Notes: a model not told the origin generated them from the letters alone. A stretch of DNA of 64,000 bases from an uncultured delta proteobacterium (GCA_903885795.1 CAISJV010000066.1:62001-126000), one strand, 5' to 3'. Numbered from the stretch's first letter, positions 1 through 64,000 are shown. Numbers and translations: made by a program.

Positions 1-15
1 AATTTAACGGTCTTC

Positions 16-1443
16 CTACAGGTCGACATGTTTGTCCTCATTTAAGGAAGAAAATATGAGCGCGATTAAGAGAAAATACAAAGGCGTCATCCACGTTCCA
101 TAAACCATATTTTGGAAAAGAAGCACTATCCATGCTTGAAATATCCTCAACTGATATGCAGATGGTGGAAAAGCACTGACAAAGAACCAAATTACTTGCG
201 ATTCCCTCAATAAGAGAATGATCAATCCAACAATCCCAGTGAAATATAACCACATGACAGGCGCAGAAGCAGAAACTACAACACCCCATCCTTTGCTGAC
301 CACCCCTGGGATTCTAAACCCATGCCCTATTATACTTTCTTTAAAAGAAGATATATCGAAACAACTCTTTACAAGCGCAGCGCGCTGCATCATCGTATCA
401 TCTAAACTTACGGACTTTGAAGGTTGAGATTGGTATCGGCCTGGGGCAAAAGTAAGCAATGCGCCGCGAACACCCGTGATTGCCTTCAGCATACTGTTGT
501 CCGGCATATTTTTAATAACGACATACCGACCCAAAAGTGAAAATAATATCAGGAATATAGATGTCGCCATGAGAAGGTGATAGAAAGTGCCCCTCGAAAG
601 AACAACATGAATAGTCCTATTTTTGTTACCGCGAATAAAGTAAAAAATTTGACCCACTAATAGTGAAAAGCCTAAAGCAAAATATCCGCCGTTGGCAAAA
701 GTAAATATTCCGCCAATACAACATACACCGCTTGCAATAATCCACATTTTCTTTTCCGTAGAAATGTAGAGCGCCTCCGCGATGAAAGAAGACATAAATA
801 AAAAGGCTGCAGCATTCGATGGCTCCAACCAGAAACCAGTCAATTGAAACTTTGGAACAACATAGAAAGAAGAAAATTGGGCAGTTCCATTGCCCAAGAT
901 ACCATAAGGTCCATAAAAACGCCCCCCCTGAGGAATCGTGATTTCTATAGGGTTTGCCAACCATCCCATGCAGCTAAATAATTCTAAAACAAAATATTGC
1001 ACAACGGTAGCAACTCCTATCATCACTAAAACTTTCATTATGATTGTTTGGTAAGATATTGGACGCTTAATAAAATACAAACATACAGAAATACAAAAAA
1101 GGAACCTGAAAAATATTTTAATCCACTGAATAACTCCTTCTATAAAAAAGTTTGATGTACTTGTTGAAAATGCCCCCCAGGCCATGAAGATTGCAAAGCA
1201 ATAAATAAACCTCTTAAGCGGTGGAAAATAGAAATTCCCAGGGAAAACATTCAATAGTAAATATAAGGGAATTAATACTTTACATAACACTGCAACCGGT
1301 TGCAGTGCTTCTAACTCAAAAACACCCACCCACTCATAAAGAATGCAGTTTATAATAATAAGGAGAATCGGCACCCATTGAGGCAATTTATTGATTAAAC
1401 TCTTAATATTTAAAAAAATATGATGTAGGGGTAATTTATGCAT
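16..1443 (-). CDS. Wzy-like O-antigen/EPS polymerase membrane protein
   Basis: A 475-residue protein made almost entirely of hydrophobic helices (about ten or more), with one long extracytoplasmic loop after the middle of the protein (roughly residues 300-370). The segment around residue 205 (TGFWLEPSNAAAF) resembles the E-P-S motif seen in many Wzy/EpsG-like polymerases. Such proteins join lipid-linked repeat units on the outer face of the inner membrane. It is the last gene of the window, 35 bases after a GT4 gene, and belongs to the AsnB/heparinase/GT4 block. A second Wzy/WaaL-type protein lies at 58066-59406, so two polymers or a polymerase/ligase pair are possible. The family assignment rests on topology and context because Wzy proteins are poorly conserved. 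Confidence 0.7.
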   Translation of the reverse strand: MHKLPLHHIFLNIKSLINKLPQWVPILLIIINCILYEWVGVFELEALQPVAVLCKVLIPLYLLLNVFPGNFYFPPLKRFIYCFAIFMAWGAFSTSTSNFFIEGVIQWIKIFFRFLFCISVCLYFIKRPISYQTIIMKVLVMIGVATVVQYFVLELFSCMGWLANPIEITIPQGGRFYGPYGILGNGTAQFSSFYVVPKFQLTGFWLEPSNAAAFLFMSSFIAEALYISTEKKMWIIASGVCCIGGIFTFANGGYFALGFSLLVGQIFYFIRGNKNRTIHVVLSRGTFYHLLMATSIFLILFSLLGRYVVIKNMPDNSMLKAITGVRGALLTFAPGRYQSQPSKSVSLDDTMMQRAALVKSCFDISSFKESIIGHGFRIPGVVSKGWGVVVSASAPVMWLYFTGIVGLIILLLRESQVIWFFVSAFPPSAYQLRIFQAWIVLLFQNMVYGTWMTPLYFLLIALIFSSLNEDKHVDL

Positions 1444-1478
1444 CCCAACGAAATCTCGAAAAAGCGTTACATTTACTA

Positions 1479-2744
1479 TCAGACATCGATAACATGTTGA
1501 AATACTTTTGATAGCTGTATCGTGAGATTTTTCCGGCTGAATTGCTCTGTGAACTCATGAGATATCAAATTATTGTTTTTATGGGTTAACAGAAATGTCT
1601 GAAGTTTTTGTAGCTGAATATCCTCAGGCTCATCATAGAAAATGGTGATCCCATTTCCATATTCTTTCATTATTCTAGCGATTTCGCTCTCACGGGACGC
1701 TAAGCATATGATTCGACTATTGTTACCCATGTAATCATAAAACCTCGCTGGAATCCATGATGTAGTGTCCACATAATGAGGCATACACATAATGACATGA
1801 TCCATCGACTGAATGAGATCATAGAAGCTTTCATGGTCAAGATAGCCATGTATTTTAACGCTACCATTAATTTCTGCCTGATTACAAAGATCTATAAATC
1901 CCTTCCCCTCATTGCCGGCATAATTCAATTCCCAAGGCACATTTAAAAGGCCTTCGTCCTCCAACTTGGATAGTAATCTTAATATTGGTAATGGCGTATA
2001 ATTACTTTTCTGGTCGATTAAGCCACCATAGAAAAAAGAGTTTTGAATTATATTATGATTCCTTATGTGGATATCATCAGGATCAAAACCATTAGGGATC
2101 ACCCATGTTTTATTTTTTAAGAAATGGTACTTTTCTTTCATCCTGGATTTACTGGTTTTCGTAGTAACGATTAGAGCATCGCAATATTCAAGATATAATT
2201 TTTCAAGAATATTCGAGACAATATGATGGTATGAGCTTAAGAATCTCCTGCGCACTGGATTAAGGGACCATAGATCTCGAAAATCGGTCACCCACGGAAC
2301 ATTATATTTAAATTTAATCCAGGTGCCTATCAGATTGAGGCTGAAGGGAGTACACGTTGTATAAACTAAATCCGGTTTATATTTCCTGATTTCCTTACCT
2401 ATGCAATAAAGAACGGATACGCTCCAAAATAGATGACCATCAGGGGGAATTATATTGTTCATAAGGTAACCCAAATATCGTGCAGTCCTACTCGCATCCG
2501 CACGATCATGCAGAAAGTGTAAAGGATCTGGGGGCATGGAAAGTGCCGTTACAGATGGGTTTAACTGATTCATCAGTCGCTGACTTGCTTTTGTGTGACT
2601 ACCGGTCTCGCTTGGAGAAACAACCAGTGCTTCCCAACCAAAATCAGGCAAATATTTAAGAAACTTAACATTACGATTTGTAGCAACATTTACCCTAGGG
2701 GGGAAATACGACGTAATCCAGAGGACCTTTTTCAAATCGGACAT
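1479..2744 (-). CDS. GT4-type glycosyltransferase
   Basis: A 421-residue GT-B fold enzyme. The N-terminal half begins with a strand followed by SYFPPR, typical of GT4 enzymes that act on lipid-linked acceptors. Residues around 110-130 carry PDLVYTTCTPFS and the following WVTDFRDLW segment, a hallmark of the WbuB/FnlX-like GT4 branch. The C-terminal donor domain has a WVIPNGFD turn near residue 215. It should add one sugar from a nucleotide donor to the growing repeat unit at the cytoplasmic membrane face. The start overlaps the heparinase gene end by 13 bases, implying translational coupling. Donor and acceptor cannot be read from the sequence. Confidence 0.85.
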   Translation of the reverse strand: MSDLKKVLWITSYFPPRVNVATNRNVKFLKYLPDFGWEALVVSPSETGSHTKASQRLMNQLNPSVTALSMPPDPLHFLHDRADASRTARYLGYLMNNIIPPDGHLFWSVSVLYCIGKEIRKYKPDLVYTTCTPFSLNLIGTWIKFKYNVPWVTDFRDLWSLNPVRRRFLSSYHHIVSNILEKLYLEYCDALIVTTKTSKSRMKEKYHFLKNKTWVIPNGFDPDDIHIRNHNIIQNSFFYGGLIDQKSNYTPLPILRLLSKLEDEGLLNVPWELNYAGNEGKGFIDLCNQAEINGSVKIHGYLDHESFYDLIQSMDHVIMCMPHYVDTTSWIPARFYDYMGNNSRIICLASRESEIARIMKEYGNGITIFYDEPEDIQLQKLQTFLLTHKNNNLISHEFTEQFSRKNLTIQLSKVFQHVIDV

Positions 2745-4636
2745 AGAACATACCTTGATGTATTAGATTCAGCTATTTGAAAGGATAAACGTAAGGTGAT
2801 TGCTGAAACCTTAACGCCGTAATCAGGGTAATGCCATCCATTGTTCTCTTCAGTGCTACCTCGAAACCAATCTATTATAAAATGACCGTTGGATCGCTCA
2901 ACCATGAGGCGATAAGTTCGACCCGCTTTATGCAGGAACAATACATTGCCTTCATCATGATTGCGTTTATTTAAATCAAGCCCCCAACCTGGTGCAAGGT
3001 GAAAGTAGGTTTCAATGTTCAGATCAATATGCATTGGGTTCAATAATGTTTCTATAATTTCAAAGTGATCCTGTCGAAGTGTTATTTCCCGACTCCATTT
3101 TAAGGATTTACCCAACCTGCCAACAGAACGGGTCTTCCATGTAATTCGACGTTCATCACCTTTCTCATTCGAATACACTTTTTGATCGGTATTCAAACTT
3201 TTTTTGTAAGCCAAAAGACCACCTCGACAATCTGGAACAAGTGGCAATCCATTTATCAAGGTCGTATTATGTGATCTTGCGGAAAACCCATACGTCCCAT
3301 CTTTATCTGAGTTATATGAACCTCTTCCCCTGTCTACGAATATGGGTCCTTCCGCAACGTAAAGCAAAAAGCTGCCAAAATCCATATGCCCATGTCCTAC
3401 AGGATAGACACCTGCAGAATCATTTGGTAGATAGACAAAAAGACGAAATGGACACTGTCGAGTATCAAGCCATTTCCATTCCATTAAACCATCTGCAATG
3501 CATTGCGGTAGTCCTTTCACTCCAATAAATGAAGCCCATTGTTCGCTGTTCCATAGCCCCCACCAAGACTCTCTACCATGATTGAACTCCGGATGAGGGT
3601 CAAACCATGCAACAGGATAATCTGGGGAAACATCGCCAACACGTGGAAAATCATTAGAAAAATCTCCCGCAGAAAAATTACTCATATAGAAACTTGACGA
3701 CATCATGGACAAAACAATGGGAGAAAGATAAGCAATACATTCTGGATCTTCAGTTGCGCGGGCAGCCCACCATACCTCGACCATTGTTCGTGTTAATAAC
3801 AACTGATAGTGAGAAGACGCCTCCTGAAGGACGCCTCCTGGATTTATCAATTTTTGAAGGTGTTTTTGAAAGAGCGTCTTTGCCAAAGAAGATATTTCTG
3901 GCAATCCAAAAATACGACCGCCGATATATAAAGCCCGTGCATTATTAAGAATGTGGTTGTTACATGTTTTATCATAATATTCCAAGTGGTGAGAGATGCA
4001 ATCCAGATGCTCCAGCAAGGCCGTTTCAAAAGTATTTACAGTTTCTTCATCAAGATTTTGATAATCTCTCGTTGCACACAGATATAATAACCAATTTACA
4101 ACCCGCTCCGACGCAGAATAAGTTTCCCAGGCTGCATGATGTTTGTTCGGACTGACCCGGCGGATCCAATCAAGTATTACTGAATTAGCAACCTTCAGGT
4201 CTTCCTGAGCCGGGTGCAGGGATAACCAGCGCAAGAGCCAACCGAAACGATGCAATGCGAAAGTGTCTTCCTTGTCTTTCTCTTCTCTAAACCAGTTAAT
4301 ATCGTTAATGTCGCAGGAATATGTTGCCAGTGGTATCGCCCAGGATGTGATGGCCGGACCATTTTCTGGTGACCAGCCCGTACTCGGAAGATTGAGAAAC
4401 CAGGCCTTGGGGGCTTGAGTTGGGACTGAAATACTTTGAACGTGTTCACGAATGACACCAGGATAATGGTGGAGACGGTATTTCACACCTAATAGGAAAT
4501 AAGCCTTATCTCTGATTCTTATAACAACACGCCTGAAGTAATAATGAAAGAGCTCAGACCATTGACAAGGATGTTTTAAACAAAAATTGACATAATATTT
4601 TATTTCTCTTGATTCCAATATTCTATCTAAGGTCAC
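2732..4636 (-). CDS. Heparinase II/III-like polysaccharide lyase-fold protein
   Basis: A 634-residue protein with an N-terminal all-helical (alpha/alpha toroid) domain and a C-terminal beta-sandwich. The conserved core near residues 400-450 reads GHGHMDFGSF, then a DRGRGSY segment and ARSHNTTLING, which match the His/Tyr/Arg/His-Asn pattern of the heparinase II/III family (PF07940-type). Family members cleave uronic-acid polysaccharides, but homologues inside EPS loci often have an unproven role in trimming or releasing polymer. I see no N-terminal signal peptide, which is odd for a lyase meant to act outside. It overlaps asnB upstream by 14 bases and the GT4 downstream by 13, so the three are likely co-translated. 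The pairing of AsnB with a heparinase-like protein recurs in EPS loci. Confidence 0.82.
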   Translation of the reverse strand: MTLDRILESREIKYYVNFCLKHPCQWSELFHYYFRRVVIRIRDKAYFLLGVKYRLHHYPGVIREHVQSISVPTQAPKAWFLNLPSTGWSPENGPAITSWAIPLATYSCDINDINWFREEKDKEDTFALHRFGWLLRWLSLHPAQEDLKVANSVILDWIRRVSPNKHHAAWETYSASERVVNWLLYLCATRDYQNLDEETVNTFETALLEHLDCISHHLEYYDKTCNNHILNNARALYIGGRIFGLPEISSLAKTLFQKHLQKLINPGGVLQEASSHYQLLLTRTMVEVWWAARATEDPECIAYLSPIVLSMMSSSFYMSNFSAGDFSNDFPRVGDVSPDYPVAWFDPHPEFNHGRESWWGLWNSEQWASFIGVKGLPQCIADGLMEWKWLDTRQCPFRLFVYLPNDSAGVYPVGHGHMDFGSFLLYVAEGPIFVDRGRGSYNSDKDGTYGFSARSHNTTLINGLPLVPDCRGGLLAYKKSLNTDQKVYSNEKGDERRITWKTRSVGRLGKSLKWSREITLRQDHFEIIETLLNPMHIDLNIETYFHLAPGWGLDLNKRNHDEGNVLFLHKAGRTYRLMVERSNGHFIIDWFRGSTEENNGWHYPDYGVKVSAITLRLSFQIAESNTSRYVLCPI

Positions 4637-6437
4637 TCAGGCAAATACCATCTGGCCTAGGCGTTTCATTGTAAACTAAACGAAACCAAAGCTCTAGGTT
4701 AAGTAATATCCATAGCGCCCATACCCAGTTTTTCCGCATATACATCAATTTACATAACCTGTTTATCGTTCGCTTATGAATTATTCCTGCCTTCATCAAT
4801 TCGCCATGTTCAAGCAATTCAAGGCTAATTTCTTTGAAGCGGCCTCTCTGCATCCATGAATTGATGGGGGCGCCAAACCCATCTTTTGGGCGCTGCAAAA
4901 TACTCTCAGGCAAATATTCAGAAATTGCATGCTTAAAAATTACTTTTTTATCATAAGAATTCATTTTATAAGCGGACGGGAGACCTGCAATAAATTCCAC
5001 AATTCGATGATCCAGTAAAGGAACCCTTGCTTCTAATGAAGTGGCCATACTCATTTTATCTGTGAGTAAAAGAATGTCGTCCTGCAACCACACCTTCAAG
5101 TCAAAAGCCATCTCAGCATTGAGCTTATCCGGAGTAACAAACATATTGGAATAGCTGTCAACAAAATTGCTTACGGCATTGGATTCATACATTGGAAACA
5201 CTAAACGCCAGGGGAAATTGAATGCCCTTTTATAATAGGCCCTCGATTGTTGCCTACATAAAACAGAGATCATAAGTTGCTTTATAGAGAACGGGGAGGA
5301 ATACCATTCATAGCCGGCAAATAATTCATCACCACCAGCACCCGTCAGAATGACTTTACACTTCTCACTTGCAAACTTGGAAATGACATAAGTTGGCACG
5401 TAAGCACCATCTGCGTTTGGTTCCTCGATATGCCATGCAAGCAGCGGAAGCAAACGATCGAAATCATCAAAAGATATCTTCACCTCATGATGATTACAAC
5501 CATACATTGTTGCTACATCAGTGGCAAATTTTCTCTCATCCATTTTTTCCGCTGCATTTTCCCAATATATTGTAAAGGTATCCATGTTCAGGGAAGCATT
5601 AGAATTGGTTAAAGCCACAACAGCGCTCGAATCAACACCCCCACTGAGGAAAGCACCCACAGGGACGTCACTTCTAAGCTGCAGACGACAGGCATCTCTA
5701 AGAAGGAAATGGAGATGATCAGAGGCATCTTCAAAGGACATCGATTCATGTATAGGATTACTCAAAAACGGCATTACATCCCAATAACTCCGGAACGTCA
5801 TGGAGCCATTTTCGATAATTGCAAGAGTACCTGCTTCAAGCTTCTTGATCTGTTCGAAGGCTGTTCTCGGAGCAGGGATATAAAGCATATGAAGATAGGT
5901 ACTGATGGCCTGCCAATCGGGATCACGCGCCACCCACGGACACAGCAATATCGGTTTGATTTCCGACGCAAACGCCAACTGTTTGCCATTCCAGGCGTAA
6001 TAAACTGGTTTTATTCCCACACGATCACGGGCCAGAACAAGTCGATTTGAGGAGGAATCATAGAGAGCGAAACCGAACATTCCGTTGACATCTTTAAGAA
6101 AGTCCAGACCGGCGTCCTCATACAAATGAATCAAAACCTCTACATCGCTGTGTGTGCGGAAGTAATGGCCTTTTTTAATCAGCTCATCTCGCAACTCTAC
6201 ATAATTATATATTTCTCCATTACAGACAATCCAAATTGTCTCATTCTCATTCGATATGGGTTGATGTCCTCCGGAAAGATCTATTATGCTGAGACGTCGC
6301 ATTCCGAAGTTGATCTTGTCGGCATTATTCACATAGTAGCCTGCATCATCTGGCCCTCTGTGAAATAAACATTCCCCCATCTGATCGAGGAGGCCGGATA
6401 TTTCTTCTTTTCCTATATAGCCGAATATCCCACACAT
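4623..6437 (-). CDS. asnB: Asparagine synthase (glutamine-hydrolysing) family amidotransferase
   Basis: A 604-residue two-domain enzyme. The mature N-terminus begins Cys-Gly-Ile (MCGIFGYIG), the nucleophile of the Ntn glutaminase domain, followed by RGPDD near residue 30 and NGEIYNY near residue 75. The synthetase domain has the pyrophosphate-binding SGGVDSS loop around residue 265 and a later GAGGDELF motif. AsnB-type enzymes in polysaccharide loci are usually thought to amidate a uronic acid rather than aspartate; that role here is inference from the neighbouring heparinase-like and GT4 genes. The start must be this ATG because Cys2 is catalytic. The 143 bases upstream hold no gene and no clear ribosome site close to the ATG. 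Confidence 0.92.
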   Translation of the reverse strand: MCGIFGYIGKEEISGLLDQMGECLFHRGPDDAGYYVNNADKINFGMRRLSIIDLSGGHQPISNENETIWIVCNGEIYNYVELRDELIKKGHYFRTHSDVEVLIHLYEDAGLDFLKDVNGMFGFALYDSSSNRLVLARDRVGIKPVYYAWNGKQLAFASEIKPILLCPWVARDPDWQAISTYLHMLYIPAPRTAFEQIKKLEAGTLAIIENGSMTFRSYWDVMPFLSNPIHESMSFEDASDHLHFLLRDACRLQLRSDVPVGAFLSGGVDSSAVVALTNSNASLNMDTFTIYWENAAEKMDERKFATDVATMYGCNHHEVKISFDDFDRLLPLLAWHIEEPNADGAYVPTYVISKFASEKCKVILTGAGGDELFAGYEWYSSPFSIKQLMISVLCRQQSRAYYKRAFNFPWRLVFPMYESNAVSNFVDSYSNMFVTPDKLNAEMAFDLKVWLQDDILLLTDKMSMATSLEARVPLLDHRIVEFIAGLPSAYKMNSYDKKVIFKHAISEYLPESILQRPKDGFGAPINSWMQRGRFKEISLELLEHGELMKAGIIHKRTINRLCKLMYMRKNWVWALWILLNLELWFRLVYNETPRPDGICLSDLR

Positions 6438-6580
6438 AATTATTAGGGCGTGCCTCTTACAAAAGCTTTAAGACCTTTGCACATCCGAACAATGTTTTTT
6501 GTTTTAGATGACATGGCCTTCCGTTGAAAAATGTGGTTGTTTAAATCGAACATATTGACTTAGGTTGCCATATGATCACT

Positions 6581-7948
6581 TTAAATTTCTCTTATACGCT
6601 CGCGGAGATACTTGAATATATACTTCGGCAAATCAGATATCATCGGATGTTTCCATATCTTAATGGCATTGTGCAAAAATCTATATCTTCTAAATTTGCC
6701 ATATAATTTAAGTAGTTCACTCGGCGAAAGCGTTTCCGACAAAATGATTGCCTTACTGTGATTCATTTCAAAATTCACATTGAGCCGGCTCCAATCCATG
6801 CTTTCATCTTCAGTAACGAGTTTTTTCTCTTTGGCGATTTCCCAAACAGGGGTACCCGGAAAAGGGGTTATAACATAGACATCAAAAAGAGCGAGATCGA
6901 CCTTCTTGATAAAGCGGAGCGTATCGAGAATTTCTTCTGCTGTTTCGTCAGGTGAACCAATGACAAAAGAGGCATTTGGCATTATGCCATGCTTCTTGAG
7001 CAGCGCCACTGCATTTGCGTTCTGCTCCACAGTGAGGCTTCCACCTTTCAACCATGTCAGCACCCTCTGATTACCAGACTCCAGTCCCATTCCAACAGAA
7101 GCCACTCCCATTCTTTTCAGCGCGGCAACAATATCTTCCCGCACCGTATTTGCCCGTAAAGAGCACGAAAACTTGACTTTCCCCTGTATACCCCGCTTTT
7201 CAACGAGGTCAACAATTTCAAAAAAACGTTTTTTATCGGCAACGAAAAGATCATCAAAGAAACTAATAAAGCGCACACCATATTGATTCACCAGTAACTC
7301 GATTTCATTGACAACACGTTCAGCCGAGAAAAACCGTACATTATTCCAGAATCGTGACGACGCACAAAACTTGCAACGATAAGGACACCCGCGCGACGTG
7401 AACATGTACGTATGGGACGAGATGGGGTTTAGGCTCCGATCAGGAGGCGGAAGGGAGTCGAGATCGCTGCGACCTGCCCTGCTGACTGTCTGGTGTAACA
7501 AACCACCTTCCCCCCAGTAGGCGATGCCGGGAATACCCTCCAACGCCGACGCTGGAAACTCCTCGTGTTTGAGAAAGACTTGCATCAGATCGACGATCGT
7601 GTCCTCACCCTCTCCGATACAGCCGACATGCATAGTTTTTGATAAGGTCTGTGGCAAAAAGGAGATATGAACGCCACCGATCATAACCGGTATGCCACGT
7701 TCATGGGCCTTTTGGGCATAGTTCAGCGCCAATCCATAGTTCTGACTGACACACGAGATGCCAACAACCTGCGGCTTGAAACCGTCAAGCGTTTCATCGA
7801 TATCTGAATTGACAATCTTGAAATGAAAACAGGTGTCACCAAAGGTGGTCTTGAGTGACGCGATAAGGTGGTCGATCCCCAGGTTGGGATAGCGGGTTTC
7901 AACTTCGGAAAAGTTATTGATGGCGTTTATCCAGAGAAATTTGATCAT
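6581..7948 (-). CDS. B12-binding radical SAM protein (copy I)
   Basis: About 455 residues: an N-terminal Rossmann-like B12-binding domain (residues about 1-140, with PQVVGISC and IGGVHISFLP) followed by a radical SAM barrel whose cluster motif is RGCPYRCKFC near residue 190. The usual DxHxxG cobalamin-ligating motif is not evident. Such enzymes use a 4Fe-4S cluster and SAM radical chemistry, often for methylation or rearrangement at unactivated carbons. It follows the four-helix DMT gene. A TTG codon at 7981 is an alternative start overlapping that gene, but ATG 7948 places the first beta strand at the N-terminus as in relatives. The substrate is unknown; a sugar or polyprenyl lipid is suggested by context. 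Confidence 0.85.
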   Translation of the reverse strand: MIKFLWINAINNFSEVETRYPNLGIDHLIASLKTTFGDTCFHFKIVNSDIDETLDGFKPQVVGISCVSQNYGLALNYAQKAHERGIPVMIGGVHISFLPQTLSKTMHVGCIGEGEDTIVDLMQVFLKHEEFPASALEGIPGIAYWGEGGLLHQTVSRAGRSDLDSLPPPDRSLNPISSHTYMFTSRGCPYRCKFCASSRFWNNVRFFSAERVVNEIELLVNQYGVRFISFFDDLFVADKKRFFEIVDLVEKRGIQGKVKFSCSLRANTVREDIVAALKRMGVASVGMGLESGNQRVLTWLKGGSLTVEQNANAVALLKKHGIMPNASFVIGSPDETAEEILDTLRFIKKVDLALFDVYVITPFPGTPVWEIAKEKKLVTEDESMDWSRLNVNFEMNHSKAIILSETLSPSELLKLYGKFRRYRFLHNAIKIWKHPMISDLPKYIFKYLRERIREI

Positions 7949-7970
7949 ACTGTCTGTTGCCGGATACCAG

Positions 7971-8339
7971 TTATCCGACAAAATCTCCTTTGGTCATGCA
8001 GAAGATGCCTGCGGATATAAAAAAGAGCCCAATCCATTGCAGTGTCGTCATCCTTTCACCGTAGATAAGCCAGCTCAGGAGAGGAATGAGCAGGTAAAGA
8101 AAAGCCCCTGCGAAACCGAAGGCATAGCCCAGGTTCGTCTTGCTGATGACCACGAGCCAGATCACGAAACAGCTCAACTGCAGTATGATACTGGTGATGA
8201 TGAATGGAGAGCATGCAACTCGCTGTACCAGATCGATGCTGAAGCGGCTCAGGTCATGTCCCATGACCCCCCTTTTCAGGAGCAATTGGCTGGCAACTGT
8301 ACTCGCCGCGACGATAAAGATGAGGAATATGGTTTTCAT
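7971..8339 (-). CDS. Small four-helix DMT/EamA-like membrane protein (ArnE/SMR type)
   Basis: A 122-residue protein with four predicted hydrophobic helices (about residues 3-20, 43-65, 70-92, 98-118), the size and layout of SMR/ArnE-F half-transporters of the drug/metabolite superfamily. The C-terminal YGERMTTLQWIGLFFISAGI segment is typical of the EamA repeat. ArnE/ArnF-like proteins flip polyprenyl-phosphate-linked sugars. Here a polyprenyl-phosphate sugar synthase (12697-13443) and a membrane glycosyltransferase (13451-15523) lie in the same block, so a flippase role for a lipid-P-sugar is reasonable inference. A multidrug exporter is the alternative. Confidence 0.75.
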   Translation of the reverse strand: MKTIFLIFIVAASTVASQLLLKRGVMGHDLSRFSIDLVQRVACSPFIITSIILQLSCFVIWLVVISKTNLGYAFGFAGAFLYLLIPLLSWLIYGERMTTLQWIGLFFISAGIFCMTKGDFVG

Positions 8340-8360
8340 GATCTCTCTTTCTACAAGGCT

Positions 8361-8999
8361 TTAGCGATTATCTGGCCGCTTCTCCGCTACGGACAGGTGG
8401 TGAAGGCTGATCGGCCAGAACAGGAACGGAAGGTTGCGTTGCGCCACCGGCGAAAAGCCTGCTGCCTTCAAGGCCTTTCTGATTTTTGAGGGAGTCCATT
8501 GCATGACGTGCCCGGCGTCGTAAAAGGCCTCCCTGAACATGCCGGTCAGCAGGCGTGAAATCATGAACATCCGGTCGTTCGGGAATATGAGAACCAGCCT
8601 GCCTGATGGCTTCAAAACCCGGCGAATTTCTGCCAAAGCCTTTCCCGGCTCATCCAGGTGTTCGATGACTTCAAAAAAAAGGACGCAATCGATGGTGTTG
8701 TCTTTAAAGGGAAGGTCAAACACAGTGCCGTATTGAATAGGCAAACCATGTTTCTGACAAATTTCAATATTCTCCTGCTCAGAATCGATCCCGACGATCT
8801 GCCAGTCAGGGTTAAGCGTAACCAGCTTTTCAAGAGTTATACCCTCACCACATCCAATATCTACAATCCGGTTTCCAGCAACATGGCCCAATGCCACTTT
8901 GTCGCGATAGTCCCAATACCTTACACCAAGACCTCCCTTGGCATACTGCTCTCTCTGGTAGATCATCCCTTCTTTCTCAAGATTAGTATCAACGGGCAT
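8361..8999 (-). CDS. Class I SAM-dependent methyltransferase
   Basis: A 212-residue methyltransferase with SAM-binding motif I VDIGCGEG near residue 45 and post-motif acidic residues, then VLFFEVIEHLDEP (Methyltransf_11/23 style) near residue 107. Translation most likely starts at ATG 8999, ten bases inside the end of the upstream GT2 gene and preceded by an AGGGGAC ribosome site. Probably methylates a sugar or a lipid-linked glycan intermediate made by the adjoining glycosyltransferase; the target atom cannot be inferred. Confidence 0.82.
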   Translation of the reverse strand: MPVDTNLEKEGMIYQREQYAKGGLGVRYWDYRDKVALGHVAGNRIVDIGCGEGITLEKLVTLNPDWQIVGIDSEQENIEICQKHGLPIQYGTVFDLPFKDNTIDCVLFFEVIEHLDEPGKALAEIRRVLKPSGRLVLIFPNDRMFMISRLLTGMFREAFYDAGHVMQWTPSKIRKALKAAGFSPVAQRNLPFLFWPISLHHLSVAEKRPDNR

Positions 9000-10005
9000 C
9001 GAAGAGTCCCCTGAATGATAATCTGTACGTGCGCAATAGTTGCCCCATTTCCTGATCACCAAGCCTTCTTATTGCAGCAAACCTACTCCGCTTTGCCTGC
9101 ATCTTCGGGAGCATCTTCATGGCATCAGCAACTCCTCTGACAAGCGCCATTATGTGGGCAGTCTTTGAACTACTCACCGCAAATTGCTGCCCCGTTCCTC
9201 GTGACGCAAGCACCACACGTGCCTGTTCGAGATATCGCAAGATCGTACTGACAGGGAGGGCCAAGATCCAAGTGAGAGGATAGGTTTTGAATGCAACCCA
9301 GTAATGGTTCCGCTCAACCAGATAGAGCTTGAGCGGAGAAAACGCTCCGCCGGTTTGGGAGTATTTGTGATATATCACCGCATCCCGGGCCAACAGTGCC
9401 GTCCAGCCAGCCAGCCGTCCCCTCAGACCCAGGTCGGTATCCTCGCAGTAGGCAAAAAAGTCCTCATCGAAGAACCCCACGGTTTCGATCATCCGGCGTC
9501 GGTAAAGGGCAGCGCATGCGCTCGGTATGAGGATCGCCTCGATCTTCCCCGGAGTCAGCTCCGAAAACCGAAGCAGGCGAAACGCCCCCCTCGACATACC
9601 GTCACTACAGACCTTGACCCCCAGCGAATCAACCATGTCATGGTCATCATAGGAGCAGATCCTGCTGGCAACCATTCCAACTACCGGATTTTCGTCGGCG
9701 ACCCTGACCAGCTCCTCGAGCCAGGTCGGCTCGGCTTCTGTGTCGTTGTTCAGTGTGATGATATACTCACCGAAGGCGCGCTGGAGCCCCGCGTTGTTTC
9801 CTCCGGCAAATCCCTGATTAACGGGCAGGGCTACGGTCTTGACCCAAGGATAATGGCCAACGACGAATTCCAGGGAACCGTCTGAAGAGCCATTATCCAC
9901 AAGGATGGTCTCAAAGTCCTTGAAGGTCTGGGCCTTGAGGCTCTCCAGACAATCGGGAAGATACGCCTTGCCGTTCCAGTTGACAATGATGATGGAAGCT
10001 TTCAT
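8989..10005 (-). CDS. GT2 family glycosyltransferase (rhamnosyltransferase-like)
   Basis: A 338-residue GT-A enzyme opening with IIIVNWNGKAYL, nucleotide-binding VDNGSSDGS near residue 37 and the metal-binding NNDTE near residue 87, as in WbbL/rhamnosyltransferase-like GT2 proteins. The FFAYCEDTDLGLR segment near residue 185 fits the ED acceptor/catalytic motif. The C-terminal third contains an amphipathic region that may associate with the membrane. It lies between two methyltransferase genes, suggesting the sugar it adds, or its acceptor, is methylated. The exact sugar is not determinable. Confidence 0.88.
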   Translation of the reverse strand: MKASIIIVNWNGKAYLPDCLESLKAQTFKDFETILVDNGSSDGSLEFVVGHYPWVKTVALPVNQGFAGGNNAGLQRAFGEYIITLNNDTEAEPTWLEELVRVADENPVVGMVASRICSYDDHDMVDSLGVKVCSDGMSRGAFRLLRFSELTPGKIEAILIPSACAALYRRRMIETVGFFDEDFFAYCEDTDLGLRGRLAGWTALLARDAVIYHKYSQTGGAFSPLKLYLVERNHYWVAFKTYPLTWILALPVSTILRYLEQARVVLASRGTGQQFAVSSSKTAHIMALVRGVADAMKMLPKMQAKRSRFAAIRRLGDQEMGQLLRTYRLSFRGLFDAR

Positions 10006-10023
10006 GCAAGAGTCCGGTATCGT

Positions 10024-10860
10024 CTACTTAATCACTTTAGCACACAAAGCGTTGGCAATCCGCACACCGGGCCCCTTGCTGTCCCAGAACGTATCGAGGT
10101 ATTTTAGAAGAAATATCGGCGCAAGAGCAATGCCCTTCCAGAAGGTGTACCGCATGGCGCTCTTTCCTGACAGGGCAACGGCAACATATTCGGAAAGCAG
10201 GTTGGTCAGGGCGCTGGTCGGGCCGCGGGCAATCTCGACCGAACAATGGGAAAAGCTGCGGAAGAGGAACTCCAAGGCATCCTTCGAGAAGTTGAAATAA
10301 TTGTGGGGATAGCCGTGATAGGGATACACGAAGGGCGCGAGGCAATAGACCGCTCCCCCAGGCCTGACGATCCTGAATATCTCTTCGACAACCTTATGGG
10401 GCTCAGGCACATGCTCCAATACCGCATCGATAACTACGTAATCCACAGTTTCGCTCCCCAGCGGGGTCTTGGTGATATCCGCAATGATGTCAACGTTTGG
10501 AAAAGGGAAAAGGTCGATATTAATGATGTGGGGGGTAAGTCTTCGGTTACCTGATCCCAACTCGGCGACTACAGCTCCAGTCTTAATGGCAAAAATGAAT
10601 TCATCAAGATGGTTCTTGGGCTGGTAATCGCTGCTGACGATCTTTTTGCCCAGGTTATATATCTTTGCCGTCAGTGTTGCGTTGAACATCTGGTCCGCCT
10701 GGAAGGTCATGTCCTCTGTTTCCTTCAGCGGGCCGGAGAAAAAGCGGGGAATGCCGCCAACAATGGGATAGGAACAGGCACACGTCCCACAGGAAAGTTC
10801 GCCTGCACTTCTGGCAAGGGGGCTATGGCATTCGGGACAATACAGGTCCTTAGGTTGCAT
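10024..10860 (-). CDS. SAM-dependent methyltransferase with N-terminal zinc-ribbon
   Basis: 278 residues. Residues 8-40 hold two CxxC pairs (CPECHS and CGTCAC), a Trm112-like zinc ribbon ending in VGGIPRF. The methyltransferase core follows with VAELGSGN near residue 97, a shortened SAM loop, and VVIDAVLEHVPEP near residue 145. The C-terminal portion is hydrophobic/basic and may bind membrane. Zinc-ribbon methyltransferases of this build are common in O-antigen loci. Its start overlaps the end of the upstream radical SAM gene by 11 bases, so the two are likely made together. Confidence 0.8.
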   Translation of the reverse strand: MQPKDLYCPECHSPLARSAGELSCGTCACSYPIVGGIPRFFSGPLKETEDMTFQADQMFNATLTAKIYNLGKKIVSSDYQPKNHLDEFIFAIKTGAVVAELGSGNRRLTPHIINIDLFPFPNVDIIADITKTPLGSETVDYVVIDAVLEHVPEPHKVVEEIFRIVRPGGAVYCLAPFVYPYHGYPHNYFNFSKDALEFLFRSFSHCSVEIARGPTSALTNLLSEYVAVALSGKSAMRYTFWKGIALAPIFLLKYLDTFWDSKGPGVRIANALCAKVIK

Positions 10861-12310
10861 CTCGTATATCCCGTTTGGTGGTAATTGATGAGTTCCGGCG
10901 ATGTCCCTGGCTCAGAAATCCTTTGGCGACCTTCAGGAAAACATCCCGTGCGCTGATGGCTCGCCGGATGTAGTTTGCGATTGTCCCCGGCCGCAGATAA
11001 AAATGCAACAGCAGTTTTCTGATTTGGACGAGCAGAATCTGATCGGAGAGCCCCGGGGGAACGTAAACAATCTGATGCAGATCCATCTTGCTCCAGTCAT
11101 CGTCAAAGGTTCCCTGCAATTTTGCCTGTTCGTAGACTGCGGTGCCGGGAAAGGGGGTGAGGGGAAAGATGTTCAAGTCGGAAAGATTCAGCGAGAGTGC
11201 AAAGTCGACGGTTTCTTGAATGGTCTGCTCTTTCTCCCACGGAAAGCCGATGATAAAGAAGCCCTTGGCCTCGATACCCACCCGGCGTGTCATCGCAATC
11301 TTGCGGCGGATTTCGTCAAGGGTGATCTTTTTGTTTATACGATCCAGTGTGTCCTGGCTACCGCTTTCGATACCATATGAAATGTACCAGCACCCCGCTT
11401 TTTTCATCAAGGCGAGCATTGCTTCATCGACGGTGTCGATACGGGCGTTTACTGACCATGAAATATCAATCCTGTTATCCATGATATAGTTGCATACTTT
11501 TGCCAGCCTTGATTTGTGGGCAGTGAAATTATCATCTTCGAAGGCTATTTCACGATAGCCGAGACTGATCAAAAGCTCAATGAGGCTGATGACATATTCC
11601 GGCGAATGAAACCGCACGCGCTTATTGAAAATGTTTGTGTTACAAAACGTGCATGTATGGGTACATCCTCGGGAGGTAATGGCGTGTATCGCAGGCAGGC
11701 GCCTCGTTTTGAAAAGTGCCGGCATGATTGCATCTTGCGCGGCAACTAGATCGTAGGCCGGCAAGCCCAGTTCATCGATATCCCCGATCAGTTCCCGCGG
11801 GGGATTGATAACAAGTGGCTGATCTGATGGGAATCGCACAATAGTGCCCGGAAGGCCTTGCAAGCTTTCCATCGTCCCGTCAAAAACACGAACGATCTCC
11901 TGAAGCGTACGCTCCCCTTCGCCAATGACACCGACATCGACAGCCGGCGTACGTTCCATGGTTTCTTTCGGGACCGTTGTGATATGCGGCCCCCCCAGTA
12001 CAACAAGAACATGTGGAAATGCCTGCTTGATTGATGCCGCCAGTTCCTGGGCACGGGTTATGGCGGGTGTAACGGCCGAGATGCCGACAATATCCGGGGA
12101 GTGCTGCAGGATATGGCGGAGGATGTGCTCCTTTGATGAGCCACTACAGGCGGCATCGATTATCTCAACCTCGCACACTGACCGCAGTGCTGTTGCCAGA
12201 TACAGCAGACCGATCGACGGGAGGTGACCGCCCAAGATACCCAGCTTTCCCAATCGCTCTTTGACGGGGTAAGGCGGCGTGAGGAGGAGTATCTTTTTCC
12301 GTAAGCTCAT
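10850..12310 (-). CDS. B12-binding radical SAM protein (copy II)
   Basis: 486 residues with an N-terminal B12-binding domain (LLLTPPYPVKE at the start, PDIVGISAVTP near residue 75, LGGPHITTVP near 105), then the radical SAM cluster motif SRGCTHTCTFC near residue 215 and the GIESGSQ signature near 310. It resembles the large BchE/HpnP-like class whose best-known members methylate or oxidise carbon positions, but nothing in the sequence fixes a substrate. It begins six bases after the DUF2304 gene and is followed by a zinc-ribbon methyltransferase, forming a tight set with the polyprenyl-phosphate sugar genes. Confidence 0.86.
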   Translation of the reverse strand: MSLRKKILLLTPPYPVKERLGKLGILGGHLPSIGLLYLATALRSVCEVEIIDAACSGSSKEHILRHILQHSPDIVGISAVTPAITRAQELAASIKQAFPHVLVVLGGPHITTVPKETMERTPAVDVGVIGEGERTLQEIVRVFDGTMESLQGLPGTIVRFPSDQPLVINPPRELIGDIDELGLPAYDLVAAQDAIMPALFKTRRLPAIHAITSRGCTHTCTFCNTNIFNKRVRFHSPEYVISLIELLISLGYREIAFEDDNFTAHKSRLAKVCNYIMDNRIDISWSVNARIDTVDEAMLALMKKAGCWYISYGIESGSQDTLDRINKKITLDEIRRKIAMTRRVGIEAKGFFIIGFPWEKEQTIQETVDFALSLNLSDLNIFPLTPFPGTAVYEQAKLQGTFDDDWSKMDLHQIVYVPPGLSDQILLVQIRKLLLHFYLRPGTIANYIRRAISARDVFLKVAKGFLSQGHRRNSSITTKRDIRDAT

Positions 12311-12316
12311 AGCGGC

Positions 12317-12694
12317 TTAATCAACACCACGTCGTTGATCTCGACAGTCGTTAGTGGCATCATGCCGAAATGATGCCAGTGCTTCTTCAAGCAACGCAAT
12401 ACTCTGAGCAAGTCCTTTCACATTCCGTGTAAGTAATGAAATTTCATGATCCTGTAGGAAAGTCATGAAAACAAGATATAATATACTGAACAAAAAGAGG
12501 AGAGAAGGTGGGTAGTCGACACCAAGCAGCACTGAAAGTCGAACAACTATTTCTGGGAAAAATGAAAGTGCCAATATCAGTATCCCACCGGTTATCCACA
12601 GAATGCTTTTTCCTTCAGAGAATTGGTTGTTCTTAACCTTTGCTAATACATAAAGTATGAAAAGTAGACCAAATATAGAGAAATGCCAATACAT
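12317..12694 (-). CDS. DUF2304 family small membrane protein
   Basis: 125 residues with three hydrophobic helices in the first 80 residues and a charged, probably helical tail of about 40 residues. Length, topology and position directly after a dolichol-phosphate-mannose-synthase-like GT2 (2 bases apart) match DUF2304 proteins, which are typically encoded next to such synthases and are presumed membrane partners. It may help anchor the GT2 to polyprenyl phosphate. The assignment relies on context as much as on sequence. Confidence 0.75.
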   Translation of the reverse strand: MYWHFSIFGLLFILYVLAKVKNNQFSEGKSILWITGGILILALSFFPEIVVRLSVLLGVDYPPSLLFLFSILYLVFMTFLQDHEISLLTRNVKGLAQSIALLEEALASFRHDATNDCRDQRRGVD

Positions 12695-12696
12695 AG

Positions 12697-13443
12697 TCAG
12701 CCTCGTAATCTCTTTTTAAAGGTTAAAGGGGGATACTTCAGCAAAACAATGAAAATACTATAGAATACTTTGATCATATATTTTGCCTGCCGAGCTAGGC
12801 CGGTATGCATGCTTTCACCCAAAACTCGTGCTCGCATGGCAACGTGAACCTCTTTCAATCGATATCTATTCAAGAGCATTTCTATGATAATGTTTGCATC
12901 GGGATAATAAGGGAAATTGTGGATTTTTGAATAGTGCTCAAACACCTTTCGATTGAGCAATTTAAATCCCGAAGTTGGATCATGGATAGTCGAACCACTG
13001 ATTATTTTTATCAAAGAACAAAAAATCATAGTTGCAACCCGTTTCAGAAACGGATGGCGATACTCTCCTTGCTCCGCAAATCGTGACCCAATTATGACAT
13101 CGGCAGAACTGTTTTCAAATGCAGAAACAAGCTTACCTATTTCTCCGGCAATATGCTGTCCGTCTCCATCAAACTGCACAATATACTCATAGTTGTTCGC
13201 TACAGCATATTTATAGCCAGTTTGTAGGGCCCCAGAATACCCCAAATTGAACGGTAGTGTAACCACAAGTGTATTGAGATTTTTTAATGCCTCCAGAGTG
13301 CCGTCGGTAGAACAATCATCAACAATCAAAATATCCGCGTCATGCCCTAGACATGTCCTAAGTTCTTCCACGACTAGCCTGATATTTAAAACTTCGTTGT
13401 AGGTAGGAATGATGACAAGTAGTTTAGGTAACATATCCTTCAC
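12697..13443 (-). CDS. Polyprenyl-phosphate sugar synthase (DPM1-like GT2)
   Basis: 248 residues, a GT-A glycosyltransferase with LVIIPTYNEVLNI at the N-terminus, VDDCSTDGT near residue 42 and the FDGDGQH metal/donor motif near residue 92; the C-terminus lacks long membrane helices, as in soluble DPM1-like enzymes. It should transfer a sugar from a nucleotide donor to polyprenyl phosphate. It lies between the DUF2304 gene and a large membrane protein resembling GT-C transferases, which would use the polyprenyl-P-sugar outside. Confidence 0.88.
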   Translation of the reverse strand: MKDMLPKLLVIIPTYNEVLNIRLVVEELRTCLGHDADILIVDDCSTDGTLEALKNLNTLVVTLPFNLGYSGALQTGYKYAVANNYEYIVQFDGDGQHIAGEIGKLVSAFENSSADVIIGSRFAEQGEYRHPFLKRVATMIFCSLIKIISGSTIHDPTSGFKLLNRKVFEHYSKIHNFPYYPDANIIIEMLLNRYRLKEVHVAMRARVLGESMHTGLARQAKYMIKVFYSIFIVLLKYPPLTFKKRLRG

Positions 13444-13450
13444 ACGTTCA

Positions 13451-15523
13451 TTATATTTTTCGTTGGTAAATTTGACCTACATCGTCAGCACCAACTCTTC
13501 CGTAATATGTACTGAGGAATCTATTTTTTTTAGTATAATTATTCTCATATATAATAAATATTTTCCCTAATTCATCAAATAGATGTTTATCTCTTTGTTT
13601 GATTATCGGCATAAGTTTATCGTAGCGAGATCTGACAACATTTGGTGGTAAAGACGGGTCATATATGAAGGTTACGTTGAGATCATTTATTCTTTTTTCG
13701 ATAATATCCCATGGGACAAAATACATTGCTTCCCAAAAAAATGGAATGACTTTTGGCCTAGTAATATAGCAAAGTTCATTTGTACGCCTTCCGAATAAAG
13801 TGTCTTCCTTACTAAGATTGTCTATATACCATTTTTGGTTGAATCTAACTGCCATTGTTTCAGCAGGTGCAAAGGAATTTGATTTTATTTCAATATACAC
13901 ATCTTTCATGCGGTAAGAGTTCACATATACCAATGGTAACAAAAATATCACGATGACCGTCAATATTAGAGTGTTTTTTCCATTAATCAATTCATATTGC
14001 TTTCCTGTTTCGATATTACAGGTTATTTCTTTTTCCGCAATATCAGTATCTTGCCACCTGCGTATGAAACAAGACAGAAGAATAGTTGCGGCGAGCAGCT
14101 GAAATACTTCACTCTTTGGAGGATTACATAGAGGGTAATTGATGAGTTTTAAAACGTATCCAATGCTAAGGATCAATGCTAACAATCTTAAAAAGCGGTC
14201 AGCTTTTTTGGAAAAAATAACGTAAATTGGAAAAATAACGCTAATTATGAGTGAAATTGGCGAGTGGGAAAATATGCTCAGACTTGAACTAAAGTGAGTT
14301 TGGAATGGATTAACCAGATAATAGGACAAAAGCCTTTTAATAGTGGAATAAAAATATGGCAAATCAGGATTGCTTACGAATAGGTCACTATCTCTCGTAT
14401 AATGGTTGTAAAAAATCCGATAGAAAGGGTCAATCCAAGAATTTATGTTGTTTCCAGTGAATCCATTTATAAGCCAATCGAGACCTATAACTGCTTCTTT
14501 TGTTTCGATAAATATCAGAAATGGAAATATTGCACCGACCACCACGGCAGGAATCATGAACGCAGAGATTGTTTTAAAGTATTTTAAGCTTCTTAACTGG
14601 CACATCATTGTTAATGACCATTTTTTTGAAGATTCAACGGGAAATGATATAAGAAAGGGGATTGCACCCGCTAAAGCCACCCAATAATAGATAGTCGTCA
14701 ACTTTGTCGAAACCATCATGCCTGCAAATATTCCTGCATATACCAACAATATTGATTTTCGCGAGTTGTGATATAGCCAAATATAATATAAGCAAAGCAT
14801 CTCAAAAGAAGCTGCAAGAAAATAATTATCAGCAGATTCCTGAGCGAAATACGCAATTATCGGTTCTGTTAGAATAACTGCCATAACAACCCAAGCAGCA
14901 TGCCTGCCCCCTATATCTCTTGATATAAAGAATGCTACCAATAAAGCCGTTATAAATTGGAGCTTGGCAATCAAGGATATTGCAACTAAATTTGACATAG
15001 CTAATACCGTGACGTATACCATTTCAAAAAGGCATGGCGCCTTGAAAATTGGCATTGTTTCCCTGAGCGGCTCTAAGACTATGGGGGCAAATCTGCCCTG
15101 CTTAAGATACTCCTGTGCAACAAAGACATACGAAAATGAATCTGACCCTGTGATGTATGAAAATCCAAGAAAAAAATAGCCAAGAAAATGATACATTACT
15201 ATTGGTAGTAATAGAGCCGTTATTATGCTCCAGGAAAACTGCGGCATGGAAAATTTTTTGAAGTGGAAGGCCCAATACACGATAATAGCTGGGGCAAGAA
15301 CAAAATAAACAACCTTAATTATGAGTGGCGAGAATCCCCATAATATGCCTGCGATGGCTGTCATGATTCCGATCGCACCTATACCCATAAGTAAAGCGGA
15401 TAAATGATATGTCGCTTTAGACTTCACTAAGCTTTTAGCTGGCATAAGAATCAGCCTACCCAAAAAGCTGGCAACAATTAGCAAACAAAATACCGCACCA
15501 AAGGCTATAATTCTTTCATTCAT
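13451..15523 (-). CDS. Polytopic membrane glycosyltransferase-like protein (GT-C type)
   Basis: 690 residues with about 12 hydrophobic helices and a C-terminal extracytoplasmic domain of roughly 150 residues. The first large loop, near residue 125, contains ITGSDSFSY followed by a QEYLKQGRFAP segment, reminiscent of the acidic loop-1 motif of GT-C enzymes that use lipid-phosphate sugars. It ends 8 bases before the polyprenyl-phosphate sugar synthase, the likely maker of its donor. By eye the gene is more A+T-rich than its upstream neighbour, hinting at separate ancestry. A purely structural or transport role cannot be excluded. Confidence 0.65.
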   Translation of the reverse strand: MNERIIAFGAVFCLLIVASFLGRLILMPAKSLVKSKATYHLSALLMGIGAIGIMTAIAGILWGFSPLIIKVVYFVLAPAIIVYWAFHFKKFSMPQFSWSIITALLLPIVMYHFLGYFFLGFSYITGSDSFSYVFVAQEYLKQGRFAPIVLEPLRETMPIFKAPCLFEMVYVTVLAMSNLVAISLIAKLQFITALLVAFFISRDIGGRHAAWVVMAVILTEPIIAYFAQESADNYFLAASFEMLCLYYIWLYHNSRKSILLVYAGIFAGMMVSTKLTTIYYWVALAGAIPFLISFPVESSKKWSLTMMCQLRSLKYFKTISAFMIPAVVVGAIFPFLIFIETKEAVIGLDWLINGFTGNNINSWIDPFYRIFYNHYTRDSDLFVSNPDLPYFYSTIKRLLSYYLVNPFQTHFSSSLSIFSHSPISLIISVIFPIYVIFSKKADRFLRLLALILSIGYVLKLINYPLCNPPKSEVFQLLAATILLSCFIRRWQDTDIAEKEITCNIETGKQYELINGKNTLILTVIVIFLLPLVYVNSYRMKDVYIEIKSNSFAPAETMAVRFNQKWYIDNLSKEDTLFGRRTNELCYITRPKVIPFFWEAMYFVPWDIIEKRINDLNVTFIYDPSLPPNVVRSRYDKLMPIIKQRDKHLFDELGKIFIIYENNYTKKNRFLSTYYGRVGADDVGQIYQRKI

Positions 15524-15596
15524 ATAAGCTGATTAAACATTACATCCAAATAGAACCTGACTGACCGGTTCAGGAAATATTGGTAGCGTCATAAGC

Positions 15597-17537
15597 CTAG
15601 TTCGCAATGATGGATCGCCTATTTTCAGCAGGTCCCTCAGTATCATCTGGGTGTATACCCAACAACCTCCGCCAACGCGGCAGCCTTTTGTCCAGGCAGA
15701 AATAGGGTTCAGCTACCACACGAGCACAATCACGGGTGGTAAGTAGTGCCTCCGCCAATTCTGTAGGGTTCGTGGCATACATCACCCCCTCCATACCACG
15801 CAGGGGACTCATATTAAAGGAGTTGCTATCCAGCACCGAAACCACCTGCAAGCCGGAATAATATGCATCCACCGCTGCCGTGGTGATATTGCTCGTGTAG
15901 GCTACGTTACATTCAGACAGCAATTCTTTCAAGGGCGCACTGGTCATGAGGAGTTGAAGTGAGGAGTAATCTCCCGTTTTTATGGGACAATTAGGATGTG
16001 GTTTAACTACATAGATTGTATCCAACGGCAACAAAGGTGCAGCATCAACTAGCCATTGCATCTGTTGACGAGTGACAGCTGGCAGATAATCCCCCAGTAC
16101 GAGTATACGAAGAGGACCGATCAACGGCTCATTGGCACCGGTCTTAATAGGTGGCAGGTCGGCAAGATATTGATAACGAAGCGCTTCGACCTCCACTATT
16201 TGATCCTTTGGGTAGCCCTCTTTGCGGTATGCTGCCAGAGCTGCTGGGCCATTGAGTGCCATCTTGTCGGGAAGAGGCAAATCGTTTTTCCCTGCTCGCA
16301 CATAACTCTTTGTGTCGTAAAAATAACGGAGATCCCAAAACCGAACCGGCCCATGAGGGACACCGATCAGACGGCCATGCCCAGCCGTGCGCCAAGCATG
16401 GATGAAGGCCATCTCCCATTCCTGATTTTCTTGCAAATAAACGCCCAATTCCTGGTGTGGCAACCGTCTAAGGGTTCTCTCGAACAGGTTCAGACACAAG
16501 CAGTTCCAGATTGCGATTGGACCGCGCATTGAATTACGCCAGTCCTGTTTGAACAATGGCCAGAAATCGAGCCTCGACTCGGTGGTGCAGAACTGGTGCC
16601 TTATCTTGTTCAGTCTCATACTCATCCAGACAAGGCGGCTATAATCGATCAGTGTTGCCAGCACGGCCGAAATGCTAAGCGCGCCATCCAGCGTGGCATG
16701 AAATTGCCGCACCATCCCATTTTGGTTGAAGCGGGCGATTAAATCCTGAGCCTGCCTGGTAGAGGCTACCGCCTCGTGTTGAATATAGTGATGCAGCCAA
16801 TTAATCTGCGCTCCGCAGCGGCCGAGAACGTCCACCAAGTCCGTCCAGAAGTTGGAAGCAAATCGTCCAGTGGTCAACGCTTTCTGATCCAGATGAATCA
16901 GGTAATCGACGAAAGTCATTGCGTTGCTGTCAGCCGCTTTTTGATACCCATTCTTTTGCTTCAGCGGCCAACGCTGCCAAATGTAGTGTGTCAACCAAAT
17001 GATCGCCTGAACTGGATGCGGCAGTGAGTGATACAACCTTTTGATCCACGAGTCCGGCGATTTCCGCTCTGACAATGACCGCCATTCGAATACCAAGCCA
17101 GCATTAATACACCACCGTCGCAAGGCTTGGACCAATGATCTATCACCGCTAACCAAAATAATAGCGGAAACCGAATGGGTGACGGCTAGTTCCTCAAGTG
17201 CCAGCAGTTTTAAAACATCGCTTATATAAAGCGATTCCCATATGTTGCTCTTCTTCGCAACTAAGGTCATCCACCAATAACTGAACCCGGGGCGCAACTC
17301 CAGATGATCGACCAAGCGTTTGCCTTCAATATGCGACTCGCCCACGCCATAAATCCAAGCAAGATAGCGTGCCCGAAGTGCATCGGCTTGCTCCTCGAGA
17401 AGCCTGGGGATGGAATGCACCAGATTGTCGCCCTCAGCATAACTCCGCCAAAGGATTGGTATCCATTTCCCTTTTGGTGGCTCGCCATCACTGTCCCAAA
17501 TTAGGAAGGTCGGATGTTCCTCAGTCAGTTGACTCAA
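15597..17537 (-). CDS. Surface carbohydrate biosynthesis protein (TIGR04326-like, probable GT-B transferase)
   Basis: 646 residues, no membrane segment. The C-terminal half has a GT-B-like donor region: YVVKPHPNCP near residue 510 and, about 50 residues on, AYTSNITTAAVDAYYSG, an HP plus Ser/Thr pattern shared with capsule, Kdo and sialic-type transferases. Overall size and pattern recall the surface carbohydrate family TIGR04326, a recollection I could not check. It starts with TTG at 17537 and lies 56 bases after the AroB-like cyclase gene, at the end of the KdsB/aldolase cassette. It is thus a candidate transferase for the CMP-activated sugar made there (inference). Confidence 0.62.
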   Translation of the reverse strand: MSQLTEEHPTFLIWDSDGEPPKGKWIPILWRSYAEGDNLVHSIPRLLEEQADALRARYLAWIYGVGESHIEGKRLVDHLELRPGFSYWWMTLVAKKSNIWESLYISDVLKLLALEELAVTHSVSAIILVSGDRSLVQALRRWCINAGLVFEWRSLSERKSPDSWIKRLYHSLPHPVQAIIWLTHYIWQRWPLKQKNGYQKAADSNAMTFVDYLIHLDQKALTTGRFASNFWTDLVDVLGRCGAQINWLHHYIQHEAVASTRQAQDLIARFNQNGMVRQFHATLDGALSISAVLATLIDYSRLVWMSMRLNKIRHQFCTTESRLDFWPLFKQDWRNSMRGPIAIWNCLCLNLFERTLRRLPHQELGVYLQENQEWEMAFIHAWRTAGHGRLIGVPHGPVRFWDLRYFYDTKSYVRAGKNDLPLPDKMALNGPAALAAYRKEGYPKDQIVEVEALRYQYLADLPPIKTGANEPLIGPLRILVLGDYLPAVTRQQMQWLVDAAPLLPLDTIYVVKPHPNCPIKTGDYSSLQLLMTSAPLKELLSECNVAYTSNITTAAVDAYYSGLQVVSVLDSNSFNMSPLRGMEGVMYATNPTELAEALLTTRDCARVVAEPYFCLDKRLPRWRRLLGIHPDDTEGPAENRRSIIAN

Positions 17538-17593
17538 GACTTATTCCGCGCTTTGCTTTACCGCGCTTGCATCGATGCGCTAAGTAGATGTCA

Positions 17594-18694
17594 TTATTCA
17601 TTTAAAGACCGCATAGTTCGTTTCCCGGTCAGCACTTGCCTTGAAAAATACGCATGGATCATTCCCCTGAAGTGATCATCCAGGGGTAACTGCTGTTTTT
17701 CGAGGATGCCGGGCCCCTTTGATAGGATGCAGCCTACGTTGTTCCCCACGTTTTTTTTGTCTTTTGCGAGAAAAGCAAGATAATTGTCAAGATTGATTCT
17801 GTTCCAGTCAAACTCAGGAAAGTTTATACGTAGATCTGTATGTAAATCATGGAAAATCCCTGGGCTCATATATCCCATTTTCATGGCCACGTAGTTTGCC
17901 ATGTCCATACCGACTGTTACGGCCTGTCCATGCTTGATTGCGTAATCTGTGACGGATTCAATGGCATGACCGAAGGTGTGACCATAATTAAATTTATTCC
18001 GCTCACCTCGATCAAACTCGTCATTTTCAATTACAGACGTCTTAATCTTCAGGCTTGCCCGAATGTATTTCATAAGAAGGTTTCGGTCTCGGATTATCAT
18101 TGCGTAATCGCGGATCAGTTCATCGAAAAGAGGACTTGCGGCGTAAAGGTAGTAGTGCATGATCTCGCCGATACCGGACTTGATGTCATCGACGGAAAGT
18201 GTATCGAGAAACATCGTGTCTATATAGATTTCGGAGGGTGGATAGAAATTGCCGACAAGGTTTTTTTTATCGCCGAGGTTGATGGAGGTCTTACTACCAA
18301 TACAACTGTCGGACTGGCCAAGAAGCGTTGTCGGAAAAAAGGACCACTCGATACCTCTGTATATAATAGAGGCGCTAAAGGCGGTCAAATCCTGAATGAT
18401 ACCACCACCAATAGCTACAAGCTTTTCGTTACGCCGCACCTGTCTGGCAACAAGTGTCTCAATAATTTCCCGGCATTTGTCGAGTGATTTATTGTTTTCA
18501 TTGGCTTCGACTAAAAAAAGACGTTCTTCAGAAATTACACCTTTTAGATTATCTATATATGTTTCCCATATGATAGAATCAATGATAAAAAACGCATGCT
18601 GATCAACAAGTCCTCTAAGCGGTCGTGTGAAGTCTCCGATAAAATTCACTTCGTAATTTCGGAAGAGAGACCTGATTCGCAAAGAATCAGACAT
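17594..18694 (-). CDS. AroB-like sugar-phosphate cyclase (dehydroquinate synthase superfamily)
   Basis: 366 residues. NAD-binding GGGIIQD and RGIEW lie near residues 95-113, followed by PTTLLGQSDSCIGSKTSIN and KNLVGNFYPP. Presumed metal ligands are Glu in GEIMH (near 180), His in YGHTFGHAIE (near 250) and His in KHGQAV. The family cyclises sugar phosphates (DAHP, sedoheptulose-7-P) into carbocycles. Two usually conserved positions differ from canonical AroB: the Lys of EVIK is His (GEIMH) and the Glu of HGE is Gln. With a sugar cassette around it, a role in a cyclitol or rearranged sugar is more likely than shikimate synthesis. ATG 18694 is chosen because GGAGG precedes it by 8 bases; it overlaps the SDR gene. 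Confidence 0.83.
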   Translation of the reverse strand: MSDSLRIRSLFRNYEVNFIGDFTRPLRGLVDQHAFFIIDSIIWETYIDNLKGVISEERLFLVEANENNKSLDKCREIIETLVARQVRRNEKLVAIGGGIIQDLTAFSASIIYRGIEWSFFPTTLLGQSDSCIGSKTSINLGDKKNLVGNFYPPSEIYIDTMFLDTLSVDDIKSGIGEIMHYYLYAASPLFDELIRDYAMIIRDRNLLMKYIRASLKIKTSVIENDEFDRGERNKFNYGHTFGHAIESVTDYAIKHGQAVTVGMDMANYVAMKMGYMSPGIFHDLHTDLRINFPEFDWNRINLDNYLAFLAKDKKNVGNNVGCILSKGPGILEKQQLPLDDHFRGMIHAYFSRQVLTGKRTMRSLNE

Positions 18695-19439
18695 CGACGA
18701 ATCCTCCATCGACGATAACGTTCTGTCCTGTTAGGTAAGTATTCAGAGAACTAGCCAAGAAAAGGACCACATGGGAAATCTCAGCAGGTTCAGCAAATCG
18801 ATTGATAGGAACCTGCGAGGCAAGATCTTTCATCTCTTCCTCGCTCAGAATACTTTTCGTTAGTTCGGTTAGCACAAAACCGGGGGAGACTGAATTGACC
18901 AAAATATTATAAGGCGCAAGCTCTATGGCAGAGGACACTGTGAGCCCGCGGAGACCGAATTTCGTCGTTGTGTATATAGAACGTTTGGCCTTGCTGATGA
19001 CCCCAAATATCGAGGCAACATTTATGATCCGTCCATATCGGTTTTTCTTCATGAGTCGGCTTACGGCCCGGGTAATCATGAAAGGGGCTTCAAGGTTCAC
19101 TTTTAGAATATCCTTCCAATCTTCAAGCAATGTCTCGTCGATTAAGTTGATCCGGTTAATCCCCGCATTGTTGATGCAGACGTCGATCTTTTGATAAGTC
19201 TCGATGGCCTCTATAAAAGTTTTCGTGCTTTCAGCATTGGCAAAATCTACGGCGTAGTATTCCCTGGTCACGTGCTTTTTATGTTTTGCCTCTCGGTTCA
19301 GCGTTTCTATCTCATCCTTGTCGGTCCCGGTCAGGATCAGATTGGCGCCGAGTTTGGCAAAATCATCGGCAAACTGCTTTCCCATTCCCCGGGTCGCACC
19401 TGTCACGAGAACCGTTTGTTCTTGAAAATCAATCTTCAT
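18687..19439 (-). CDS. Short-chain dehydrogenase/reductase (SDR)
   Basis: 250 residues, a classical SDR: cofactor loop TGATRGMGK near residue 13, NNAG near 89, catalytic Ser in the ASIFG segment and YTTTK near residue 157, ending in the usual VDGGFVDV. It resembles FabG-like enzymes that reduce or oxidise a hydroxyl or keto group with NAD(P)H. The start codon overlaps the stop of the 2-hydroxyacid dehydrogenase (ATGA), and its own end overlaps the cyclase start, so all three should be produced together. Likely handles a keto-sugar or keto-cyclitol intermediate. Confidence 0.88.
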   Translation of the reverse strand: MKIDFQEQTVLVTGATRGMGKQFADDFAKLGANLILTGTDKDEIETLNREAKHKKHVTREYYAVDFANAESTKTFIEAIETYQKIDVCINNAGINRINLIDETLLEDWKDILKVNLEAPFMITRAVSRLMKKNRYGRIINVASIFGVISKAKRSIYTTTKFGLRGLTVSSAIELAPYNILVNSVSPGFVLTELTKSILSEEEMKDLASQVPINRFAEPAEISHVVLFLASSLNTYLTGQNVIVDGGFVDV

Positions 19440-20365
19440 GATCTTCCATCTCTGATCTTCTTCAAATAATTTATCAGGTTATCTACAGCTTCGTTTTCCA
19501 TCTGCAAGCGGCACTCGGCCGTGTATGACCCCACATGGGGTGTTAAAATGACATTTCGGTAACCGCACAGAGGCCCTTTGTAGGGCTCCTCCTCGAAGGT
19601 GTCGAGCCAAGCACCCGCTATCGTTCCGCCTTCGAGAGCTTTAATTAGTGCTTCTTCTGAAATGACACCGCCCCGTGCAACGTTGAGCAGAAAAGAGCCT
19701 TTCTTCAGGAGAACAAATTCCTTTTCACCGATAATACAATCATGTCCGCTGCAGTGGATAGTGACAATATCAGATTCTGGCAGTGCCACCAGGAGGGTCA
19801 CCTTCCGATAGCCAGCACAGGCGCTTTCATTAACATAGGGATCGACAACCAAAATCTTTACACCGAAGGGGGAAAGCAACTCCGTGACCCGACGTCCAAT
19901 CCTTCCGAAACCGACGATGGCCACAGTCTTTCCCTGTAACTGGACACCTACTTTCTTCTGCCACTGACCGCTGTGGAGCGCCTGATCCATCTGGGGTATC
20001 ATCCGTAGCAGACTTAAAATGGCCCCGATGGTAAGTTCCGCCACGGCGTTGGTCGGGGCAGCAGGGGTGTTGAAAACCTGGATACCCAAATCACTGGCGG
20101 CGTCAATATCTACATTGGAAAGTCCTGCACCCACACGGGAGACTACCTGAATCCCGGATCTCTCCAGAATCTCCCGGTCTATGGTTTCCAGCCCCGCAAT
20201 AAGACCCACGACGTTACCATCCAAGAGACCGAACAATTCCTTCTTTGTCAGTTTCCGCTTGTAGGGATTGTCTACCACCGCATAACCCGCCGCAATCAAT
20301 CTGTTCATGGGGGTTTTGTCGGCTTCGGCAAACGATGATGGTCCTATGAGAATCTTAGATGCCAT
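19436..20365 (-). CDS. D-isomer 2-hydroxyacid dehydrogenase (SerA-like)
   Basis: About 309 residues. NAD-binding VGFGRIGRRV near residue 150; the catalytic triad is visible as Arg in NVARGG, Glu in DTFEEEP and His in LTPHVGS. Members interconvert 2-keto and D-2-hydroxy acids. The start at ATG 20365 (MASKILIGPSS) is preferred over an upstream in-frame start that would run into the SIS gene. In this cassette it may act on a sugar-derived 2-keto acid such as an ulosonate precursor (inference). Confidence 0.87.
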   Translation of the reverse strand: MASKILIGPSSFAEADKTPMNRLIAAGYAVVDNPYKRKLTKKELFGLLDGNVVGLIAGLETIDREILERSGIQVVSRVGAGLSNVDIDAASDLGIQVFNTPAAPTNAVAELTIGAILSLLRMIPQMDQALHSGQWQKKVGVQLQGKTVAIVGFGRIGRRVTELLSPFGVKILVVDPYVNESACAGYRKVTLLVALPESDIVTIHCSGHDCIIGEKEFVLLKKGSFLLNVARGGVISEEALIKALEGGTIAGAWLDTFEEEPYKGPLCGYRNVILTPHVGSYTAECRLQMENEAVDNLINYLKKIRDGRS

Positions 20366-20384
20366 AAATATTCGGTGTTTTATG

Positions 20385-20996
20385 TTATTTAAGTTTAAAC
20401 TGAAACCAGTGTGCAAGAATGTGGTTAAGTACAAGATGAGCATCCTCTACAGGGCCATATTCCCCAGCTTCTGATTTCACATGAACAACCAAATTCGACA
20501 TTTCCTTCAACTTACCTCCCGTGAATCCGACAAAGCTTATGACTCTCCCGCCTTGTTCCTTAACCCATTCGGCAGCGGCTACCACATTGGGCGAATTGCC
20601 GCTGGCTGAGATTGCCAATAACTTGTCGCCGTGACGATAGTGAATCTTCAATTGATTCAGAAAGACCTCTTCATACCCCACATCATTGGCAATTGCCGTA
20701 ATTACAGAGGTGTTATCCGTTAGTGCTAATACCCTGAATGGTTTATCTGTGCCGCTTTTTTTGATAATATCAAAACCTATGTCATTGCCCATGCTTGTTG
20801 CCGTGGTGGCGGAACCGCCATTCCCGACAATAAAGATTGTATTGCCGATCGCTCGAGCATTTTCAAACTCTTCCACAAGCTTGTCAATTGACTCTGGTGT
20901 GATGGAATCCAGTACCTGCTTCAAATAATTAAAGTACCCATGAGCAAACGCACCCGCACTTTGCGAATTATTACACAACCTGTCAATATTGTTCAT
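20385..20996 (-). CDS. SIS-domain phosphosugar isomerase (GmhA-like)
   Basis: About 203 residues with the SIS motif VGNGGSATTATSM near residue 60 and AISASGNSPNV near 130, the arrangement of sedoheptulose-7-phosphate isomerase GmhA and its relatives. These convert keto- to aldo-sugar phosphates. The first possible ATG is at 21050, but that overlaps the upstream dehydrogenase gene by 34 bases; the internal ATG 20996 fits the family N-terminus better. An isomerase that can act on a C7 sugar phosphate next to an AroB-like cyclase suggests sedoheptulose-type chemistry (inference). Confidence 0.82.
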   Translation of the reverse strand: MNNIDRLCNNSQSAGAFAHGYFNYLKQVLDSITPESIDKLVEEFENARAIGNTIFIVGNGGSATTATSMGNDIGFDIIKKSGTDKPFRVLALTDNTSVITAIANDVGYEEVFLNQLKIHYRHGDKLLAISASGNSPNVVAAAEWVKEQGGRVISFVGFTGGKLKEMSNLVVHVKSEAGEYGPVEDAHLVLNHILAHWFQFKLK

Positions 20997-21016
20997 GCCT
21001 TTTTCTAAACCTCTTT

Positions 21017-22057
21017 TTAGGGACTCTGAATATTGAACTCTTTTTGCCATCGTTCATCAGCACAGTATATTTTATAAACCAACTCCATTACATGAAGGGC
21101 TTCAGTGCTGTTTCCATTTAACACTGTTTTATCATTGATGACTATATCAACAAAATCATTAACCTCACATTGCCAAGAGTTGTCATCGAGATATGAATTG
21201 GTTATCTCAAAAAAGGAACCAACCGATGAGCCGTCCTTCTTGGGTATAATTTTCAGCCGCTCGTCCCCATAGCTCTTGGTACCTGAGAGGATACCCGACA
21301 ACTCCAGAAGCGCCTCTCTCAGGGTTATCTCGAGTCGGAACTTGTGCTGCCACTGTGTTGCTGTTGAATGCAACATGGCGACACAACCTTCCCGATTCCG
21401 CATGAGGGCGTAGGCGTTATCTTCGACATCGTGGCGCCAGTAGCTATTCGAGACAAAGCTCTTGATTTCTTCAAACTCGCCCGCAAAATAGCGGATCATA
21501 TCAAGGATATGGATTCCCTGGTCAAGGAGTATTCCTCCCCCTGCGTATCGCCGCTCTGAACGCCAACCTTTGTCAAAGGAGATAATGCTGCTCTTGCCGT
21601 AAATTCCCCTCAGATTGATAATCTCGCCATATTGTCCTGACTCGATAACCCGTTTCGCCTCTTTCACCGATTCATGGTAGCGGTGGTTGAAGCCATACTT
21701 AAGTTTAAGGTGGGGTTGCTTTTTTTCAGCCGTGATGACATCCTGGACATCTTGGATTGTCCTTCCCGGCGGTTTCTCGCAGAATACGTGAAGACCTCTT
21801 CCAAGCCCTGCTATCGTCGCCTCGGCTGCAAGATAATTCGGAAGACTAACGAAAATTACATCAAGTTTTTCGTTGAACAACTCTTGGTAGTTCGGGTAAA
21901 GCTTCACTCCATCCGGCTCTGTACTAGGCTGGCCAAAGCTAATATCACTTATGGCAACCGTGTCCATATTGGGGTTGAGATCAATGAACTGACGTCTTCG
22001 CTTGCCGACGGTACCGTACCCGGCAATGCCCACTTTAAGAATACTATTTTTCGTCAT
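21017..22057 (-). CDS. Gfo/Idh/MocA family sugar dehydrogenase
   Basis: About 346 residues. Rossmann fold start VGIAGYGTVGKRRR near residue 10 and the family motif CEKPPG near residue 95, with a C-terminal alpha/beta domain. These NAD(P)-dependent enzymes oxidise or reduce sugar hydroxyl groups. ATG 22057 lies inside the end of the aldolase gene (14-base overlap), preceded by a G-rich ribosome site; longer in-frame starts upstream would only read across the aldolase. Part of the KdsB/aldolase cassette. Confidence 0.88.
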   Translation of the reverse strand: MTKNSILKVGIAGYGTVGKRRRQFIDLNPNMDTVAISDISFGQPSTEPDGVKLYPNYQELFNEKLDVIFVSLPNYLAAEATIAGLGRGLHVFCEKPPGRTIQDVQDVITAEKKQPHLKLKYGFNHRYHESVKEAKRVIESGQYGEIINLRGIYGKSSIISFDKGWRSERRYAGGGILLDQGIHILDMIRYFAGEFEEIKSFVSNSYWRHDVEDNAYALMRNREGCVAMLHSTATQWQHKFRLEITLREALLELSGILSGTKSYGDERLKIIPKKDGSSVGSFFEITNSYLDDNSWQCEVNDFVDIVINDKTVLNGNSTEALHVMELVYKIYCADERWQKEFNIQSP

Positions 22058-22835
22058 TACACCGCCCGCGCAGGGACTCCAGGAACCATCCCTGTGCCGA
22101 TTCAAAACCTTCACGAAGCACTGCGGCGTCCACGCGATAGGATATGAAACGGAATCCGGTTTCCACGAGAAGCTGGATATAGTCCCGATCACGGGCGACC
22201 GAGCCGGCAATGATACCTTTGTCATTAATCATCTTGACACAATCGCGCACAATCCTGATCACCTTCGGATGGTTAACATCGCCAGAGACGCCAACAGATT
22301 GGGAGATATCATAAACGCCAAGATATACCATATCCAGGTTACCCACCTCGCAGATTTTCTCAAGCTGGTTAAGGCCTTCTTCGCCTTCCACAAGAACGCC
22401 GATGAACATCTGTTCATTGGCATGACGGAGCTTTTCGGCAATGCCTACATCCGAGTACCCATGATTACGGGTGAAAGGTGATAAACCCCGCTCGCCTTCG
22501 GGATAATAACGCGTCGCCTTCACGATCCGGGCGGCTTCTTCCGGTGTCGATACATGGGAAACCATCAATGACTGCGCACCGATTTCGAGGGCATGCAGGA
22601 TGGCCTGTTCATTGGCGTCCCCAAGGCGAACAATGGGGCTGCAACCGGCAGATTCCGCAGCATAAAGCTGAGCTTCCACCGTTTCAAAGGACATGGGCCC
22701 ATGCTCCATGTCGATGATAATAAAATCCACCCCGGCATGACCAATCGTGTTCATTACCGATGGTGAACCAAGCATGGACCAGGTGCCGAATACCCTTTCG
22801 CCCGCTTTTAATTTAGCTTTTAAATGATTGATCAT
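22044..22835 (-). CDS. HpcH/HpaI-type pyruvate aldolase
   Basis: 263 residues of the class II HpaI fold. Expected residues are present: His in DMEHGPMS (near 48), substrate-carboxylate Arg in IVRLGD (near 73), metal ligands Glu in LVEGEEG (near 150) and Asp in LGVYDIS (near 176). These enzymes reversibly add pyruvate to an aldehyde, giving a 4-hydroxy-2-keto acid. Beside a CMP-ulosonate-type cytidylyltransferase it could build a 3-deoxy-2-ulosonic acid directly from pyruvate (inference). ATG 22835 has an AAAGGA ribosome site and lies 19 bases after the cytidylyltransferase. Confidence 0.87.
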   Translation of the reverse strand: MINHLKAKLKAGERVFGTWSMLGSPSVMNTIGHAGVDFIIIDMEHGPMSFETVEAQLYAAESAGCSPIVRLGDANEQAILHALEIGAQSLMVSHVSTPEEAARIVKATRYYPEGERGLSPFTRNHGYSDVGIAEKLRHANEQMFIGVLVEGEEGLNQLEKICEVGNLDMVYLGVYDISQSVGVSGDVNHPKVIRIVRDCVKMINDKGIIAGSVARDRDYIQLLVETGFRFISYRVDAAVLREGFESAQGWFLESLRGRCNDEK

Positions 22836-22854
22836 GCCCGCACATTCCTTTCTT

Positions 22855-23616
22855 TCACGCCTGCGATCGATATCGTACATAGAATTCATCCTTCGCCATG
22901 ATCGCTTCCGCCTCCTGCCGGTCCTTCTCCGTATCGACGGAAACGCTTGTATAACGCGACAGCGCCGTACGGACTTTGACGCCGTGTTCCACAGCCCGCA
23001 GAAGCTCAATAGACTCGGCGATCTCCAGCGGCGCAGGCGTCATCTCCTGAAATTCCAGGAGAAACTTTTTTCTAAAAGGCATAATCGCCACCTGCTTGAG
23101 CCTCGGTCCGATTCTGTCCCGGGTATTGGAAGGGACGGGAGTCCTTGTCATATAGAGGATGTCACCCTGCAGGTCAGTGACCACCTTTACCTCATTGGGG
23201 TCCAGCCACTCCGTCTCGTTGGCCTCGGCTACGAGGGTCAGCAACTGGATTGCCTGGTCCTTGAGCAGTGGCGCCACCGCCAGATTGATCATCCCCGGAT
23301 GAAGCAGCGGTTCATCTCCCTGAACAACGACCACTATGTCATCATCGGCAATATCCTGTTGCCGGCATGCTTCCGCCACCCGCAGGCCGGGTCTAGGAAT
23401 ATTTTTATCCGTCATGAAAACCTTACCGCCAAAACCCAGGACCGCCTCACGGATTTCTTCATCGCAAGTGGCAACGAAAAGGTCGTCAATAGAATCGGCG
23501 AGCAGACACCTTTTATAGACATGTTCGACCATGGGCATATCCAGTATTTTGGCCAAGGGTTTGCCGGGAAACCGGGAAGAACCCATCCGGGCGGGAATAC
23601 CTACGATTACTCTCAT
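22855..23616 (-). CDS. KdsB-like CMP-ulosonate cytidylyltransferase
   Basis: 253 residues. GIPARMGSSRFPGKPL at the N-terminus and VVQGDEPLL near residue 98 are the CTP- and metal-binding signatures of CMP-Kdo synthetase; the C-terminal SVDTEKD segment also fits. It activates a 3-deoxy-2-keto sugar acid as its CMP ester. No KdsA, KdsC or KdsD is nearby, whereas an HpaI aldolase follows directly, so the substrate may be a non-Kdo ulosonic acid made by that aldolase (inference). ATG 23616 is selected because AGGAGG ends six bases before it; ATG 23622 abuts the ribosome site. Confidence 0.87.
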   Translation of the reverse strand: MRVIVGIPARMGSSRFPGKPLAKILDMPMVEHVYKRCLLADSIDDLFVATCDEEIREAVLGFGGKVFMTDKNIPRPGLRVAEACRQQDIADDDIVVVVQGDEPLLHPGMINLAVAPLLKDQAIQLLTLVAEANETEWLDPNEVKVVTDLQGDILYMTRTPVPSNTRDRIGPRLKQVAIMPFRKKFLLEFQEMTPAPLEIAESIELLRAVEHGVKVRTALSRYTSVSVDTEKDRQEAEAIMAKDEFYVRYRSQA

Positions 23617-23622
23617 AATCAT

Positions 23623-23628
23623 CCTCCT
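23623..23628 (-). promoter_or_regulatory. Strong ribosome binding site deciding the KdsB-like start
   Basis: A perfect AGGAGG lies six bases upstream of ATG 23616. The alternative ATG at 23622 begins immediately after it and would have no spacer, so the shorter protein is the one translated. Confidence 0.8.
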
Positions 23629-23717
23629 GTAAACACAATATTAAATTAAAGGTATATATTACTGATACTTCCCGCCATGCGGGAGCTGATCCGATTGCCT
23701 TTGTACTTCCGGAAGGA

Positions 23718-24362
23718 TCAGATCTTCGTCCCGATAGTGGCTACATCGACGGACCATGTGACCGGCCAGCCGACAATTTTGATCATCAGCGATTTAAAGC
23801 TCATGACTTCTTCTTCTTCAAAATAGCGCTTCTTGGTTCCGGGTTGCAGTTTTGTAATGGACCTGTTCACCGCACCATGACCTGGAAGCATGTTTCGGGA
23901 ACGCGCCAGTTCTAATGTTGCCATTTCACTTAATTCGACCTGAAGGCCGGCTTCCTCATAAAGGGCGCGCATCCCGTCAGGATAGATTCTCCAACAGTCA
24001 ATGGGCGCCCGATGATAAGGCCAGCTCACAGGATTGATAATTATTACATATCCGCCTTTTTTCGCCACCCTGGCCAATTCTTTAATCCAAATCCAGGGCT
24101 TCCGGACATGCTCAATTACCTGCCCGGCCAGAACGACATCAAAGATATTATCGGGAACGGGGAAACTATTTTCGCTGGCCGCCACATATGTTAGATTATC
24201 GCGAGGAACAATATCCAAAGTCTGCCAATCAATGCTGCTCAGCCCCACTATTTCATTATATGTCGACGGACATTTATTGGGGCCGATTTCCAGGACAACG
24301 TCATTGGGAGTAAATATTTTTTTGCAATATTTTTCAAATATTAAAGTACTGTTAATATGCAG
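23718..24362 (-). CDS. SAM-dependent methyltransferase with CTG start
   Basis: About 214 residues. Motif I is VLEIGPNKCPSTY near residue 22, an unusual glycine-poor variant, and the VLAGQVIEHVRKPW segment near residue 80 is the typical Methyltransf_11 post-motif. The open frame continues well upstream of the first GTG (24248), and truncating there would delete motif I. The only sensible start is CTG at 24362, preceded by GGAGG with a 7-base spacer and giving an MHINSTLIFEKY-type N-terminus. It begins 13 bases after the epimerase. Probably methylates a sugar of this cassette. Confidence 0.72.
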   Translation of the reverse strand: MHINSTLIFEKYCKKIFTPNDVVLEIGPNKCPSTYNEIVGLSSIDWQTLDIVPRDNLTYVAASENSFPVPDNIFDVVLAGQVIEHVRKPWIWIKELARVAKKGGYVIIINPVSWPYHRAPIDCWRIYPDGMRALYEEAGLQVELSEMATLELARSRNMLPGHGAVNRSITKLQPGTKKRYFEEEEVMSFKSLMIKIVGWPVTWSVDVATIGTKI

Positions 24363-24369
24363 CTTCCGC

Positions 24370-24374
24370 CCTCC
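24370..24374 (-). promoter_or_regulatory. GGAGG ribosome site for a CTG-initiated methyltransferase
   Basis: GGAGG lies 7 bases before CTG 24362. No ATG, GTG or TTG occurs in this frame between the upstream stop codon and the SAM-binding motif, so this site supports initiation at CTG. Confidence 0.6.
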
Positions 24375-24375
24375 A

Positions 24376-25317
24376 TTATTCCGAGAATAAGCCCGATGCC
24401 TTCACCCACTGAGCCATTTTTGTTATTCCTCCTTCCAGACCGACTCGGGGCGCCCAGCCCAATTGGGACCGAATCAGGGAACTGTCTCCATAGAAACCAA
24501 ACTGATCGTTGGTTGTCGGTTCGCCATATTTTATCGGGTAGGTGGTGGGGTCCTGGCCAAAGGCTTTGATGATCATCTCGATCAACTGCCAGACGTACGT
24601 TTTCTGTCCGCTCGCTATGTTAAAGGTCTTGCCGTAAGCGTTTTCGTTTAAGCACCGGTAAAATGCATCCGCCACATCTTCCACATAGGAAAAATCGCGG
24701 AATCGGTCCCTGGACCCCCTGATAAAAACCGGTTCTTTGCGGGCCACGTAGGCCATGTAGATACTGGCCATACCCTGCAACAAATTGCGCATGTCCTGTC
24801 GCGGGCCATACACGTTAAAAAGCCGCAGCACCGTGGCGTTCACGCCGAAGTCCTGATATATCCGGCACAGATATTCCGAGGCCATCTTGCCTACGGCATA
24901 AGGCGACGGGGGTGCAATCAGCGCGCTTTCCTTGATCGGCATTTCCAGGGCGTTACCATATACATTAACGGAGCTGGCAAAGATAAATTGCTTAACGCGG
25001 CAATTAACGCACCACTTCAGCAGGAGCAGGGTGGAAAGGGCATTGGCCTTAAAGTCATAGATTGGCCGCTGAAAGGATAGTTCCTGGCCGACATGGGAAG
25101 CCAAATGAAAAACGGCGTCGACGCCATCTTTCGGCAGCATGTCCAGAGAATCTTCATTAGTCAAATCCAGCCACAAGAACTCGGCCTCGGGCGGAACATT
25201 ATTAAAATAACCGGACGAGAGATTATCGACGACCAGGACAGACCATCCTTCCCGCAACAACCTTTCCGTCAAATGACTTCCTATGAAACCGGCCCCGCCT
25301 GTCACAATTGCTCGCAT
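24376..25317 (-). CDS. NAD-dependent nucleotide-sugar epimerase/dehydratase
   Basis: 313 residues of the extended SDR family: TGGAGFIGSHL near residue 7, catalytic Ser in ASSVNVYG near 118 and YAVGK near 143, then RLFNVYGPRQ near 172. The build matches GalE/RmlB-like 4-epimerases and dehydratases. It sits in the FAH/KdsB cassette, 21 bases after a methyltransferase gene. The nucleotide-sugar substrate is not evident. Confidence 0.88.
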   Translation of the reverse strand: MRAIVTGGAGFIGSHLTERLLREGWSVLVVDNLSSGYFNNVPPEAEFLWLDLTNEDSLDMLPKDGVDAVFHLASHVGQELSFQRPIYDFKANALSTLLLLKWCVNCRVKQFIFASSVNVYGNALEMPIKESALIAPPSPYAVGKMASEYLCRIYQDFGVNATVLRLFNVYGPRQDMRNLLQGMASIYMAYVARKEPVFIRGSRDRFRDFSYVEDVADAFYRCLNENAYGKTFNIASGQKTYVWQLIEMIIKAFGQDPTTYPIKYGEPTTNDQFGFYGDSSLIRSQLGWAPRVGLEGGITKMAQWVKASGLFSE

Positions 25318-25338
25318 ATTATGGAAAACTCCTTATAT

Positions 25339-26229
25339 CTATTTTTTTGCCGTTATAAAGATATGGCTCGCAATGCCAAGACGCTCAATCTCTTCTACAT
25401 AGATTGTTTGAAAATGGTCATCCAGAACCCCGCTTGTATCGAAAGCGCCGGGCTTGCCATTTTTCATCCATTGCAGAAGATTGTTGAGGTTGTACTTGTG
25501 AATGTACCCCACGGATATGGAACGGAAACCAACCTTTTCCAAAAGCAGGGCCGCGGCCTTTCCCGTAAAATAATTCAGATGAGATACCTGAAAAAAGAAA
25601 GGCTCAAAAGCCTGGAGATAGAGCGCTCTGACGATATCATCATAATTAGGCATGGAAAGATAGAAGATGCCGTCGTCTTGCAAGGCCTCATAGATCTGCC
25701 GGACAAAATCCTTCAGATCAAGCACATGTTCTATCGTATCAAAAGACACCGCGACATCCAGTTTTTCCCCGGCATCGAGAAGTTCCTGCGCATAGCTGTA
25801 AAAAATATGCCCCCGGGCTTGAAAATATTTCTGGTAAAGACGGGATGGCTCAATGGCTATGGTTTTTTTAGCAACGCTCTGGATGGCATCCAGAAAAAGG
25901 CCGGCACCGGCACCATAATCGGCAATAACCTTGCCTCTTACCGTCTGAATCCCTATTCTGCGGACACGGATATTCTGTTCAACGTCATATTTTTGCTGCA
26001 TACTGGCAACGTCGATCTCTTCAAAAAACTGCTGGCGATACTGTTCCGATTCATAAAATTCGGCAAGATTATCAGGCAGTGGAGCCAGAGAAACCAGACC
26101 GCAATCCTGACACTTACAGATTTTATAGCCATCGACAAATCCCGATCCCACACCGCCGCTGCGGATGGGACCTTCGTAAATTACTTGTTGTGATTTTGCA
26201 TCACATAACCTGCACAAACTACTATTCAT
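25339..26229 (-). CDS. Zinc-ribbon class I methyltransferase (sugar C-methyltransferase-like)
   Basis: 296 residues. The N-terminus carries CRLC (near residue 6) and CKCQDCG (near 38), a four-Cys zinc site as seen in NovU/TylC3-type sugar C-methyltransferases, followed by ADYGAGAGLF near 103 and VSFDTIEHVLD near 160. These enzymes methylate carbon or oxygen atoms of nucleotide-linked or keto sugars. It follows the FAH-family gene by 16 bases and is second in the promoter-led cassette. C-methylation is inference from domain layout only. Confidence 0.8.
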   Translation of the reverse strand: MNSSLCRLCDAKSQQVIYEGPIRSGGVGSGFVDGYKICKCQDCGLVSLAPLPDNLAEFYESEQYRQQFFEEIDVASMQQKYDVEQNIRVRRIGIQTVRGKVIADYGAGAGLFLDAIQSVAKKTIAIEPSRLYQKYFQARGHIFYSYAQELLDAGEKLDVAVSFDTIEHVLDLKDFVRQIYEALQDDGIFYLSMPNYDDIVRALYLQAFEPFFFQVSHLNYFTGKAAALLLEKVGFRSISVGYIHKYNLNNLLQWMKNGKPGAFDTSGVLDDHFQTIYVEEIERLGIASHIFITAKK

Positions 26230-26245
26230 AATATTATTTCACCTC

Positions 26246-27028
26246 TCAGCACTGATTTCCGTCTTGAACAGCAAAGCGATTTGTAAGAGCCCCCAGACCG
26301 GCGATTCTTGCAGTATAGGTATCTCCATTCGAGAGAAAACGCATGCCCACCGTATCGGGTGGATTTCCGGTCAGCACTACGTCCCAGGGCTCCAGAGTGA
26401 TCCAAGTGGATAACCAGGAAACGATCCGGGGCCATTGCCAGACCTGCTGGCTGGATTGTCCGCGCCGGATCACCTCTCCATTCTGGATGGCTTCAATCAG
26501 ACAGTCCGCGGCATCGAACTCCGTATCAATCCACGGCCCCAGCGGACAAAAATGATCCGGACATTTTGATCTGGCCAAATGATGATCCCGCCCCTCCACG
26601 TTTTCCACGGTGACATCATTCCCAATCGTGAAGCCCAGAATTCCACAGACAACATTTTCTAAGGCAATATTGCTCATTTTTTTCTTGATGACGACACCGA
26701 GTTCCGCCTCCCCCCACCAGGGAAGATCAGCAAAGGGATTTATAATTATATCATCCGGATTCGCCACACACGAAGACGGTTTAATAAAGACGAGGGGTTC
26801 CGACATCTGGGGGGAATATCCGCCGATACCGGGGAAATTTATCGCGACAGCCACTATTTTCGAAGGCCGGCAAGGGGATAACAAACGCACATCTCCCAGT
26901 TTTCCGGCAAATGAACCCCTCTTAGCAACACCCAGGGGATCCCCATGCAGCAGATAAATATTATCTTCCTCTAAAATCCCGAAGATTGGTTCATCGGTTT
27001 CTTTGCGCTGATATCTTATGATCTTCAA
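26246..27028 (-). CDS. Fumarylacetoacetate hydrolase (FAH) family protein
   Basis: 260 residues with FAH-fold metal-binding features: GEAELGVVI near residue 107, NDVTVENVE near 135 and the CPLGPWI segment near 160, followed by VLTGNPPDTVGM near 220. Family members hydrolyse or decarboxylate acylpyruvates and 3-deoxy-2-keto sugar acids. As first gene behind a strong promoter, in a cassette with an HpaI aldolase and 2-hydroxyacid dehydrogenase, it likely acts on a 2-keto acid intermediate, either as dehydratase/hydrolase or in clearing side products (inference). Ribosome site AGGA is 8 bases before the ATG. Confidence 0.85.
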   Translation of the reverse strand: MKIIRYQRKETDEPIFGILEEDNIYLLHGDPLGVAKRGSFAGKLGDVRLLSPCRPSKIVAVAINFPGIGGYSPQMSEPLVFIKPSSCVANPDDIIINPFADLPWWGEAELGVVIKKKMSNIALENVVCGILGFTIGNDVTVENVEGRDHHLARSKCPDHFCPLGPWIDTEFDAADCLIEAIQNGEVIRRGQSSQQVWQWPRIVSWLSTWITLEPWDVVLTGNPPDTVGMRFLSNGDTYTARIAGLGALTNRFAVQDGNQC

Positions 27029-27060
27029 TTTCCTGTCCTCTCCCGGGCGGCTTGTTCATC

Positions 27061-27089
27061 ATTATTTGAGGAATGATATCATTTGTCAA
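27061..27089 (-). promoter_or_regulatory. Near-consensus sigma-70-type promoter
   Basis: On the minus strand TTGACA (27084-27089, perfect -35) is followed after exactly 17 bases by AATAAT (27061-27066, five of six -10 bases). It lies in the 137-base gap between the flippase and FAH genes and would start transcription about 25 bases before the FAH ATG. This is the best promoter I find in the window and defines the head of the cassette running down to about 15600. Confidence 0.75.
27072..27083. promoter_or_regulatory. 12-base palindrome in promoter spacer (operator candidate)
   Basis: AATGATATCATT is a perfect 12-base palindrome filling the spacer between the -35 and -10 elements. A second palindrome, TCAATTGA, overlaps the -35 edge (27086-27093). 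Position and symmetry are those of a repressor operator; no regulator gene is nearby. Confidence 0.45.
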
Positions 27090-27165
27090 TTGATTATTGA
27101 CTGAATGATTTTCTAGGAATCCGCCCTGACAATTCCCCACAATAACACTCCCGCAGTCAACAGCA

Positions 27166-28704
27166 TTATGCGTATTTAAAATGCGCCTTCAGCGTATCCG
27201 CCAGCAGATTGATGTCACCACGGCGGATGCCAAAAACAGCCGGCAGAAAATAAGCAAGACCGGCAACCATAATGCTGTATGCCAGGCCGGAAACCAGAAA
27301 ATTAATCAGAATGTTTGTGCGCAGCGCCAGGAAATAATCCGCCCCCGCTGCCGCTAGACCGGCCAAAAGCAGCAAACAGATGATGCTCGAAAATTGATAG
27401 CCGAGATATTGCCCGAAACTGAGATCCAAGTGTTTGGTATTAAAATACAACTGAACATTAGCACAAAGAACATTGAGCAAAATCATCTTCACAGCTAATC
27501 CTGTGGCTCCGGCATTCAGTCCCAGCATATCCGCCGGGGCAATCAGGAAATAGGTTAAGGGCAACCCTAATATCGCAAAGATGACGCCGATATTGCGGTA
27601 TAAAGCGGTTTGACCCGTGGCAAAAAACAAAGAAGCGGTTAATTGTCCATATGTTTGATGGATGGGATAAAAGGCCATGATCGTCACCGCGGTCAGCGCT
27701 CCACCGTATTGACCCCCTCCGAATATATAAATGACCTTATCGGCCTGCCAAGCTATAAAACAGGAATAATAAGCGGAAAGAGAAAATAAAGCGGGACAAT
27801 ACCTCCGGAAAAGAACCGCCATCCGGCCTATGTCCCGGCTGGCTTGAGCTATGGAAAATTCCCGCAGCATAAGCGGCATCATGGCGCTGGTAAATAAAAA
27901 ACACATTGCTCCAATCTGATAGGAAAGCGTATAGAACCCCTGTTGCAGACTTCCCGCGGCAACTTGCAGAATCCAGCGGTCAAAAATACCCACCACCAGG
28001 GCAAATCCCGAAGCTAAAAAAAGAGGATGGCTGAAGATGTAGAATTCCTGCAAATACTTTTTCATTTGCGGCCGCGAGGGCCATATCCACACTTTATTCA
28101 GCGGATGTCCCTGACTCGCCAGGGCATAGATGAACAACCCGGCCAAAAGCAATAAAATGACATAGTGATAGACGAAGAATTGCGCCAGATTAATTTGGCC
28201 CAAAGCAAAAAGCAAAAGGATCAGTGCAAAGCCCGCTGTTTTTTGAATGATCCGGGCTTTTTCAGTGGAAACGGTTATGCCGTAGGCATCGCCCATCATG
28301 CTGAGTAAACCGACGAACCAAGTCAATATTCCCCAGATTGCGGCCAGGTAAATATAAACCATGTTCTGGTCGGGCCAGATGAACCGCTGCAGGTGGAAGG
28401 CCTGGGTTAGACAAACAAGAGCAAGCGTGACGACCGAGACAATGATGACAAAAAAATTGTAGAAGCGGACCAGCGTAAGATCATTTTGTTTCCCGGAGAG
28501 CTTCGTATAAAAGCAAGTGGACGTTCCCATGTCCAGAAAGCCGACAAAGGAGGTGAAAAAACTGCTCAGGAAGCCAAAATCTCCATACGCCTTCGGACCG
28601 AGCGCCCGCGGGACTATCGCCTGGGTGAAAAGGTTGAAAACGAACCCGATAAAATTGGCGAGCAGTTTGAATAAATAGCGTTTTTTTAGGGAATCTTCAG
28701 CCAC
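27166..28704 (-). CDS. Wzx-like oligosaccharide flippase (MOP superfamily)
   Basis: 512 residues with about 12-14 hydrophobic helices. The N-terminus (LFKLLANFIGFVFNLFTQAI then RALGPKAYGDFGF) is the typical opening of Wzx/RfbX proteins in the MATE-like MOP superfamily, which move lipid-linked repeat units to the periplasmic side. It starts with GTG at 28704 behind a GGAAG site. A second flippase lies at 59438-60901, suggesting two exported units or a composite locus. It is the last gene before a promoter. Confidence 0.88.
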   Translation of the reverse strand: MAEDSLKKRYLFKLLANFIGFVFNLFTQAIVPRALGPKAYGDFGFLSSFFTSFVGFLDMGTSTCFYTKLSGKQNDLTLVRFYNFFVIIVSVVTLALVCLTQAFHLQRFIWPDQNMVYIYLAAIWGILTWFVGLLSMMGDAYGITVSTEKARIIQKTAGFALILLLFALGQINLAQFFVYHYVILLLLAGLFIYALASQGHPLNKVWIWPSRPQMKKYLQEFYIFSHPLFLASGFALVVGIFDRWILQVAAGSLQQGFYTLSYQIGAMCFLFTSAMMPLMLREFSIAQASRDIGRMAVLFRRYCPALFSLSAYYSCFIAWQADKVIYIFGGGQYGGALTAVTIMAFYPIHQTYGQLTASLFFATGQTALYRNIGVIFAILGLPLTYFLIAPADMLGLNAGATGLAVKMILLNVLCANVQLYFNTKHLDLSFGQYLGYQFSSIICLLLLAGLAAAGADYFLALRTNILINFLVSGLAYSIMVAGLAYFLPAVFGIRRGDINLLADTLKAHFKYA

Positions 28705-28708
28705 ATTT

Positions 28709-29866
28709 TTACTTCCAGCCGATTTTATCCTGCTTTTTTAAGTAGTCGGCAAAAATCTGCCACGCCGGAGTATCATCCGTGCCCGATTTTTTAATATACT
28801 TGTTGAAATATTCTTCGTAGCATTTCTCATTCATGATAAGGCCGTCATTAAAATCAATTTCATAAGATTGATCGATATTCAGGACCTTTTTATCAAACAA
28901 GGAGGCCATGTAGTCCGTCAAACCCATTCTGGCTTGCTGGAGTAGATCCGTCGTTATGAAAAGAATCGGTTTTTTGAATAAAACGGCATAATTGATTGAT
29001 GCGCTATCATGCATAATCACGAATCTTGATTTTCTGACCAATTCCGCCGTTTGTCCCCTGACAATTGTTCTATGCCCGTATAAATTTTCTTTACCCTCAT
29101 ATTGGGAGCGCGGATGGGCCGCCACAACAATATGGACACCGCAGGCCGCCTCCAGATGATCGAAGAAACGGCACAGGCGCGGATAATATTCTTCCGCCGC
29201 AAATAAAGGATTACCAATGGCATCCGGGTGAAAGGGGAAACACTGGTCCAGAAAAACAACCATTTTATCGTCTTGCGGAATTGATTGCTGCATTACCCGG
29301 AGGTAAATTTCGTAATCGGAAATATGCGCCCACAAAATTTTCGTTTCGGCGCAAACGGAGAATTTCGGCACAAAAAATTCTCCCCCCACTGCCAGCACAA
29401 TACTGGCAGGCCCTATGCCGATATATTTTGCCGGGGCAGCATTGAAGAGATAGGAAGCAAGTTTTACCGGTGTTATATTCAGGATTCTCCTAATGGTGCT
29501 CTTTTTCTGGACATTGAAAGACGGATAATTGTAACTGTAAAGACCATAGGGGATTCTATATTTGGACAGAGCCCGGAAGAAAGCATAGCTTTTGTATTCA
29601 TGTCCCAACATACAGGAAACAAAAATACCTGCCGGCAACTTTTTTATTGCCGCCAGAGCTTCTTCTTTTTGGGAAAAAAAACGGCATTCATTAAAACTGC
29701 TCTGATCCGGAGGTGTATAGAACTTTGATCTCTCCGGATTGAGAATTGCCGTAAAATCCCAAACTTCAAAATCAAACCCGTTCTGTTTAAGTATTTCCAG
29801 ACCGAATCTGTCGGTATCTCTCTTATCAAGGGGAGAGGCTAAGAAGAAAATAATTTTGTTTATCAT
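28709..29866 (-). CDS. Putative GT-B surface carbohydrate transferase, family not recognised
   Basis: About 385 residues, no membrane helices. The C-terminal half carries VVAAHPRSQYEG near residue 250 and VIMHDSASINYAVLFKKPILFI near 295, an HP plus Ser pattern found in capsule-type, Kdo and sialyltransferase-like GT-B enzymes. The N-terminus (FLASPLDKRDTDRFG) resembles the start of a Rossmann domain. Between a deacetylase and a flippase and near nonulosonic-acid genes, it is a candidate transferase for an acidic sugar (inference). ATG 29866 is chosen because the upstream extension is poor and AAGG precedes this ATG; 111 bases of the preceding gap are non-coding. Confidence 0.55.
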   Translation of the reverse strand: MINKIIFFLASPLDKRDTDRFGLEILKQNGFDFEVWDFTAILNPERSKFYTPPDQSSFNECRFFSQKEEALAAIKKLPAGIFVSCMLGHEYKSYAFFRALSKYRIPYGLYSYNYPSFNVQKKSTIRRILNITPVKLASYLFNAAPAKYIGIGPASIVLAVGGEFFVPKFSVCAETKILWAHISDYEIYLRVMQQSIPQDDKMVVFLDQCFPFHPDAIGNPLFAAEEYYPRLCRFFDHLEAACGVHIVVAAHPRSQYEGKENLYGHRTIVRGQTAELVRKSRFVIMHDSASINYAVLFKKPILFITTDLLQQARMGLTDYMASLFDKKVLNIDQSYEIDFNDGLIMNEKCYEEYFNKYIKKSGTDDTPAWQIFADYLKKQDKIGWK

Positions 29867-29977
29867 AAAAACCTTAAGCAAAGGCCGCTTCATTCCCGTG
29901 CGGGGAACACCTTGGACTTTTCCCCAACTGGTAATCATCAAGCGAAGGTCAGACCGTTGCCTTTTTCATCTCGTTTT

Positions 29978-30964
29978 TCAGGAAGCAGCCGCAGCCTGCA
30001 AGGTCCAATCATTAGGCCGTGCGTCTCCCTTCTTGGGCAAATCATTGGTGTCCAGCCTGGGTAGTGTCAGAGGATTGTCCAGATCGAGACGGGCCAGGTC
30101 AACCCTGGTGGTCAGGCCGACTTGGCATCCCTTCCTTTTCAGCAGATCAAGCAGAGATTCATTATAGACCCCATAGGGATAGCACATGATCCACTTGTTC
30201 ACATCGCCTCCCAATATCTTCAGGAATTCCAAAGACGAATTGATTTCCTCTTCCTGCTTTTCCCCGTCCAAATGGTCGAGCCAATAATGATTATAGCCGT
30301 GAGATCCGATATACATGCCGTGTCTTTGCAGGCATTGGAGCTGATCTACACTCATATACAATTCCTGGGAAAAAGCCTGCTCGTCGCTGGTTACAAAGCT
30401 GGAAAAAAGATCATCTATTATCATGCTCCGGACGCATTCCGGCAATTCGGTTTGCAGTAGCCGTTTAATAAAAGCGACCGGCGCCGGATCAAAGCGATTG
30501 GCCACAGCAAATTCGGCATAATAGTCAGCATTGCTCCTTAATGAATATCCGGCTCTCAACTCATCCATCATGGAAAATATTTTCTTGATTATGGAAGACT
30601 TATCCTTGATGGCGGCTAAAATGAAATGAATTTTGTTCACATCCAGCACCTTGTGCTTCATGATAGCCGCCGGCGGCGGAAAAAAACAACCCTGTATCTT
30701 ATGCTTTTCGATAATCGGGAAAACATTAGTATAATGATCAACATAGCCGTCGTCAAAGGTCAGCAACGCCGCATTCCGGGGCAGGTCGCCTGCCGAATCG
30801 ACCGCCGCCAGTAATTCCGAGGCGGTGATGATATGATAATATTTAAGTATATACGCGAGCTGTTCTTTAAATTTATGTATTTCGAGGCCCTTGATTTCCG
30901 GATAACGGGAATGCGTCAATTCCCTTATGTAGTGGTACATGACAATGGTTACCTGCCCGGACAT
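29978..30964 (-). CDS. Polysaccharide deacetylase (NodB/CE4-like)
   Basis: 328 residues. LLTFDDGYVDHY near residue 66 provides the Asp-Asp metal/base pair; GSHGYNHYWLDHL near residue 217 provides the two metal histidines; CYPYGVYNES near 255 is motif 3. These CE4 enzymes remove N- or O-acetyl groups from sugars. No signal peptide is visible, so a cytoplasmic target (lipid-linked or nucleotide sugar) is more likely than mature polymer. An insertion of about 100 residues lies between motifs 1 and 2. It follows a methyltransferase by 4 bases. Confidence 0.85.
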   Translation of the reverse strand: MSGQVTIVMYHYIRELTHSRYPEIKGLEIHKFKEQLAYILKYYHIITASELLAAVDSAGDLPRNAALLTFDDGYVDHYTNVFPIIEKHKIQGCFFPPPAAIMKHKVLDVNKIHFILAAIKDKSSIIKKIFSMMDELRAGYSLRSNADYYAEFAVANRFDPAPVAFIKRLLQTELPECVRSMIIDDLFSSFVTSDEQAFSQELYMSVDQLQCLQRHGMYIGSHGYNHYWLDHLDGEKQEEEINSSLEFLKILGGDVNKWIMCYPYGVYNESLLDLLKRKGCQVGLTTRVDLARLDLDNPLTLPRLDTNDLPKKGDARPNDWTLQAAAAS

Positions 30965-30968
30965 AAGA

Positions 30969-31868
30969 TCAGACCTTAACTGCGTGCAGCATGAATGAAG
31001 AGGAAAATGGCATCAGTTCCATGTTCTCCATGGCAAATGACTGTAATAAATTGGACAGATCATAGTGGAGGGACGGATATTTCTTTTTTAATTTCGGCAC
31101 AACGACGTGAATGTGAATAGGGGCCAGATGTACAGTCCGCCAACCTTTTTCCCGCAATAAATGGATCAATTGCCCCGGCGTGTATTGATACCTGACGGAA
31201 ACATCAATCCCGGTCTGCGTCTGCGAATCCATATGCCCGGGCAATGCGGCGGGTTCCAGGAAGTCAAGTTCAGCCAAATCCCGGCAATTAACTATCGCGA
31301 TTGCCTCCCGCAGTAGATCCTGGGCTGTTCCTGCGGCAATTTCCGTGGAAGTAAAATCATTCAGGGAGAAAAGATTGAATAATTTGTTCCGTGATCCCAG
31401 CACTAGAGAACCACCCTGTTTTAAACCGCGCAGGGCCAAATCGAGAAACTCCCGCAATTGTTCAAGCGAGATATATTCCATGAAGCCATTGGCGGAGATA
31501 ATATCATACCCGGCGGATTGAATGTCATAATCAAAGATGGAACCGCACACGAATTGGGCCAATTCAAGCCGATTATTACTCGCGTTGTCCTGGGCGATTT
31601 GGACCATTTCCTGGGCAAAATCGACGCCGATGGCGGAAATTCCCTGCCGGGCTACGGCACAAACCAGGTCCCCTGTGCCACACCCGACATCCAACAGTAA
31701 CCGCGTCTCTTTTCTTTGCCTGATGACATTAAGGACATAGTCGTTACGTTGCTGAATTACGTTTACCTCTTCCCGGGAAGAACCTTTCGCCGCGGTTGCC
31801 CATCCCCGGGCATGTTTCCGGAAATAGTCCAGAGTTTCCGTCTGCTGTTTCGAATATTGCGCGTTCAT
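30969..31868 (-). CDS. Class I SAM-dependent methyltransferase
   Basis: 299 residues; motif I LLDVGCGTGDLV near residue 50 and a variant motif IISANGFMEYIS near 120. The C-terminal half is longer than in minimal methyltransferases and has a YQYTPGQLIHLLREKGW segment seen in SAM enzymes of polysaccharide loci. ATG 31868 is preferred over the longer TTG start because it has an AAGGA site upstream. It lies between a B12-radical SAM gene and a deacetylase gene. Substrate unknown. Confidence 0.82.
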   Translation of the reverse strand: MNAQYSKQQTETLDYFRKHARGWATAAKGSSREEVNVIQQRNDYVLNVIRQRKETRLLLDVGCGTGDLVCAVARQGISAIGVDFAQEMVQIAQDNASNNRLELAQFVCGSIFDYDIQSAGYDIISANGFMEYISLEQLREFLDLALRGLKQGGSLVLGSRNKLFNLFSLNDFTSTEIAAGTAQDLLREAIAIVNCRDLAELDFLEPAALPGHMDSQTQTGIDVSVRYQYTPGQLIHLLREKGWRTVHLAPIHIHVVVPKLKKKYPSLHYDLSNLLQSFAMENMELMPFSSSFMLHAVKV

Positions 31869-31958
31869 AATATTTCCATCCTTACGCAAAGAAATTCCAA
31901 TCGACAAACTGCCTGGTGAAGAATGATCAGCGCAGGCTTTATCCCGCGCCAGTCGGGC

Positions 31959-33347
31959 CTAAGACTGTCTGAACCCTCTGAAATTAGCATCCTTGGTGAA
32001 ATACAGTTCTTGCAATTGATGTTCGAAAGAGGTTATCTTCTTGTTAAAGTAAGCTCTTATTAATGTTAAATTGGCCTCATATAAACGCTGATAAAACTCG
32101 TCATCGCTCATTTGAGTAAAATTAACCGCCAATAAATCGGAATTGATATGTTTATTCTCATAAAAGTCCGCACAGTCCTTGAGCATGCCTTTTTCTAGCG
32201 CATAATAATAAAGTGGCGAACCCGGATAGGGCGTAACAGGGCGAATGGTCCTCATCTGCGAGCCATCGTCATATTTCAGCAGGAAATCGACGCCTTTTTT
32301 CAGGCTTTCTTTCGTCTCGCCGATATTGCCAAATATGATATTATATCCTGGGCTGATTCCCGCCTCCAGAGTCGCTTCGATCCCCTGGATGATCTGTTTG
32401 GTGTTTAAGGATTTGTTCATCACTTTCAACATGCCATCATCAAATGATTCGATCCCGTAATTGATAAACACGCAGCCGGCCTGCTTCATATGCCTTAAGA
32501 CATCCTGCTTGGCAAAGTTCAGCCGCCCGTTGCAATCCCATTTGATATTCAGCTTCTTCTTGATGAAATCATTGCATAAACTTAAAGTCCTCTCTCGGGA
32601 AGCCATCAAAAGATCGTCACCAAAGCAAATATGCGTAACCCCATAGTCCGCCTTCAGCATTTCGATTTCGGCGATGATGCTGTCATTGCTTCTCGGACGG
32701 AACCCCTTGTCCATCCGGTAGCAGAAATTACATTTGAACGGGCAACCTCTTCCGGAAAGGACGGGCATGGCAAAATCAGCATTCGTGCCGCGAATAACCC
32801 TTAATAACCTGTAATAATCGACGGGGAAGAGTTCATAGGCGGGAAAGGGGATTTCATCAATATTCTTGATCAGCGGGCGTCGCTCATTCACCACGCATTC
32901 ATCGCCTTTTCTGAAGGCAATGCCTTTAATCTGGTCTAGCTCCTGCCTGTTTTGCAGGGTTTTCAGCAACTCGACAATTGTAATTTCGCCTTCCCCCATG
33001 ACAATGGCATCGGCTCCTGTTTTGCGCAGAAAGAACTCCGGTTCCGGGGTTGGGCCATGGCCGCCGATTACGTAAAAAGGGCGTTTTGTCGAGCTGTTGA
33101 TCGCTGCGGATATCTTTAATGCCTTGCGATACTGGTAATAACCGCCGATAAAGCTAAGACCGACAACATCAAAATGATTTTGGTCCAGATATCTTTGCAG
33201 ATGGCTTTCCGGGTAATGATGCACATCCTGATTATATATTTCCACCTCATATCCATCTTTCAACAAAACGGCGGCAATATAGGCCAAGCCTTGAGGAAAC
33301 CAGTGGATATAGGAATCGTTATCATATACTATAAGAAGGATTTTCAT
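31959..33347 (-). CDS. B12-binding radical SAM protein (copy III)
   Basis: 462 residues: B12-binding domain (ILLIVYDNDSYIHWFPQGL at the start, FDVVGLSFIGG near 80, IGGHGPTPEPEF near 105) then radical SAM domain with GRGCPFKCNFC near residue 200 and NYGIESFDDG near 300. The AGGAAAATTAA ribosome region precedes the ATG. Such proteins catalyse methyl transfer or carbon-skeleton chemistry. It follows ptmE by about 80 bases and precedes a methyltransferase, so it may modify the nonulosonic acid or its chain (inference). Confidence 0.86.
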   Translation of the reverse strand: MKILLIVYDNDSYIHWFPQGLAYIAAVLLKDGYEVEIYNQDVHHYPESHLQRYLDQNHFDVVGLSFIGGYYQYRKALKISAAINSSTKRPFYVIGGHGPTPEPEFFLRKTGADAIVMGEGEITIVELLKTLQNRQELDQIKGIAFRKGDECVVNERRPLIKNIDEIPFPAYELFPVDYYRLLRVIRGTNADFAMPVLSGRGCPFKCNFCYRMDKGFRPRSNDSIIAEIEMLKADYGVTHICFGDDLLMASRERTLSLCNDFIKKKLNIKWDCNGRLNFAKQDVLRHMKQAGCVFINYGIESFDDGMLKVMNKSLNTKQIIQGIEATLEAGISPGYNIIFGNIGETKESLKKGVDFLLKYDDGSQMRTIRPVTPYPGSPLYYYALEKGMLKDCADFYENKHINSDLLAVNFTQMSDDEFYQRLYEANLTLIRAYFNKKITSFEHQLQELYFTKDANFRGFRQS

Positions 33348-33430
33348 TTAATTTTCCTCTTTATTGTGGGCAATTAATTGGGGAATTTAAAGCATCCGGC
33401 GATAAATCAGACAATGTTAGGATTGATAAA

Positions 33431-34504
33431 TTATTGATCATAGCCGATTTTGGCTAATATTTTCTTATACCCTTCCAATTCACCAATGTCTATCCAGGAA
33501 GATTCGCTGACCGGGTATACGCCGACCGTTCCGCCGTTATTCTTAATATCATTGATCAACTGCGTCATATGATAGAATTTGTCAGATGGTATGATATCGA
33601 TTACCCCGGCATTTAATATATACAGGCCTGTATTCACCAAATAGCTGAAATCAGGTTTTTCCCTTATTGCGCAAAGCTTTCCGCCGTTTTCAATATCACA
33701 AATACCATAGGGAATATTATAATGCTTGATGGACGCAACCAGCGTAATGTCATTTTTCATCTTCTTATGGAATTTTAATATCTCGGCATAGTCTTCTTCG
33801 ATGATAATGTCCGAATTGGTAACGATAATATCATCAACAAACTTACCCTGCAGGTATTTTAAGCCGCCGGCTGTCCCCAAAGGTGTTTCCTCTTCAATAT
33901 AAGTAATTTTGTATCTGAGGGTTAAATCTTCAAAATAAGCTTTTATCATCCTTCCCTTATGATTTATGGTGATATAAAAGTCTTTTATCCCAAACTCGGA
34001 AAATTTATCCATAATCACTTCAATGATCGGTTTATCGCCTACAGGGATCAGAGGCTTCGGAAGAACTTTTGTAAAGGGATCAAGGCGGGTGCCTTTGCCG
34101 CCGGCCATGATCACAACCGGCGCGTTTATCCTTTTCCTTTTAATTTTAATATGTTCATCTTTGGAAAGCAGGCTTTCCCATTTAATGATCCGGTAAATTT
34201 TATTATTGGCATCAATTACTGGTAACAACGGCAATTTATATTTAATAAACAGTTCCTTTACATCCCTGGTGAGTAAATTCTTTTGATAAATAAATTTGGG
34301 AGATTTATTAAATATATTCGATATGTCCCCCTGCAGGCTTTCCCCTCTCAGCAAATAACGCCGGACATCGCCGTCACTCAAAGAACCCAATAACTTATTG
34401 GCATCATCGACCACAAATAAAACCTTTTCCGCAGTTTCATCCAGCCGCCGGAGGGCTTCCTTGATACTGAAATTTTTGTTGATCAAAAGCTGTTTATTAA
34501 ACAT
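33431..34504 (-). CDS. ptmE: CBS-domain nucleotidyltransferase, GlcN-1-P guanylyltransferase type
   Basis: 357 residues. Two CBS repeats occupy residues 1-115 (VLFVVDDANKLLGSLSDGDVRR is one core), followed by a nucleotidyltransferase domain beginning VVIMAGGKGTRLDPFTKVLPKPL near residue 130. This CBS plus transferase layout is that of PtmE in Campylobacter, which makes GDP-GlcN for the GDP route to legionaminic acid. It is the last gene of the legionaminic module, 18 bases after the 2-epimerase gene. Paralogues of other sugar specificity exist, so the GDP specificity is inferred from context. By eye the gene is A+T-rich. Confidence 0.85.
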   Translation of the reverse strand: MFNKQLLINKNFSIKEALRRLDETAEKVLFVVDDANKLLGSLSDGDVRRYLLRGESLQGDISNIFNKSPKFIYQKNLLTRDVKELFIKYKLPLLPVIDANNKIYRIIKWESLLSKDEHIKIKRKRINAPVVIMAGGKGTRLDPFTKVLPKPLIPVGDKPIIEVIMDKFSEFGIKDFYITINHKGRMIKAYFEDLTLRYKITYIEEETPLGTAGGLKYLQGKFVDDIIVTNSDIIIEEDYAEILKFHKKMKNDITLVASIKHYNIPYGICDIENGGKLCAIREKPDFSYLVNTGLYILNAGVIDIIPSDKFYHMTQLINDIKNNGGTVGVYPVSESSWIDIGELEGYKKILAKIGYDQ

Positions 34505-34522
34505 TTATCACCACAGTATTTC

Positions 34523-35701
34523 TTAAATAACCGGATTAACGCCTGGCAACAGATCATAAAATTTCTTGCTTTTCAGCGAGTCGGGATTAATGTTGCAAAC
34601 AATTTCCGCTATCCGCTCTGATGCCTTTCCATCTCCATACGGATTGGTAACATTTTTAAGAAGATCGCTAAATTCCGGCGAATACAGCCGGCGGAAAGCA
34701 GACCTGATGGAATCCCTGGTTGTATCACAGTCAATCACGCTGACCGCTTTAAGCCTGCCCGATTGCCGCGTTCCGATATTAATACTTCCTATTTTGAAAC
34801 TGGGCGCCTCCCATACCCCGCCTGAAGAATTGCCGACAACGGCATCAACATATTGCAAGATCGAGTAATAACGTAACTGCCCCAGAGAGTGAAAAGCTCT
34901 CGCCCGTTCCCGATTCTTATCGACATATGCATCTATCATTTGATTGATAATTCGTCCGTTGGCATCGGCGTTTGCTTTTGTAAAAACGATCAAGCTATCT
35001 GTTTGTTCATCCAAGATATCAAGAAGATTGCCAAATTGAACTTCAACCGGTTCTTTATCAAGAGTTGCCGGATGAAAAGTTACCAGATAATTATGGGATA
35101 ACAATTGAGCGCCCAGAAAATTTTCAATTTCATTTTTAGTAAGCAATGTCATGGTTTTCAAATTATCAAGACCTGGCCCGCCGACGCAGTAAACCCTGTT
35201 GGGATCTTCTCCCAGTTGAATAATGCGATTACGGTATTCCTCGGCGGCGGTGAAATGGAGGTGACTCATTTTAGTTATCGCATGTCTCATCGCTTCATCA
35301 ATGGCGCCTTCCGTGACTTCGCCTCCACAGAGATGGGCTATCGGTATGCGGGCCACCATTGCCGTTATGGCAACGGCGAGTGCTTCAAAACGGTCGCCGA
35401 GAATTATTACTATATCGGGATGCATCCTTTCCAGAGCATCGGCAAACCCGATAATCCCGATACCGATTGACTTGGAAATAGCCGCCGGCGTATCGGAACT
35501 CAAAAGCATTTCCACCTTCTCGTCGATAACGAAACCATCTTTCTCAATTTCCCGATACGTCAGGCCGAACTCAGGCGAAAGATGCATGCCGGACACCAGC
35601 AGCTGGACTTTGATTCCTTCCTTGTTACTCAGGGCCGTTATCACCGGCCTAAGCGAGCCATACTCAGCCCGGGATCCTGTAAAGATGCAGATAGTTTTCA
35701 T
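34523..35701 (-). CDS. legG: Hydrolysing NDP-N-acetylhexosamine 2-epimerase (LegG/NeuC type)
   Basis: 392 residues. FTGSRAEYGSLRP at the start, ILGDRFEALA near residue 98, HLCGGEVTEGAIDE near 125 and VGNSSGGVWEAPSF near 285 are diagnostic for NeuC/LegG/PseG-related hydrolysing 2-epimerases. In this setting it should convert the GDP-linked 2,4-diacetamido-trideoxy-glucose into the free 6-deoxy-mannosamine that LegI condenses with PEP. The start ATG overlaps the stop codon of a short leftover reading frame resembling the end of legI. Confidence 0.92.
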   Translation of the reverse strand: MKTICIFTGSRAEYGSLRPVITALSNKEGIKVQLLVSGMHLSPEFGLTYREIEKDGFVIDEKVEMLLSSDTPAAISKSIGIGIIGFADALERMHPDIVIILGDRFEALAVAITAMVARIPIAHLCGGEVTEGAIDEAMRHAITKMSHLHFTAAEEYRNRIIQLGEDPNRVYCVGGPGLDNLKTMTLLTKNEIENFLGAQLLSHNYLVTFHPATLDKEPVEVQFGNLLDILDEQTDSLIVFTKANADANGRIINQMIDAYVDKNRERARAFHSLGQLRYYSILQYVDAVVGNSSGGVWEAPSFKIGSINIGTRQSGRLKAVSVIDCDTTRDSIRSAFRRLYSPEFSDLLKNVTNPYGDGKASERIAEIVCNINPDSLKSKKFYDLLPGVNPVI

Positions 35702-35739
35702 TTAAAGATCAGCAGATCATCCTCATCATATTCTTTGTT
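35698..35739 (-). pseudogene. Leftover 3' end of a legI/neuB-type gene fused to the legG start
   Basis: An open frame ending in NKEYDEDDLLIFK stops with TGA overlapping the legG ATG. The intact legI at 37498-38517 ends in DKDYDEDDLLTF. At DNA level 18 bases are identical (35713-35730 and 37510-37527) and, past one mismatch, 7 more match, all in the same reading frame and at the same distance from the stop. This is best read as the original legI tail that was translationally coupled to legG, left behind when a radical SAM gene was inserted. Confidence 0.65.
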
Positions 35740-35800
35740 AGAAGAAACTAATCGACTTCTCCTCAGGGCAGTCTTACCAAAAGAACAGACGTGTATATTT

Positions 35801-37306
35801 TCAGCGCTTTCCCGCAGCCTTTTTTTCAGAAAACCCGGGCTGGAAAAACAGCACTCGCGTCATGGATCTTATGATTTTCATTTTCTCCGAGAGTCTATTC
35901 TCATATTTCAGCGAAATAATCCATGTGGGCAAAAGATTGGCGAAAAGATAGATGCGATTCGGCCTCCCCTGGATAAGACGCATTATGACCGGAGTCAGCA
36001 ACTTGCATTTAACAAGGAGTCCGGCAAAGAAACTCAAATTAACCAGTTGATCGATATTGTTCTGCTCCAGGATACTCTGTCTCCGGACAAAATTACTCCT
36101 GTCCGACTTGTTCTTCGCCAGCAAATCAGAGACGGTGCTCATACAATAGGTTACCTCCAGGGGAGTATAATCCCTGCTTAGGTAACCATTCTGTCTGGCA
36201 TATTTATAAATCATGGTATTCGGAAATAGCTGCAGGACAGAAAAAGAGGCATGCTCTACGCCTATTCTCCGGTTGAGGTCCACTGTCTCCAGGGCATTCT
36301 CGATTGTTTCTCCGCACAGTCCAATAATATTAGTGGTATGGAAACGCAATTTATTCGTCCTCAAGGCCTTCGCGCCTGCCAATATTTGCTCATTATTCAT
36401 ATTGCGGTTTAAAATTTCTCGTCTTAATTTCTCATTGCCATGTTCTAGTCCAAAATCCACTCTGTCGCATCCGGCTTTTTTCATATCTTGCGCTAATTCA
36501 TCATCCATCAAGTCAATCCGGATGTTGCAAAGAAAGGGGATTCGAATCTTCGCGGTATATAGATCAAGAAAGCTCTTTAACCATTTCCGGTTGAGGTTGA
36601 TGGTATCGCATTCAAATTGAGCCCATTTCAGACCGTAATTATCTCTTACATACTCGACTTCTTTAATTATCTGCTCCGGATGTTTAAAACGAACGTACTC
36701 TCCTTTTTGGGCATACATTTCTTTTAACAACATATTAAAGCAAAAGCTGCAATTAAACGGGCATCCTTTGGCCACAAGAAACCTTTTCAATCCATCGCTC
36801 CGTAACTGCGGGTATTTATCATAATATAGGGAAAAATCCGGAAATGGTAAATCCGCAAGCGGGACAATGGGGCGCAGGGAATTACGGACAATCCGGTCAT
36901 CTTGCTTAACCCATAGATTCTGAATCCCTGTGACCTGCTGCGCATCCCGCACTGCTTTTGCATAATCGAGCATGGCGTATTCGCCATCACCAATACAGAT
37001 AGCATCCACAACCTTCCAATCGACCGCATCCGGATAGAACGTGGTATGGGCGCCCCCGACTATCACCGGCTTGTCAAAGCGCTTTTTCAGTTCCCGCAAA
37101 ATTTCAAACATTTTAATATGACTGGGTGTCATGATTGTTGCAGCCACGATATCCGGGCGATAATCATGGATTTCCGAAACAATATTTTTATTACCATCTA
37201 AAAGGAACGCACTTGTTTCAAAGCCATTATTTTTCAGAATCGCTGACATGATTGAAAAAGCATGATTAAAGCGGAAGTCTTTCTGCAAGAAAGCTATTTT
37301 AAACAC
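35801..37306 (-). CDS. B12-binding radical SAM protein (copy IV)
   Basis: 501 residues. B12-binding domain (PDIVAATIMTP near residue 52, VGGAHTTFYPDA near 80), radical SAM cluster motif AKGCPFNCSFC near residue 195 and DFGLEHGNEKL near 290. It starts with GTG at 37306 after a GGGGGA site. The gene separates legI from legG, which are normally adjacent in legionaminic operons, and the legI-like tail on its far side suggests it came in later. Its gap on the upstream side is 191 bases, large for this locus. It could modify the nonulosonic acid, but it could equally serve another sugar. Confidence 0.86.
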   Translation of the reverse strand: MFKIAFLQKDFRFNHAFSIMSAILKNNGFETSAFLLDGNKNIVSEIHDYRPDIVAATIMTPSHIKMFEILRELKKRFDKPVIVGGAHTTFYPDAVDWKVVDAICIGDGEYAMLDYAKAVRDAQQVTGIQNLWVKQDDRIVRNSLRPIVPLADLPFPDFSLYYDKYPQLRSDGLKRFLVAKGCPFNCSFCFNMLLKEMYAQKGEYVRFKHPEQIIKEVEYVRDNYGLKWAQFECDTINLNRKWLKSFLDLYTAKIRIPFLCNIRIDLMDDELAQDMKKAGCDRVDFGLEHGNEKLRREILNRNMNNEQILAGAKALRTNKLRFHTTNIIGLCGETIENALETVDLNRRIGVEHASFSVLQLFPNTMIYKYARQNGYLSRDYTPLEVTYCMSTVSDLLAKNKSDRSNFVRRQSILEQNNIDQLVNLSFFAGLLVKCKLLTPVIMRLIQGRPNRIYLFANLLPTWIISLKYENRLSEKMKIIRSMTRVLFFQPGFSEKKAAGKR

Positions 37307-37397
37307 TTATTCCCCCATTGTCCTATATTTGCCCTGCCCCATGGCTGGATCTCCGGCCTGAAAACAGGGCCAGCTATAATTTCTGAGCCGAAGCAAA

Positions 37398-37426
37398 ATG
37401 ATTCCCGTTCTGTCCGCTGGAATCAT
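37398..37426. repeat. Inverted repeat in the legI-radical SAM gap
   Basis: Arms ATGATTCC and GGAATCAT (8 bases each, 13-base loop), followed on the minus strand by TTTTG. It could act as a weak intrinsic terminator or transcript-processing site after legI. The stem is A+T-rich and the T-run short, so function is uncertain. The rest of the 191-base gap shows no gene. Confidence 0.35.
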
Positions 37427-37497
37427 GATTACCCGCTAACGGGGCCGTCCATTCACACCCGCGCCCGACCTCGGACAAGGCCGGTGATTTGCTTTAG

Positions 37498-38517
37498 CTA
37501 AAATGTTAACAGATCATCCTCATCATAGTCTTTGTCCGCTGTGCGTCCGATTATCCAATCCCACAACATGGGGCTGATTCCATTCCCCGGCCTTTTCGTG
37601 GTCAGATTGGCCTCGGTAAACACCTCTCCCGCCTTGATCGGCCGGTCGGCCACAATGCTCTTCCGCGCAACGTCCTTGTTTTTCTTTTCCGATTCCGATG
37701 CTTTTTTAATGCCGCTACCCAGCGCCGTTTCAATATTGCGAATGGCCAGTACCATGCGTTGGAATTCAGCAGGTTCCAGGGAAGCCCGATGATCCGGGCC
37801 GGGCAGGTTGTTATCCAGGGTAAGATGCTTTTCTATCACCGTTGCCCCGAGGGCCACGGCGGCCACCGGCACTTCGATGCCCAATGTATGATCAGAATAA
37901 CCAACCGGCAGCTTAAAAGCATCCCGCAGCGTCACCATCGCCCGGAGATTTACATCGGAATAAGGCGTCGGGTACTCCGTGTTACAATGGAGCAGGGTTA
38001 TCGTCCTCTCCGGCGTTCCCGCCTCGGCCAAAACACGGAGGGCATCTTCAATCTCGCCCAGATCGGCCATCCCCGTGGACATGATCACCGGCTTTCCCAG
38101 GCTTCCGCAAGCTCGTAAGTACGGCAAATCCGTTATTTCGCCAGATGGTATCTTAATGATCTCGAGTCCTAAATCGGCCAGCATTTGGACACTCTCCAGA
38201 TCGCCGGGCGTTGATAAAAAACTAATCCCCTTCTGTTTACAATAACTGATCAAGGCTAGGTGCGCCCGGCTGTCGAACTCCAGCTTACGCGCCATTTCCA
38301 ATTGAGTTTCCTGCTCAGCGGACGATGCTTTTTGATATTCCGCTTTTAAAGCATGGCGGCTTATTTCACGGTCGGCGCGAAATGTTTGAAATTTCACTAT
38401 GTCCGCCCCTGCCGCCGCGGCTTCATCGATAAGACGAAAGGCCAGATCCAAGCTGCCATTGTGGTTCACGCCTGCTTCAGCAATCACCATTACCCGGGGA
38501 AGATTCGCTGTCATCAT
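37498..38517 (-). CDS. legI: N,N'-diacetyllegionaminate synthase (NeuB family)
   Basis: About 339 residues. A TIM-barrel synthase (VIAEAGVNHNG at the start, VKFQTF near 40, IPSGEITDLPYL near 135, LLHCNTEYPTP near 178, GYSDHTLGIEV near 210, IEKHLTLD near 235) followed by a C-terminal SAF antifreeze-like domain (about residues 280-339). NeuB enzymes condense PEP with a mannosamine; the LHCNTEYPTP type is that of LegI. ATG 38517 is used; an upstream TTG at 38535 would overlap the methyltransferase gene. It is separated from legG by a radical SAM gene. Confidence 0.92.
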   Translation of the reverse strand: MMTANLPRVMVIAEAGVNHNGSLDLAFRLIDEAAAAGADIVKFQTFRADREISRHALKAEYQKASSAEQETQLEMARKLEFDSRAHLALISYCKQKGISFLSTPGDLESVQMLADLGLEIIKIPSGEITDLPYLRACGSLGKPVIMSTGMADLGEIEDALRVLAEAGTPERTITLLHCNTEYPTPYSDVNLRAMVTLRDAFKLPVGYSDHTLGIEVPVAAVALGATVIEKHLTLDNNLPGPDHRASLEPAEFQRMVLAIRNIETALGSGIKKASESEKKNKDVARKSIVADRPIKAGEVFTEANLTTKRPGNGISPMLWDWIIGRTADKDYDEDDLLTF

Positions 38518-38527
38518 TTCATGTCTT

Positions 38528-39286
38528 CTATTCAATTACGATGTATGATTGCGTGGGGCTGTAAATATTATGATGGATTTTGTAGCGGTCCAAGCCAAAT
38601 ACCTCGGTCAGGGCGACAGTCTCACCGGGATACCGTTGGACATTCAACTCATCAAAGCCGATAACGCTGCCCCGTGTTAGGCGCTTGCTGATCGCTTTAA
38701 GGCAGTTAAGCGTTGGTTCATAGATGTCAAAATCGAAATAGGCCAAGGAGACAATCGTTTCCGGATGCTGATCCAGATATTGGAGAATCTGTTCAGAGGC
38801 GTCTCCCTTGACTATCTCATATTTTTTGATGTGCGCTATGGGACTTTCCTGTTCGTGGTAGGCGAGCACCTGATCGAGATATTCATCATAATTATCCGTA
38901 ACATTGAACGAACCCGCCTTTATTATATCATCTTTCCCGTCTTTAGGATTCACCGCGGGAAACCCGTCAAAAGTATCAAAACCGATAATTTTGCGATTAT
39001 GGTTGAAAGGCTCATAAAGCCCGCGCAAATTTTCAAACAAAGCCATGTTCCTACCCCACCGGACTCCGAATTCCATAATGACTCCATGCACGCCCAGAAT
39101 TTTCTTGTATAGCTCATTCATAAACAGCAGGCAGGAAAGATCCTGCCGCTTGATGAAAAGCGGCAGATTCATTAAAACCTCATTTCCAGGTATGGGACAC
39201 TTCTGAAATAATTCAAAAAAATTCTGCCGTAACGTCTGTTCATCCTTAGAGGCATTCCAATGCGTTTTAATTTCCTCAGTGGCCAT
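38528..39286 (-). CDS. TylF/MycF-like SAM-dependent methyltransferase
   Basis: About 252 residues. GVIMEFGVRWGRNMALFENL near residue 68, IGFDTFDGFP near 99 and YFDFDIYEPT near 180 (the Asp-rich Mg-binding motif of TylF/macrocin O-methyltransferases). Such enzymes need a divalent metal and methylate sugar hydroxyls. ATG 39286 has GGGA eight bases upstream; the overlapping ATG 39304 (ATGA with the previous gene) is the alternative. One of four genes lying between legF and legI, probably acting on the nonulosonic acid or a neighbouring residue. Confidence 0.78.
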   Translation of the reverse strand: MATEEIKTHWNASKDEQTLRQNFFELFQKCPIPGNEVLMNLPLFIKRQDLSCLLFMNELYKKILGVHGVIMEFGVRWGRNMALFENLRGLYEPFNHNRKIIGFDTFDGFPAVNPKDGKDDIIKAGSFNVTDNYDEYLDQVLAYHEQESPIAHIKKYEIVKGDASEQILQYLDQHPETIVSLAYFDFDIYEPTLNCLKAISKRLTRGSVIGFDELNVQRYPGETVALTEVFGLDRYKIHHNIYSPTQSYIVIE

Positions 39287-39300
39287 TTTATTGTTCCCTT

Positions 39301-39981
39301 TCATTTGTGAGGTTTTGAAACTGCGATAACGTGCTTATCCACACAAAGTCCATTCCTGTTTTCGACGATCTGTTCCCAGTATTCGATCTGGAATCCGATG
39401 GAGCTCAGAATAGATTTCAATTGCTCCAGAGAAAACAAACTCACGGTTCCGGTATCCCGCATTACGCCTTCCTTGATATCCGCTACCGAGTGTTCCGAAA
39501 CCCTTCGTCCGCCATCCCAACCGGTTGTCCCGTAACCAAACCCGCAAATCAGAAACTGGCCGGCCGGTTTCAGGAGATGGAAATATTCGCCATATGCGGC
39601 AATGACCATGTTCTCCGGATTAGCATACACGGAATACTGGTCCACCATAATATCATAAGATTGGCTCAGATGAGCGTCCGGCCTAGTGATATCTCCCAGC
39701 ACGGTTTCTATCTTCTCCGCTACGCTGAATTCCCGGGCATTTTTGTTTACACCGGCCAGGCCGGACGGCGCGCCGTCGAAAGCGGTCACCTTGCCGCCTT
39801 CTTTGGCCATCATCCATGAGCTTGCCCCCATGCCGCACCCGATATCCAGCACATGAAGGGGCGTACGGTTGATTTTGTTTTTGGCCCGCATGAAAAATCG
39901 AATAGTTTCTTCCGGCGGATACTTGCCCCAGGATCTGACGGCAAAAAACTTCTCCCATCTGTGGTCGCCGAAAACTTTCAT
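39301..39981 (-). CDS. Class I SAM-dependent methyltransferase
   Basis: 226 residues. Motif I VLDIGCGMGASSWMM near residue 44, acidic residue in TAFDGAPSG near 68, DIMVDQYSVYAN near 110. The N-terminus is rich in aromatic residues (RWEKFFAVRSWGKYPP), a feature of methyltransferases found in nonulosonic acid and O-antigen loci. Its stop overlaps the next methyltransferase's first possible start. Target unknown, presumably a sugar of the legionaminic block. Confidence 0.8.
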   Translation of the reverse strand: MKVFGDHRWEKFFAVRSWGKYPPEETIRFFMRAKNKINRTPLHVLDIGCGMGASSWMMAKEGGKVTAFDGAPSGLAGVNKNAREFSVAEKIETVLGDITRPDAHLSQSYDIMVDQYSVYANPENMVIAAYGEYFHLLKPAGQFLICGFGYGTTGWDGGRRVSEHSVADIKEGVMRDTGTVSLFSLEQLKSILSSIGFQIEYWEQIVENRNGLCVDKHVIAVSKPHK

Positions 39982-39985
39982 TCTT

Positions 39986-41050
39986 TTAACACCTGTATCT
40001 TAATAATTGACTGCCGTATTTTTCGCATTTCTCCGGGAATCTTTCCGACCAGGCATTCACAATCTGATTGTAAATCAATTCATTGTGAATTTTCTTGCCA
40101 ATAAAAAAATCAACAACACCATTCTTTGAAAAACTTCTCTTGTACCTAAAAATACCATCACCATCAGTAGTACCGCCTCCCAAACAAAAGAAAGTGCAAC
40201 CTACTGCCTTCAAGTGTTCAATAATTGCGTGTTTCAAAATATCGTTGGGGCGACAGTCATAATACTCGGCAAGAGTGCCACCTAAAAATGAATACCCGAC
40301 GGAGCCCCCATAAAGCACAAGTTCACAGGCGATGGGGATTTCATCTTTGATAGTAAAAATTATGATCGTGTTTTCTCCATTAAAACGAAGCATGGACTCA
40401 AAATAGTTCCTTGGAAAATTATAGAAATCATCCGCTGAATTCCTTGCCATTGTTTTTTCATATATATCAATAAATGAATCCAATTGTTCAGAAGTAACGT
40501 CACTACCAGCAATAACGGTCGTGCTCAATCCTAAACGCTCTGCTTTTTTTATGTTCTTACGTGTCGAATGTTCATAAGAATTCTGCCAAATATCTCTTTC
40601 TATCAAGTCCACCAGGACATTATGATTTACGTTGACCACATCCAGGTACGGCGCTAATTTATGATTGTCATATACTGGGTTAAATCTAGTAAATTCCGCG
40701 ATAATCCCTTTTTCCTGGCAATATTCAATTATTGCGCGGCTAATACCAGATGTGAAATCGGCATCATTGGAGGTAGAGACTACCCCGTTATAACCATAGG
40801 CGCCTTGAATATCAAAATACTCGTGATCAATATCAATATAAGAAAGCCCGCGGAGAGGGCTAATTAGAAAGGGATATAACGCAATATCATTCTCATTCTC
40901 AAAAACAATACACTGGGCCTGCGATCCATAAACTTGTTCGTAAACCTTGTAGTAAGAAGGAGAAAAGTAGATATCTTGAAGATTAGCGGGAAGGCATTTG
41001 AAAGCGTCACCCCATTGCGAATCTGAAATTGTGCATTCTTTAATACGCAT
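39986..41050 (-). CDS. FemAB/GNAT-type acyltransferase
   Basis: 354 residues with the double-GNAT FemAB-like build: NIKKAERLGL near residue 165, ELVLYGGSVGYSFLGGT near 255 and the CRPNDILKHAIIEHLK helix near 280, followed by FCLGGGTTDGDGIFRYKRSF. Proteins of this branch (PF13480-like) transfer acyl or aminoacyl groups in EPS and peptidoglycan pathways. The legionaminic module lacks a recognisable LegH N-acetyltransferase, so this protein could supply the 4-N-acyl group, though it may instead add a different acyl or amino acid (inference). By eye more A+T-rich than legI. Confidence 0.72.
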   Translation of the reverse strand: MRIKECTISDSQWGDAFKCLPANLQDIYFSPSYYKVYEQVYGSQAQCIVFENENDIALYPFLISPLRGLSYIDIDHEYFDIQGAYGYNGVVSTSNDADFTSGISRAIIEYCQEKGIIAEFTRFNPVYDNHKLAPYLDVVNVNHNVLVDLIERDIWQNSYEHSTRKNIKKAERLGLSTTVIAGSDVTSEQLDSFIDIYEKTMARNSADDFYNFPRNYFESMLRFNGENTIIIFTIKDEIPIACELVLYGGSVGYSFLGGTLAEYYDCRPNDILKHAIIEHLKAVGCTFFCLGGGTTDGDGIFRYKRSFSKNGVVDFFIGKKIHNELIYNQIVNAWSERFPEKCEKYGSQLLRYRC

Positions 41051-41091
41051 ATCTTTTCACCACCGCGTTATCTATCATTTAAAGTGCTTTG

Positions 41092-41979
41092 TCATAAGAG
41101 TTGCTTTAAGTTTTGAACCATTGGTTCAAGCTCATCAATGCTCACATCTTGGTGTATTGGCAAGTTCAAAATCCTGCTCGAAAGAAAATGAGATTCCCTG
41201 TAATATCCATCAATTTCCGGAATCAGTTCGTGATATAGGCTTACGACTCCATATCCTGCTTCATTAAGCCCGAAGTAGAGCCTGTCTCTTGATTTTGTAT
41301 CAGGTAGCAGTATGGGAAAGCTCTGGGGTACAGCATCCCCTATAGTATTCCTAAGAAGATTGATATGTAAAGGGGTGCATAAAGGTTCTATAAGCTCCTT
41401 AAGTTTTTGATAGTTTTCGCGTCTGCGCTGTGCGATTTGATAGCAATCGTATTCATATAGATTGAAATATTCGATTATTTCTGACTTTTGAGGGTATTTA
41501 GAGAGAAGCATGCCTCCGTTACTATATGGAAGCATCTTATGCAAAGAAAAAAAAGCATAGTCAAAACCCCGGTCACCGCCACACAGATTGGTATAAAGCG
41601 CATGTGCACAATCTTCAACTACGACATAGTCCATTTTTATAGCAAACTCTTTAATCTTTGAATAATTAGGATCTTTGAAACCAAAATAGTGTATGAGGAG
41701 AAGAATGCCCTTCTCGTTTTCCAATAACTGATTCTGCAGGTCCGCCAGCTCAATGTAAAGGTCCTTATTCATTTTGTAAAAACAATATTTGATGCCAGTT
41801 TCCCGAATCGGATCAAATACCCCCGAACCTTCTCGCGAACTGTAACCTATGTATGCGGGAACTAATATGGTAAGCGACTGATACTGCCTTAAAACATGCG
41901 CAAAAGCTCTTCGTGCCGATTCAAAAAAGCAACAATGCATCTTATGATTATTTTTATTTTCCGGCTTTTTAGTAATCAT
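41092..41979 (-). CDS. Short DegT/DnrJ/EryC1-like PLP protein
   Basis: 295 residues, about 80 fewer than typical sugar aminotransferases. It keeps VVEDCAHALYTN near residue 120 (the PLP-pyridine Asp motif) and the presumed Schiff-base Lys in FFSLHKMLPYSNGG near 148, but the N-terminal region before residue 60 is shortened and the usual GTSAL-type phosphate loop is replaced by an ESARRAF segment. It could be a PLP-dependent dehydratase/aminotransferase of a divergent subfamily, or inactive. It lies directly before the FemAB-like gene. ATG at codon 14 is an alternative start. Confidence 0.65.
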   Translation of the reverse strand: MITKKPENKNNHKMHCCFFESARRAFAHVLRQYQSLTILVPAYIGYSSREGSGVFDPIRETGIKYCFYKMNKDLYIELADLQNQLLENEKGILLLIHYFGFKDPNYSKIKEFAIKMDYVVVEDCAHALYTNLCGGDRGFDYAFFSLHKMLPYSNGGMLLSKYPQKSEIIEYFNLYEYDCYQIAQRRRENYQKLKELIEPLCTPLHINLLRNTIGDAVPQSFPILLPDTKSRDRLYFGLNEAGYGVVSLYHELIPEIDGYYRESHFLSSRILNLPIHQDVSIDELEPMVQNLKQLL

Positions 41980-42036
41980 ACAGAAACGTCTATACGGCTA
42001 TTTTTATTTTGATTCCCAATGCAATGTATCATATGC

Positions 42037-42753
42037 TCAATAATGGCCATCTCTATTCTTCATAATTAATTCTGCCATGTGCCAATCCCATACTGTATCA
42101 ACATCCAGTGATCGCTCTTGCGGCATGGCATAAGCGATTGTTCCGGTTGGTATAAATGTCTGATCAAGCAGAAGCGATGAACACTGATTTAAGTATATTG
42201 CACCATTCACCGCATACGCAGGTGGTAAATCTTGACGTCGCAAGTATCCCACCTTCATTGACATAAAATCAGCTAAAGCTCCATTATCCAAGATCCGCTT
42301 GCAGAGATATGGATGAGGCTCCGCCTCACATACACTGACCACAGCTACGGCCCGGTGTTTTGTTGCCAAATCAATTGATTGTTGTATGTCCTCTGACGTT
42401 CTGAACGGAGACGTAGGCTGAAGCAGCATAACATAACCGGGACAAAATCCTTCATTTTCCTCCATCCAGTGAATGGCATGCAATACGGCCGATATGGAAG
42501 ATGAATCATCGCGAGCAAGTTCGGACGGACGGATGAAGGGAACCTCGGCGCCCCATTGACGGGCAACATTGGCAATCTCTTCATCATCTGTGGAAACGAT
42601 TACCCGATTAAGCTCTTTGCATTTTCGAGCCACCTCTATCGTCCAAGCAATTAATGGTTTGCCTGCAAGCGTTTTTATATTTTTTCGCGGGATCGATTTA
42701 GATCCTCCTCTCGCTGAAATTAATCCTACAATCTCGCCCATGCCGTTTTTCAT
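42037..42753 (-). CDS. legF: CMP-legionaminate (acylneuraminate) cytidylyltransferase
   Basis: 238 residues. LISARGGSKSIPRKNIKTLAGKPL at the N-terminus is the CTP-binding signature of NeuA/LegF; VMLLQPTSPFRTS near residue 100 and VNGAIYLNQ near 170 also fit. It forms CMP-legionaminic acid, the glycosyl donor. ATG 42753 overlaps the stop of legC (ATGA) and is therefore preferred over a start further upstream. The substrate assignment follows from the neighbouring legB, legC, legI and legG. Confidence 0.9.
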   Translation of the reverse strand: MKNGMGEIVGLISARGGSKSIPRKNIKTLAGKPLIAWTIEVARKCKELNRVIVSTDDEEIANVARQWGAEVPFIRPSELARDDSSSISAVLHAIHWMEENEGFCPGYVMLLQPTSPFRTSEDIQQSIDLATKHRAVAVVSVCEAEPHPYLCKRILDNGALADFMSMKVGYLRRQDLPPAYAVNGAIYLNQCSSLLLDQTFIPTGTIAYAMPQERSLDVDTVWDWHMAELIMKNRDGHY

Positions 42754-43892
42754 ATCCGCACACTGCTGGGGATATTGACCAGCCGATCTTCCAGCCATTG
42801 GGCGGTTTCAAGGGGTGTGCACTGACAATGGCGATACATGGGAAGGTGGGGCATGAGTGTCCAAACGGGTCGTGTTTGAATGCCTTTTCCCCTGGAATAG
42901 GCAAGAAACTGCTCCCGTTCCTGTCTATCCTTTAAAATAATGGCGTTCAGCCAGTAGTTGGAGCGTGCATGGGCAGGTTCTGTAATAAATGGTATCTCGG
43001 TATCCTGAAAAAAATGCTTATACATCAGCGCTGTGGCGCGCTTGTTTTCTAAAACATCGGCAAAGCATTCCATCTGAGCACAGCCCACGGCGGCATTAAT
43101 GTTCGGCAGGCGATAGTTATAGCCGATATCATCATGAACGAATTCCCACGGATGGGGCTGTTTGGCAGTTGTCGTCAGATGCTTGGCCTTTGCCGCAAGG
43201 GCTTCCTCGTTTGTGATAATCATACCTCCACCACCGGTGGTAACCGGCTTGTTGCCATTAAAGCTTAATATGCCGATATCCCCGAATGTTCCGGCATGTC
43301 GACCCTTGTAAAGACTGCCCAGCGCCTCGGCGGCATCCTCAACGACTGGGATATGGTATTTTTGACAGATTTCCGTAATCTGATCAATCCGCACCGGATG
43401 ACCAAGGGTATGCATGGGCACGCACGCGGCGATCTTTCTGCCGGTTATTTTATTGTAACACCTGCCATCCGACTTCAGGATGCCGTTGTTCATTAGGAAA
43501 TCATTCAGTTTGTCCGGATCAAGTCCCATGGTTGATCGTTCCACATCCACAAATACCGGCTGCGCGCTACAGTAGGAAATGGCATTCGCGGTGGCGACAA
43601 AGGTCAGCGGCTGGGTTATCACCTCATCTCCGGGCGCTACTTCGGTAAGCAAAAGGGCGACATGCAGCGCTGAGGTGCCGCTGGAAACAGCGACTGCATG
43701 CTTTGCACCGGTGTATTGCCGAATTTCATCTTCAAAACGACTGACATACTCGCCCACATAGGACACATACGTTGTATCAATACAGTTAACGAGATATTTT
43801 TTTTCATTCCCCAAAAATCGCGGTGCATGTAGGGGCACCGGATTCTCCGTTGGATAAAGGGATTTAATGAAGTCAACAATTGCTTCAAACAT
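42750..43892 (-). CDS. legC: LegC-type sugar aminotransferase (DegT/DnrJ/EryC1/StrS)
   Basis: About 380 residues. VSSGTSALHVALLL near residue 75 (phosphate loop), QPLTFVATANAI near 100, VEDAAEALGS near 183 and the PLP-lysine segment SFNGNKPVTTGGGGM near 208. It starts MFEAIVDFIKSLYP, the typical LegC opening, with its ATG overlapping the legB stop. LegC transfers an amino group to C4 of the 4-keto-6-deoxy nucleotide sugar made by LegB. Overlaps legF downstream. Confidence 0.92.
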   Translation of the reverse strand: MFEAIVDFIKSLYPTENPVPLHAPRFLGNEKKYLVNCIDTTYVSYVGEYVSRFEDEIRQYTGAKHAVAVSSGTSALHVALLLTEVAPGDEVITQPLTFVATANAISYCSAQPVFVDVERSTMGLDPDKLNDFLMNNGILKSDGRCYNKITGRKIAACVPMHTLGHPVRIDQITEICQKYHIPVVEDAAEALGSLYKGRHAGTFGDIGILSFNGNKPVTTGGGGMIITNEEALAAKAKHLTTTAKQPHPWEFVHDDIGYNYRLPNINAAVGCAQMECFADVLENKRATALMYKHFFQDTEIPFITEPAHARSNYWLNAIILKDRQEREQFLAYSRGKGIQTRPVWTLMPHLPMYRHCQCTPLETAQWLEDRLVNIPSSVRI

Positions 43893-44883
43893 TATAGACA
43901 TTCCATTTATAACGCCGCCGGTTTTCCTCGTCCCTGAACCAGGCGATGGTTTCACTGATTCCTTGCTTCAGCGTATATGTTGGCTGCCACCCCGTTAGCC
44001 TGCGAATCTTTTCGTTACTGCCCAACAGCCGCTCAACTTCGCTTTTTTCAGGTCGCATGCGGATTTCATCAGAAATGATCCTGACCGTCGGGTTGATCTG
44101 ATCGATGATCTCGCGGGCAAGCTGCCCGACGGAAATCTCCTGTTGCGAGGCAATGTTTATTTCTTCTCCAATCGTGGCTGGTGTCTCTGCAATCGCAATG
44201 AATCCGGCCACGGTATCCCTGACATAATTAAAATCGCGGGTAGGATAAATGCTGCCCAGCTTGATTTCTGTCGCGCCGGCAAGCAATTGGGTAATGACGG
44301 TGGGGATGACCGCGCGGGCAGATTGTCGCGGCCCATACGTATTAAATGGCCTGACAATGGTCACCGGGGTATTGAAACTGCGATAGAAGCTTTCCGCTAT
44401 CCGGTCGGCCCCGATTTTGGTGGCGGAATAGGGCGACTGCCCCTGGAAGGGATGCCGCTCATCAATGGGAACATATTGCGCCGTTCCATATACTTCCGAC
44501 GTAGATGTGATCAGCACGCGCTTACAACCGGTATCCCGCGCCGCCTGCAGGACATTCAAGGTGCCCTTAATATTGGTATCTACATAGCTGTCCGGGGAGT
44601 GATAACTGAATGGGATGGCAATAAGTGCGGCCAGATGAAAAACTATGTCCATCCCCTGCATGGCCTTTCTTACCCCGTTGGGATCACGGATATCCCCGGC
44701 AAAGACATCGATCTTATCCAATTTTTCTTTGGGAAAAGCATCCAGCCATCCCCAATTGTTGAAAGAGTTATAAAACACAAAGGCCCGTACCTGAAGCCCT
44801 TTGTCCAGTAAACCTTCCACCAGATGGCTGCCGATAAATCCATCGGCACCGGTGACTAATATTTGTTGTTTTGCTAAATCCAT
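43885..44883 (-). CDS. legB: LegB-type NDP-GlcNAc 4,6-dehydratase
   Basis: 332 residues, extended SDR: TGADGFIGSHLVEGL near residue 11, STSEVYGTAQYVPI near 128, YSATKIGADRI near 152 and VRPFNTYGPRQSARAVIP near 178. The NNWGWLD segment near residue 43 and this overall pattern are characteristic of LegB. It removes water from the GDP- (or UDP-) linked GlcNAc to give the 4-keto-6-deoxy sugar, the first committed step of legionaminic acid synthesis. First gene of the module; 192 non-coding bases separate it from the ParB-like gene upstream. Confidence 0.92.
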   Translation of the reverse strand: MDLAKQQILVTGADGFIGSHLVEGLLDKGLQVRAFVFYNSFNNWGWLDAFPKEKLDKIDVFAGDIRDPNGVRKAMQGMDIVFHLAALIAIPFSYHSPDSYVDTNIKGTLNVLQAARDTGCKRVLITSTSEVYGTAQYVPIDERHPFQGQSPYSATKIGADRIAESFYRSFNTPVTIVRPFNTYGPRQSARAVIPTVITQLLAGATEIKLGSIYPTRDFNYVRDTVAGFIAIAETPATIGEEINIASQQEISVGQLAREIIDQINPTVRIISDEIRMRPEKSEVERLLGSNEKIRRLTGWQPTYTLKQGISETIAWFRDEENRRRYKWNVYNV

Positions 44884-45023
44884 GGGGGTTTTAAATGATC
44901 ATACTTCTTTGGTTCTCGATCATGGGGGGCTGTTTTCAAAAATTGTCGGGGATCGACATTGCTCAAGTGCTCGTTATCATTGCATTACAGTGGCAGGGTG
45001 CGAAAATTTGGAAAGTCAATTTA

Positions 45024-45036
45024 TGACCGGCGGTCA
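45024..45036. promoter_or_regulatory. 13-base palindrome between parB-like gene and legB
   Basis: TGACCGGCGGTCA is a perfect inverted repeat (6-base arms around one central base) in the 192-base gap upstream of legB. It may be an operator, or an end fragment of a lost mobile element; the sequence around it does not encode a protein. It does not resemble the parS consensus known to me. Confidence 0.4.
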
Positions 45037-45075
45037 CAAAAGTAATTGCCGAACACTTAGTCCTTGGCACTTGCT

Positions 45076-45885
45076 TCACGCCAGTTCCCTACTCGGCGGC
45101 ACTTCGCCGCCCTCGCCGGGCGGGTGGCTTAGGAAGACGCCCAAAGCCTCCTGGAGGGCCGTGACGGACGCGTTGGCAGCCAGAAGGTCATCGTCGGACC
45201 AGTCAGTGATGTCGGTCTTCTCTACTCTCTCACGGGACTTGTCGAGGGACTGGCAAAAGATGGCGGCCGCGGATAGTTTTTCTCTTTTTTTCGTGCCGCC
45301 CTCCAGCGCCTTCTGCAGTTCTTCTCTGTATTTGTCATAGGCCGTGGTCATGGAACGTTGCTGTTTCTTCCGCGAAATCTCGACAAGCCTGGTTTTGCTG
45401 ACTATGCGGTCACCACGACAATCGTCCCGAATCGCCTGGGGCAGATTCGTCAGGGAAAGGGATTCGGTAATGGTGGTCCGAGGCTTACCGATGACCACCG
45501 CTAACTGGTCCTGGGTATATTTTTCCTCGTCCATCAGCCTTTTCAGGGCTTCCGCTTCTTCAACACAGGTGATGTCCTGACGTTGGAGGTTTTCGACGAG
45601 GGCGATTTCCGCCGCATTGCCCTCTACATACATGCCGGGAATGATCAAGAGATCGGCCATCTGGGCGGCCTTGTAGCGGCGCTCACCGGCAACAATGAGC
45701 AGGTAGGGACTCTCGGCGTCGACCCGAAACAGGATCGGCTGAATGATGCCCTTAAGCCTGACCGATGCCGCCAGATCCTCCAGCGCCTTAAGATCCATGG
45801 ATTTCCTCGGCTGGTTTGGATCAGGTTTCAGATCGATGATGGGGAGATCGTAGAGCTTTCCTTTTTCATACGTTTGTGCCGTCAT
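45076..45885 (-). CDS. Solitary ParB/RepB/Spo0J-family protein
   Basis: 269 residues. The ParB N-terminal domain shows the clamp/CTPase motifs LIVAGERRYKAA near residue 65 and LVENLQRQD near 95, followed by a helix-turn-helix (YTQDQLAVVIGKPRTTITESL, about 118-138). ParB proteins bind parS and CTP for DNA segregation, but no ParA is nearby and the tail lacks an obvious dimerisation domain. It lies one base after the dehydratase gene, in line with the polysaccharide genes. It may be a transcription factor of this locus or a relic of a mobile element (both inference). Confidence 0.85.
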   Translation of the reverse strand: MTAQTYEKGKLYDLPIIDLKPDPNQPRKSMDLKALEDLAASVRLKGIIQPILFRVDAESPYLLIVAGERRYKAAQMADLLIIPGMYVEGNAAEIALVENLQRQDITCVEEAEALKRLMDEEKYTQDQLAVVIGKPRTTITESLSLTNLPQAIRDDCRGDRIVSKTRLVEISRKKQQRSMTTAYDKYREELQKALEGGTKKREKLSAAAIFCQSLDKSRERVEKTDITDWSDDDLLAANASVTALQEALGVFLSHPPGEGGEVPPSRELA

Positions 45886-45886
45886 G

Positions 45887-47749
45887 TTAGCCTCCTTTGT
45901 TTATTTGAGGGGTAAATTCAGGGACGATCTTTTGAAGCTCTCGCTTAATGGCTTCTGCGTCGTAGGTATCGGCTATAGCAATCAATTCATCGATCATGGT
46001 GTTAAGGATCTTGATGTCGCCGTGGTTCCCCTGGATGACCTTGATCTTCTGGTGAGAGGTCTGCATGATACCCTCGCCGACGGTAATCAGTTCTTCGTAA
46101 AGTTTCTCACCGGGGCGCAAGCCAATGAATTCGATGGGGATGTCCCGATCCGGCTCAAAGCCAAGGAGGCGAATCACGTCTCTGGCCATATCCACAATTT
46201 TTACGGGTTTGCCCATATCCAGGATGAAGACCTCGCCGCCCTGGCCCATGGCGCCGGCCTGCAAAATCAACTGGGCCGCTTCGGGAATACTCATGAAATA
46301 GCGGGTCACCTCTGGATGGGTCACCGTTACCGGTTTACCTTGGCTGATCTGTTGCTGAAAAATCGGGATAACGGAACCGGAACTCCCCAAGACATTTCCG
46401 AAACGCACAGAAACAAAACGGGTTGCTGCCTGGTCATTCAAGGCGGCAAGGATCAATTCGGCAACTCTTTTTGCCGCCCCCATGACGTTGGTCGGTCGTA
46501 CCGCCTTGTCTGTCGATACGAGCACAAAACGCTCTACTCCGAATTCCGTTGCCGTCAGGGCTAAGTTGCGGGTTCCGACGACATTGTTGTACACCGTTTC
46601 CCGGGGATGGATTTCCTGGAGGGGCACATGTTTATAAGCAGCGGCATGAAAAATCACCTCGGGCTTGAAATCGTCAATGGTCTGTTTGACTGCCCGCAGG
46701 TCACGAATATCCGTCAGGTAAGTTTTTATCTGAAGATTCGGGAAATGCTGACGACACATCATATCAATCTGGAATAGATTGAATTCACTGAAATCCAGCA
46801 ACCCCAATACCCCCGGATGGTAATGGCAGACCTGCCGGACCAGCTCGCTGCCAATTGAACCGCCGGCCCCGGTAATCAGAATACGTTTATTATTATATAA
46901 TTTCCGGAGTAACTCCTTCTCCAAATGGACCTCTTCCCGGCCCAGAATATCCTCGATGCGGACTTCCCGCAGGGCCTTGACTGATACCTTACCGTCAATG
47001 AGCTCCCCGATGCTGGGCATCGTCCGGAAACGTTTGCCTGTTTCTTCACATAATTTCACGATCCGGCGCATTTGCTCGCCCTTGGCGGTGGGGATCGCAA
47101 TTAGAATCTCATCAAATTCCTCGCGTAGCTGTCCTATTTCATCGACTGCTCCCAGAATCAGCACCCCATGAATGGCCTTTCCCTGTTTTTGGGGATCGTC
47201 GTCCAGAAAGCCAACGGGTTTCAATTTTAACACCGGATTTTCAATGATTTCCCGAATTGCCTTTTCCCCAGCGGCGCCGGCGCCAATGATCAGCATTCGC
47301 TTATCCATAGGCCCCTTCTTCGCCAACATCCAGAAAGAGGCAATATTATTGGTCAGAAACAAGCGGACGCCAATCCGGGCACCGCCCACAAAAAGAATGG
47401 TTAATAACCAGTCAATGATGAAAGCGGGGCGGGAATATCCCTGAAAGTGGTAGATATACAGGACGGCAAGGACCAGGGCCAGGGACGAAACAACAGTCGC
47501 CTTGACAACTCTTTTCAGATCTTCCAAACTTGTATATCGCCACATGCCTCGGTAGAGACCAAACAGAAGAAAACATGTGAGCTTCAAGACCAGAAGATAT
47601 GGCAAGATATGAATTATTCGTTGCCATTCAAAGGCAGGCAATTGCATCTCATAACGGAGTAGATACGCGCCGATGTAAGCGGCAGAGAGCAAACCGGCAT
47701 CGATGAGGAGCATGTAATAGAAATGTATGTTACGGATAAGCTTCTTCAT
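45887..47749 (-). CDS. WbpM/CapD/PglF-type nucleotide-sugar 4,6-dehydratase
   Basis: 620 residues. Four N-terminal membrane helices (about residues 10-125), a first Rossmann domain (LIIGAGAAGEKA near 152) and a second catalytic one (LITGAGGSIGSELV near 292). The active-site region VSTDKAVRPTNVMGAAKR near 415 has Met in place of the usual Tyr, as is normal for this branch. It should convert UDP-GlcNAc to the UDP-4-keto-6-deoxy sugar feeding the aminotransferases upstream (47757-50107). Membrane-bound in the cytoplasmic membrane. Confidence 0.92.
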   Translation of the reverse strand: MKKLIRNIHFYYMLLIDAGLLSAAYIGAYLLRYEMQLPAFEWQRIIHILPYLLVLKLTCFLLFGLYRGMWRYTSLEDLKRVVKATVVSSLALVLAVLYIYHFQGYSRPAFIIDWLLTILFVGGARIGVRLFLTNNIASFWMLAKKGPMDKRMLIIGAGAAGEKAIREIIENPVLKLKPVGFLDDDPQKQGKAIHGVLILGAVDEIGQLREEFDEILIAIPTAKGEQMRRIVKLCEETGKRFRTMPSIGELIDGKVSVKALREVRIEDILGREEVHLEKELLRKLYNNKRILITGAGGSIGSELVRQVCHYHPGVLGLLDFSEFNLFQIDMMCRQHFPNLQIKTYLTDIRDLRAVKQTIDDFKPEVIFHAAAYKHVPLQEIHPRETVYNNVVGTRNLALTATEFGVERFVLVSTDKAVRPTNVMGAAKRVAELILAALNDQAATRFVSVRFGNVLGSSGSVIPIFQQQISQGKPVTVTHPEVTRYFMSIPEAAQLILQAGAMGQGGEVFILDMGKPVKIVDMARDVIRLLGFEPDRDIPIEFIGLRPGEKLYEELITVGEGIMQTSHQKIKVIQGNHGDIKILNTMIDELIAIADTYDAEAIKRELQKIVPEFTPQINKGG

Positions 47750-47756
47750 GGAAGGA

Positions 47757-48917
47757 TCATATTCGCAGCTTTTTCAGCCTTTTACAGGCATCCTCAAGAA
47801 TAGGGTCATCTTTGGCAAAACAGAAACGGACGAGAGATTCTCCCGCCTCATCATGATAAAAAGCGCTGCCGGGTACGGAGGCAACACCAGTATTACGCAG
47901 CAAATACATGGCCTTATCTTTGCTGTTTTCTCCCGGAAGACGGGAAACGTCGGCCAGCACGTAGTAGGCGCCCTGGGGAATGAAGGGGGCCATGCCCGCT
48001 TCGGAAAGGGCGCCGCAGATCATGTCCCGTTTAACCCGATATTGCCGGGCCAATCCTTCATAATAATCCTCACCCAACTCCCTGAGCCCCCTCGCTACCC
48101 CCATCTGCAGCGGCGCCGGGGCGCAGACATAGACCAGGTCATTGAAATGACCGATGGTTTGCGCCCACCTGGCATCGCATATTACATAACCGACCCGCCA
48201 GCCGGTGATACTGAATGTTTTCGAAAGACCCGAAATGGTGATGGTTCTCTCCCCCATTCCCGGCAGCAAGGCGGGAGGAAAATGCTGACGCCCATCATAT
48301 AGAAAATGCTCGTAAATCTCATCGGTAAACACAAACAGATCCTGGCTGATGGCAAAATCGGCGATGACCTGAAGTTCTTCCTTGCTGAATACCTTACCTG
48401 AGGGATTGGCCGGCGTGTTGACAATGATGGCCCGGGTTCTCGGCGTCAAAGCCTTTTCCAGGGAAACCCTGGTGAATGCCCACTCCGGCAGTTCCAGGGG
48501 CATATAAACAGGCACGGCCCCCGTAGCAACAAGGGTGCTTATGTGATAACCGTAAAAAGGTTCAAAGACGATAACCTCATCACCGGGATTCAAAAGGGCC
48601 AGGCAGGTGCAATAAAGGGCTCCCGTCGCACCGGAACTGACGATGATCTCCCCTTCAGGATCCACTTCCATGCCGGTAAATCTTTTCTGTTTATCCGCGA
48701 TCGCTTTCCGCAGTTCTTCCAGTCCGTCAAAGCGTGTGTAGGTGTTTACTCCCTGATCCATCGCCTCCTGCGCCCCCTGCCGGACAACGAGAGGGACTTC
48801 AGTATCGCAGACGCCCTGGGAAAGATTTATTCCCCCCACACGGTCACATTCGATAGACATGTTCCGGATTTCCGACTGGAGCACCCATTCGTGACGTTTA
48901 CTTAAACTTAAAGTCAT
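47757..48917 (-). CDS. Class I/II PLP-dependent aminotransferase (AspC-like)
   Basis: 386 residues. GINLSQGVCDTEVP near residue 29, VSSGATGALYC near 93, NTPANPSGKVF near 165, TDEIYEHFLYDG near 196 and the Schiff-base Lys in SGLSKTFSITGWRVGY near 230, all classical fold-type I class I/II features. Relatives act on amino acids such as aspartate, glutamine or aromatic residues. It is uncommon inside O-antigen operons; here it sits between a DegT aminotransferase and a dehydratase and may supply an amino-acid-derived substituent (inference). Confidence 0.88.
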   Translation of the reverse strand: MTLSLSKRHEWVLQSEIRNMSIECDRVGGINLSQGVCDTEVPLVVRQGAQEAMDQGVNTYTRFDGLEELRKAIADKQKRFTGMEVDPEGEIIVSSGATGALYCTCLALLNPGDEVIVFEPFYGYHISTLVATGAVPVYMPLELPEWAFTRVSLEKALTPRTRAIIVNTPANPSGKVFSKEELQVIADFAISQDLFVFTDEIYEHFLYDGRQHFPPALLPGMGERTITISGLSKTFSITGWRVGYVICDARWAQTIGHFNDLVYVCAPAPLQMGVARGLRELGEDYYEGLARQYRVKRDMICGALSEAGMAPFIPQGAYYVLADVSRLPGENSKDKAMYLLRNTGVASVPGSAFYHDEAGESLVRFCFAKDDPILEDACKRLKKLRI

Positions 48918-48943
48918 TAAACCTCTCTTCTCCCACCAATTGT

Positions 48944-50107
48944 TTACCGTTCACCGTAAAACGACCTGACCACATCAATCACGTAATCCACTTCCTCATC
49001 GGCAATCTCAACATTCATAGGTAGAGAACAGACCTCACGACTTAGGGCCTCTGTCTCCGGGAATCCTCTGTCCTCTAATTTCAGGGCCTCGTGACGGTAA
49101 TATGGTTTCCGGAACTGGGTCAGCACCTCAACACCGCTGGCTTTCATGAATTCCGAAAAATCATTCCCCTGTTTAGACCGCAGCGTATAGTTCTGATAGA
49201 CGTGATCCCGGCGGGAATCGTCATAATGGGGCAATAGCAGATCAGGCAGATAACCAAGGGCAACTCGATACTTTGCTGCGATGGCCTTGCGCCTTTCTAT
49301 CCATTGGGGAAGATAGCGAAGCTTTATATCCAGAAAGGCCGCCTGCATGTTGTCGAGAAGACAGGTGAAACCGTGGCCGTAGTATTCCCCGGAATGGCGA
49401 TCCTCGCCGTTGTAACGCATTCTGGTAGCGAAAAGAGCCACATCCGGATCATTGGTCGTAATGGCGCCGCCGTCGCCATAGCCTCCCAGAATTTTAAAGG
49501 GATAAAAACTCCAACAGCCCGTAAGGCCCCATGAACCCGCCATTCTTCGTGCTGTTTTTTCTTCCTTGACACCTAACACCTGACACTTAACACTATCATT
49601 ATCATCCATACTTGCCCCAAGACTCTGGCACGCATCCTCTACTACAACGAGACCATGCTTTTCAGCAATCTCCATGACCCGGACCATATCGGCCATGTAG
49701 CCACTCAAATGAACAGGAATGATGGCTTTAGTTCGGGAAGTTATGACTTTCTCTATCTTGTCGCAATCAATATTAAAATCCTTACCTACATCAACCAGCA
49801 CCGGCTTGGCGCCGACATTGACTACCGCCGAAGCCGTCGCCACAAAGGTATGAGCCGGCACGATCACCTCGTCGCCATTGCCGATTCCCGCCGCCCGGAG
49901 TGACATGTGCAAGGCATCGTAGCCGCTGTTGAGGCCGACGGCGTACTTCGTTCCCACAAAGGCCGCCAGGTTTTCTTCAAAGGCTCGCAACTGTCCGCGG
50001 TCAATCAGCTCCCCCTTGCTCATGACCTCAAAGTAGGCAGCGTCCAGTTCTTCCTTAATCATCAGGTAGAGTTTTGCCGGTTCTACGAATTTTACTTTTC
50101 TAGTCAT
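48944..50107 (-). CDS. DegT/DnrJ/EryC1/StrS sugar aminotransferase with repeat-encoded insertion
   Basis: 387 residues. LNSGYDALHMSLRA near residue 60 (phosphate loop variant), VPAHTFVATASAVV near 85, VVEDACQSLGAS near 157 and the PLP-Lys in FYPFKILGGYGDGG near 205. Between CQSLGAS and AGSWGL about 20 extra residues (SVKCQVLGVK and flanks) interrupt a loop that is normally short; they are encoded by a four-unit heptamer repeat at 49566-49593. The enzyme likely aminates the 4-keto sugar from the neighbouring WbpM-type dehydratase or a keto product of the E1 pair upstream. The insertion is in frame and leaves catalytic motifs intact. Confidence 0.88.
   Translation of the reverse strand: MTRKVKFVEPAKLYLMIKEELDAAYFEVMSKGELIDRGQLRAFEENLAAFVGTKYAVGLNSGYDALHMSLRAAGIGNGDEVIVPAHTFVATASAVVNVGAKPVLVDVGKDFNIDCDKIEKVITSRTKAIIPVHLSGYMADMVRVMEIAEKHGLVVVEDACQSLGASMDDNDSVKCQVLGVKEEKTARRMAGSWGLTGCWSFYPFKILGGYGDGGAITTNDPDVALFATRMRYNGEDRHSGEYYGHGFTCLLDNMQAAFLDIKLRYLPQWIERRKAIAAKYRVALGYLPDLLLPHYDDSRRDHVYQNYTLRSKQGNDFSEFMKASGVEVLTQFRKPYYRHEALKLEDRGFPETEALSREVCSLPMNVEIADEEVDYVIDVVRSFYGER
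49566..49593. repeat. Four tandem heptamers inside an aminotransferase gene
   Basis: On the plus strand the units are TTGACAC, CTAACAC, CTGACAC and TTAACAC, consensus YTRACAC (GTGTYAR on the coding strand). They encode the SVKCQVLGVK segment. Seven is not a multiple of three, so loss or gain of one unit would shift the reading frame. Similar heptamer repeats are known as STRR-type elements in some bacteria. Confidence 0.8.
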
Positions 50108-50129
50108 TGAATATTCTTGATATTTTGCA

Positions 50130-51110
50130 TCATATGAGACTCTTCACCGCTCGAATAATATCCGCACTGGTCAGATAATAGGCCTTCTCCAAGGTAGCAC
50201 TGGCCGGAGCTGGACAGTCGGGAAGGGTAATCCGAACCACAGGTGCTTTGAGGGCGCCAAAAGCCTTCTCTGATACGAGGGCGGACACTTCCGCCGCCAG
50301 ACCACAGGTCCGCCAGCCCCCGTCAACGACAACCAGTCGCCCCGTTTTCTGGACCGAGGCAAGAATCAGATTTTCATCCAGGGGCTTTACTGTTCTCAAG
50401 TCGACAACTTCAATATTGATTCCTTCTTTCACCAGCATTTCCGAAGCCTTGATGGATTCCTGAACCATAAACGATGAGGCTACCACCGTGATATCGGTTC
50501 CTGCTCTCACAACATTGCCCCTGCCGATCTCCACTTCGTATATTTCTTCCGGCACTGGTTCTTCCAGTTTGTACAGCCAGCGGTCATCGATGAATACCAC
50601 GGGGTTGGGTTCACGGATAGCGGCAATCATCAGCCCTTTGGCATCGTAGGGCGTCGCCGGCATGACGACCTTCAAACCCGGAACTTGGGCAAACATGGCG
50701 TGCAACGACTGGGAATGCTGGGCCGCCTGCTCGCCGCCCCGGTTGATGATGCCCCAGAAGACTACGGGCGCCTGCAGCTTCCCGCCGTTCATGTAATACC
50801 AGTTGGCCGCCTCGTTAATGATGGGATCGAAGGCGTAAAACATGAAATCCACCCGGGGATGGACGACTACAGGTCTCATCCCCGCCAGGGCCGCCCCGAC
50901 TGCGGCGCCGGTCATGGCGTTTTCGGAGACCGGGGTATCAATAACACGGTCCGTACCGAACCTTTCCAGCAATCCCTGGGCCGTATCCCCCACATACCAT
51001 GGGCTCTTTACCCCCTGACCGATCAAAAATACGGAGGGGTCCTCATCCATCATCTGGTGGAGAGCTTCATTGATGGCCAAGCTGTAACTCAGTTTTCTAT
51101 GCGAAGACAT
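50130..51110 (-). CDS. E1 beta subunit, TPP-dependent 2-oxoacid/acetoin dehydrogenase family
   Basis: About 326 residues: a transketolase pyrimidine-type domain (YSLAINEALHQMMDEDPSVF at the start, RFGTDRVIDTPVSENAMTGAAVG near 48, PRVDFM near 80) and C-terminal transketolase domain (VVDLRTVKPLDENLIL near 235). It partners the E1 alpha protein encoded immediately upstream; ATG 51110 overlaps the alpha gene end by 14 bases. No E2 lipoyl acyltransferase or E3 is in the window, so the pair probably does not form a classical dehydrogenase complex. Confidence 0.87.
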   Translation of the reverse strand: MSSHRKLSYSLAINEALHQMMDEDPSVFLIGQGVKSPWYVGDTAQGLLERFGTDRVIDTPVSENAMTGAAVGAALAGMRPVVVHPRVDFMFYAFDPIINEAANWYYMNGGKLQAPVVFWGIINRGGEQAAQHSQSLHAMFAQVPGLKVVMPATPYDAKGLMIAAIREPNPVVFIDDRWLYKLEEPVPEEIYEVEIGRGNVVRAGTDITVVASSFMVQESIKASEMLVKEGINIEVVDLRTVKPLDENLILASVQKTGRLVVVDGGWRTCGLAAEVSALVSEKAFGALKAPVVRITLPDCPAPASATLEKAYYLTSADIIRAVKSLI

Positions 51111-52098
51111 ATCTTTCCAACTCCTCAGCCCTAGGCAGGGGGCTCCGCCGGGCAAAATCATGGGCATCCGTGACCTCTCGGTTTACCTCTTCCCTCGCCA
51201 TGTTCAACTCTTCTTGCGTCATGATCCTCTGGTCAGTCAGATAACCCTCGAATCGCTTGATTGGATCCTTTTCCCACCAGAGATCGATCTCTTCCCGGGG
51301 GCGTATGTCTGTATGGCTCCCCTGGACATTGTCATCCGGACCAACATGCCCCCGATGACGGTACGTCAGACATTCGAGAAACACTGGTCCATTACCAGCG
51401 CGGCATTTTTCGACAGCAAGAAGTCCCGCATCATAGACTGCCAGGACATCATTGCCATCAATCTGCCGGCTCTCGATGCCGAAAGGTCGGGCAATTTCAT
51501 GAATCTCCATGCCCACCCGGCACTCACGGATGGGCATATGGGTCGCATAATAGTTGTTTTCACAGACAAAAATGATGGGCAACTTCTTCAAGGCGGCAAA
51601 GTTCATACATTCATAGAGGACCCCCTCGCCCGTCGCCCCATCGCCAAAAAACGTTACGGCTACCCTGCCGTCCTTTCTTATGGTAGAAGCCAGGGCCGCT
51701 CCCAATGCCAACGAAATCGTTCCCGCCACAATCGGCGCCGCCCCCAACATTCCCACCTCCGGGGCGATGAGATGCATGGAACCTCCCCGGCCTCGTGAGC
51801 ATCCCGTCTCCCTGCAGAATATCTCCGCAACCATCTCCTGCATCGACCCTCCCTTGGCGAGATAATGCCCGTGGGAACGATGATTACCAAAAACATAATC
51901 CCGATCCGTCAGGGCAGCGCACACTCCCACGGCCACCGCCTCCTCGCCGCTATAGAGATGACAGGGGCAGCGAACCTCACCGGCGAGGATTGGTTCAACA
52001 AAGGCCTCTTCGCAGAGGCGAATGCGCAGCATCTGTCGATGAAAAGCAACCAAAAGATCTCTTGGATAATTCAAGTTCCCGCTATGATCTCCTTTCAC
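51097..52098 (-). CDS. E1 alpha subunit, TPP-dependent 2-oxoacid/acetoin dehydrogenase family
   Basis: 333 residues with the TPP/Mg signature GDGATGEGVLYE near residue 153 closing with VCENNYYATHMP near 182, plus SHGHYLAKGG near 78 and GRGGSMH near 105. The alpha/beta pair decarboxylates a 2-oxo acid and carries the resulting acyl carbanion on TPP. In a nucleotide-sugar operon it might add a two-carbon unit to a keto sugar or form an acyl group for N-acylation (inference). GTG at 52098 overlaps the sugar-transferase gene by 17 bases; its downstream AAGGAG could instead serve a slightly later start. Confidence 0.86.
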   Translation of the reverse strand: MKGDHSGNLNYPRDLLVAFHRQMLRIRLCEEAFVEPILAGEVRCPCHLYSGEEAVAVGVCAALTDRDYVFGNHRSHGHYLAKGGSMQEMVAEIFCRETGCSRGRGGSMHLIAPEVGMLGAAPIVAGTISLALGAALASTIRKDGRVAVTFFGDGATGEGVLYECMNFAALKKLPIIFVCENNYYATHMPIRECRVGMEIHEIARPFGIESRQIDGNDVLAVYDAGLLAVEKCRAGNGPVFLECLTYRHRGHVGPDDNVQGSHTDIRPREEIDLWWEKDPIKRFEGYLTDQRIMTQEELNMAREEVNREVTDAHDFARRSPLPRAEELERYVFA

Positions 52099-52723
52099 GA
52101 TCCCCCCTTACTTTCCGCACCGCCTGGCTTTCCGGCTGGATGATCGCCATAATGGTAAGAAAGATAATTTTCAGGTCCATCCAAAGTGACCGCTCCCTAA
52201 CATACTTCATCTGTAATTTCAACTTCGTTGGTCGAATAAGTTCCATGTAAGTCAGTTCAGGATCTTCCGCCCCGGCCAGAATTGCTCCCTCGTCGGCGTT
52301 CCATATGGAAGCCCAGTCTGTAATCCCCGGCCGTATGCTTAAAATGATCTTTTCTTCTTCCGTGAAAAGATCCGTGTATCGCTTCACTTCGGGACGCTGC
52401 CCAACGATACTCATATCCCCTTTGAGGACGTTTAGCAACTGGGGCAGTTCATCCAGTTTATACCTGCGGAGAAATTTACCAACGCAGGTAATACGCGTAT
52501 CATCATCCGCCGTGGATGACACCCCCGTCTTTTCCGCATCTACCACCATGGTGCGAAATTTGAAAATTCGAAAGGGATTCCCGTGAAGTCCAACCCGCAC
52601 GCCTCTATAGAATACCGGCCCTCCATCTTCACGCCGGACAAGCCATGCGATCCACAACAAAAACGGACTTAGCAATACCAATCCGAGTGTCGCTGCCACA
52701 ATATCAAAGAATCGCTTATTCAT
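52082..52723 (-). CDS. Initiating phosphoglycosyl transferase (PglC/WcaJ C-terminal type)
   Basis: 213 residues, the small monotopic form: one N-terminal re-entrant hydrophobic helix (about residues 5-28), basic RIFKFRTM near 53, the catalytic Asp-Glu pair in YKLDELPQLLNVLKGDMSIVGQRPE near 90-113 and RPGITDWASIWN near 132. It transfers a phospho-sugar from a UDP-sugar, often UDP-diNAcBac or GlcNAc, to undecaprenyl phosphate, beginning the repeat unit. It lies between GT4 genes and the E1/aminotransferase/dehydratase set, whose product could be its donor. Confidence 0.93.
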   Translation of the reverse strand: MNKRFFDIVAATLGLVLLSPFLLWIAWLVRREDGGPVFYRGVRVGLHGNPFRIFKFRTMVVDAEKTGVSSTADDDTRITCVGKFLRRYKLDELPQLLNVLKGDMSIVGQRPEVKRYTDLFTEEEKIILSIRPGITDWASIWNADEGAILAGAEDPELTYMELIRPTKLKLQMKYVRERSLWMDLKIIFLTIMAIIQPESQAVRKVRGDRERRS

Positions 52724-52761
52724 GCCGTTCTACACTCACATTTCGAGTGATGCGGTAAATT

Positions 52762-54030
52762 TCAATGATTCTCTGATTCTTTCAATTTGTTTCTGAATGT
52801 CTTTTTAAGATGGTCATCAAGCTTCTTCGCTATGTTTTCCACTGAGAAATCCCGCTCAAACACTTGCCTCGCCCGCCTTCCCATTTCCCTCCTCCGCGAT
52901 TCCGAAGCATGGAACTCGCGAAGGACATTGCATAATTCACCAACGGAATCCGCATCATAAGTCCTGCCACAATTATTATCGGCAAGGATTTGTTTTAGCT
53001 CTCCCTGTATGCTTGAGATTACAGGCAAACCGCCGGCGAAGTATTCAAAGGGTTTATTGGGAAGGGACATGCAGGTATTGGCTGCATAAGGAGCAAGCCC
53101 GGCATCGGAGATTTCCATTAGGGCAGCGATTCTGGGAGCGTCCACCCATCCCGGAAAAAGGATGGAACCCACACCGGATGCCAATTTCTTGTAATTCTCC
53201 AGGCTGCTGCCATCGCCGCACAGCACAAACTGCATTTTAAATTCACTCGCTATAGATTTTGCCGCATCAATGATTGTTTCCAGATTAAAAAAACGGCCGA
53301 TGGTACCGAAAAAACAGCAGACGAAAGCATTTTCATCAACACCCTGTTCTTTCCACCATTGCCTTGCAGGAACCAGTTTTCGCTCCTCTATTTTCTGAGC
53401 GGAATATCCATGAGGAAAGATGCCATCAAATTCACCTTGAGCACGGTTCGCAAATGATAGCCCATAATTCAATTGACGATGTGACATAGCGATGATCCCT
53501 GTAGCATTTCTGCAAATGTAGGACATCTGTTTAAATGAACCATATAGCATCAATCTTGCCAGCCACTTCAGCGAAGGGGGCGCCAAATTCACAAATTCGT
53601 CAGGCCATTCGTCCCTGATATCAACCAACACCGGAATTCCATGCTTCAGGCCGAAAGAAACAGCAGCTTCCGCTGTTTCCAGCGTGGGAACGGGGCTGAT
53701 GATAATATCCGGCAAAGGATAATCTGCGGCTTTCTTAGAAAATTGCCTTGCGAAATGCTTTTGATGGACGATTCTCCGATAAGAGATGTTTTTTTTGTAA
53801 CCGGGACCCTTCAGAATTCTCAGGGTAACCCCGTCTATGGCCAAGTCTCCATTTTCATGGTACACATTTTTTTTTACGGCGTGGGAAAAACTGGAAGTCC
53901 ACCAAACCACGTCATGACCGAGTGCCGCCAATGCCTTCGTTAACATGCCGTATCTATGCAAGCGGACATCTTTCTCGTTGGGCAGTGGCTCGCCGATTTC
54001 GGTAAACCATAGTTTCATGTACGATGACAT
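52762..54030 (-). CDS. GT4-type glycosyltransferase (WbuB-like)
   Basis: 422 residues, GT-B fold. LWFTEIGEPLPNEKDVRLHRYGML at the N-terminus and VWWTSSFSHAVKKN near residue 42 are distinctive of a GT4 branch often following a phosphoglycosyl transferase in O-antigen loci; VLVDIRDEWPDEF near 135 and FGTIGRFFNLETIID near 240 fit the donor domain. As the gene next to the initiating transferase it may add the second sugar. An internal ATG at codon 5 is a possible alternative start. Confidence 0.88.
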   Translation of the reverse strand: MSSYMKLWFTEIGEPLPNEKDVRLHRYGMLTKALAALGHDVVWWTSSFSHAVKKNVYHENGDLAIDGVTLRILKGPGYKKNISYRRIVHQKHFARQFSKKAADYPLPDIIISPVPTLETAEAAVSFGLKHGIPVLVDIRDEWPDEFVNLAPPSLKWLARLMLYGSFKQMSYICRNATGIIAMSHRQLNYGLSFANRAQGEFDGIFPHGYSAQKIEERKLVPARQWWKEQGVDENAFVCCFFGTIGRFFNLETIIDAAKSIASEFKMQFVLCGDGSSLENYKKLASGVGSILFPGWVDAPRIAALMEISDAGLAPYAANTCMSLPNKPFEYFAGGLPVISSIQGELKQILADNNCGRTYDADSVGELCNVLREFHASESRRREMGRRARQVFERDFSVENIAKKLDDHLKKTFRNKLKESENH

Positions 54031-54060
54031 CCCGGGAGCAATATGGGAAAGATCATTTCA

Positions 54061-55656
54061 CTACCCTTTTTCGATCAGACCATGTTCTTCTTCCAGATAC
54101 TGTTTTCTGCACTCGGGACACAACAGCTCAGACCCTAATTTATTCCCGCACGCACAGATCCATCCCGCCTGCCTGGCCGGATTCCCCATCATCAGAGCAT
54201 GATCACGGACATGGGTTGTAATCACCGCCCCGGCTCCGACAAAAGCATAGCGCCCGATCACATGACCGCATACAATGGTACAGTTCGCACCCAGGGTCGC
54301 CCCTTTTTTCAAAAGCGTTGGGCGTATTTCATCCATGCGCCGGATATGGGCCCGCGGGTTAAAAACATTTGTAAAGACCGCACTCGGCCCGCAAAAAACC
54401 TCGTCCTCCAGCGTCACGCCCTTATAGATGGAAACATTATTTTGAATCTTGCAACGGTCGCCAATGATTACATCCGGTCCAACGACGACATTCTGACCAA
54501 TATTGCAGTCCTGTCCGATCCGCGAACCCGACAAGATATGTGAGAAATGCCAGATTTTCGTCCCCTTGCCGATTGAGACATCTTGCTCAACCAGTGCCGA
54601 ATGATGGACATAAACATTAACGGCCTCCACAGCCTGACCGGACAGGGACGGCATCATAATTCTCCTGCCATTTTCGTTCAGTGAAATCTGGCCGGCATTG
54701 AGCACCCGCAGTACACGCAATCCTTCCCGCCCGTCGGTGATGGGGGTCCGACCTGTTGCAAGGCAATGGAGGAATTGCTCACATTCGACGCGCAGAGGTT
54801 CTCCCTGAGTCAGGGCAATACGTTCCGGCTCGCCTTTTTCAGGTATGGGCATACCCATCTCCCACTTAATCTCATGGGGATATAAAAGCAGCTTTTCTGA
54901 CCATGGCTTTGTATCATCAAAGACAGCCATTTTCCGATCGCCAACCACGACCAGTTTCTGCTCCTTGAAAGGGTGAAGCCAGGAGACAAAAATATGGGCT
55001 TTGAGGCCTGAGGGAAACTCCAGGTGCATGGTTGTCACGTCCGCGATCCTGCGATGGAGGTAATTTCCGCCTGTAGCCAATACCGCCTCCGGTTCCTCAC
55101 CTGCCAAAGCAAGGATCATGGAAATATCATGAGGCGCAAAGGACCAGAGGATATTCTCCTCCCGGCGGATCTTGCCCAGATTGAGACGATTTGAGTAAAT
55201 ATAATTGATTCTGCCCAGTTCTCCCAAGGAAACCATCTCCTTCAATGCCTGGAAGGCGGGATGATATTGCAGCAGGTGTCCGACCATCAGGCAGCGCTGC
55301 TGCTTATCCGCCAACTCAATGAGTTCCGCGGCTTCCCCGGGTTCCAGCACCAGGGGCTTTTCCACATAGACATGCTTTCCCGCAAGGAGCACCTCCCGGG
55401 CCAAAGCAAAATGCGTCTCCGCCGGCGTTGCGATGATAACCCCATTTATATCACTACGGCGGAGAATTTCATTGAGGGCTAAACAGGTATCCACGGCAGG
55501 ATACTGAGATTTTAATGATCTCAGGATGGATTCATTTTTATCACATATTAACTTCAGAACCCCCAGTTCGGCATAATTCCGGACCAGATTCTGCCCCCAA
55601 TAACCAGTCCCGATAACTGCAACGCCTGAAACATTCTTACGCTTTGCCTTAATCAT
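54061..55656 (-). CDS. Fused Gfo/Idh/MocA dehydrogenase and LbetaH N-acetyltransferase (WbpB-WbpD-like)
   Basis: About 531 residues. Residues 1-330 form a Gfo/Idh/MocA dehydrogenase (VAVIGTGYWGQNLVRNY, then VEKPLVLEPGE near 95); residues 350-500 form a left-handed beta-helix acetyltransferase with repeated I-G hexapeptides (for example VSIGKGTKIWHFSHILSGSRI), ending in a CxC...CPEC zinc-like tail. In Pseudomonas and Bordetella the two activities (WbpB/WlbA and WbpD/WlbB) are separate proteins making UDP-2,3-diacetamido-glucuronic acid. ATG 55656 overlaps the GT4 stop and has a GAAGGG site. The matching WbpE-like aminotransferase is at the window's right edge. Confidence 0.9.
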   Translation of the reverse strand: MIKAKRKNVSGVAVIGTGYWGQNLVRNYAELGVLKLICDKNESILRSLKSQYPAVDTCLALNEILRRSDINGVIIATPAETHFALAREVLLAGKHVYVEKPLVLEPGEAAELIELADKQQRCLMVGHLLQYHPAFQALKEMVSLGELGRINYIYSNRLNLGKIRREENILWSFAPHDISMILALAGEEPEAVLATGGNYLHRRIADVTTMHLEFPSGLKAHIFVSWLHPFKEQKLVVVGDRKMAVFDDTKPWSEKLLLYPHEIKWEMGMPIPEKGEPERIALTQGEPLRVECEQFLHCLATGRTPITDGREGLRVLRVLNAGQISLNENGRRIMMPSLSGQAVEAVNVYVHHSALVEQDVSIGKGTKIWHFSHILSGSRIGQDCNIGQNVVVGPDVIIGDRCKIQNNVSIYKGVTLEDEVFCGPSAVFTNVFNPRAHIRRMDEIRPTLLKKGATLGANCTIVCGHVIGRYAFVGAGAVITTHVRDHALMMGNPARQAGWICACGNKLGSELLCPECRKQYLEEEHGLIEKG

Positions 55657-56753
55657 GATAAATCCCTTCCACAATATTTTCCCATTAGAAGGCGGTTATA
55701 TTGAGACTCCATTTCTTCCATGCTGTGTGCCCAGGAAGCCCGTGTGCTTATAATTTCCCAGTTTTTCGGCATTACTGCCTGGCGCAAATCCGGACTGCGG
55801 AGGGCTTCAATGATTCGTTTGGCCAGTTGTTCGGCATCTCTACTGGGATAGAGAAAACCATTTTTGCCCGAATCAATCCAGGCACGGTTTGCCGGGATAT
55901 CCGCTGCCACAGGAAAAGCCCCGCAGGCCATAGCCTCGTTGAGGGAAATATTGTTTCCATCGGAAGGCGAGGTCGAAACAAACACATCAGCCTCCCCCAG
56001 AAGGACAGGCATGTCCTTATGCGAAACTTCTCCACGAAATTCAATAACATCCGCTACCTTGAGGTTCCGGGCGACGTCCTCAATCTCCCGGCGGCGAGGA
56101 CCATCACCGGCAAAAATGAATCTTGCGGGTTTATCTATAATAGACGCCATCACCATGGGAATTGCCCTGACCAGAGTATCCACGTCCATCCCTACGTCCA
56201 ACCGGCGGGTACTTACCACCTTAAACGGTGCTTCTCCGTGTGGCTTGTTTCTTCTGCTCAGATTAAAATGATTCGTGTCAACCCCAAACGGCAGTGTTAC
56301 AACCTGCTCCGCGGTTACATATCTTCTGTGCAGCAAGAGCTGCGTCATATGGTCCGCCATGGAAGTCACCAAATCGGCCCGGCGCAGCGCGAAACGAACC
56401 ATTTGCCGGTACATCCTCGATACTTCAGGCATAATCAAAACGTCCGTACCCCAAGCAGTAACAATATATGGGTGCTTCCCCGTCAAGGCGCCGGCAAAAC
56501 CATAGCTGGTTACGTAATGGGCATGCAGGACATCCGGCCTTATCTGCCACACCATACTGCGCAGCTTTCCAAGATTCCAAAGGATATTTAACCGGCGAAA
56601 TGGTAACTTCTTGGAAAGGGCAAGGACTTCCACACCTTCAATCGATCCTGGTTCAAAAGAGACAACACTGACCTGATTGCCCTGCTCTGCGAAATGACGT
56701 GCCCAACGCCGCGTATGAATACTTTGCGCATTTGCCAGGTAGCATATTTTCAA
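55653..56753 (-). CDS. GT4-type glycosyltransferase
   Basis: About 366 residues, GT-B fold. It opens KICYLANAQSIHTRRWARHFAEQG; YIVTAWGTDVLI near residue 98 and PSDGNNISLNEAMACGAFPV near 262 (the E-x7-E type donor site) are GT4 features. It closely resembles in layout the GT4 at 61778-62878, suggesting an old duplication. Translation probably starts at TTG 56753; earlier in-frame codons would overlap the upstream glycosyltransferase gene by over 50 bases. Donor sugar not known. Confidence 0.87.
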   Translation of the reverse strand: MKICYLANAQSIHTRRWARHFAEQGNQVSVVSFEPGSIEGVEVLALSKKLPFRRLNILWNLGKLRSMVWQIRPDVLHAHYVTSYGFAGALTGKHPYIVTAWGTDVLIMPEVSRMYRQMVRFALRRADLVTSMADHMTQLLLHRRYVTAEQVVTLPFGVDTNHFNLSRRNKPHGEAPFKVVSTRRLDVGMDVDTLVRAIPMVMASIIDKPARFIFAGDGPRRREIEDVARNLKVADVIEFRGEVSHKDMPVLLGEADVFVSTSPSDGNNISLNEAMACGAFPVAADIPANRAWIDSGKNGFLYPSRDAEQLAKRIIEALRSPDLRQAVMPKNWEIISTRASWAHSMEEMESQYNRLLMGKYCGRDLS

Positions 56754-56772
56754 ACCATTTATGCCGATTTGC

Positions 56773-58029
56773 TTAACACTTAACGAGATTATCGATATCT
56801 GAAAACTCGGCCTGCATGCGTTCATTCCACGTCCAGAGTTTCTCCTTTTCCGTAATCCTGATATTTTCCTTGATTCTGTCCCTCAAAGAGGGGTTGCTGA
56901 TCAGATCAACTATATCATGAGCCATTCTATTCACCATTGAATCATTTTCATCATAGATAAAGCCATTCTCACGGTGCCTGATCCAGGCGGATGTATCGCC
57001 ATTATTCAATGTAAAAATAATCTTGTTTGCTCTAATCGCTTCAAGCAGCGGATTCCCCACATTCGAAATGCGATAAGTAGATAAAAAAATGTCGGAAACC
57101 GCCAAATAGTTCTTGACGCAATGGTTATCTACAGCCCCCACAAAAACAATATGATCAGCAACATACAGGTCCACTGCCAATTTTTCAAACCTGTCCCTTT
57201 CGCTTCCATCACCAACAATAATTAATTTGAAGTCCGAAACGCCATACTTGTTAACCACCGCTGCGGCTACTTTAATGCATAGATCAACTCTTTTTGAGCT
57301 AACTAATCTCGTAATACACACTGCAGAAAATACATCGCCGATCTTCAACGAGTCTTTTAGTCCCACCAAATCAGATTGATCAATATGGTATTCATCGGTA
57401 CCGTTCACATAAAAACGAAGCGACTCCCTGTTTGATGAACGAATGAAATTCAACGCTTTATCGCCTTGTGTACCATCATTGGTAATAATTTTCAGGCTTG
57501 AGCGAACGTAAAGGGCCGCACACACAGCAAAGTTGAATATCAACCTGAACCATTTTCCCCTCGATATCGTCTCCGTATAAAGATCCCAAACGCCATAAAA
57601 TCGAGCTACTGTTATCATTTTCCGACGGGGTTGAAGAAGTTTCACAATTTGGGATGCAAGCACACCATGAGGCCCGCCACCGTAAATAACGTCTATTTTG
57701 TTTTTTTGAAGCACCCTCTGTCCGATCCAAACCAACTTAATAATTGCAGCATAGTCTCTTAATTGTGAATAGATGACCCTCAGTAGATGTTTTTTAAGCA
57801 GCTCCCCAACCCAACAAGACGGCATGTCCGATCGATGTACGAAAACGCCTTCAGGGCTAATCACGGGCTGATAGTGATAGCTTCCATTTTTCGAATTATC
57901 CCTGGTGACAACATAATGCACATTCCATCCATGTTTCGCAAAACACTCGGGTGTGAGCTTAACAGACTGGATTCCTTTATCCGTGAAATCCATAATCGAT
58001 AGAAACATAATTCCTTTAGCCACAAACAC
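56773..58029 (-). CDS. GT4-type glycosyltransferase
   Basis: 418 residues (or 411 if the ATG at 58008 is used, which has AAAGGA only three bases before it). GT-B fold with SVKLTPECFAKHGWNVHYVVTRD near residue 22 and VVIYGGGPHG-like segment near 115; VCITRLVSSKRVDLCIKVA near 235 and LIIVGDGSERDRF near 265 mark the donor domain, with GNPLLEAIRANKIIF near 325 replacing the usual acidic EAMA motif by LEAI. Probably adds one sugar of the repeat unit. It ends in two GTTAAGY heptamers (56775 region) reminiscent of the repeat at 49566. Confidence 0.84.
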   Translation of the reverse strand: MFVAKGIMFLSIMDFTDKGIQSVKLTPECFAKHGWNVHYVVTRDNSKNGSYHYQPVISPEGVFVHRSDMPSCWVGELLKKHLLRVIYSQLRDYAAIIKLVWIGQRVLQKNKIDVIYGGGPHGVLASQIVKLLQPRRKMITVARFYGVWDLYTETISRGKWFRLIFNFAVCAALYVRSSLKIITNDGTQGDKALNFIRSSNRESLRFYVNGTDEYHIDQSDLVGLKDSLKIGDVFSAVCITRLVSSKRVDLCIKVAAAVVNKYGVSDFKLIIVGDGSERDRFEKLAVDLYVADHIVFVGAVDNHCVKNYLAVSDIFLSTYRISNVGNPLLEAIRANKIIFTLNNGDTSAWIRHRENGFIYDENDSMVNRMAHDIVDLISNPSLRDRIKENIRITEKEKLWTWNERMQAEFSDIDNLVKC

Positions 58030-58065
58030 TCCGATTGCTCACGTCCCCCCCGGTCGGTCTATCCT

Positions 58066-59406
58066 TTAAGAGCACGGTTGGGCAACGGTTTCCGCTGACT
58101 TCCCCAGGATGTACAAACATCCCAACAGGGACCATAATACCAGCATTCCCGTCGCGATTGGACTCCCGAGAGGGTCAATAACATTACGAACGTTGTGCGC
58201 AACCTCGGCGCCACCAGCCAAAGCATGGGCAAAGTAGCCTGCCAGACATGACAGTATTCCTAACCCCAACCGTGCAACATAGGGGTCCGTTGACGTTCTT
58301 ATCAGGCGTATACCATTTCTGACTGAAGCGATTACAATCCAAACGAAGGATAATAACCCTATAACTCCCATCTCGACTGCAATGTCGAGGAGCAAATTAT
58401 GGGCCGCATCTAAAGGCGTGCTCAGGGGTTGATATATTGGCCAGATACGTTTAAACATACCCAAGCCGATGCCGATGGGGTTATCCATAATCATCACAAA
58501 TGCTGTTTTCCAAGCAAGAAGGTGTAGTCCAGGAGAAGTTTTCAGATCTCCGAAATCACTTAGTCTAATAGGTCGTAATGTAAGCAGTTTTGATATCGCC
58601 TCGTGCTGCATTATCGCGACAATTAGCACAACTGGTATCATTCGATATAAATACGATCGAATCTCTCTATTGAAAATTAAAACACTCAGAGAGACAATAA
58701 GACCCAGCCAAGCTGATCTTGCTTGAGTCATCACCAACGCTACAATCATACATCCCAAGAGGATATCCAATAATAACGCCACAGCAAACTTTGGTTTCTG
58801 CAATGATGTTCTGGTAACTACAACAAGCGGGAATGAAAGAAGTAGTATCTCTCCGAAAATCGCCGCTGCGTAGTAGGTCGAGACAATTTGGTAAGAGAAC
58901 GGATTACCGGTTGCACTTATTGTTAGGAAGACCTGCCATAAGCCATAACCAGTCGCAAACGTCGCAGAAGCTATTAGTGCATATACAACCAACTTCACTT
59001 GACGAATGCCTTTAAGATTATTTATTATAAGATAAAATAATACTATTGGTTCAATGACGCCACAAATCAACAATCTAAGACTTACACGTACATCCAGTGA
59101 GCAGCATAAAAGAGACACGACACCCGAAGCAAGGAGCCAGAAAACCGGCCCCATCAAGTACGGATCGAATCTCTCGGGTCGTTTGCCAACCCGGATGCGC
59201 CAAGCAATCAGGAGTAAGAGCACAAAAGCAGTCTCAGCGGTAACAATTGCATATCCTAAATCTACAAAGTAGATTGTTTTCAAACGATTTATAAGGCTCA
59301 GACTCGCCAAGGTTATTGCCAAACCATACTCCCACCGGAAAATGGCTATAACGGGAACGGCAACCAATAACAAGAGCGTGACCGTGCCTGCTGCTAAGTA
59401 ATCCAT
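58066..59406 (-). CDS. O-antigen ligase/polymerase (WaaL/Wzy PF04932-like)
   Basis: 446 residues with about 11 membrane helices and a large extracytoplasmic loop in the C-terminal half (about residues 275-345). The conserved Wzy_C pattern is clear: RSAWLGLIVSL near residue 230 (loop Arg/Ser) and NPIGIGLGMFKRIWP followed by AHNLLLDIAVEMGVIGL near 310-345, including the conserved His. These proteins join or ligate lipid-linked glycans on the periplasmic face. It lies 31 bases after the flippase, as expected of a Wzx-Wzy pair. Confidence 0.88.
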   Translation of the reverse strand: MDYLAAGTVTLLLLVAVPVIAIFRWEYGLAITLASLSLINRLKTIYFVDLGYAIVTAETAFVLLLLIAWRIRVGKRPERFDPYLMGPVFWLLASGVVSLLCCSLDVRVSLRLLICGVIEPIVLFYLIINNLKGIRQVKLVVYALIASATFATGYGLWQVFLTISATGNPFSYQIVSTYYAAAIFGEILLLSFPLVVVTRTSLQKPKFAVALLLDILLGCMIVALVMTQARSAWLGLIVSLSVLIFNREIRSYLYRMIPVVLIVAIMQHEAISKLLTLRPIRLSDFGDLKTSPGLHLLAWKTAFVMIMDNPIGIGLGMFKRIWPIYQPLSTPLDAAHNLLLDIAVEMGVIGLLSFVWIVIASVRNGIRLIRTSTDPYVARLGLGILSCLAGYFAHALAGGAEVAHNVRNVIDPLGSPIATGMLVLWSLLGCLYILGKSAETVAQPCS

Positions 59407-59437
59407 TGTACTAATCTACCACTAGTAATCGGCTTTA

Positions 59438-60901
59438 TTATGGCCGAATATAAGCCAGCACCTTGTCCCGTTCCACCTTTGTCAAGATGTCACCGGTAAA
59501 AAGAGTGAGAAAGGCAAATATCAATATCCCTACCATTACCCTTACAAGTAAAGATGCCACCGGTTGATCTATCAATATCTGCCAACCAATCGTAAAGGCA
59601 AGTGCCAAGTACAACATGACTCTGGCAACCTTCTTCCAGTCGTAGCCTCCAGACAAGAATCGTTCGAGCCGTCCATAACTGAGACCAAGCAGCAGGAGGT
59701 AGGCTATGACTGTAGTCACCGCAGCGCCCGCGGCGCCAAACTTCGGGATTACAAAAAAGTTCAGTCCCGCATTTAGTCCTGCCGCACATAAGCACGCAAT
59801 CGAAAAGATCTCTGGTTTCTTTACCCAGAGTCCGCCCAATATGGATGGCATAACCAAAAAATATATAAAGGGAGCCAGGGTGAGTATGGGCACCAGGTTT
59901 GCTGCTGGCAAATATTCTTTCTTGGCGCCAAATTGAGAGATTAATATCTGAAGCACCCCTCCACTGCTTAAAGTAATGCCCAAGTATACAACACCACCGG
60001 CCAGAAAGGAGTAGATCAGCATCCTTTGGAGAAGATTCCTGGTGTCAGCCGCCGGTCTCGCAGCAGCAAAGGCGAAAAAGAAGGGGTCCACCAGGAGGGC
60101 TGCCGGAGTAGCCAAAAGAACCCTGAAAATATTGGCAAAATTGTACGCCACCGAATAGACGCCAACGACTGCCTCTCCGGCGAAATGATTTAACAGCAGT
60201 CTATCCGAGACATCGATAGTCCACACCGCAATGCCGCTGAACACATAGGGAAATCCAAGCTTCAATAATTTCTTAAGTGATGGAATATCTGGAGATAATT
60301 TTACATATTTTGCGACAAAGGGGACCATAAGGCCCACGGTCAGCATGTTGGCAATAGCACTTGATGCAAAGTATCCTTCGATTCCCTTTCCCAACGAGAC
60401 GATGAAGAACAATTTCAGGGTGAAATCAACAAGAAAATTGAACAAGGAAAAGGCAACATACTGCCCAGCCTTCTTTTCCAGTCTCAGGATGTAAAAAGGG
60501 ACGATTTGCACCATAAGGAAAAAGAAAGCAACACCGACAATTCGTATAGAGCTTTCATAGACCTCAGCGCGAAATAACACCGTAGACAAAGGTCTTGCTT
60601 GGGTAAATAGAATTGCCCCTCCTAAAGTGGCAACCGCCAGATACCAAAGCCAGGTGGTACCAATAAGCTTTTTTTTCTGTAAACTCTCAGTCTCATAATA
60701 AAGTCGAATGAGCCCATTCATCATCCCTGCACTGATTGAAAGGGCAAGCAGGGACATAGTCACAGAGAGTACGGAAATAACTCCATATTCGTCAGGCCTC
60801 AGGAAGCGCAAATAAAGAGGCAGGAGAATAAGACTGAGTGCGCTTTGGAGAACGTTGCCAAGACCATATGTAAAGAATTTCTTCAGGAAATCTGAAGTCA
60901 T
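59438..60901 (-). CDS. Wzx-like flippase (MOP superfamily)
   Basis: 487 residues with 12-14 hydrophobic helices. YGLGNVLQSALSLILLPLYLRFLRPDEYGVISV at the start is the standard Wzx/RfbX opening. It should flip the undecaprenyl-linked repeat unit. The ATG overlaps the methyltransferase stop (ATGA). Next downstream is the WaaL/Wzy-like gene. Distinct from the flippase at 27166-28704, which has a different N-terminus. Confidence 0.9.
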   Translation of the reverse strand: MTSDFLKKFFTYGLGNVLQSALSLILLPLYLRFLRPDEYGVISVLSVTMSLLALSISAGMMNGLIRLYYETESLQKKKLIGTTWLWYLAVATLGGAILFTQARPLSTVLFRAEVYESSIRIVGVAFFFLMVQIVPFYILRLEKKAGQYVAFSLFNFLVDFTLKLFFIVSLGKGIEGYFASSAIANMLTVGLMVPFVAKYVKLSPDIPSLKKLLKLGFPYVFSGIAVWTIDVSDRLLLNHFAGEAVVGVYSVAYNFANIFRVLLATPAALLVDPFFFAFAAARPAADTRNLLQRMLIYSFLAGGVVYLGITLSSGGVLQILISQFGAKKEYLPAANLVPILTLAPFIYFLVMPSILGGLWVKKPEIFSIACLCAAGLNAGLNFFVIPKFGAAGAAVTTVIAYLLLLGLSYGRLERFLSGGYDWKKVARVMLYLALAFTIGWQILIDQPVASLLVRVMVGILIFAFLTLFTGDILTKVERDKVLAYIRP

Positions 60902-61774
60902 CTCGAAGACACTTGGAAGATCAAGATTCTCATATCCGTATATCGCGAGGGGAATGGTGCCAAAAAGTAATCTAATGGCCTGGCAAATTTGAGTACCAAG
61001 TTTCTCACGAAATCACCTACACGGGAACTCCAGGGTGAGTTTGCCTCATTTGTCAACGAAACTTCTCGATGCTGCTTTGATTGAAAACCAAACAAACGAA
61101 TAAAACCACCCACCTTGCTTACCCCACGATATAGGCGAACGCCTATCCGAGGTAAGCCAAATTCGGAGATAAACTTGCATCCTCCGTTATCGAAAGTGTC
61201 AATATATTCTTGTCTTGACCTGTAGACTACGTAAGGAGAAGGCTGCCTTTTGTCCACCTTAACAGGCGAAAAGTCCATAACGAGTATATGACCGTCCCCT
61301 TTGGTGACTCGAACGATATTTTCAATGGCTCCAAGAAACTCCTCTTCATCAGTTATGTGTTGCAGAATGTTAATGCCAATGACCAAATTAAAAGAAACCG
61401 ATGGAAAATTCATTTCTTCCACCCTGGCATTTAATAGCTCTACCTTTGTGTAAGCAGCGAACCTTCTTTTTGCGTAATCAATCGTATTATCGCTAATATC
61501 AATCCCTGTGATCTCAGGTTCACTGTGTTGCACCAACAACTCAATCACATCACCTGTCCCGCAGCCAATATCAAGGATCTTGGTATCTGAGGTTATCAGA
61601 ACCTTCGAACGGGATAGTGCCCGACCAATTGCTCTTAGACGTTGAGGTTGATCATAAGCGTAAAGTGTGGGGTTAAGCTCGCCGGTATGCCCAGCCCTAC
61701 TGAACCTTTCGTTCCAGAAAGATTTTGGATTATAGCTGTTATTAATTCTTCACACTCAATGCCATGGGTCGCAT
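60898..61774 (-). CDS. SAM-dependent methyltransferase with apparent N-terminal frameshift
   Basis: About 290 residues in total. The core frame carries SYNPKSFWNERF, ILDIGCGTGDVIELL (motif I), GIDISDNTIDYAKRRF and INILQHITDEEEF. This frame is closed by a TGA at 61750 with no ATG, GTG or TTG before motif I. A well-placed start (AAAGGAG, 8-base spacer, ATG 61774, MRPMALSVKN) lies in another frame that hits TAA at 61742-61744. Removing one base near 61744 would join the two. Either a sequencing error, a real inactivating or programmed shift, or ATT initiation at 61746. The last base overlaps the flippase start. Confidence 0.65.
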
Positions 61775-61777
61775 GAA

Positions 61778-62878
61778 TCAAGCTCCTTTTGTCAAGGTCA
61801 GATAGAGGTGTTCGACTTTCCCCATCTCTTTATTATAGTCGTTTCTTTCTTCAATGACTTCTCTATTGAATTTACCAAACTTCCTGCGGATATTTTCGTT
61901 TTCCAGCAGGTAAACGATTCTTTCCGCCAGCAAAGACGGACTCTTTACGGGAATAACATAACCTCCTTGTCCCTCTTTCACCCAATGACTGTTATCCCCA
62001 AAATCGGTAACCACTGTCGGCAACTCGCATGCCATGGCTTCCGCCGTGCTGGCGGCAAGGCCGGCATCAGAGAGCGAAGTAGAAACATAGACATCAGACG
62101 ACGCCAAATAGCGAGGAATATCACTATTAGAAACCGGGCCTACGAATCTGATGCTATCAATAACAGCCAATGATGTTGCGAGGTTCTCCAAATAACTCCT
62201 TTGTTCACCATCTCCGACAATAATGAACTTCACCTCTGGTACTTTTTCAAGAACCAGTGGCGCCGCCTTGACTAATGATTCCAAATCATAGATTGGACTC
62301 ATGCCCCGAAGCGAAATCACTATCGGTGAATCAGATGTAATATTCAACTCCTCTTTGATTTTTGCATCTCTCTTTTTCGCGTTGAACTTTTCAGTATCCA
62401 CTCCAAAATAAATGAGTTTGATTTTCTCCCTGGCGACACCCATCTCTACCATTCTTTCCACCATATGCTGCGCATCGCACGTTATCATATCCGCTCTCTT
62501 TAACGCGAAAGTTGCTTTCCACTTGATTAGTTTGGACTTTTTGGGCTGCACCACAATATCGGACCCCCAAGCTGTCAGAACATATGGATGAAACCCGCAC
62601 AGCGCACACCAGAATCCACTCTGCGTGACCTGATGTGCGTGAAGAATATCCGGGGCTTCCCTGCTAATTATTCTAGCAATTTGAATCATGGCTAATGGCA
62701 CGTTCATGAATCTGACGCCATTTATCATTTTAAGCAAATGAAGGTTAATGTTCCGGAGAGCACTGCCACCAAACGTTCTAGGCGAGATTAGGTAAACTTT
62801 ATGCCCTTTGCCGGCGAAATAATTAACCCATTTTTGAGTATGAATGGACCCTGCATCGCCAACATAACATATTTTCAA
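61778..62878 (-). CDS. GT4-type glycosyltransferase
   Basis: 366 residues, GT-B fold. It opens KICYVGDAGSIHTQKWVNYFAGKG; LTAWGSDIVVQP near residue 98, IYFGVDTEKFNAKKR near 160 and LSDAGLAASTAEAMACELPTVV near 265 match GT4. Start is TTG at 62878 with AGGA eight bases upstream; no better in-frame start is near. It follows a 110-base gap holding a possible terminator and promoter. Its architecture parallels the GT4 at 55653-56753. Confidence 0.88.
   Translation of the reverse strand: MKICYVGDAGSIHTQKWVNYFAGKGHKVYLISPRTFGGSALRNINLHLLKMINGVRFMNVPLAMIQIARIISREAPDILHAHQVTQSGFWCALCGFHPYVLTAWGSDIVVQPKKSKLIKWKATFALKRADMITCDAQHMVERMVEMGVAREKIKLIYFGVDTEKFNAKKRDAKIKEELNITSDSPIVISLRGMSPIYDLESLVKAAPLVLEKVPEVKFIIVGDGEQRSYLENLATSLAVIDSIRFVGPVSNSDIPRYLASSDVYVSTSLSDAGLAASTAEAMACELPTVVTDFGDNSHWVKEGQGGYVIPVKSPSLLAERIVYLLENENIRRKFGKFNREVIEERNDYNKEMGKVEHLYLTLTKGA
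61783..61789 (-). promoter_or_regulatory. AAGGAG ribosome site of the frameshifted methyltransferase
   Basis: AAAGGAG sits 8 bases before ATG 61774. It overlaps the end of the upstream GT4 gene. This makes the ATG in the wrong frame the natural start and supports a real frameshift in the first ten codons. Confidence 0.6.
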
Positions 62879-62903
62879 CTTATAATCCTGTTATTTAATT
62901 GTA

Positions 62904-62930
62904 ATTATTAAGATTACTTACTGCGGTCAA
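62904..62930 (-). promoter_or_regulatory. Possible sigma-70-type promoter before the GT4 gene
   Basis: TTGACC (62925-62930) and AATAAT (62904-62909) separated by 15 bases, somewhat short, in an A+T-rich stretch just upstream of the TTG start at 62878. Confidence 0.4.
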
Positions 62931-62968
62931 AAATGATCGGAGAATGACATTTTTCAGGATGCTCTCCG
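62929..62968 (-). terminator. Possible intrinsic terminator after the WbpE-like gene
   Basis: CGGAGA (read on the minus strand) pairs with TCTCCG across a 19-base loop (62938-62968), followed four bases later by TTTTT (62929-62933). It starts 21 bases after the stop codon at 62989. The delayed T-run and large loop make it a moderate candidate. Confidence 0.4.
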
Positions 62969-62988
62969 CTGGAATCTAAATTGTATAT

Positions 62989-64000
62989 TCAAACCTCTCC
63001 CTTTAAATGCCGACATATCAATTCCTGATCGTCGGCGATCAAATAAGGATGCATGGGAAGACTGAAGATGCGGCCGGCCATTTCCTCACTGACAGGAAAA
63101 TCGCCCTGTTTGTACCCCAGAACTGCAAAGGCCCCCTGGAGGTGGAGAGGCCGGGGGTAATAAATGGCCGTGGGAATTCCGGAGCTATTCAGGCCCTCTT
63201 GCAATCTTGCCCTGCCCCGCTCATCTTTTGCCAATATTGAGTACTGGGCCCATACACTTTTATATCCGTAAGGCACCGTCGGTGGTATTACTGCCGAAGC
63301 GCTGCTCCCTGTGCAACCGGCTGGAGCATCTGCCGTTAACATCGCCTTGTACCGTTCGGCGACGGCCTGGCGCATCTTCACCTCTTCGGGGAAGATGGTG
63401 AACTTGGCCAGAAGGATTGCCGCCTGCAGGGTGTCGAGGCGACCGTTGATGCCGATTCGCACGTTTTCGTACTTGTCGCTCCCCTGTCCGTGGACGCGGA
63501 TGGAACGTAGAACATTTACCAGTTTGTCGTCGTCAGTGAATAACATCCCGCCGTCGCCATAGCCGCCGAGGGGCTTGGCGGGGAAGAAGGAGGTGCAGGC
63601 GATATCGGCCAGGGAACAGGCTTTCCGGCCCTGGTATTCAGCCCCGAAGGATTGGGCGGCGTCTTCGATAACAAAGAGGTCATGCTTCCGCGCGATGGCG
63701 TTGATAACATCGTAATCCGCCGGCAAGCCGAAGAGATCCACAGCAATTATTCCCTTGGGACGAAGGGCGCAAGATTCAGAGTTGGAGCTTGACGCAACGG
63801 CTATACCGGCTCCTTCTGGGGCAGCAGGGATAATTGCCCCAGGCAGAGGGTGGCATGAGGGGTCCTGCATCTGTAATGCCAAAATCGCCTGTTCCAGATT
63901 CACCGGATCGATGTTGAAAGTAACGGGGTTGATATCCACAAAAACCGGTGTCGCCCCCAGGAGGCTGATTACCTCCGCCGTAGCGACAAAGGTGAAAGGG
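62989..64000 (-). CDS. WbpE-like DegT/DnrJ/EryC1 aminotransferase (5' end outside window)
   Basis: At least 337 residues; the frame is open to the right edge (PFTFVATAEVISLLGATPVFVD). VIEDAAQSFGAEYQG and PLP-Lys motif FFPAKPLGGYGDGG, then INGRLDTLQAAILL and TAIYYPRPLHLQ, the last typical of WbpE/WlbC enzymes that aminate UDP-3-keto-GlcNAcA. About 35 extra, Ser/Ala/Pro-rich residues lie between ILALQMQD and RPKGIIAVDLFG (about 63765-63875), where relatives have a short turn. Function with the fused WbpB-WbpD protein (54061-55656) in 2,3-diacetamido uronic acid synthesis is inferred. Confidence 0.87.
   Translation of the reverse strand, partial: PFTFVATAEVISLLGATPVFVDINPVTFNIDPVNLEQAILALQMQDPSCHPLPGAIIPAAPEGAGIAVASSSNSESCALRPKGIIAVDLFGLPADYDVINAIARKHDLFVIEDAAQSFGAEYQGRKACSLADIACTSFFPAKPLGGYGDGGMLFTDDDKLVNVLRSIRVHGQGSDKYENVRIGINGRLDTLQAAILLAKFTIFPEEVKMRQAVAERYKAMLTADAPAGCTGSSASAVIPPTVPYGYKSVWAQYSILAKDERGRARLQEGLNSSGIPTAIYYPRPLHLQGAFAVLGYKQGDFPVSEEMAGRIFSLPMHPYLIADDQELICRHLKGEV

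Follow-up and report, generated by a model that had tools for sequence, protein, structure and literature searches.

A conserved six-gene unit of O-antigen loci that may convert a C7 sugar phosphate into a modified, CMP-activated acidic sugar

The window, a 64,000-nucleotide stretch of DNA from an uncultured delta proteobacterium, carries a run of 12 minus-strand genes, from a gene for an FAH-family hydrolase (26246–27028; PF01557) down to a gene for a TIGR04326 surface carbohydrate biosynthesis protein (15597–17537; 557.9 bits, cut-off 250). Between these two lie, in order, genes for a methyltransferase (25339–26229; PF13489), an NAD-dependent epimerase/dehydratase (24376–25317; PF01370), a second methyltransferase (23718–24363; PF08241; start uncertain), a KdsB-like cytidylyltransferase (22855–23622; PF02348, 159 bits), an HpaI-family pyruvate aldolase (22044–22835, start ATG 22835; PF03328), a Gfo/Idh/MocA dehydrogenase (Gfo; 21017–22057, start ATG 22057; PF01408/PF22725), a GmhA-like SIS isomerase (20385–21050), a D-2-hydroxyacid dehydrogenase (HADH; 19436–20365; PF02826; ORF from 20443, likely start ATG 20365), an SDR reductase (18687–19439; PF13561/PF00106), and, overlapping the SDR gene, an AroB-like putative sugar-phosphate phospholyase/cyclase (17594–18709). 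An earlier sequence-only reading had named the cassette genes at 17594–27028, and both their placement as minus-strand ORFs and their families stand. The second methyltransferase is longer than first listed: an in-frame SAM motif, VVLEIGPNK, lies 5' of the GTG at 24248, and the true start is probably upstream of that codon. A sigma-70-like promoter candidate, TTGACA-17-AATAAT (11/12 match, 17-base spacer), lies on the minus strand at 27061–27089. This site, proposed earlier as the one promoter heading the cassette, is the top sigma-70-like match in the 16 kb scanned, but promoter-like sites in those 16 kb are no more numerous than in shuffled sequence (30 vs. 26.7, sd 5.2); it may plausibly head the whole cassette alone.

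Comparison with related loci establishes that part of the cassette recurs as a unit. An alignment of five AroB-like proteins, scanned against named genomes, gave 80 loci; the window-like group comprises 15 loci in at least five phyla, with named carriers in Desulfobacterota, Bacteroidota, Betaproteobacteria, Gammaproteobacteria (SAR86), Alphaproteobacteria (SAR11), Verrucomicrobiota, Bacteriovoracia, and KSB1. The recurring unit consists of six core genes, encoding SDR, AroB-like, HADH, KdsB-like, Gfo, and SIS proteins, which stand in that order in L015 and L016. In the 15 window-like relatives, the SDR gene is always present and always adjoins the AroB-like gene, and Gfo is found in 14, HADH in 13, KdsB in 12, and SIS in 11. 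Two of the three loci lacking KdsB have another CTP_transf_3-type protein (L025, by Pfam; L028, by clustering), and two of the four lacking SIS (L014, L026, L027, and L028) are short loci (L027 and L028). Homologues of Gfo, KdsB, and SIS were sought in 46 ordinary AroB loci (L054–L099), and none was found. Within the phylum, TIGR04425, the family to which the AroB-like protein belongs, is rare, with matches in 5 of 395 sampled genomes. A Gfo profile run back over the same 395 genomes gave 5 strong orthologues, and the 5 TIGR04425 genomes account for 4 of these (hypergeometric p 2.5e-8). The fifth lies on a 4.1-kb contig, a KdsB-Gfo-SIS fragment of G339 that also carries, by eye, an inositol-monophosphatase-family-like gene; under the strict threshold applied, TIGR04425 has no match in G339. 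A plasmid search with the AroB-like protein gave no match at E 1e-50.

The core genes thus co-occur across phyla, and the gene set is a recurring pathway unit, as the sequence-only reading had it; its extent had been drawn too wide. The interval 17594–23622, from the AroB-like to the KdsB-like gene, recurs elsewhere as a unit, but the four upstream genes, for the FAH-family hydrolase, both methyltransferases, and the epimerase, fall outside it in the comparison with 15 relatives and are accessory; a homologue of the FAH-family hydrolase was sought in the relatives' loci, and none was found. The TIGR04326 protein, encoded also in L020, L022, L023, and L024, is a possible candidate transferase for the module product. 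Gfo is the best conserved module protein (41–60% identity to 12 relatives). The nearest relative, L020, which is of the aminotransferase type described below, is 77–87% identical to the window in SIS, HADH, SDR, and AroB-like proteins, vs. 58% in Gfo and 39% in KdsB; the locus is thus a mosaic, and parts of the unit exchange as blocks.

The genome (4.0 Mb in 95 contigs; completeness 100) carries separate genes for the corresponding canonical pathways: kdsA then kdsC on C56, away from the cassette; kdsB adjoining an hldD-like epimerase gene on C82; gmhA on C32; and AroB with a DAHP-synthase-like neighbour (a weaker match) on C52. The presence of separate kdsB, gmhA, and aroB genes implies that the KdsB-like, SIS, and AroB-like proteins of the cassette are paralogues. 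A NeuB-type PEP-dependent synthase is encoded in the window at 37498–38535, within a separate legionaminic-acid-type locus (33431–44883) that has its own NeuB and CMP transferase; domain and family profile searches of the conserved unit found neither KdsA nor NeuB. The absence of KdsA had been the argument for a pyruvate-aldolase route. That absence is true of the cassette, but the argument fails genome-wide, with kdsA-kdsC and kdsB present elsewhere. The sequence-only reading was to be abandoned if the KdsB-like protein accepted only Kdo and the Kdo genes lay elsewhere, or if its genes did not co-occur in other genomes; kdsA and kdsC do lie elsewhere, but so does a separate kdsB, and the core genes co-occur, so that the pathway unit survives and the aldolase step is demoted.

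The KdsB-like protein has PDB best matches to KdsB/KpsU and scores within the broader subfamilies PRK13368 (255.2 bits, cut-off 255) and PRK05450.1-5, and scores below the cut-off for kdsB itself (TIGR00466; 151.7 bits, cut-off 155.2). The CTP P-loop and the two metal-binding Asp residues described for Aquifex KdsB (PMC3149649) are kept in module KdsBs. All 13 module KdsBs examined keep the counterparts of E. coli Arg157, Asp100, and Asp235. By alignment, His181 and Gln211 are present in 19 of 19 canonical KdsBs vs. 0 of 13 module KdsBs, the SGT loop of canonical KdsB is lost, and Ser74 is replaced by Arg in 12 of 13; the same invariants are found in the canonical KdsB of the window's own genome and in those of 17 further genomes from the phylum. 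We take His181, Gln211, and the SGT loop to contact Kdo; E. coli KdsB, GmhA, and AroB served as references in the residue comparisons. Because His181 and Gln211 are lost in all 13 module proteins, the acceptor of module KdsBs is probably other than Kdo. The earlier proposal of a CMP-activated acid is strengthened to this extent: the KdsB-like protein is a paralogue whose acceptor pocket is altered, so that activation of an acid other than Kdo is likely.

The AroB-like protein is, by score, a member of TIGR04425, 'AroB-related putative sugar phosphate phospholyase (cyclizing)' (435.6 bits, cut-off 400), and scores below the cut-off for ordinary aroB (TIGR01357; 258.5 bits, cut-off 305). In a tree, the window-like proteins (group 1) form a clade separate from ordinary AroB, and a second group stands apart from both. 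Loci of the second group (Lachnospiraceae, Rhizobium, and others) have an SDR, lack KdsB, and encode an acetolactate-synthase-like ThDP enzyme together with an HMGL-type or HpaI-type aldolase. In group-1 proteins the zinc ligands are retained, as are the equivalents of dehydroquinate synthase (DHQS) Lys152, Asn162, Lys250, Arg264, Asn268, and Lys356; the window protein keeps the DHQS phosphate-binding residues, and the Lys197 equivalent is His in the window protein and eight relatives. Arg264 in DHQS presumably binds the substrate carboxylate and is not known to be kept in sedoheptulose-7-phosphate cyclases. If that role of Arg264 is correct, its retention would make the substrate a keto acid phosphate, from which the enzyme would putatively release phosphate with ring closure.

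The HpaI-family protein was the only carbon–carbon bond former in the sequence-only reading, which noted its intact His, Arg, Glu, and Asp. Alignment with solved structures bears out the residues, presumably the catalytic His, the pyruvate-binding Arg, and the metal-binding Glu and Asp, and they are those of HpaI/GarL/YfaU class II pyruvate aldolases; the scores fall below the specific aldolase cut-offs (HpaI, 165.8 vs. 368.8 bits; GarL, 140 vs. 406.75), which supports assignment to the family and to no known substrate. Module KdsBs fall into two subtypes, one containing those of the window, L015, L016, L022, L026, and L027, the other forming a clade of L014, L020, L023, L024, L032, and L045; L021, a fragment with the same loop as the latter subtype, was left out of the tree. 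HpaI is present in 4 of 6 loci of the window's subtype vs. 0 of 7 of the other (Fisher p 0.02, with small numbers); loci of the other subtype have a second Gfo (Gfo2) and mostly a HisC-like aminotransferase. The HpaI proteins of L015, L022, and L026 are 46–58% identical among themselves, and the window HpaI is 26–30% identical to them, so that it may be a separate recruitment. In L016 and L032 the six-gene unit is contiguous and contains no aldolase. The aldolase is therefore an optional part of the module, and we rejected it as a core step on its patchy distribution. The pathway unit seen in the sequence-only reading is real and apparently undescribed, but that reading set both its limits and its key step wrongly.

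Three lines of evidence favor a C7 sugar phosphate as the starting compound, as had been hinted from the cyclase and isomerase. The SIS protein is GmhA-like, although it scores 89 bits against a cut-off of 209 for gmhA (TIGR00441) and has Asp for Glu65 and Glu for Gln172, with His180 kept; the cyclase is of DHQS type, and both families act on C7 phosphates; and distant Gfo and SIS homologues lie in L113, an operon of NDP-heptose type that also encodes an HddA-like heptose kinase, a GmhB-like phosphatase, and a transaldolase. The best NCBIfam resemblance of HADH is to phosphoglycerate dehydrogenase (202 bits, under its cut-off). From the C7 indications and this resemblance we chose the route from sedoheptulose-7-phosphate with the fewest steps. 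SIS would convert sedoheptulose-7-phosphate to an aldoheptose-7-phosphate; Gfo would oxidize C1, giving heptonate-7-phosphate; HADH would oxidize C2, giving hept-2-ulosonate-7-phosphate, an analogue of DAHP; the AroB-like protein would eliminate phosphate through NAD-mediated oxidation and probably close a ring; SDR would reduce the ketone left by that step; and the KdsB-like protein would add CMP to the product, destined for O-antigen. In this genome HpaI would extend or alter the product; in the other subtype an amino group would be added instead.

The reading we favor, at somewhat under even odds, is that the conserved module converts a C7 sugar phosphate into a modified, CMP-activated acidic sugar. 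Its basis comprises features observed directly (the core genes are conserved, co-occur, and are distinct from those for Kdo, heptose, and shikimate, and the KdsB pocket is altered), together with the DHQS residues and the L113 operon; every reaction, their order, and the product we infer from sequence. One feature of the chemistry counts against the model: ring closure would consume the C2 ketone, the group on which activation of KdsB type normally relies, and would leave no ordinary anomeric hydroxyl for CMP, so that a single molecule could hardly be both cyclized and activated as a glycosyl donor. There are three ways out: the elimination product does not undergo ring closure, the chemistry of the CMP-product is unusual, or there are two products. 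The product of the favored route would be either carbocyclic or only terminally deoxygenated. The model is further weakened by the four loci without SIS and by G339, which has KdsB-Gfo-SIS without a strict-threshold TIGR04425 match; nor does it account for what HpaI, Gfo2, and the aminotransferase do.

The last of these ways out, two products, is a reading in its own right, in which HpaI, KdsB, and Gfo make a CMP-sugar, and a cyclitol or deoxy sugar destined for another position comes from SIS, HADH, SDR, and AroB. The different histories of two blocks relative to L020 and the mismatch between AroB-type and KdsB-type subgroupings point that way, but the same six genes recur as a set in different phyla, often in a contiguous and interleaved order (e.g. 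L015 and L016), and we regard this reading as improbable. We give slightly more credence, though still well short of that for the C7 module, to the route of the sequence-only reading, in which AroB, SIS, and the dehydrogenases make a sugar or cyclitol aldehyde and HpaI joins it to pyruvate, giving a 2-keto-3-deoxy acid for activation by the KdsB-like protein. The intact catalytic residues and the restriction of HpaI to one KdsB subtype argue for it, as does the occurrence in the wider cyclase family of HMGL-type or HpaI-type aldolases, never both, in 16 of 22 loci; the aldolase-free units of L016 and L032, the low identity of the window HpaI to its peers, and the lack of KdsB in group-2 loci with aldolases argue against it.

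Readings that assign single proteins to known pathways fare far worse. A second, KpsU-like CMP-Kdo synthetase for O-antigen Kdo, with the other genes unrelated, would account for the clear KdsB homology, the PDB matches, and the PRK13368 score at cut-off; the loss of canonical invariant residues in every module protein, the TIGR00466 score, and the tight linkage of the KdsB-like gene to the AroB-like unit make it very unlikely, and we rejected a role in Kdo supply on the acceptor residues and the separate kdsB. Fractionally less credible again is that the AroB-like protein is merely a second dehydroquinate synthase: most DHQS active-site residues are kept, but the two family scores, the separate clade, and the AroB beside a DAHP-synthase-like gene elsewhere in the genome led us to reject a shikimate role.

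Returning to the C7 module, the enzyme set is common to very different bacteria and probably builds an unusual acidic cell-surface sugar. From the conserved pairing of a sugar-phosphate cyclase and a KdsB paralogue that has lost the canonical acceptor residues, we predict a new acidic building block of glycans, encoded also by abundant ocean bacteria, and the module offers a defined set of six enzymes for reconstitution. More tentatively than for the module itself, we propose a new class of CMP-activated surface sugar acids, in which a C7 acid, either carbocyclic or terminally deoxygenated, would come directly from heptose or sedoheptulose phosphate through a DHQS-like cyclase and without a PEP-dependent synthase, in bacteria from SAR11 and SAR86 to Bacteroidota, Verrucomicrobiota, and Desulfobacterota. 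To our knowledge, the known CMP-activated bacterial sugars (Kdo and nonulosonates) are made with PEP-dependent synthases. Bradyrhizose, considered as a product because it is an inositol-fused sugar, was set aside: its genes were unknown according to PMC4743980, which points to a cluster of 11 genes with a 4,6-dehydratase.

In the literature searched we found no description of the six-gene combination or its route. TIGR04425, whose curated cut-off the AroB-like protein exceeds, has an NCBI entry that gives a hypothetical function only, and the gene unit that surrounds it here is without description in that literature. The module resembles the EEVS, DOIS, aminoDHQS, and DDGS pathways in recruiting a DHQS-family cyclase outside the shikimate pathway; it differs in the linkage of the cyclase to SDR and KdsB-like genes in surface-polysaccharide loci. 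As for the active-site fingerprint by which C7-cyclitol synthases (EEVS, EVS, and DDGS) would be recognized in place of DHQS residues, the module cyclases keep the DHQS-type Arg and Asn. With CMP-Kdo synthetases (KdsB/KpsU) the module KdsB shares the fold family, CTP P-loop, and metal-binding Asp residues, but it lacks His181, Gln211, and the SGT loop and is unlinked to kdsA or kdsC. Like the GmhA/HddA heptose pathways, the unit has a SIS-family protein, and distant homologues of its Gfo and SIS occur in such an operon; unlike them, it has no heptose kinase, GmhB, or sugar-1-phosphate nucleotidylyltransferase, and its activation is of CTP type. Nonulosonic acid pathways (legionaminic, pseudaminic, and Kdn) likewise have a CMP-activated acid as their end product, destined for surface glycans, but they use a PEP-dependent NeuB-type synthase, which the module lacks.

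The second methyltransferase gene of the cassette (23718..24363, minus strand; PF08241) probably begins upstream of its listed GTG start (24248), and an in-frame SAM motif lies in that upstream stretch (window 24250-24363). The stretch contains no ATG, GTG, or TTG start for the gene; a CTG near 24362, preceded by GGAGG, is a candidate start.

The cassette is adjoined by a legionaminic-acid-type locus (window 33431-44883) that comprises genes for LegB, LegC, a CMP transferase, NeuB, NeuC, and a nucleotidyltransferase; NeuC-type and nucleotidyltransferase-type genes also lie beside the conserved unit in three compared loci (L023, L024, and L029). Two B12-binding radical SAM proteins are encoded within the polysaccharide locus (10850-12310 and 31959-33347), the latter resembling several named NCBIfam models and falling short of each.

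In the 4.1-kb contig L110 (positions 1-4125), KdsB-Gfo-SIS is followed by a gene that, read by eye, is inositol-monophosphatase-family-like, and the Gfo frame has one internal stop. Gfo, SIS, and SDR genes occur within operons at loci L112, together with a phosphofructokinase-like gene, and L113, together with genes for an HddA-like kinase, a GmhB-like phosphatase, and transaldolase.

A second group of AroB-like cyclases (loci L030-L052 and L017) occurs with an SDR, a ThDP acetolactate-synthase-like enzyme, an aldolase that is either HMGL-type or HpaI-type, these being mutually exclusive, and, in some loci, an FGGY kinase and CDP-glucose genes. These loci apparently represent a further, undescribed surface-sugar pathway.
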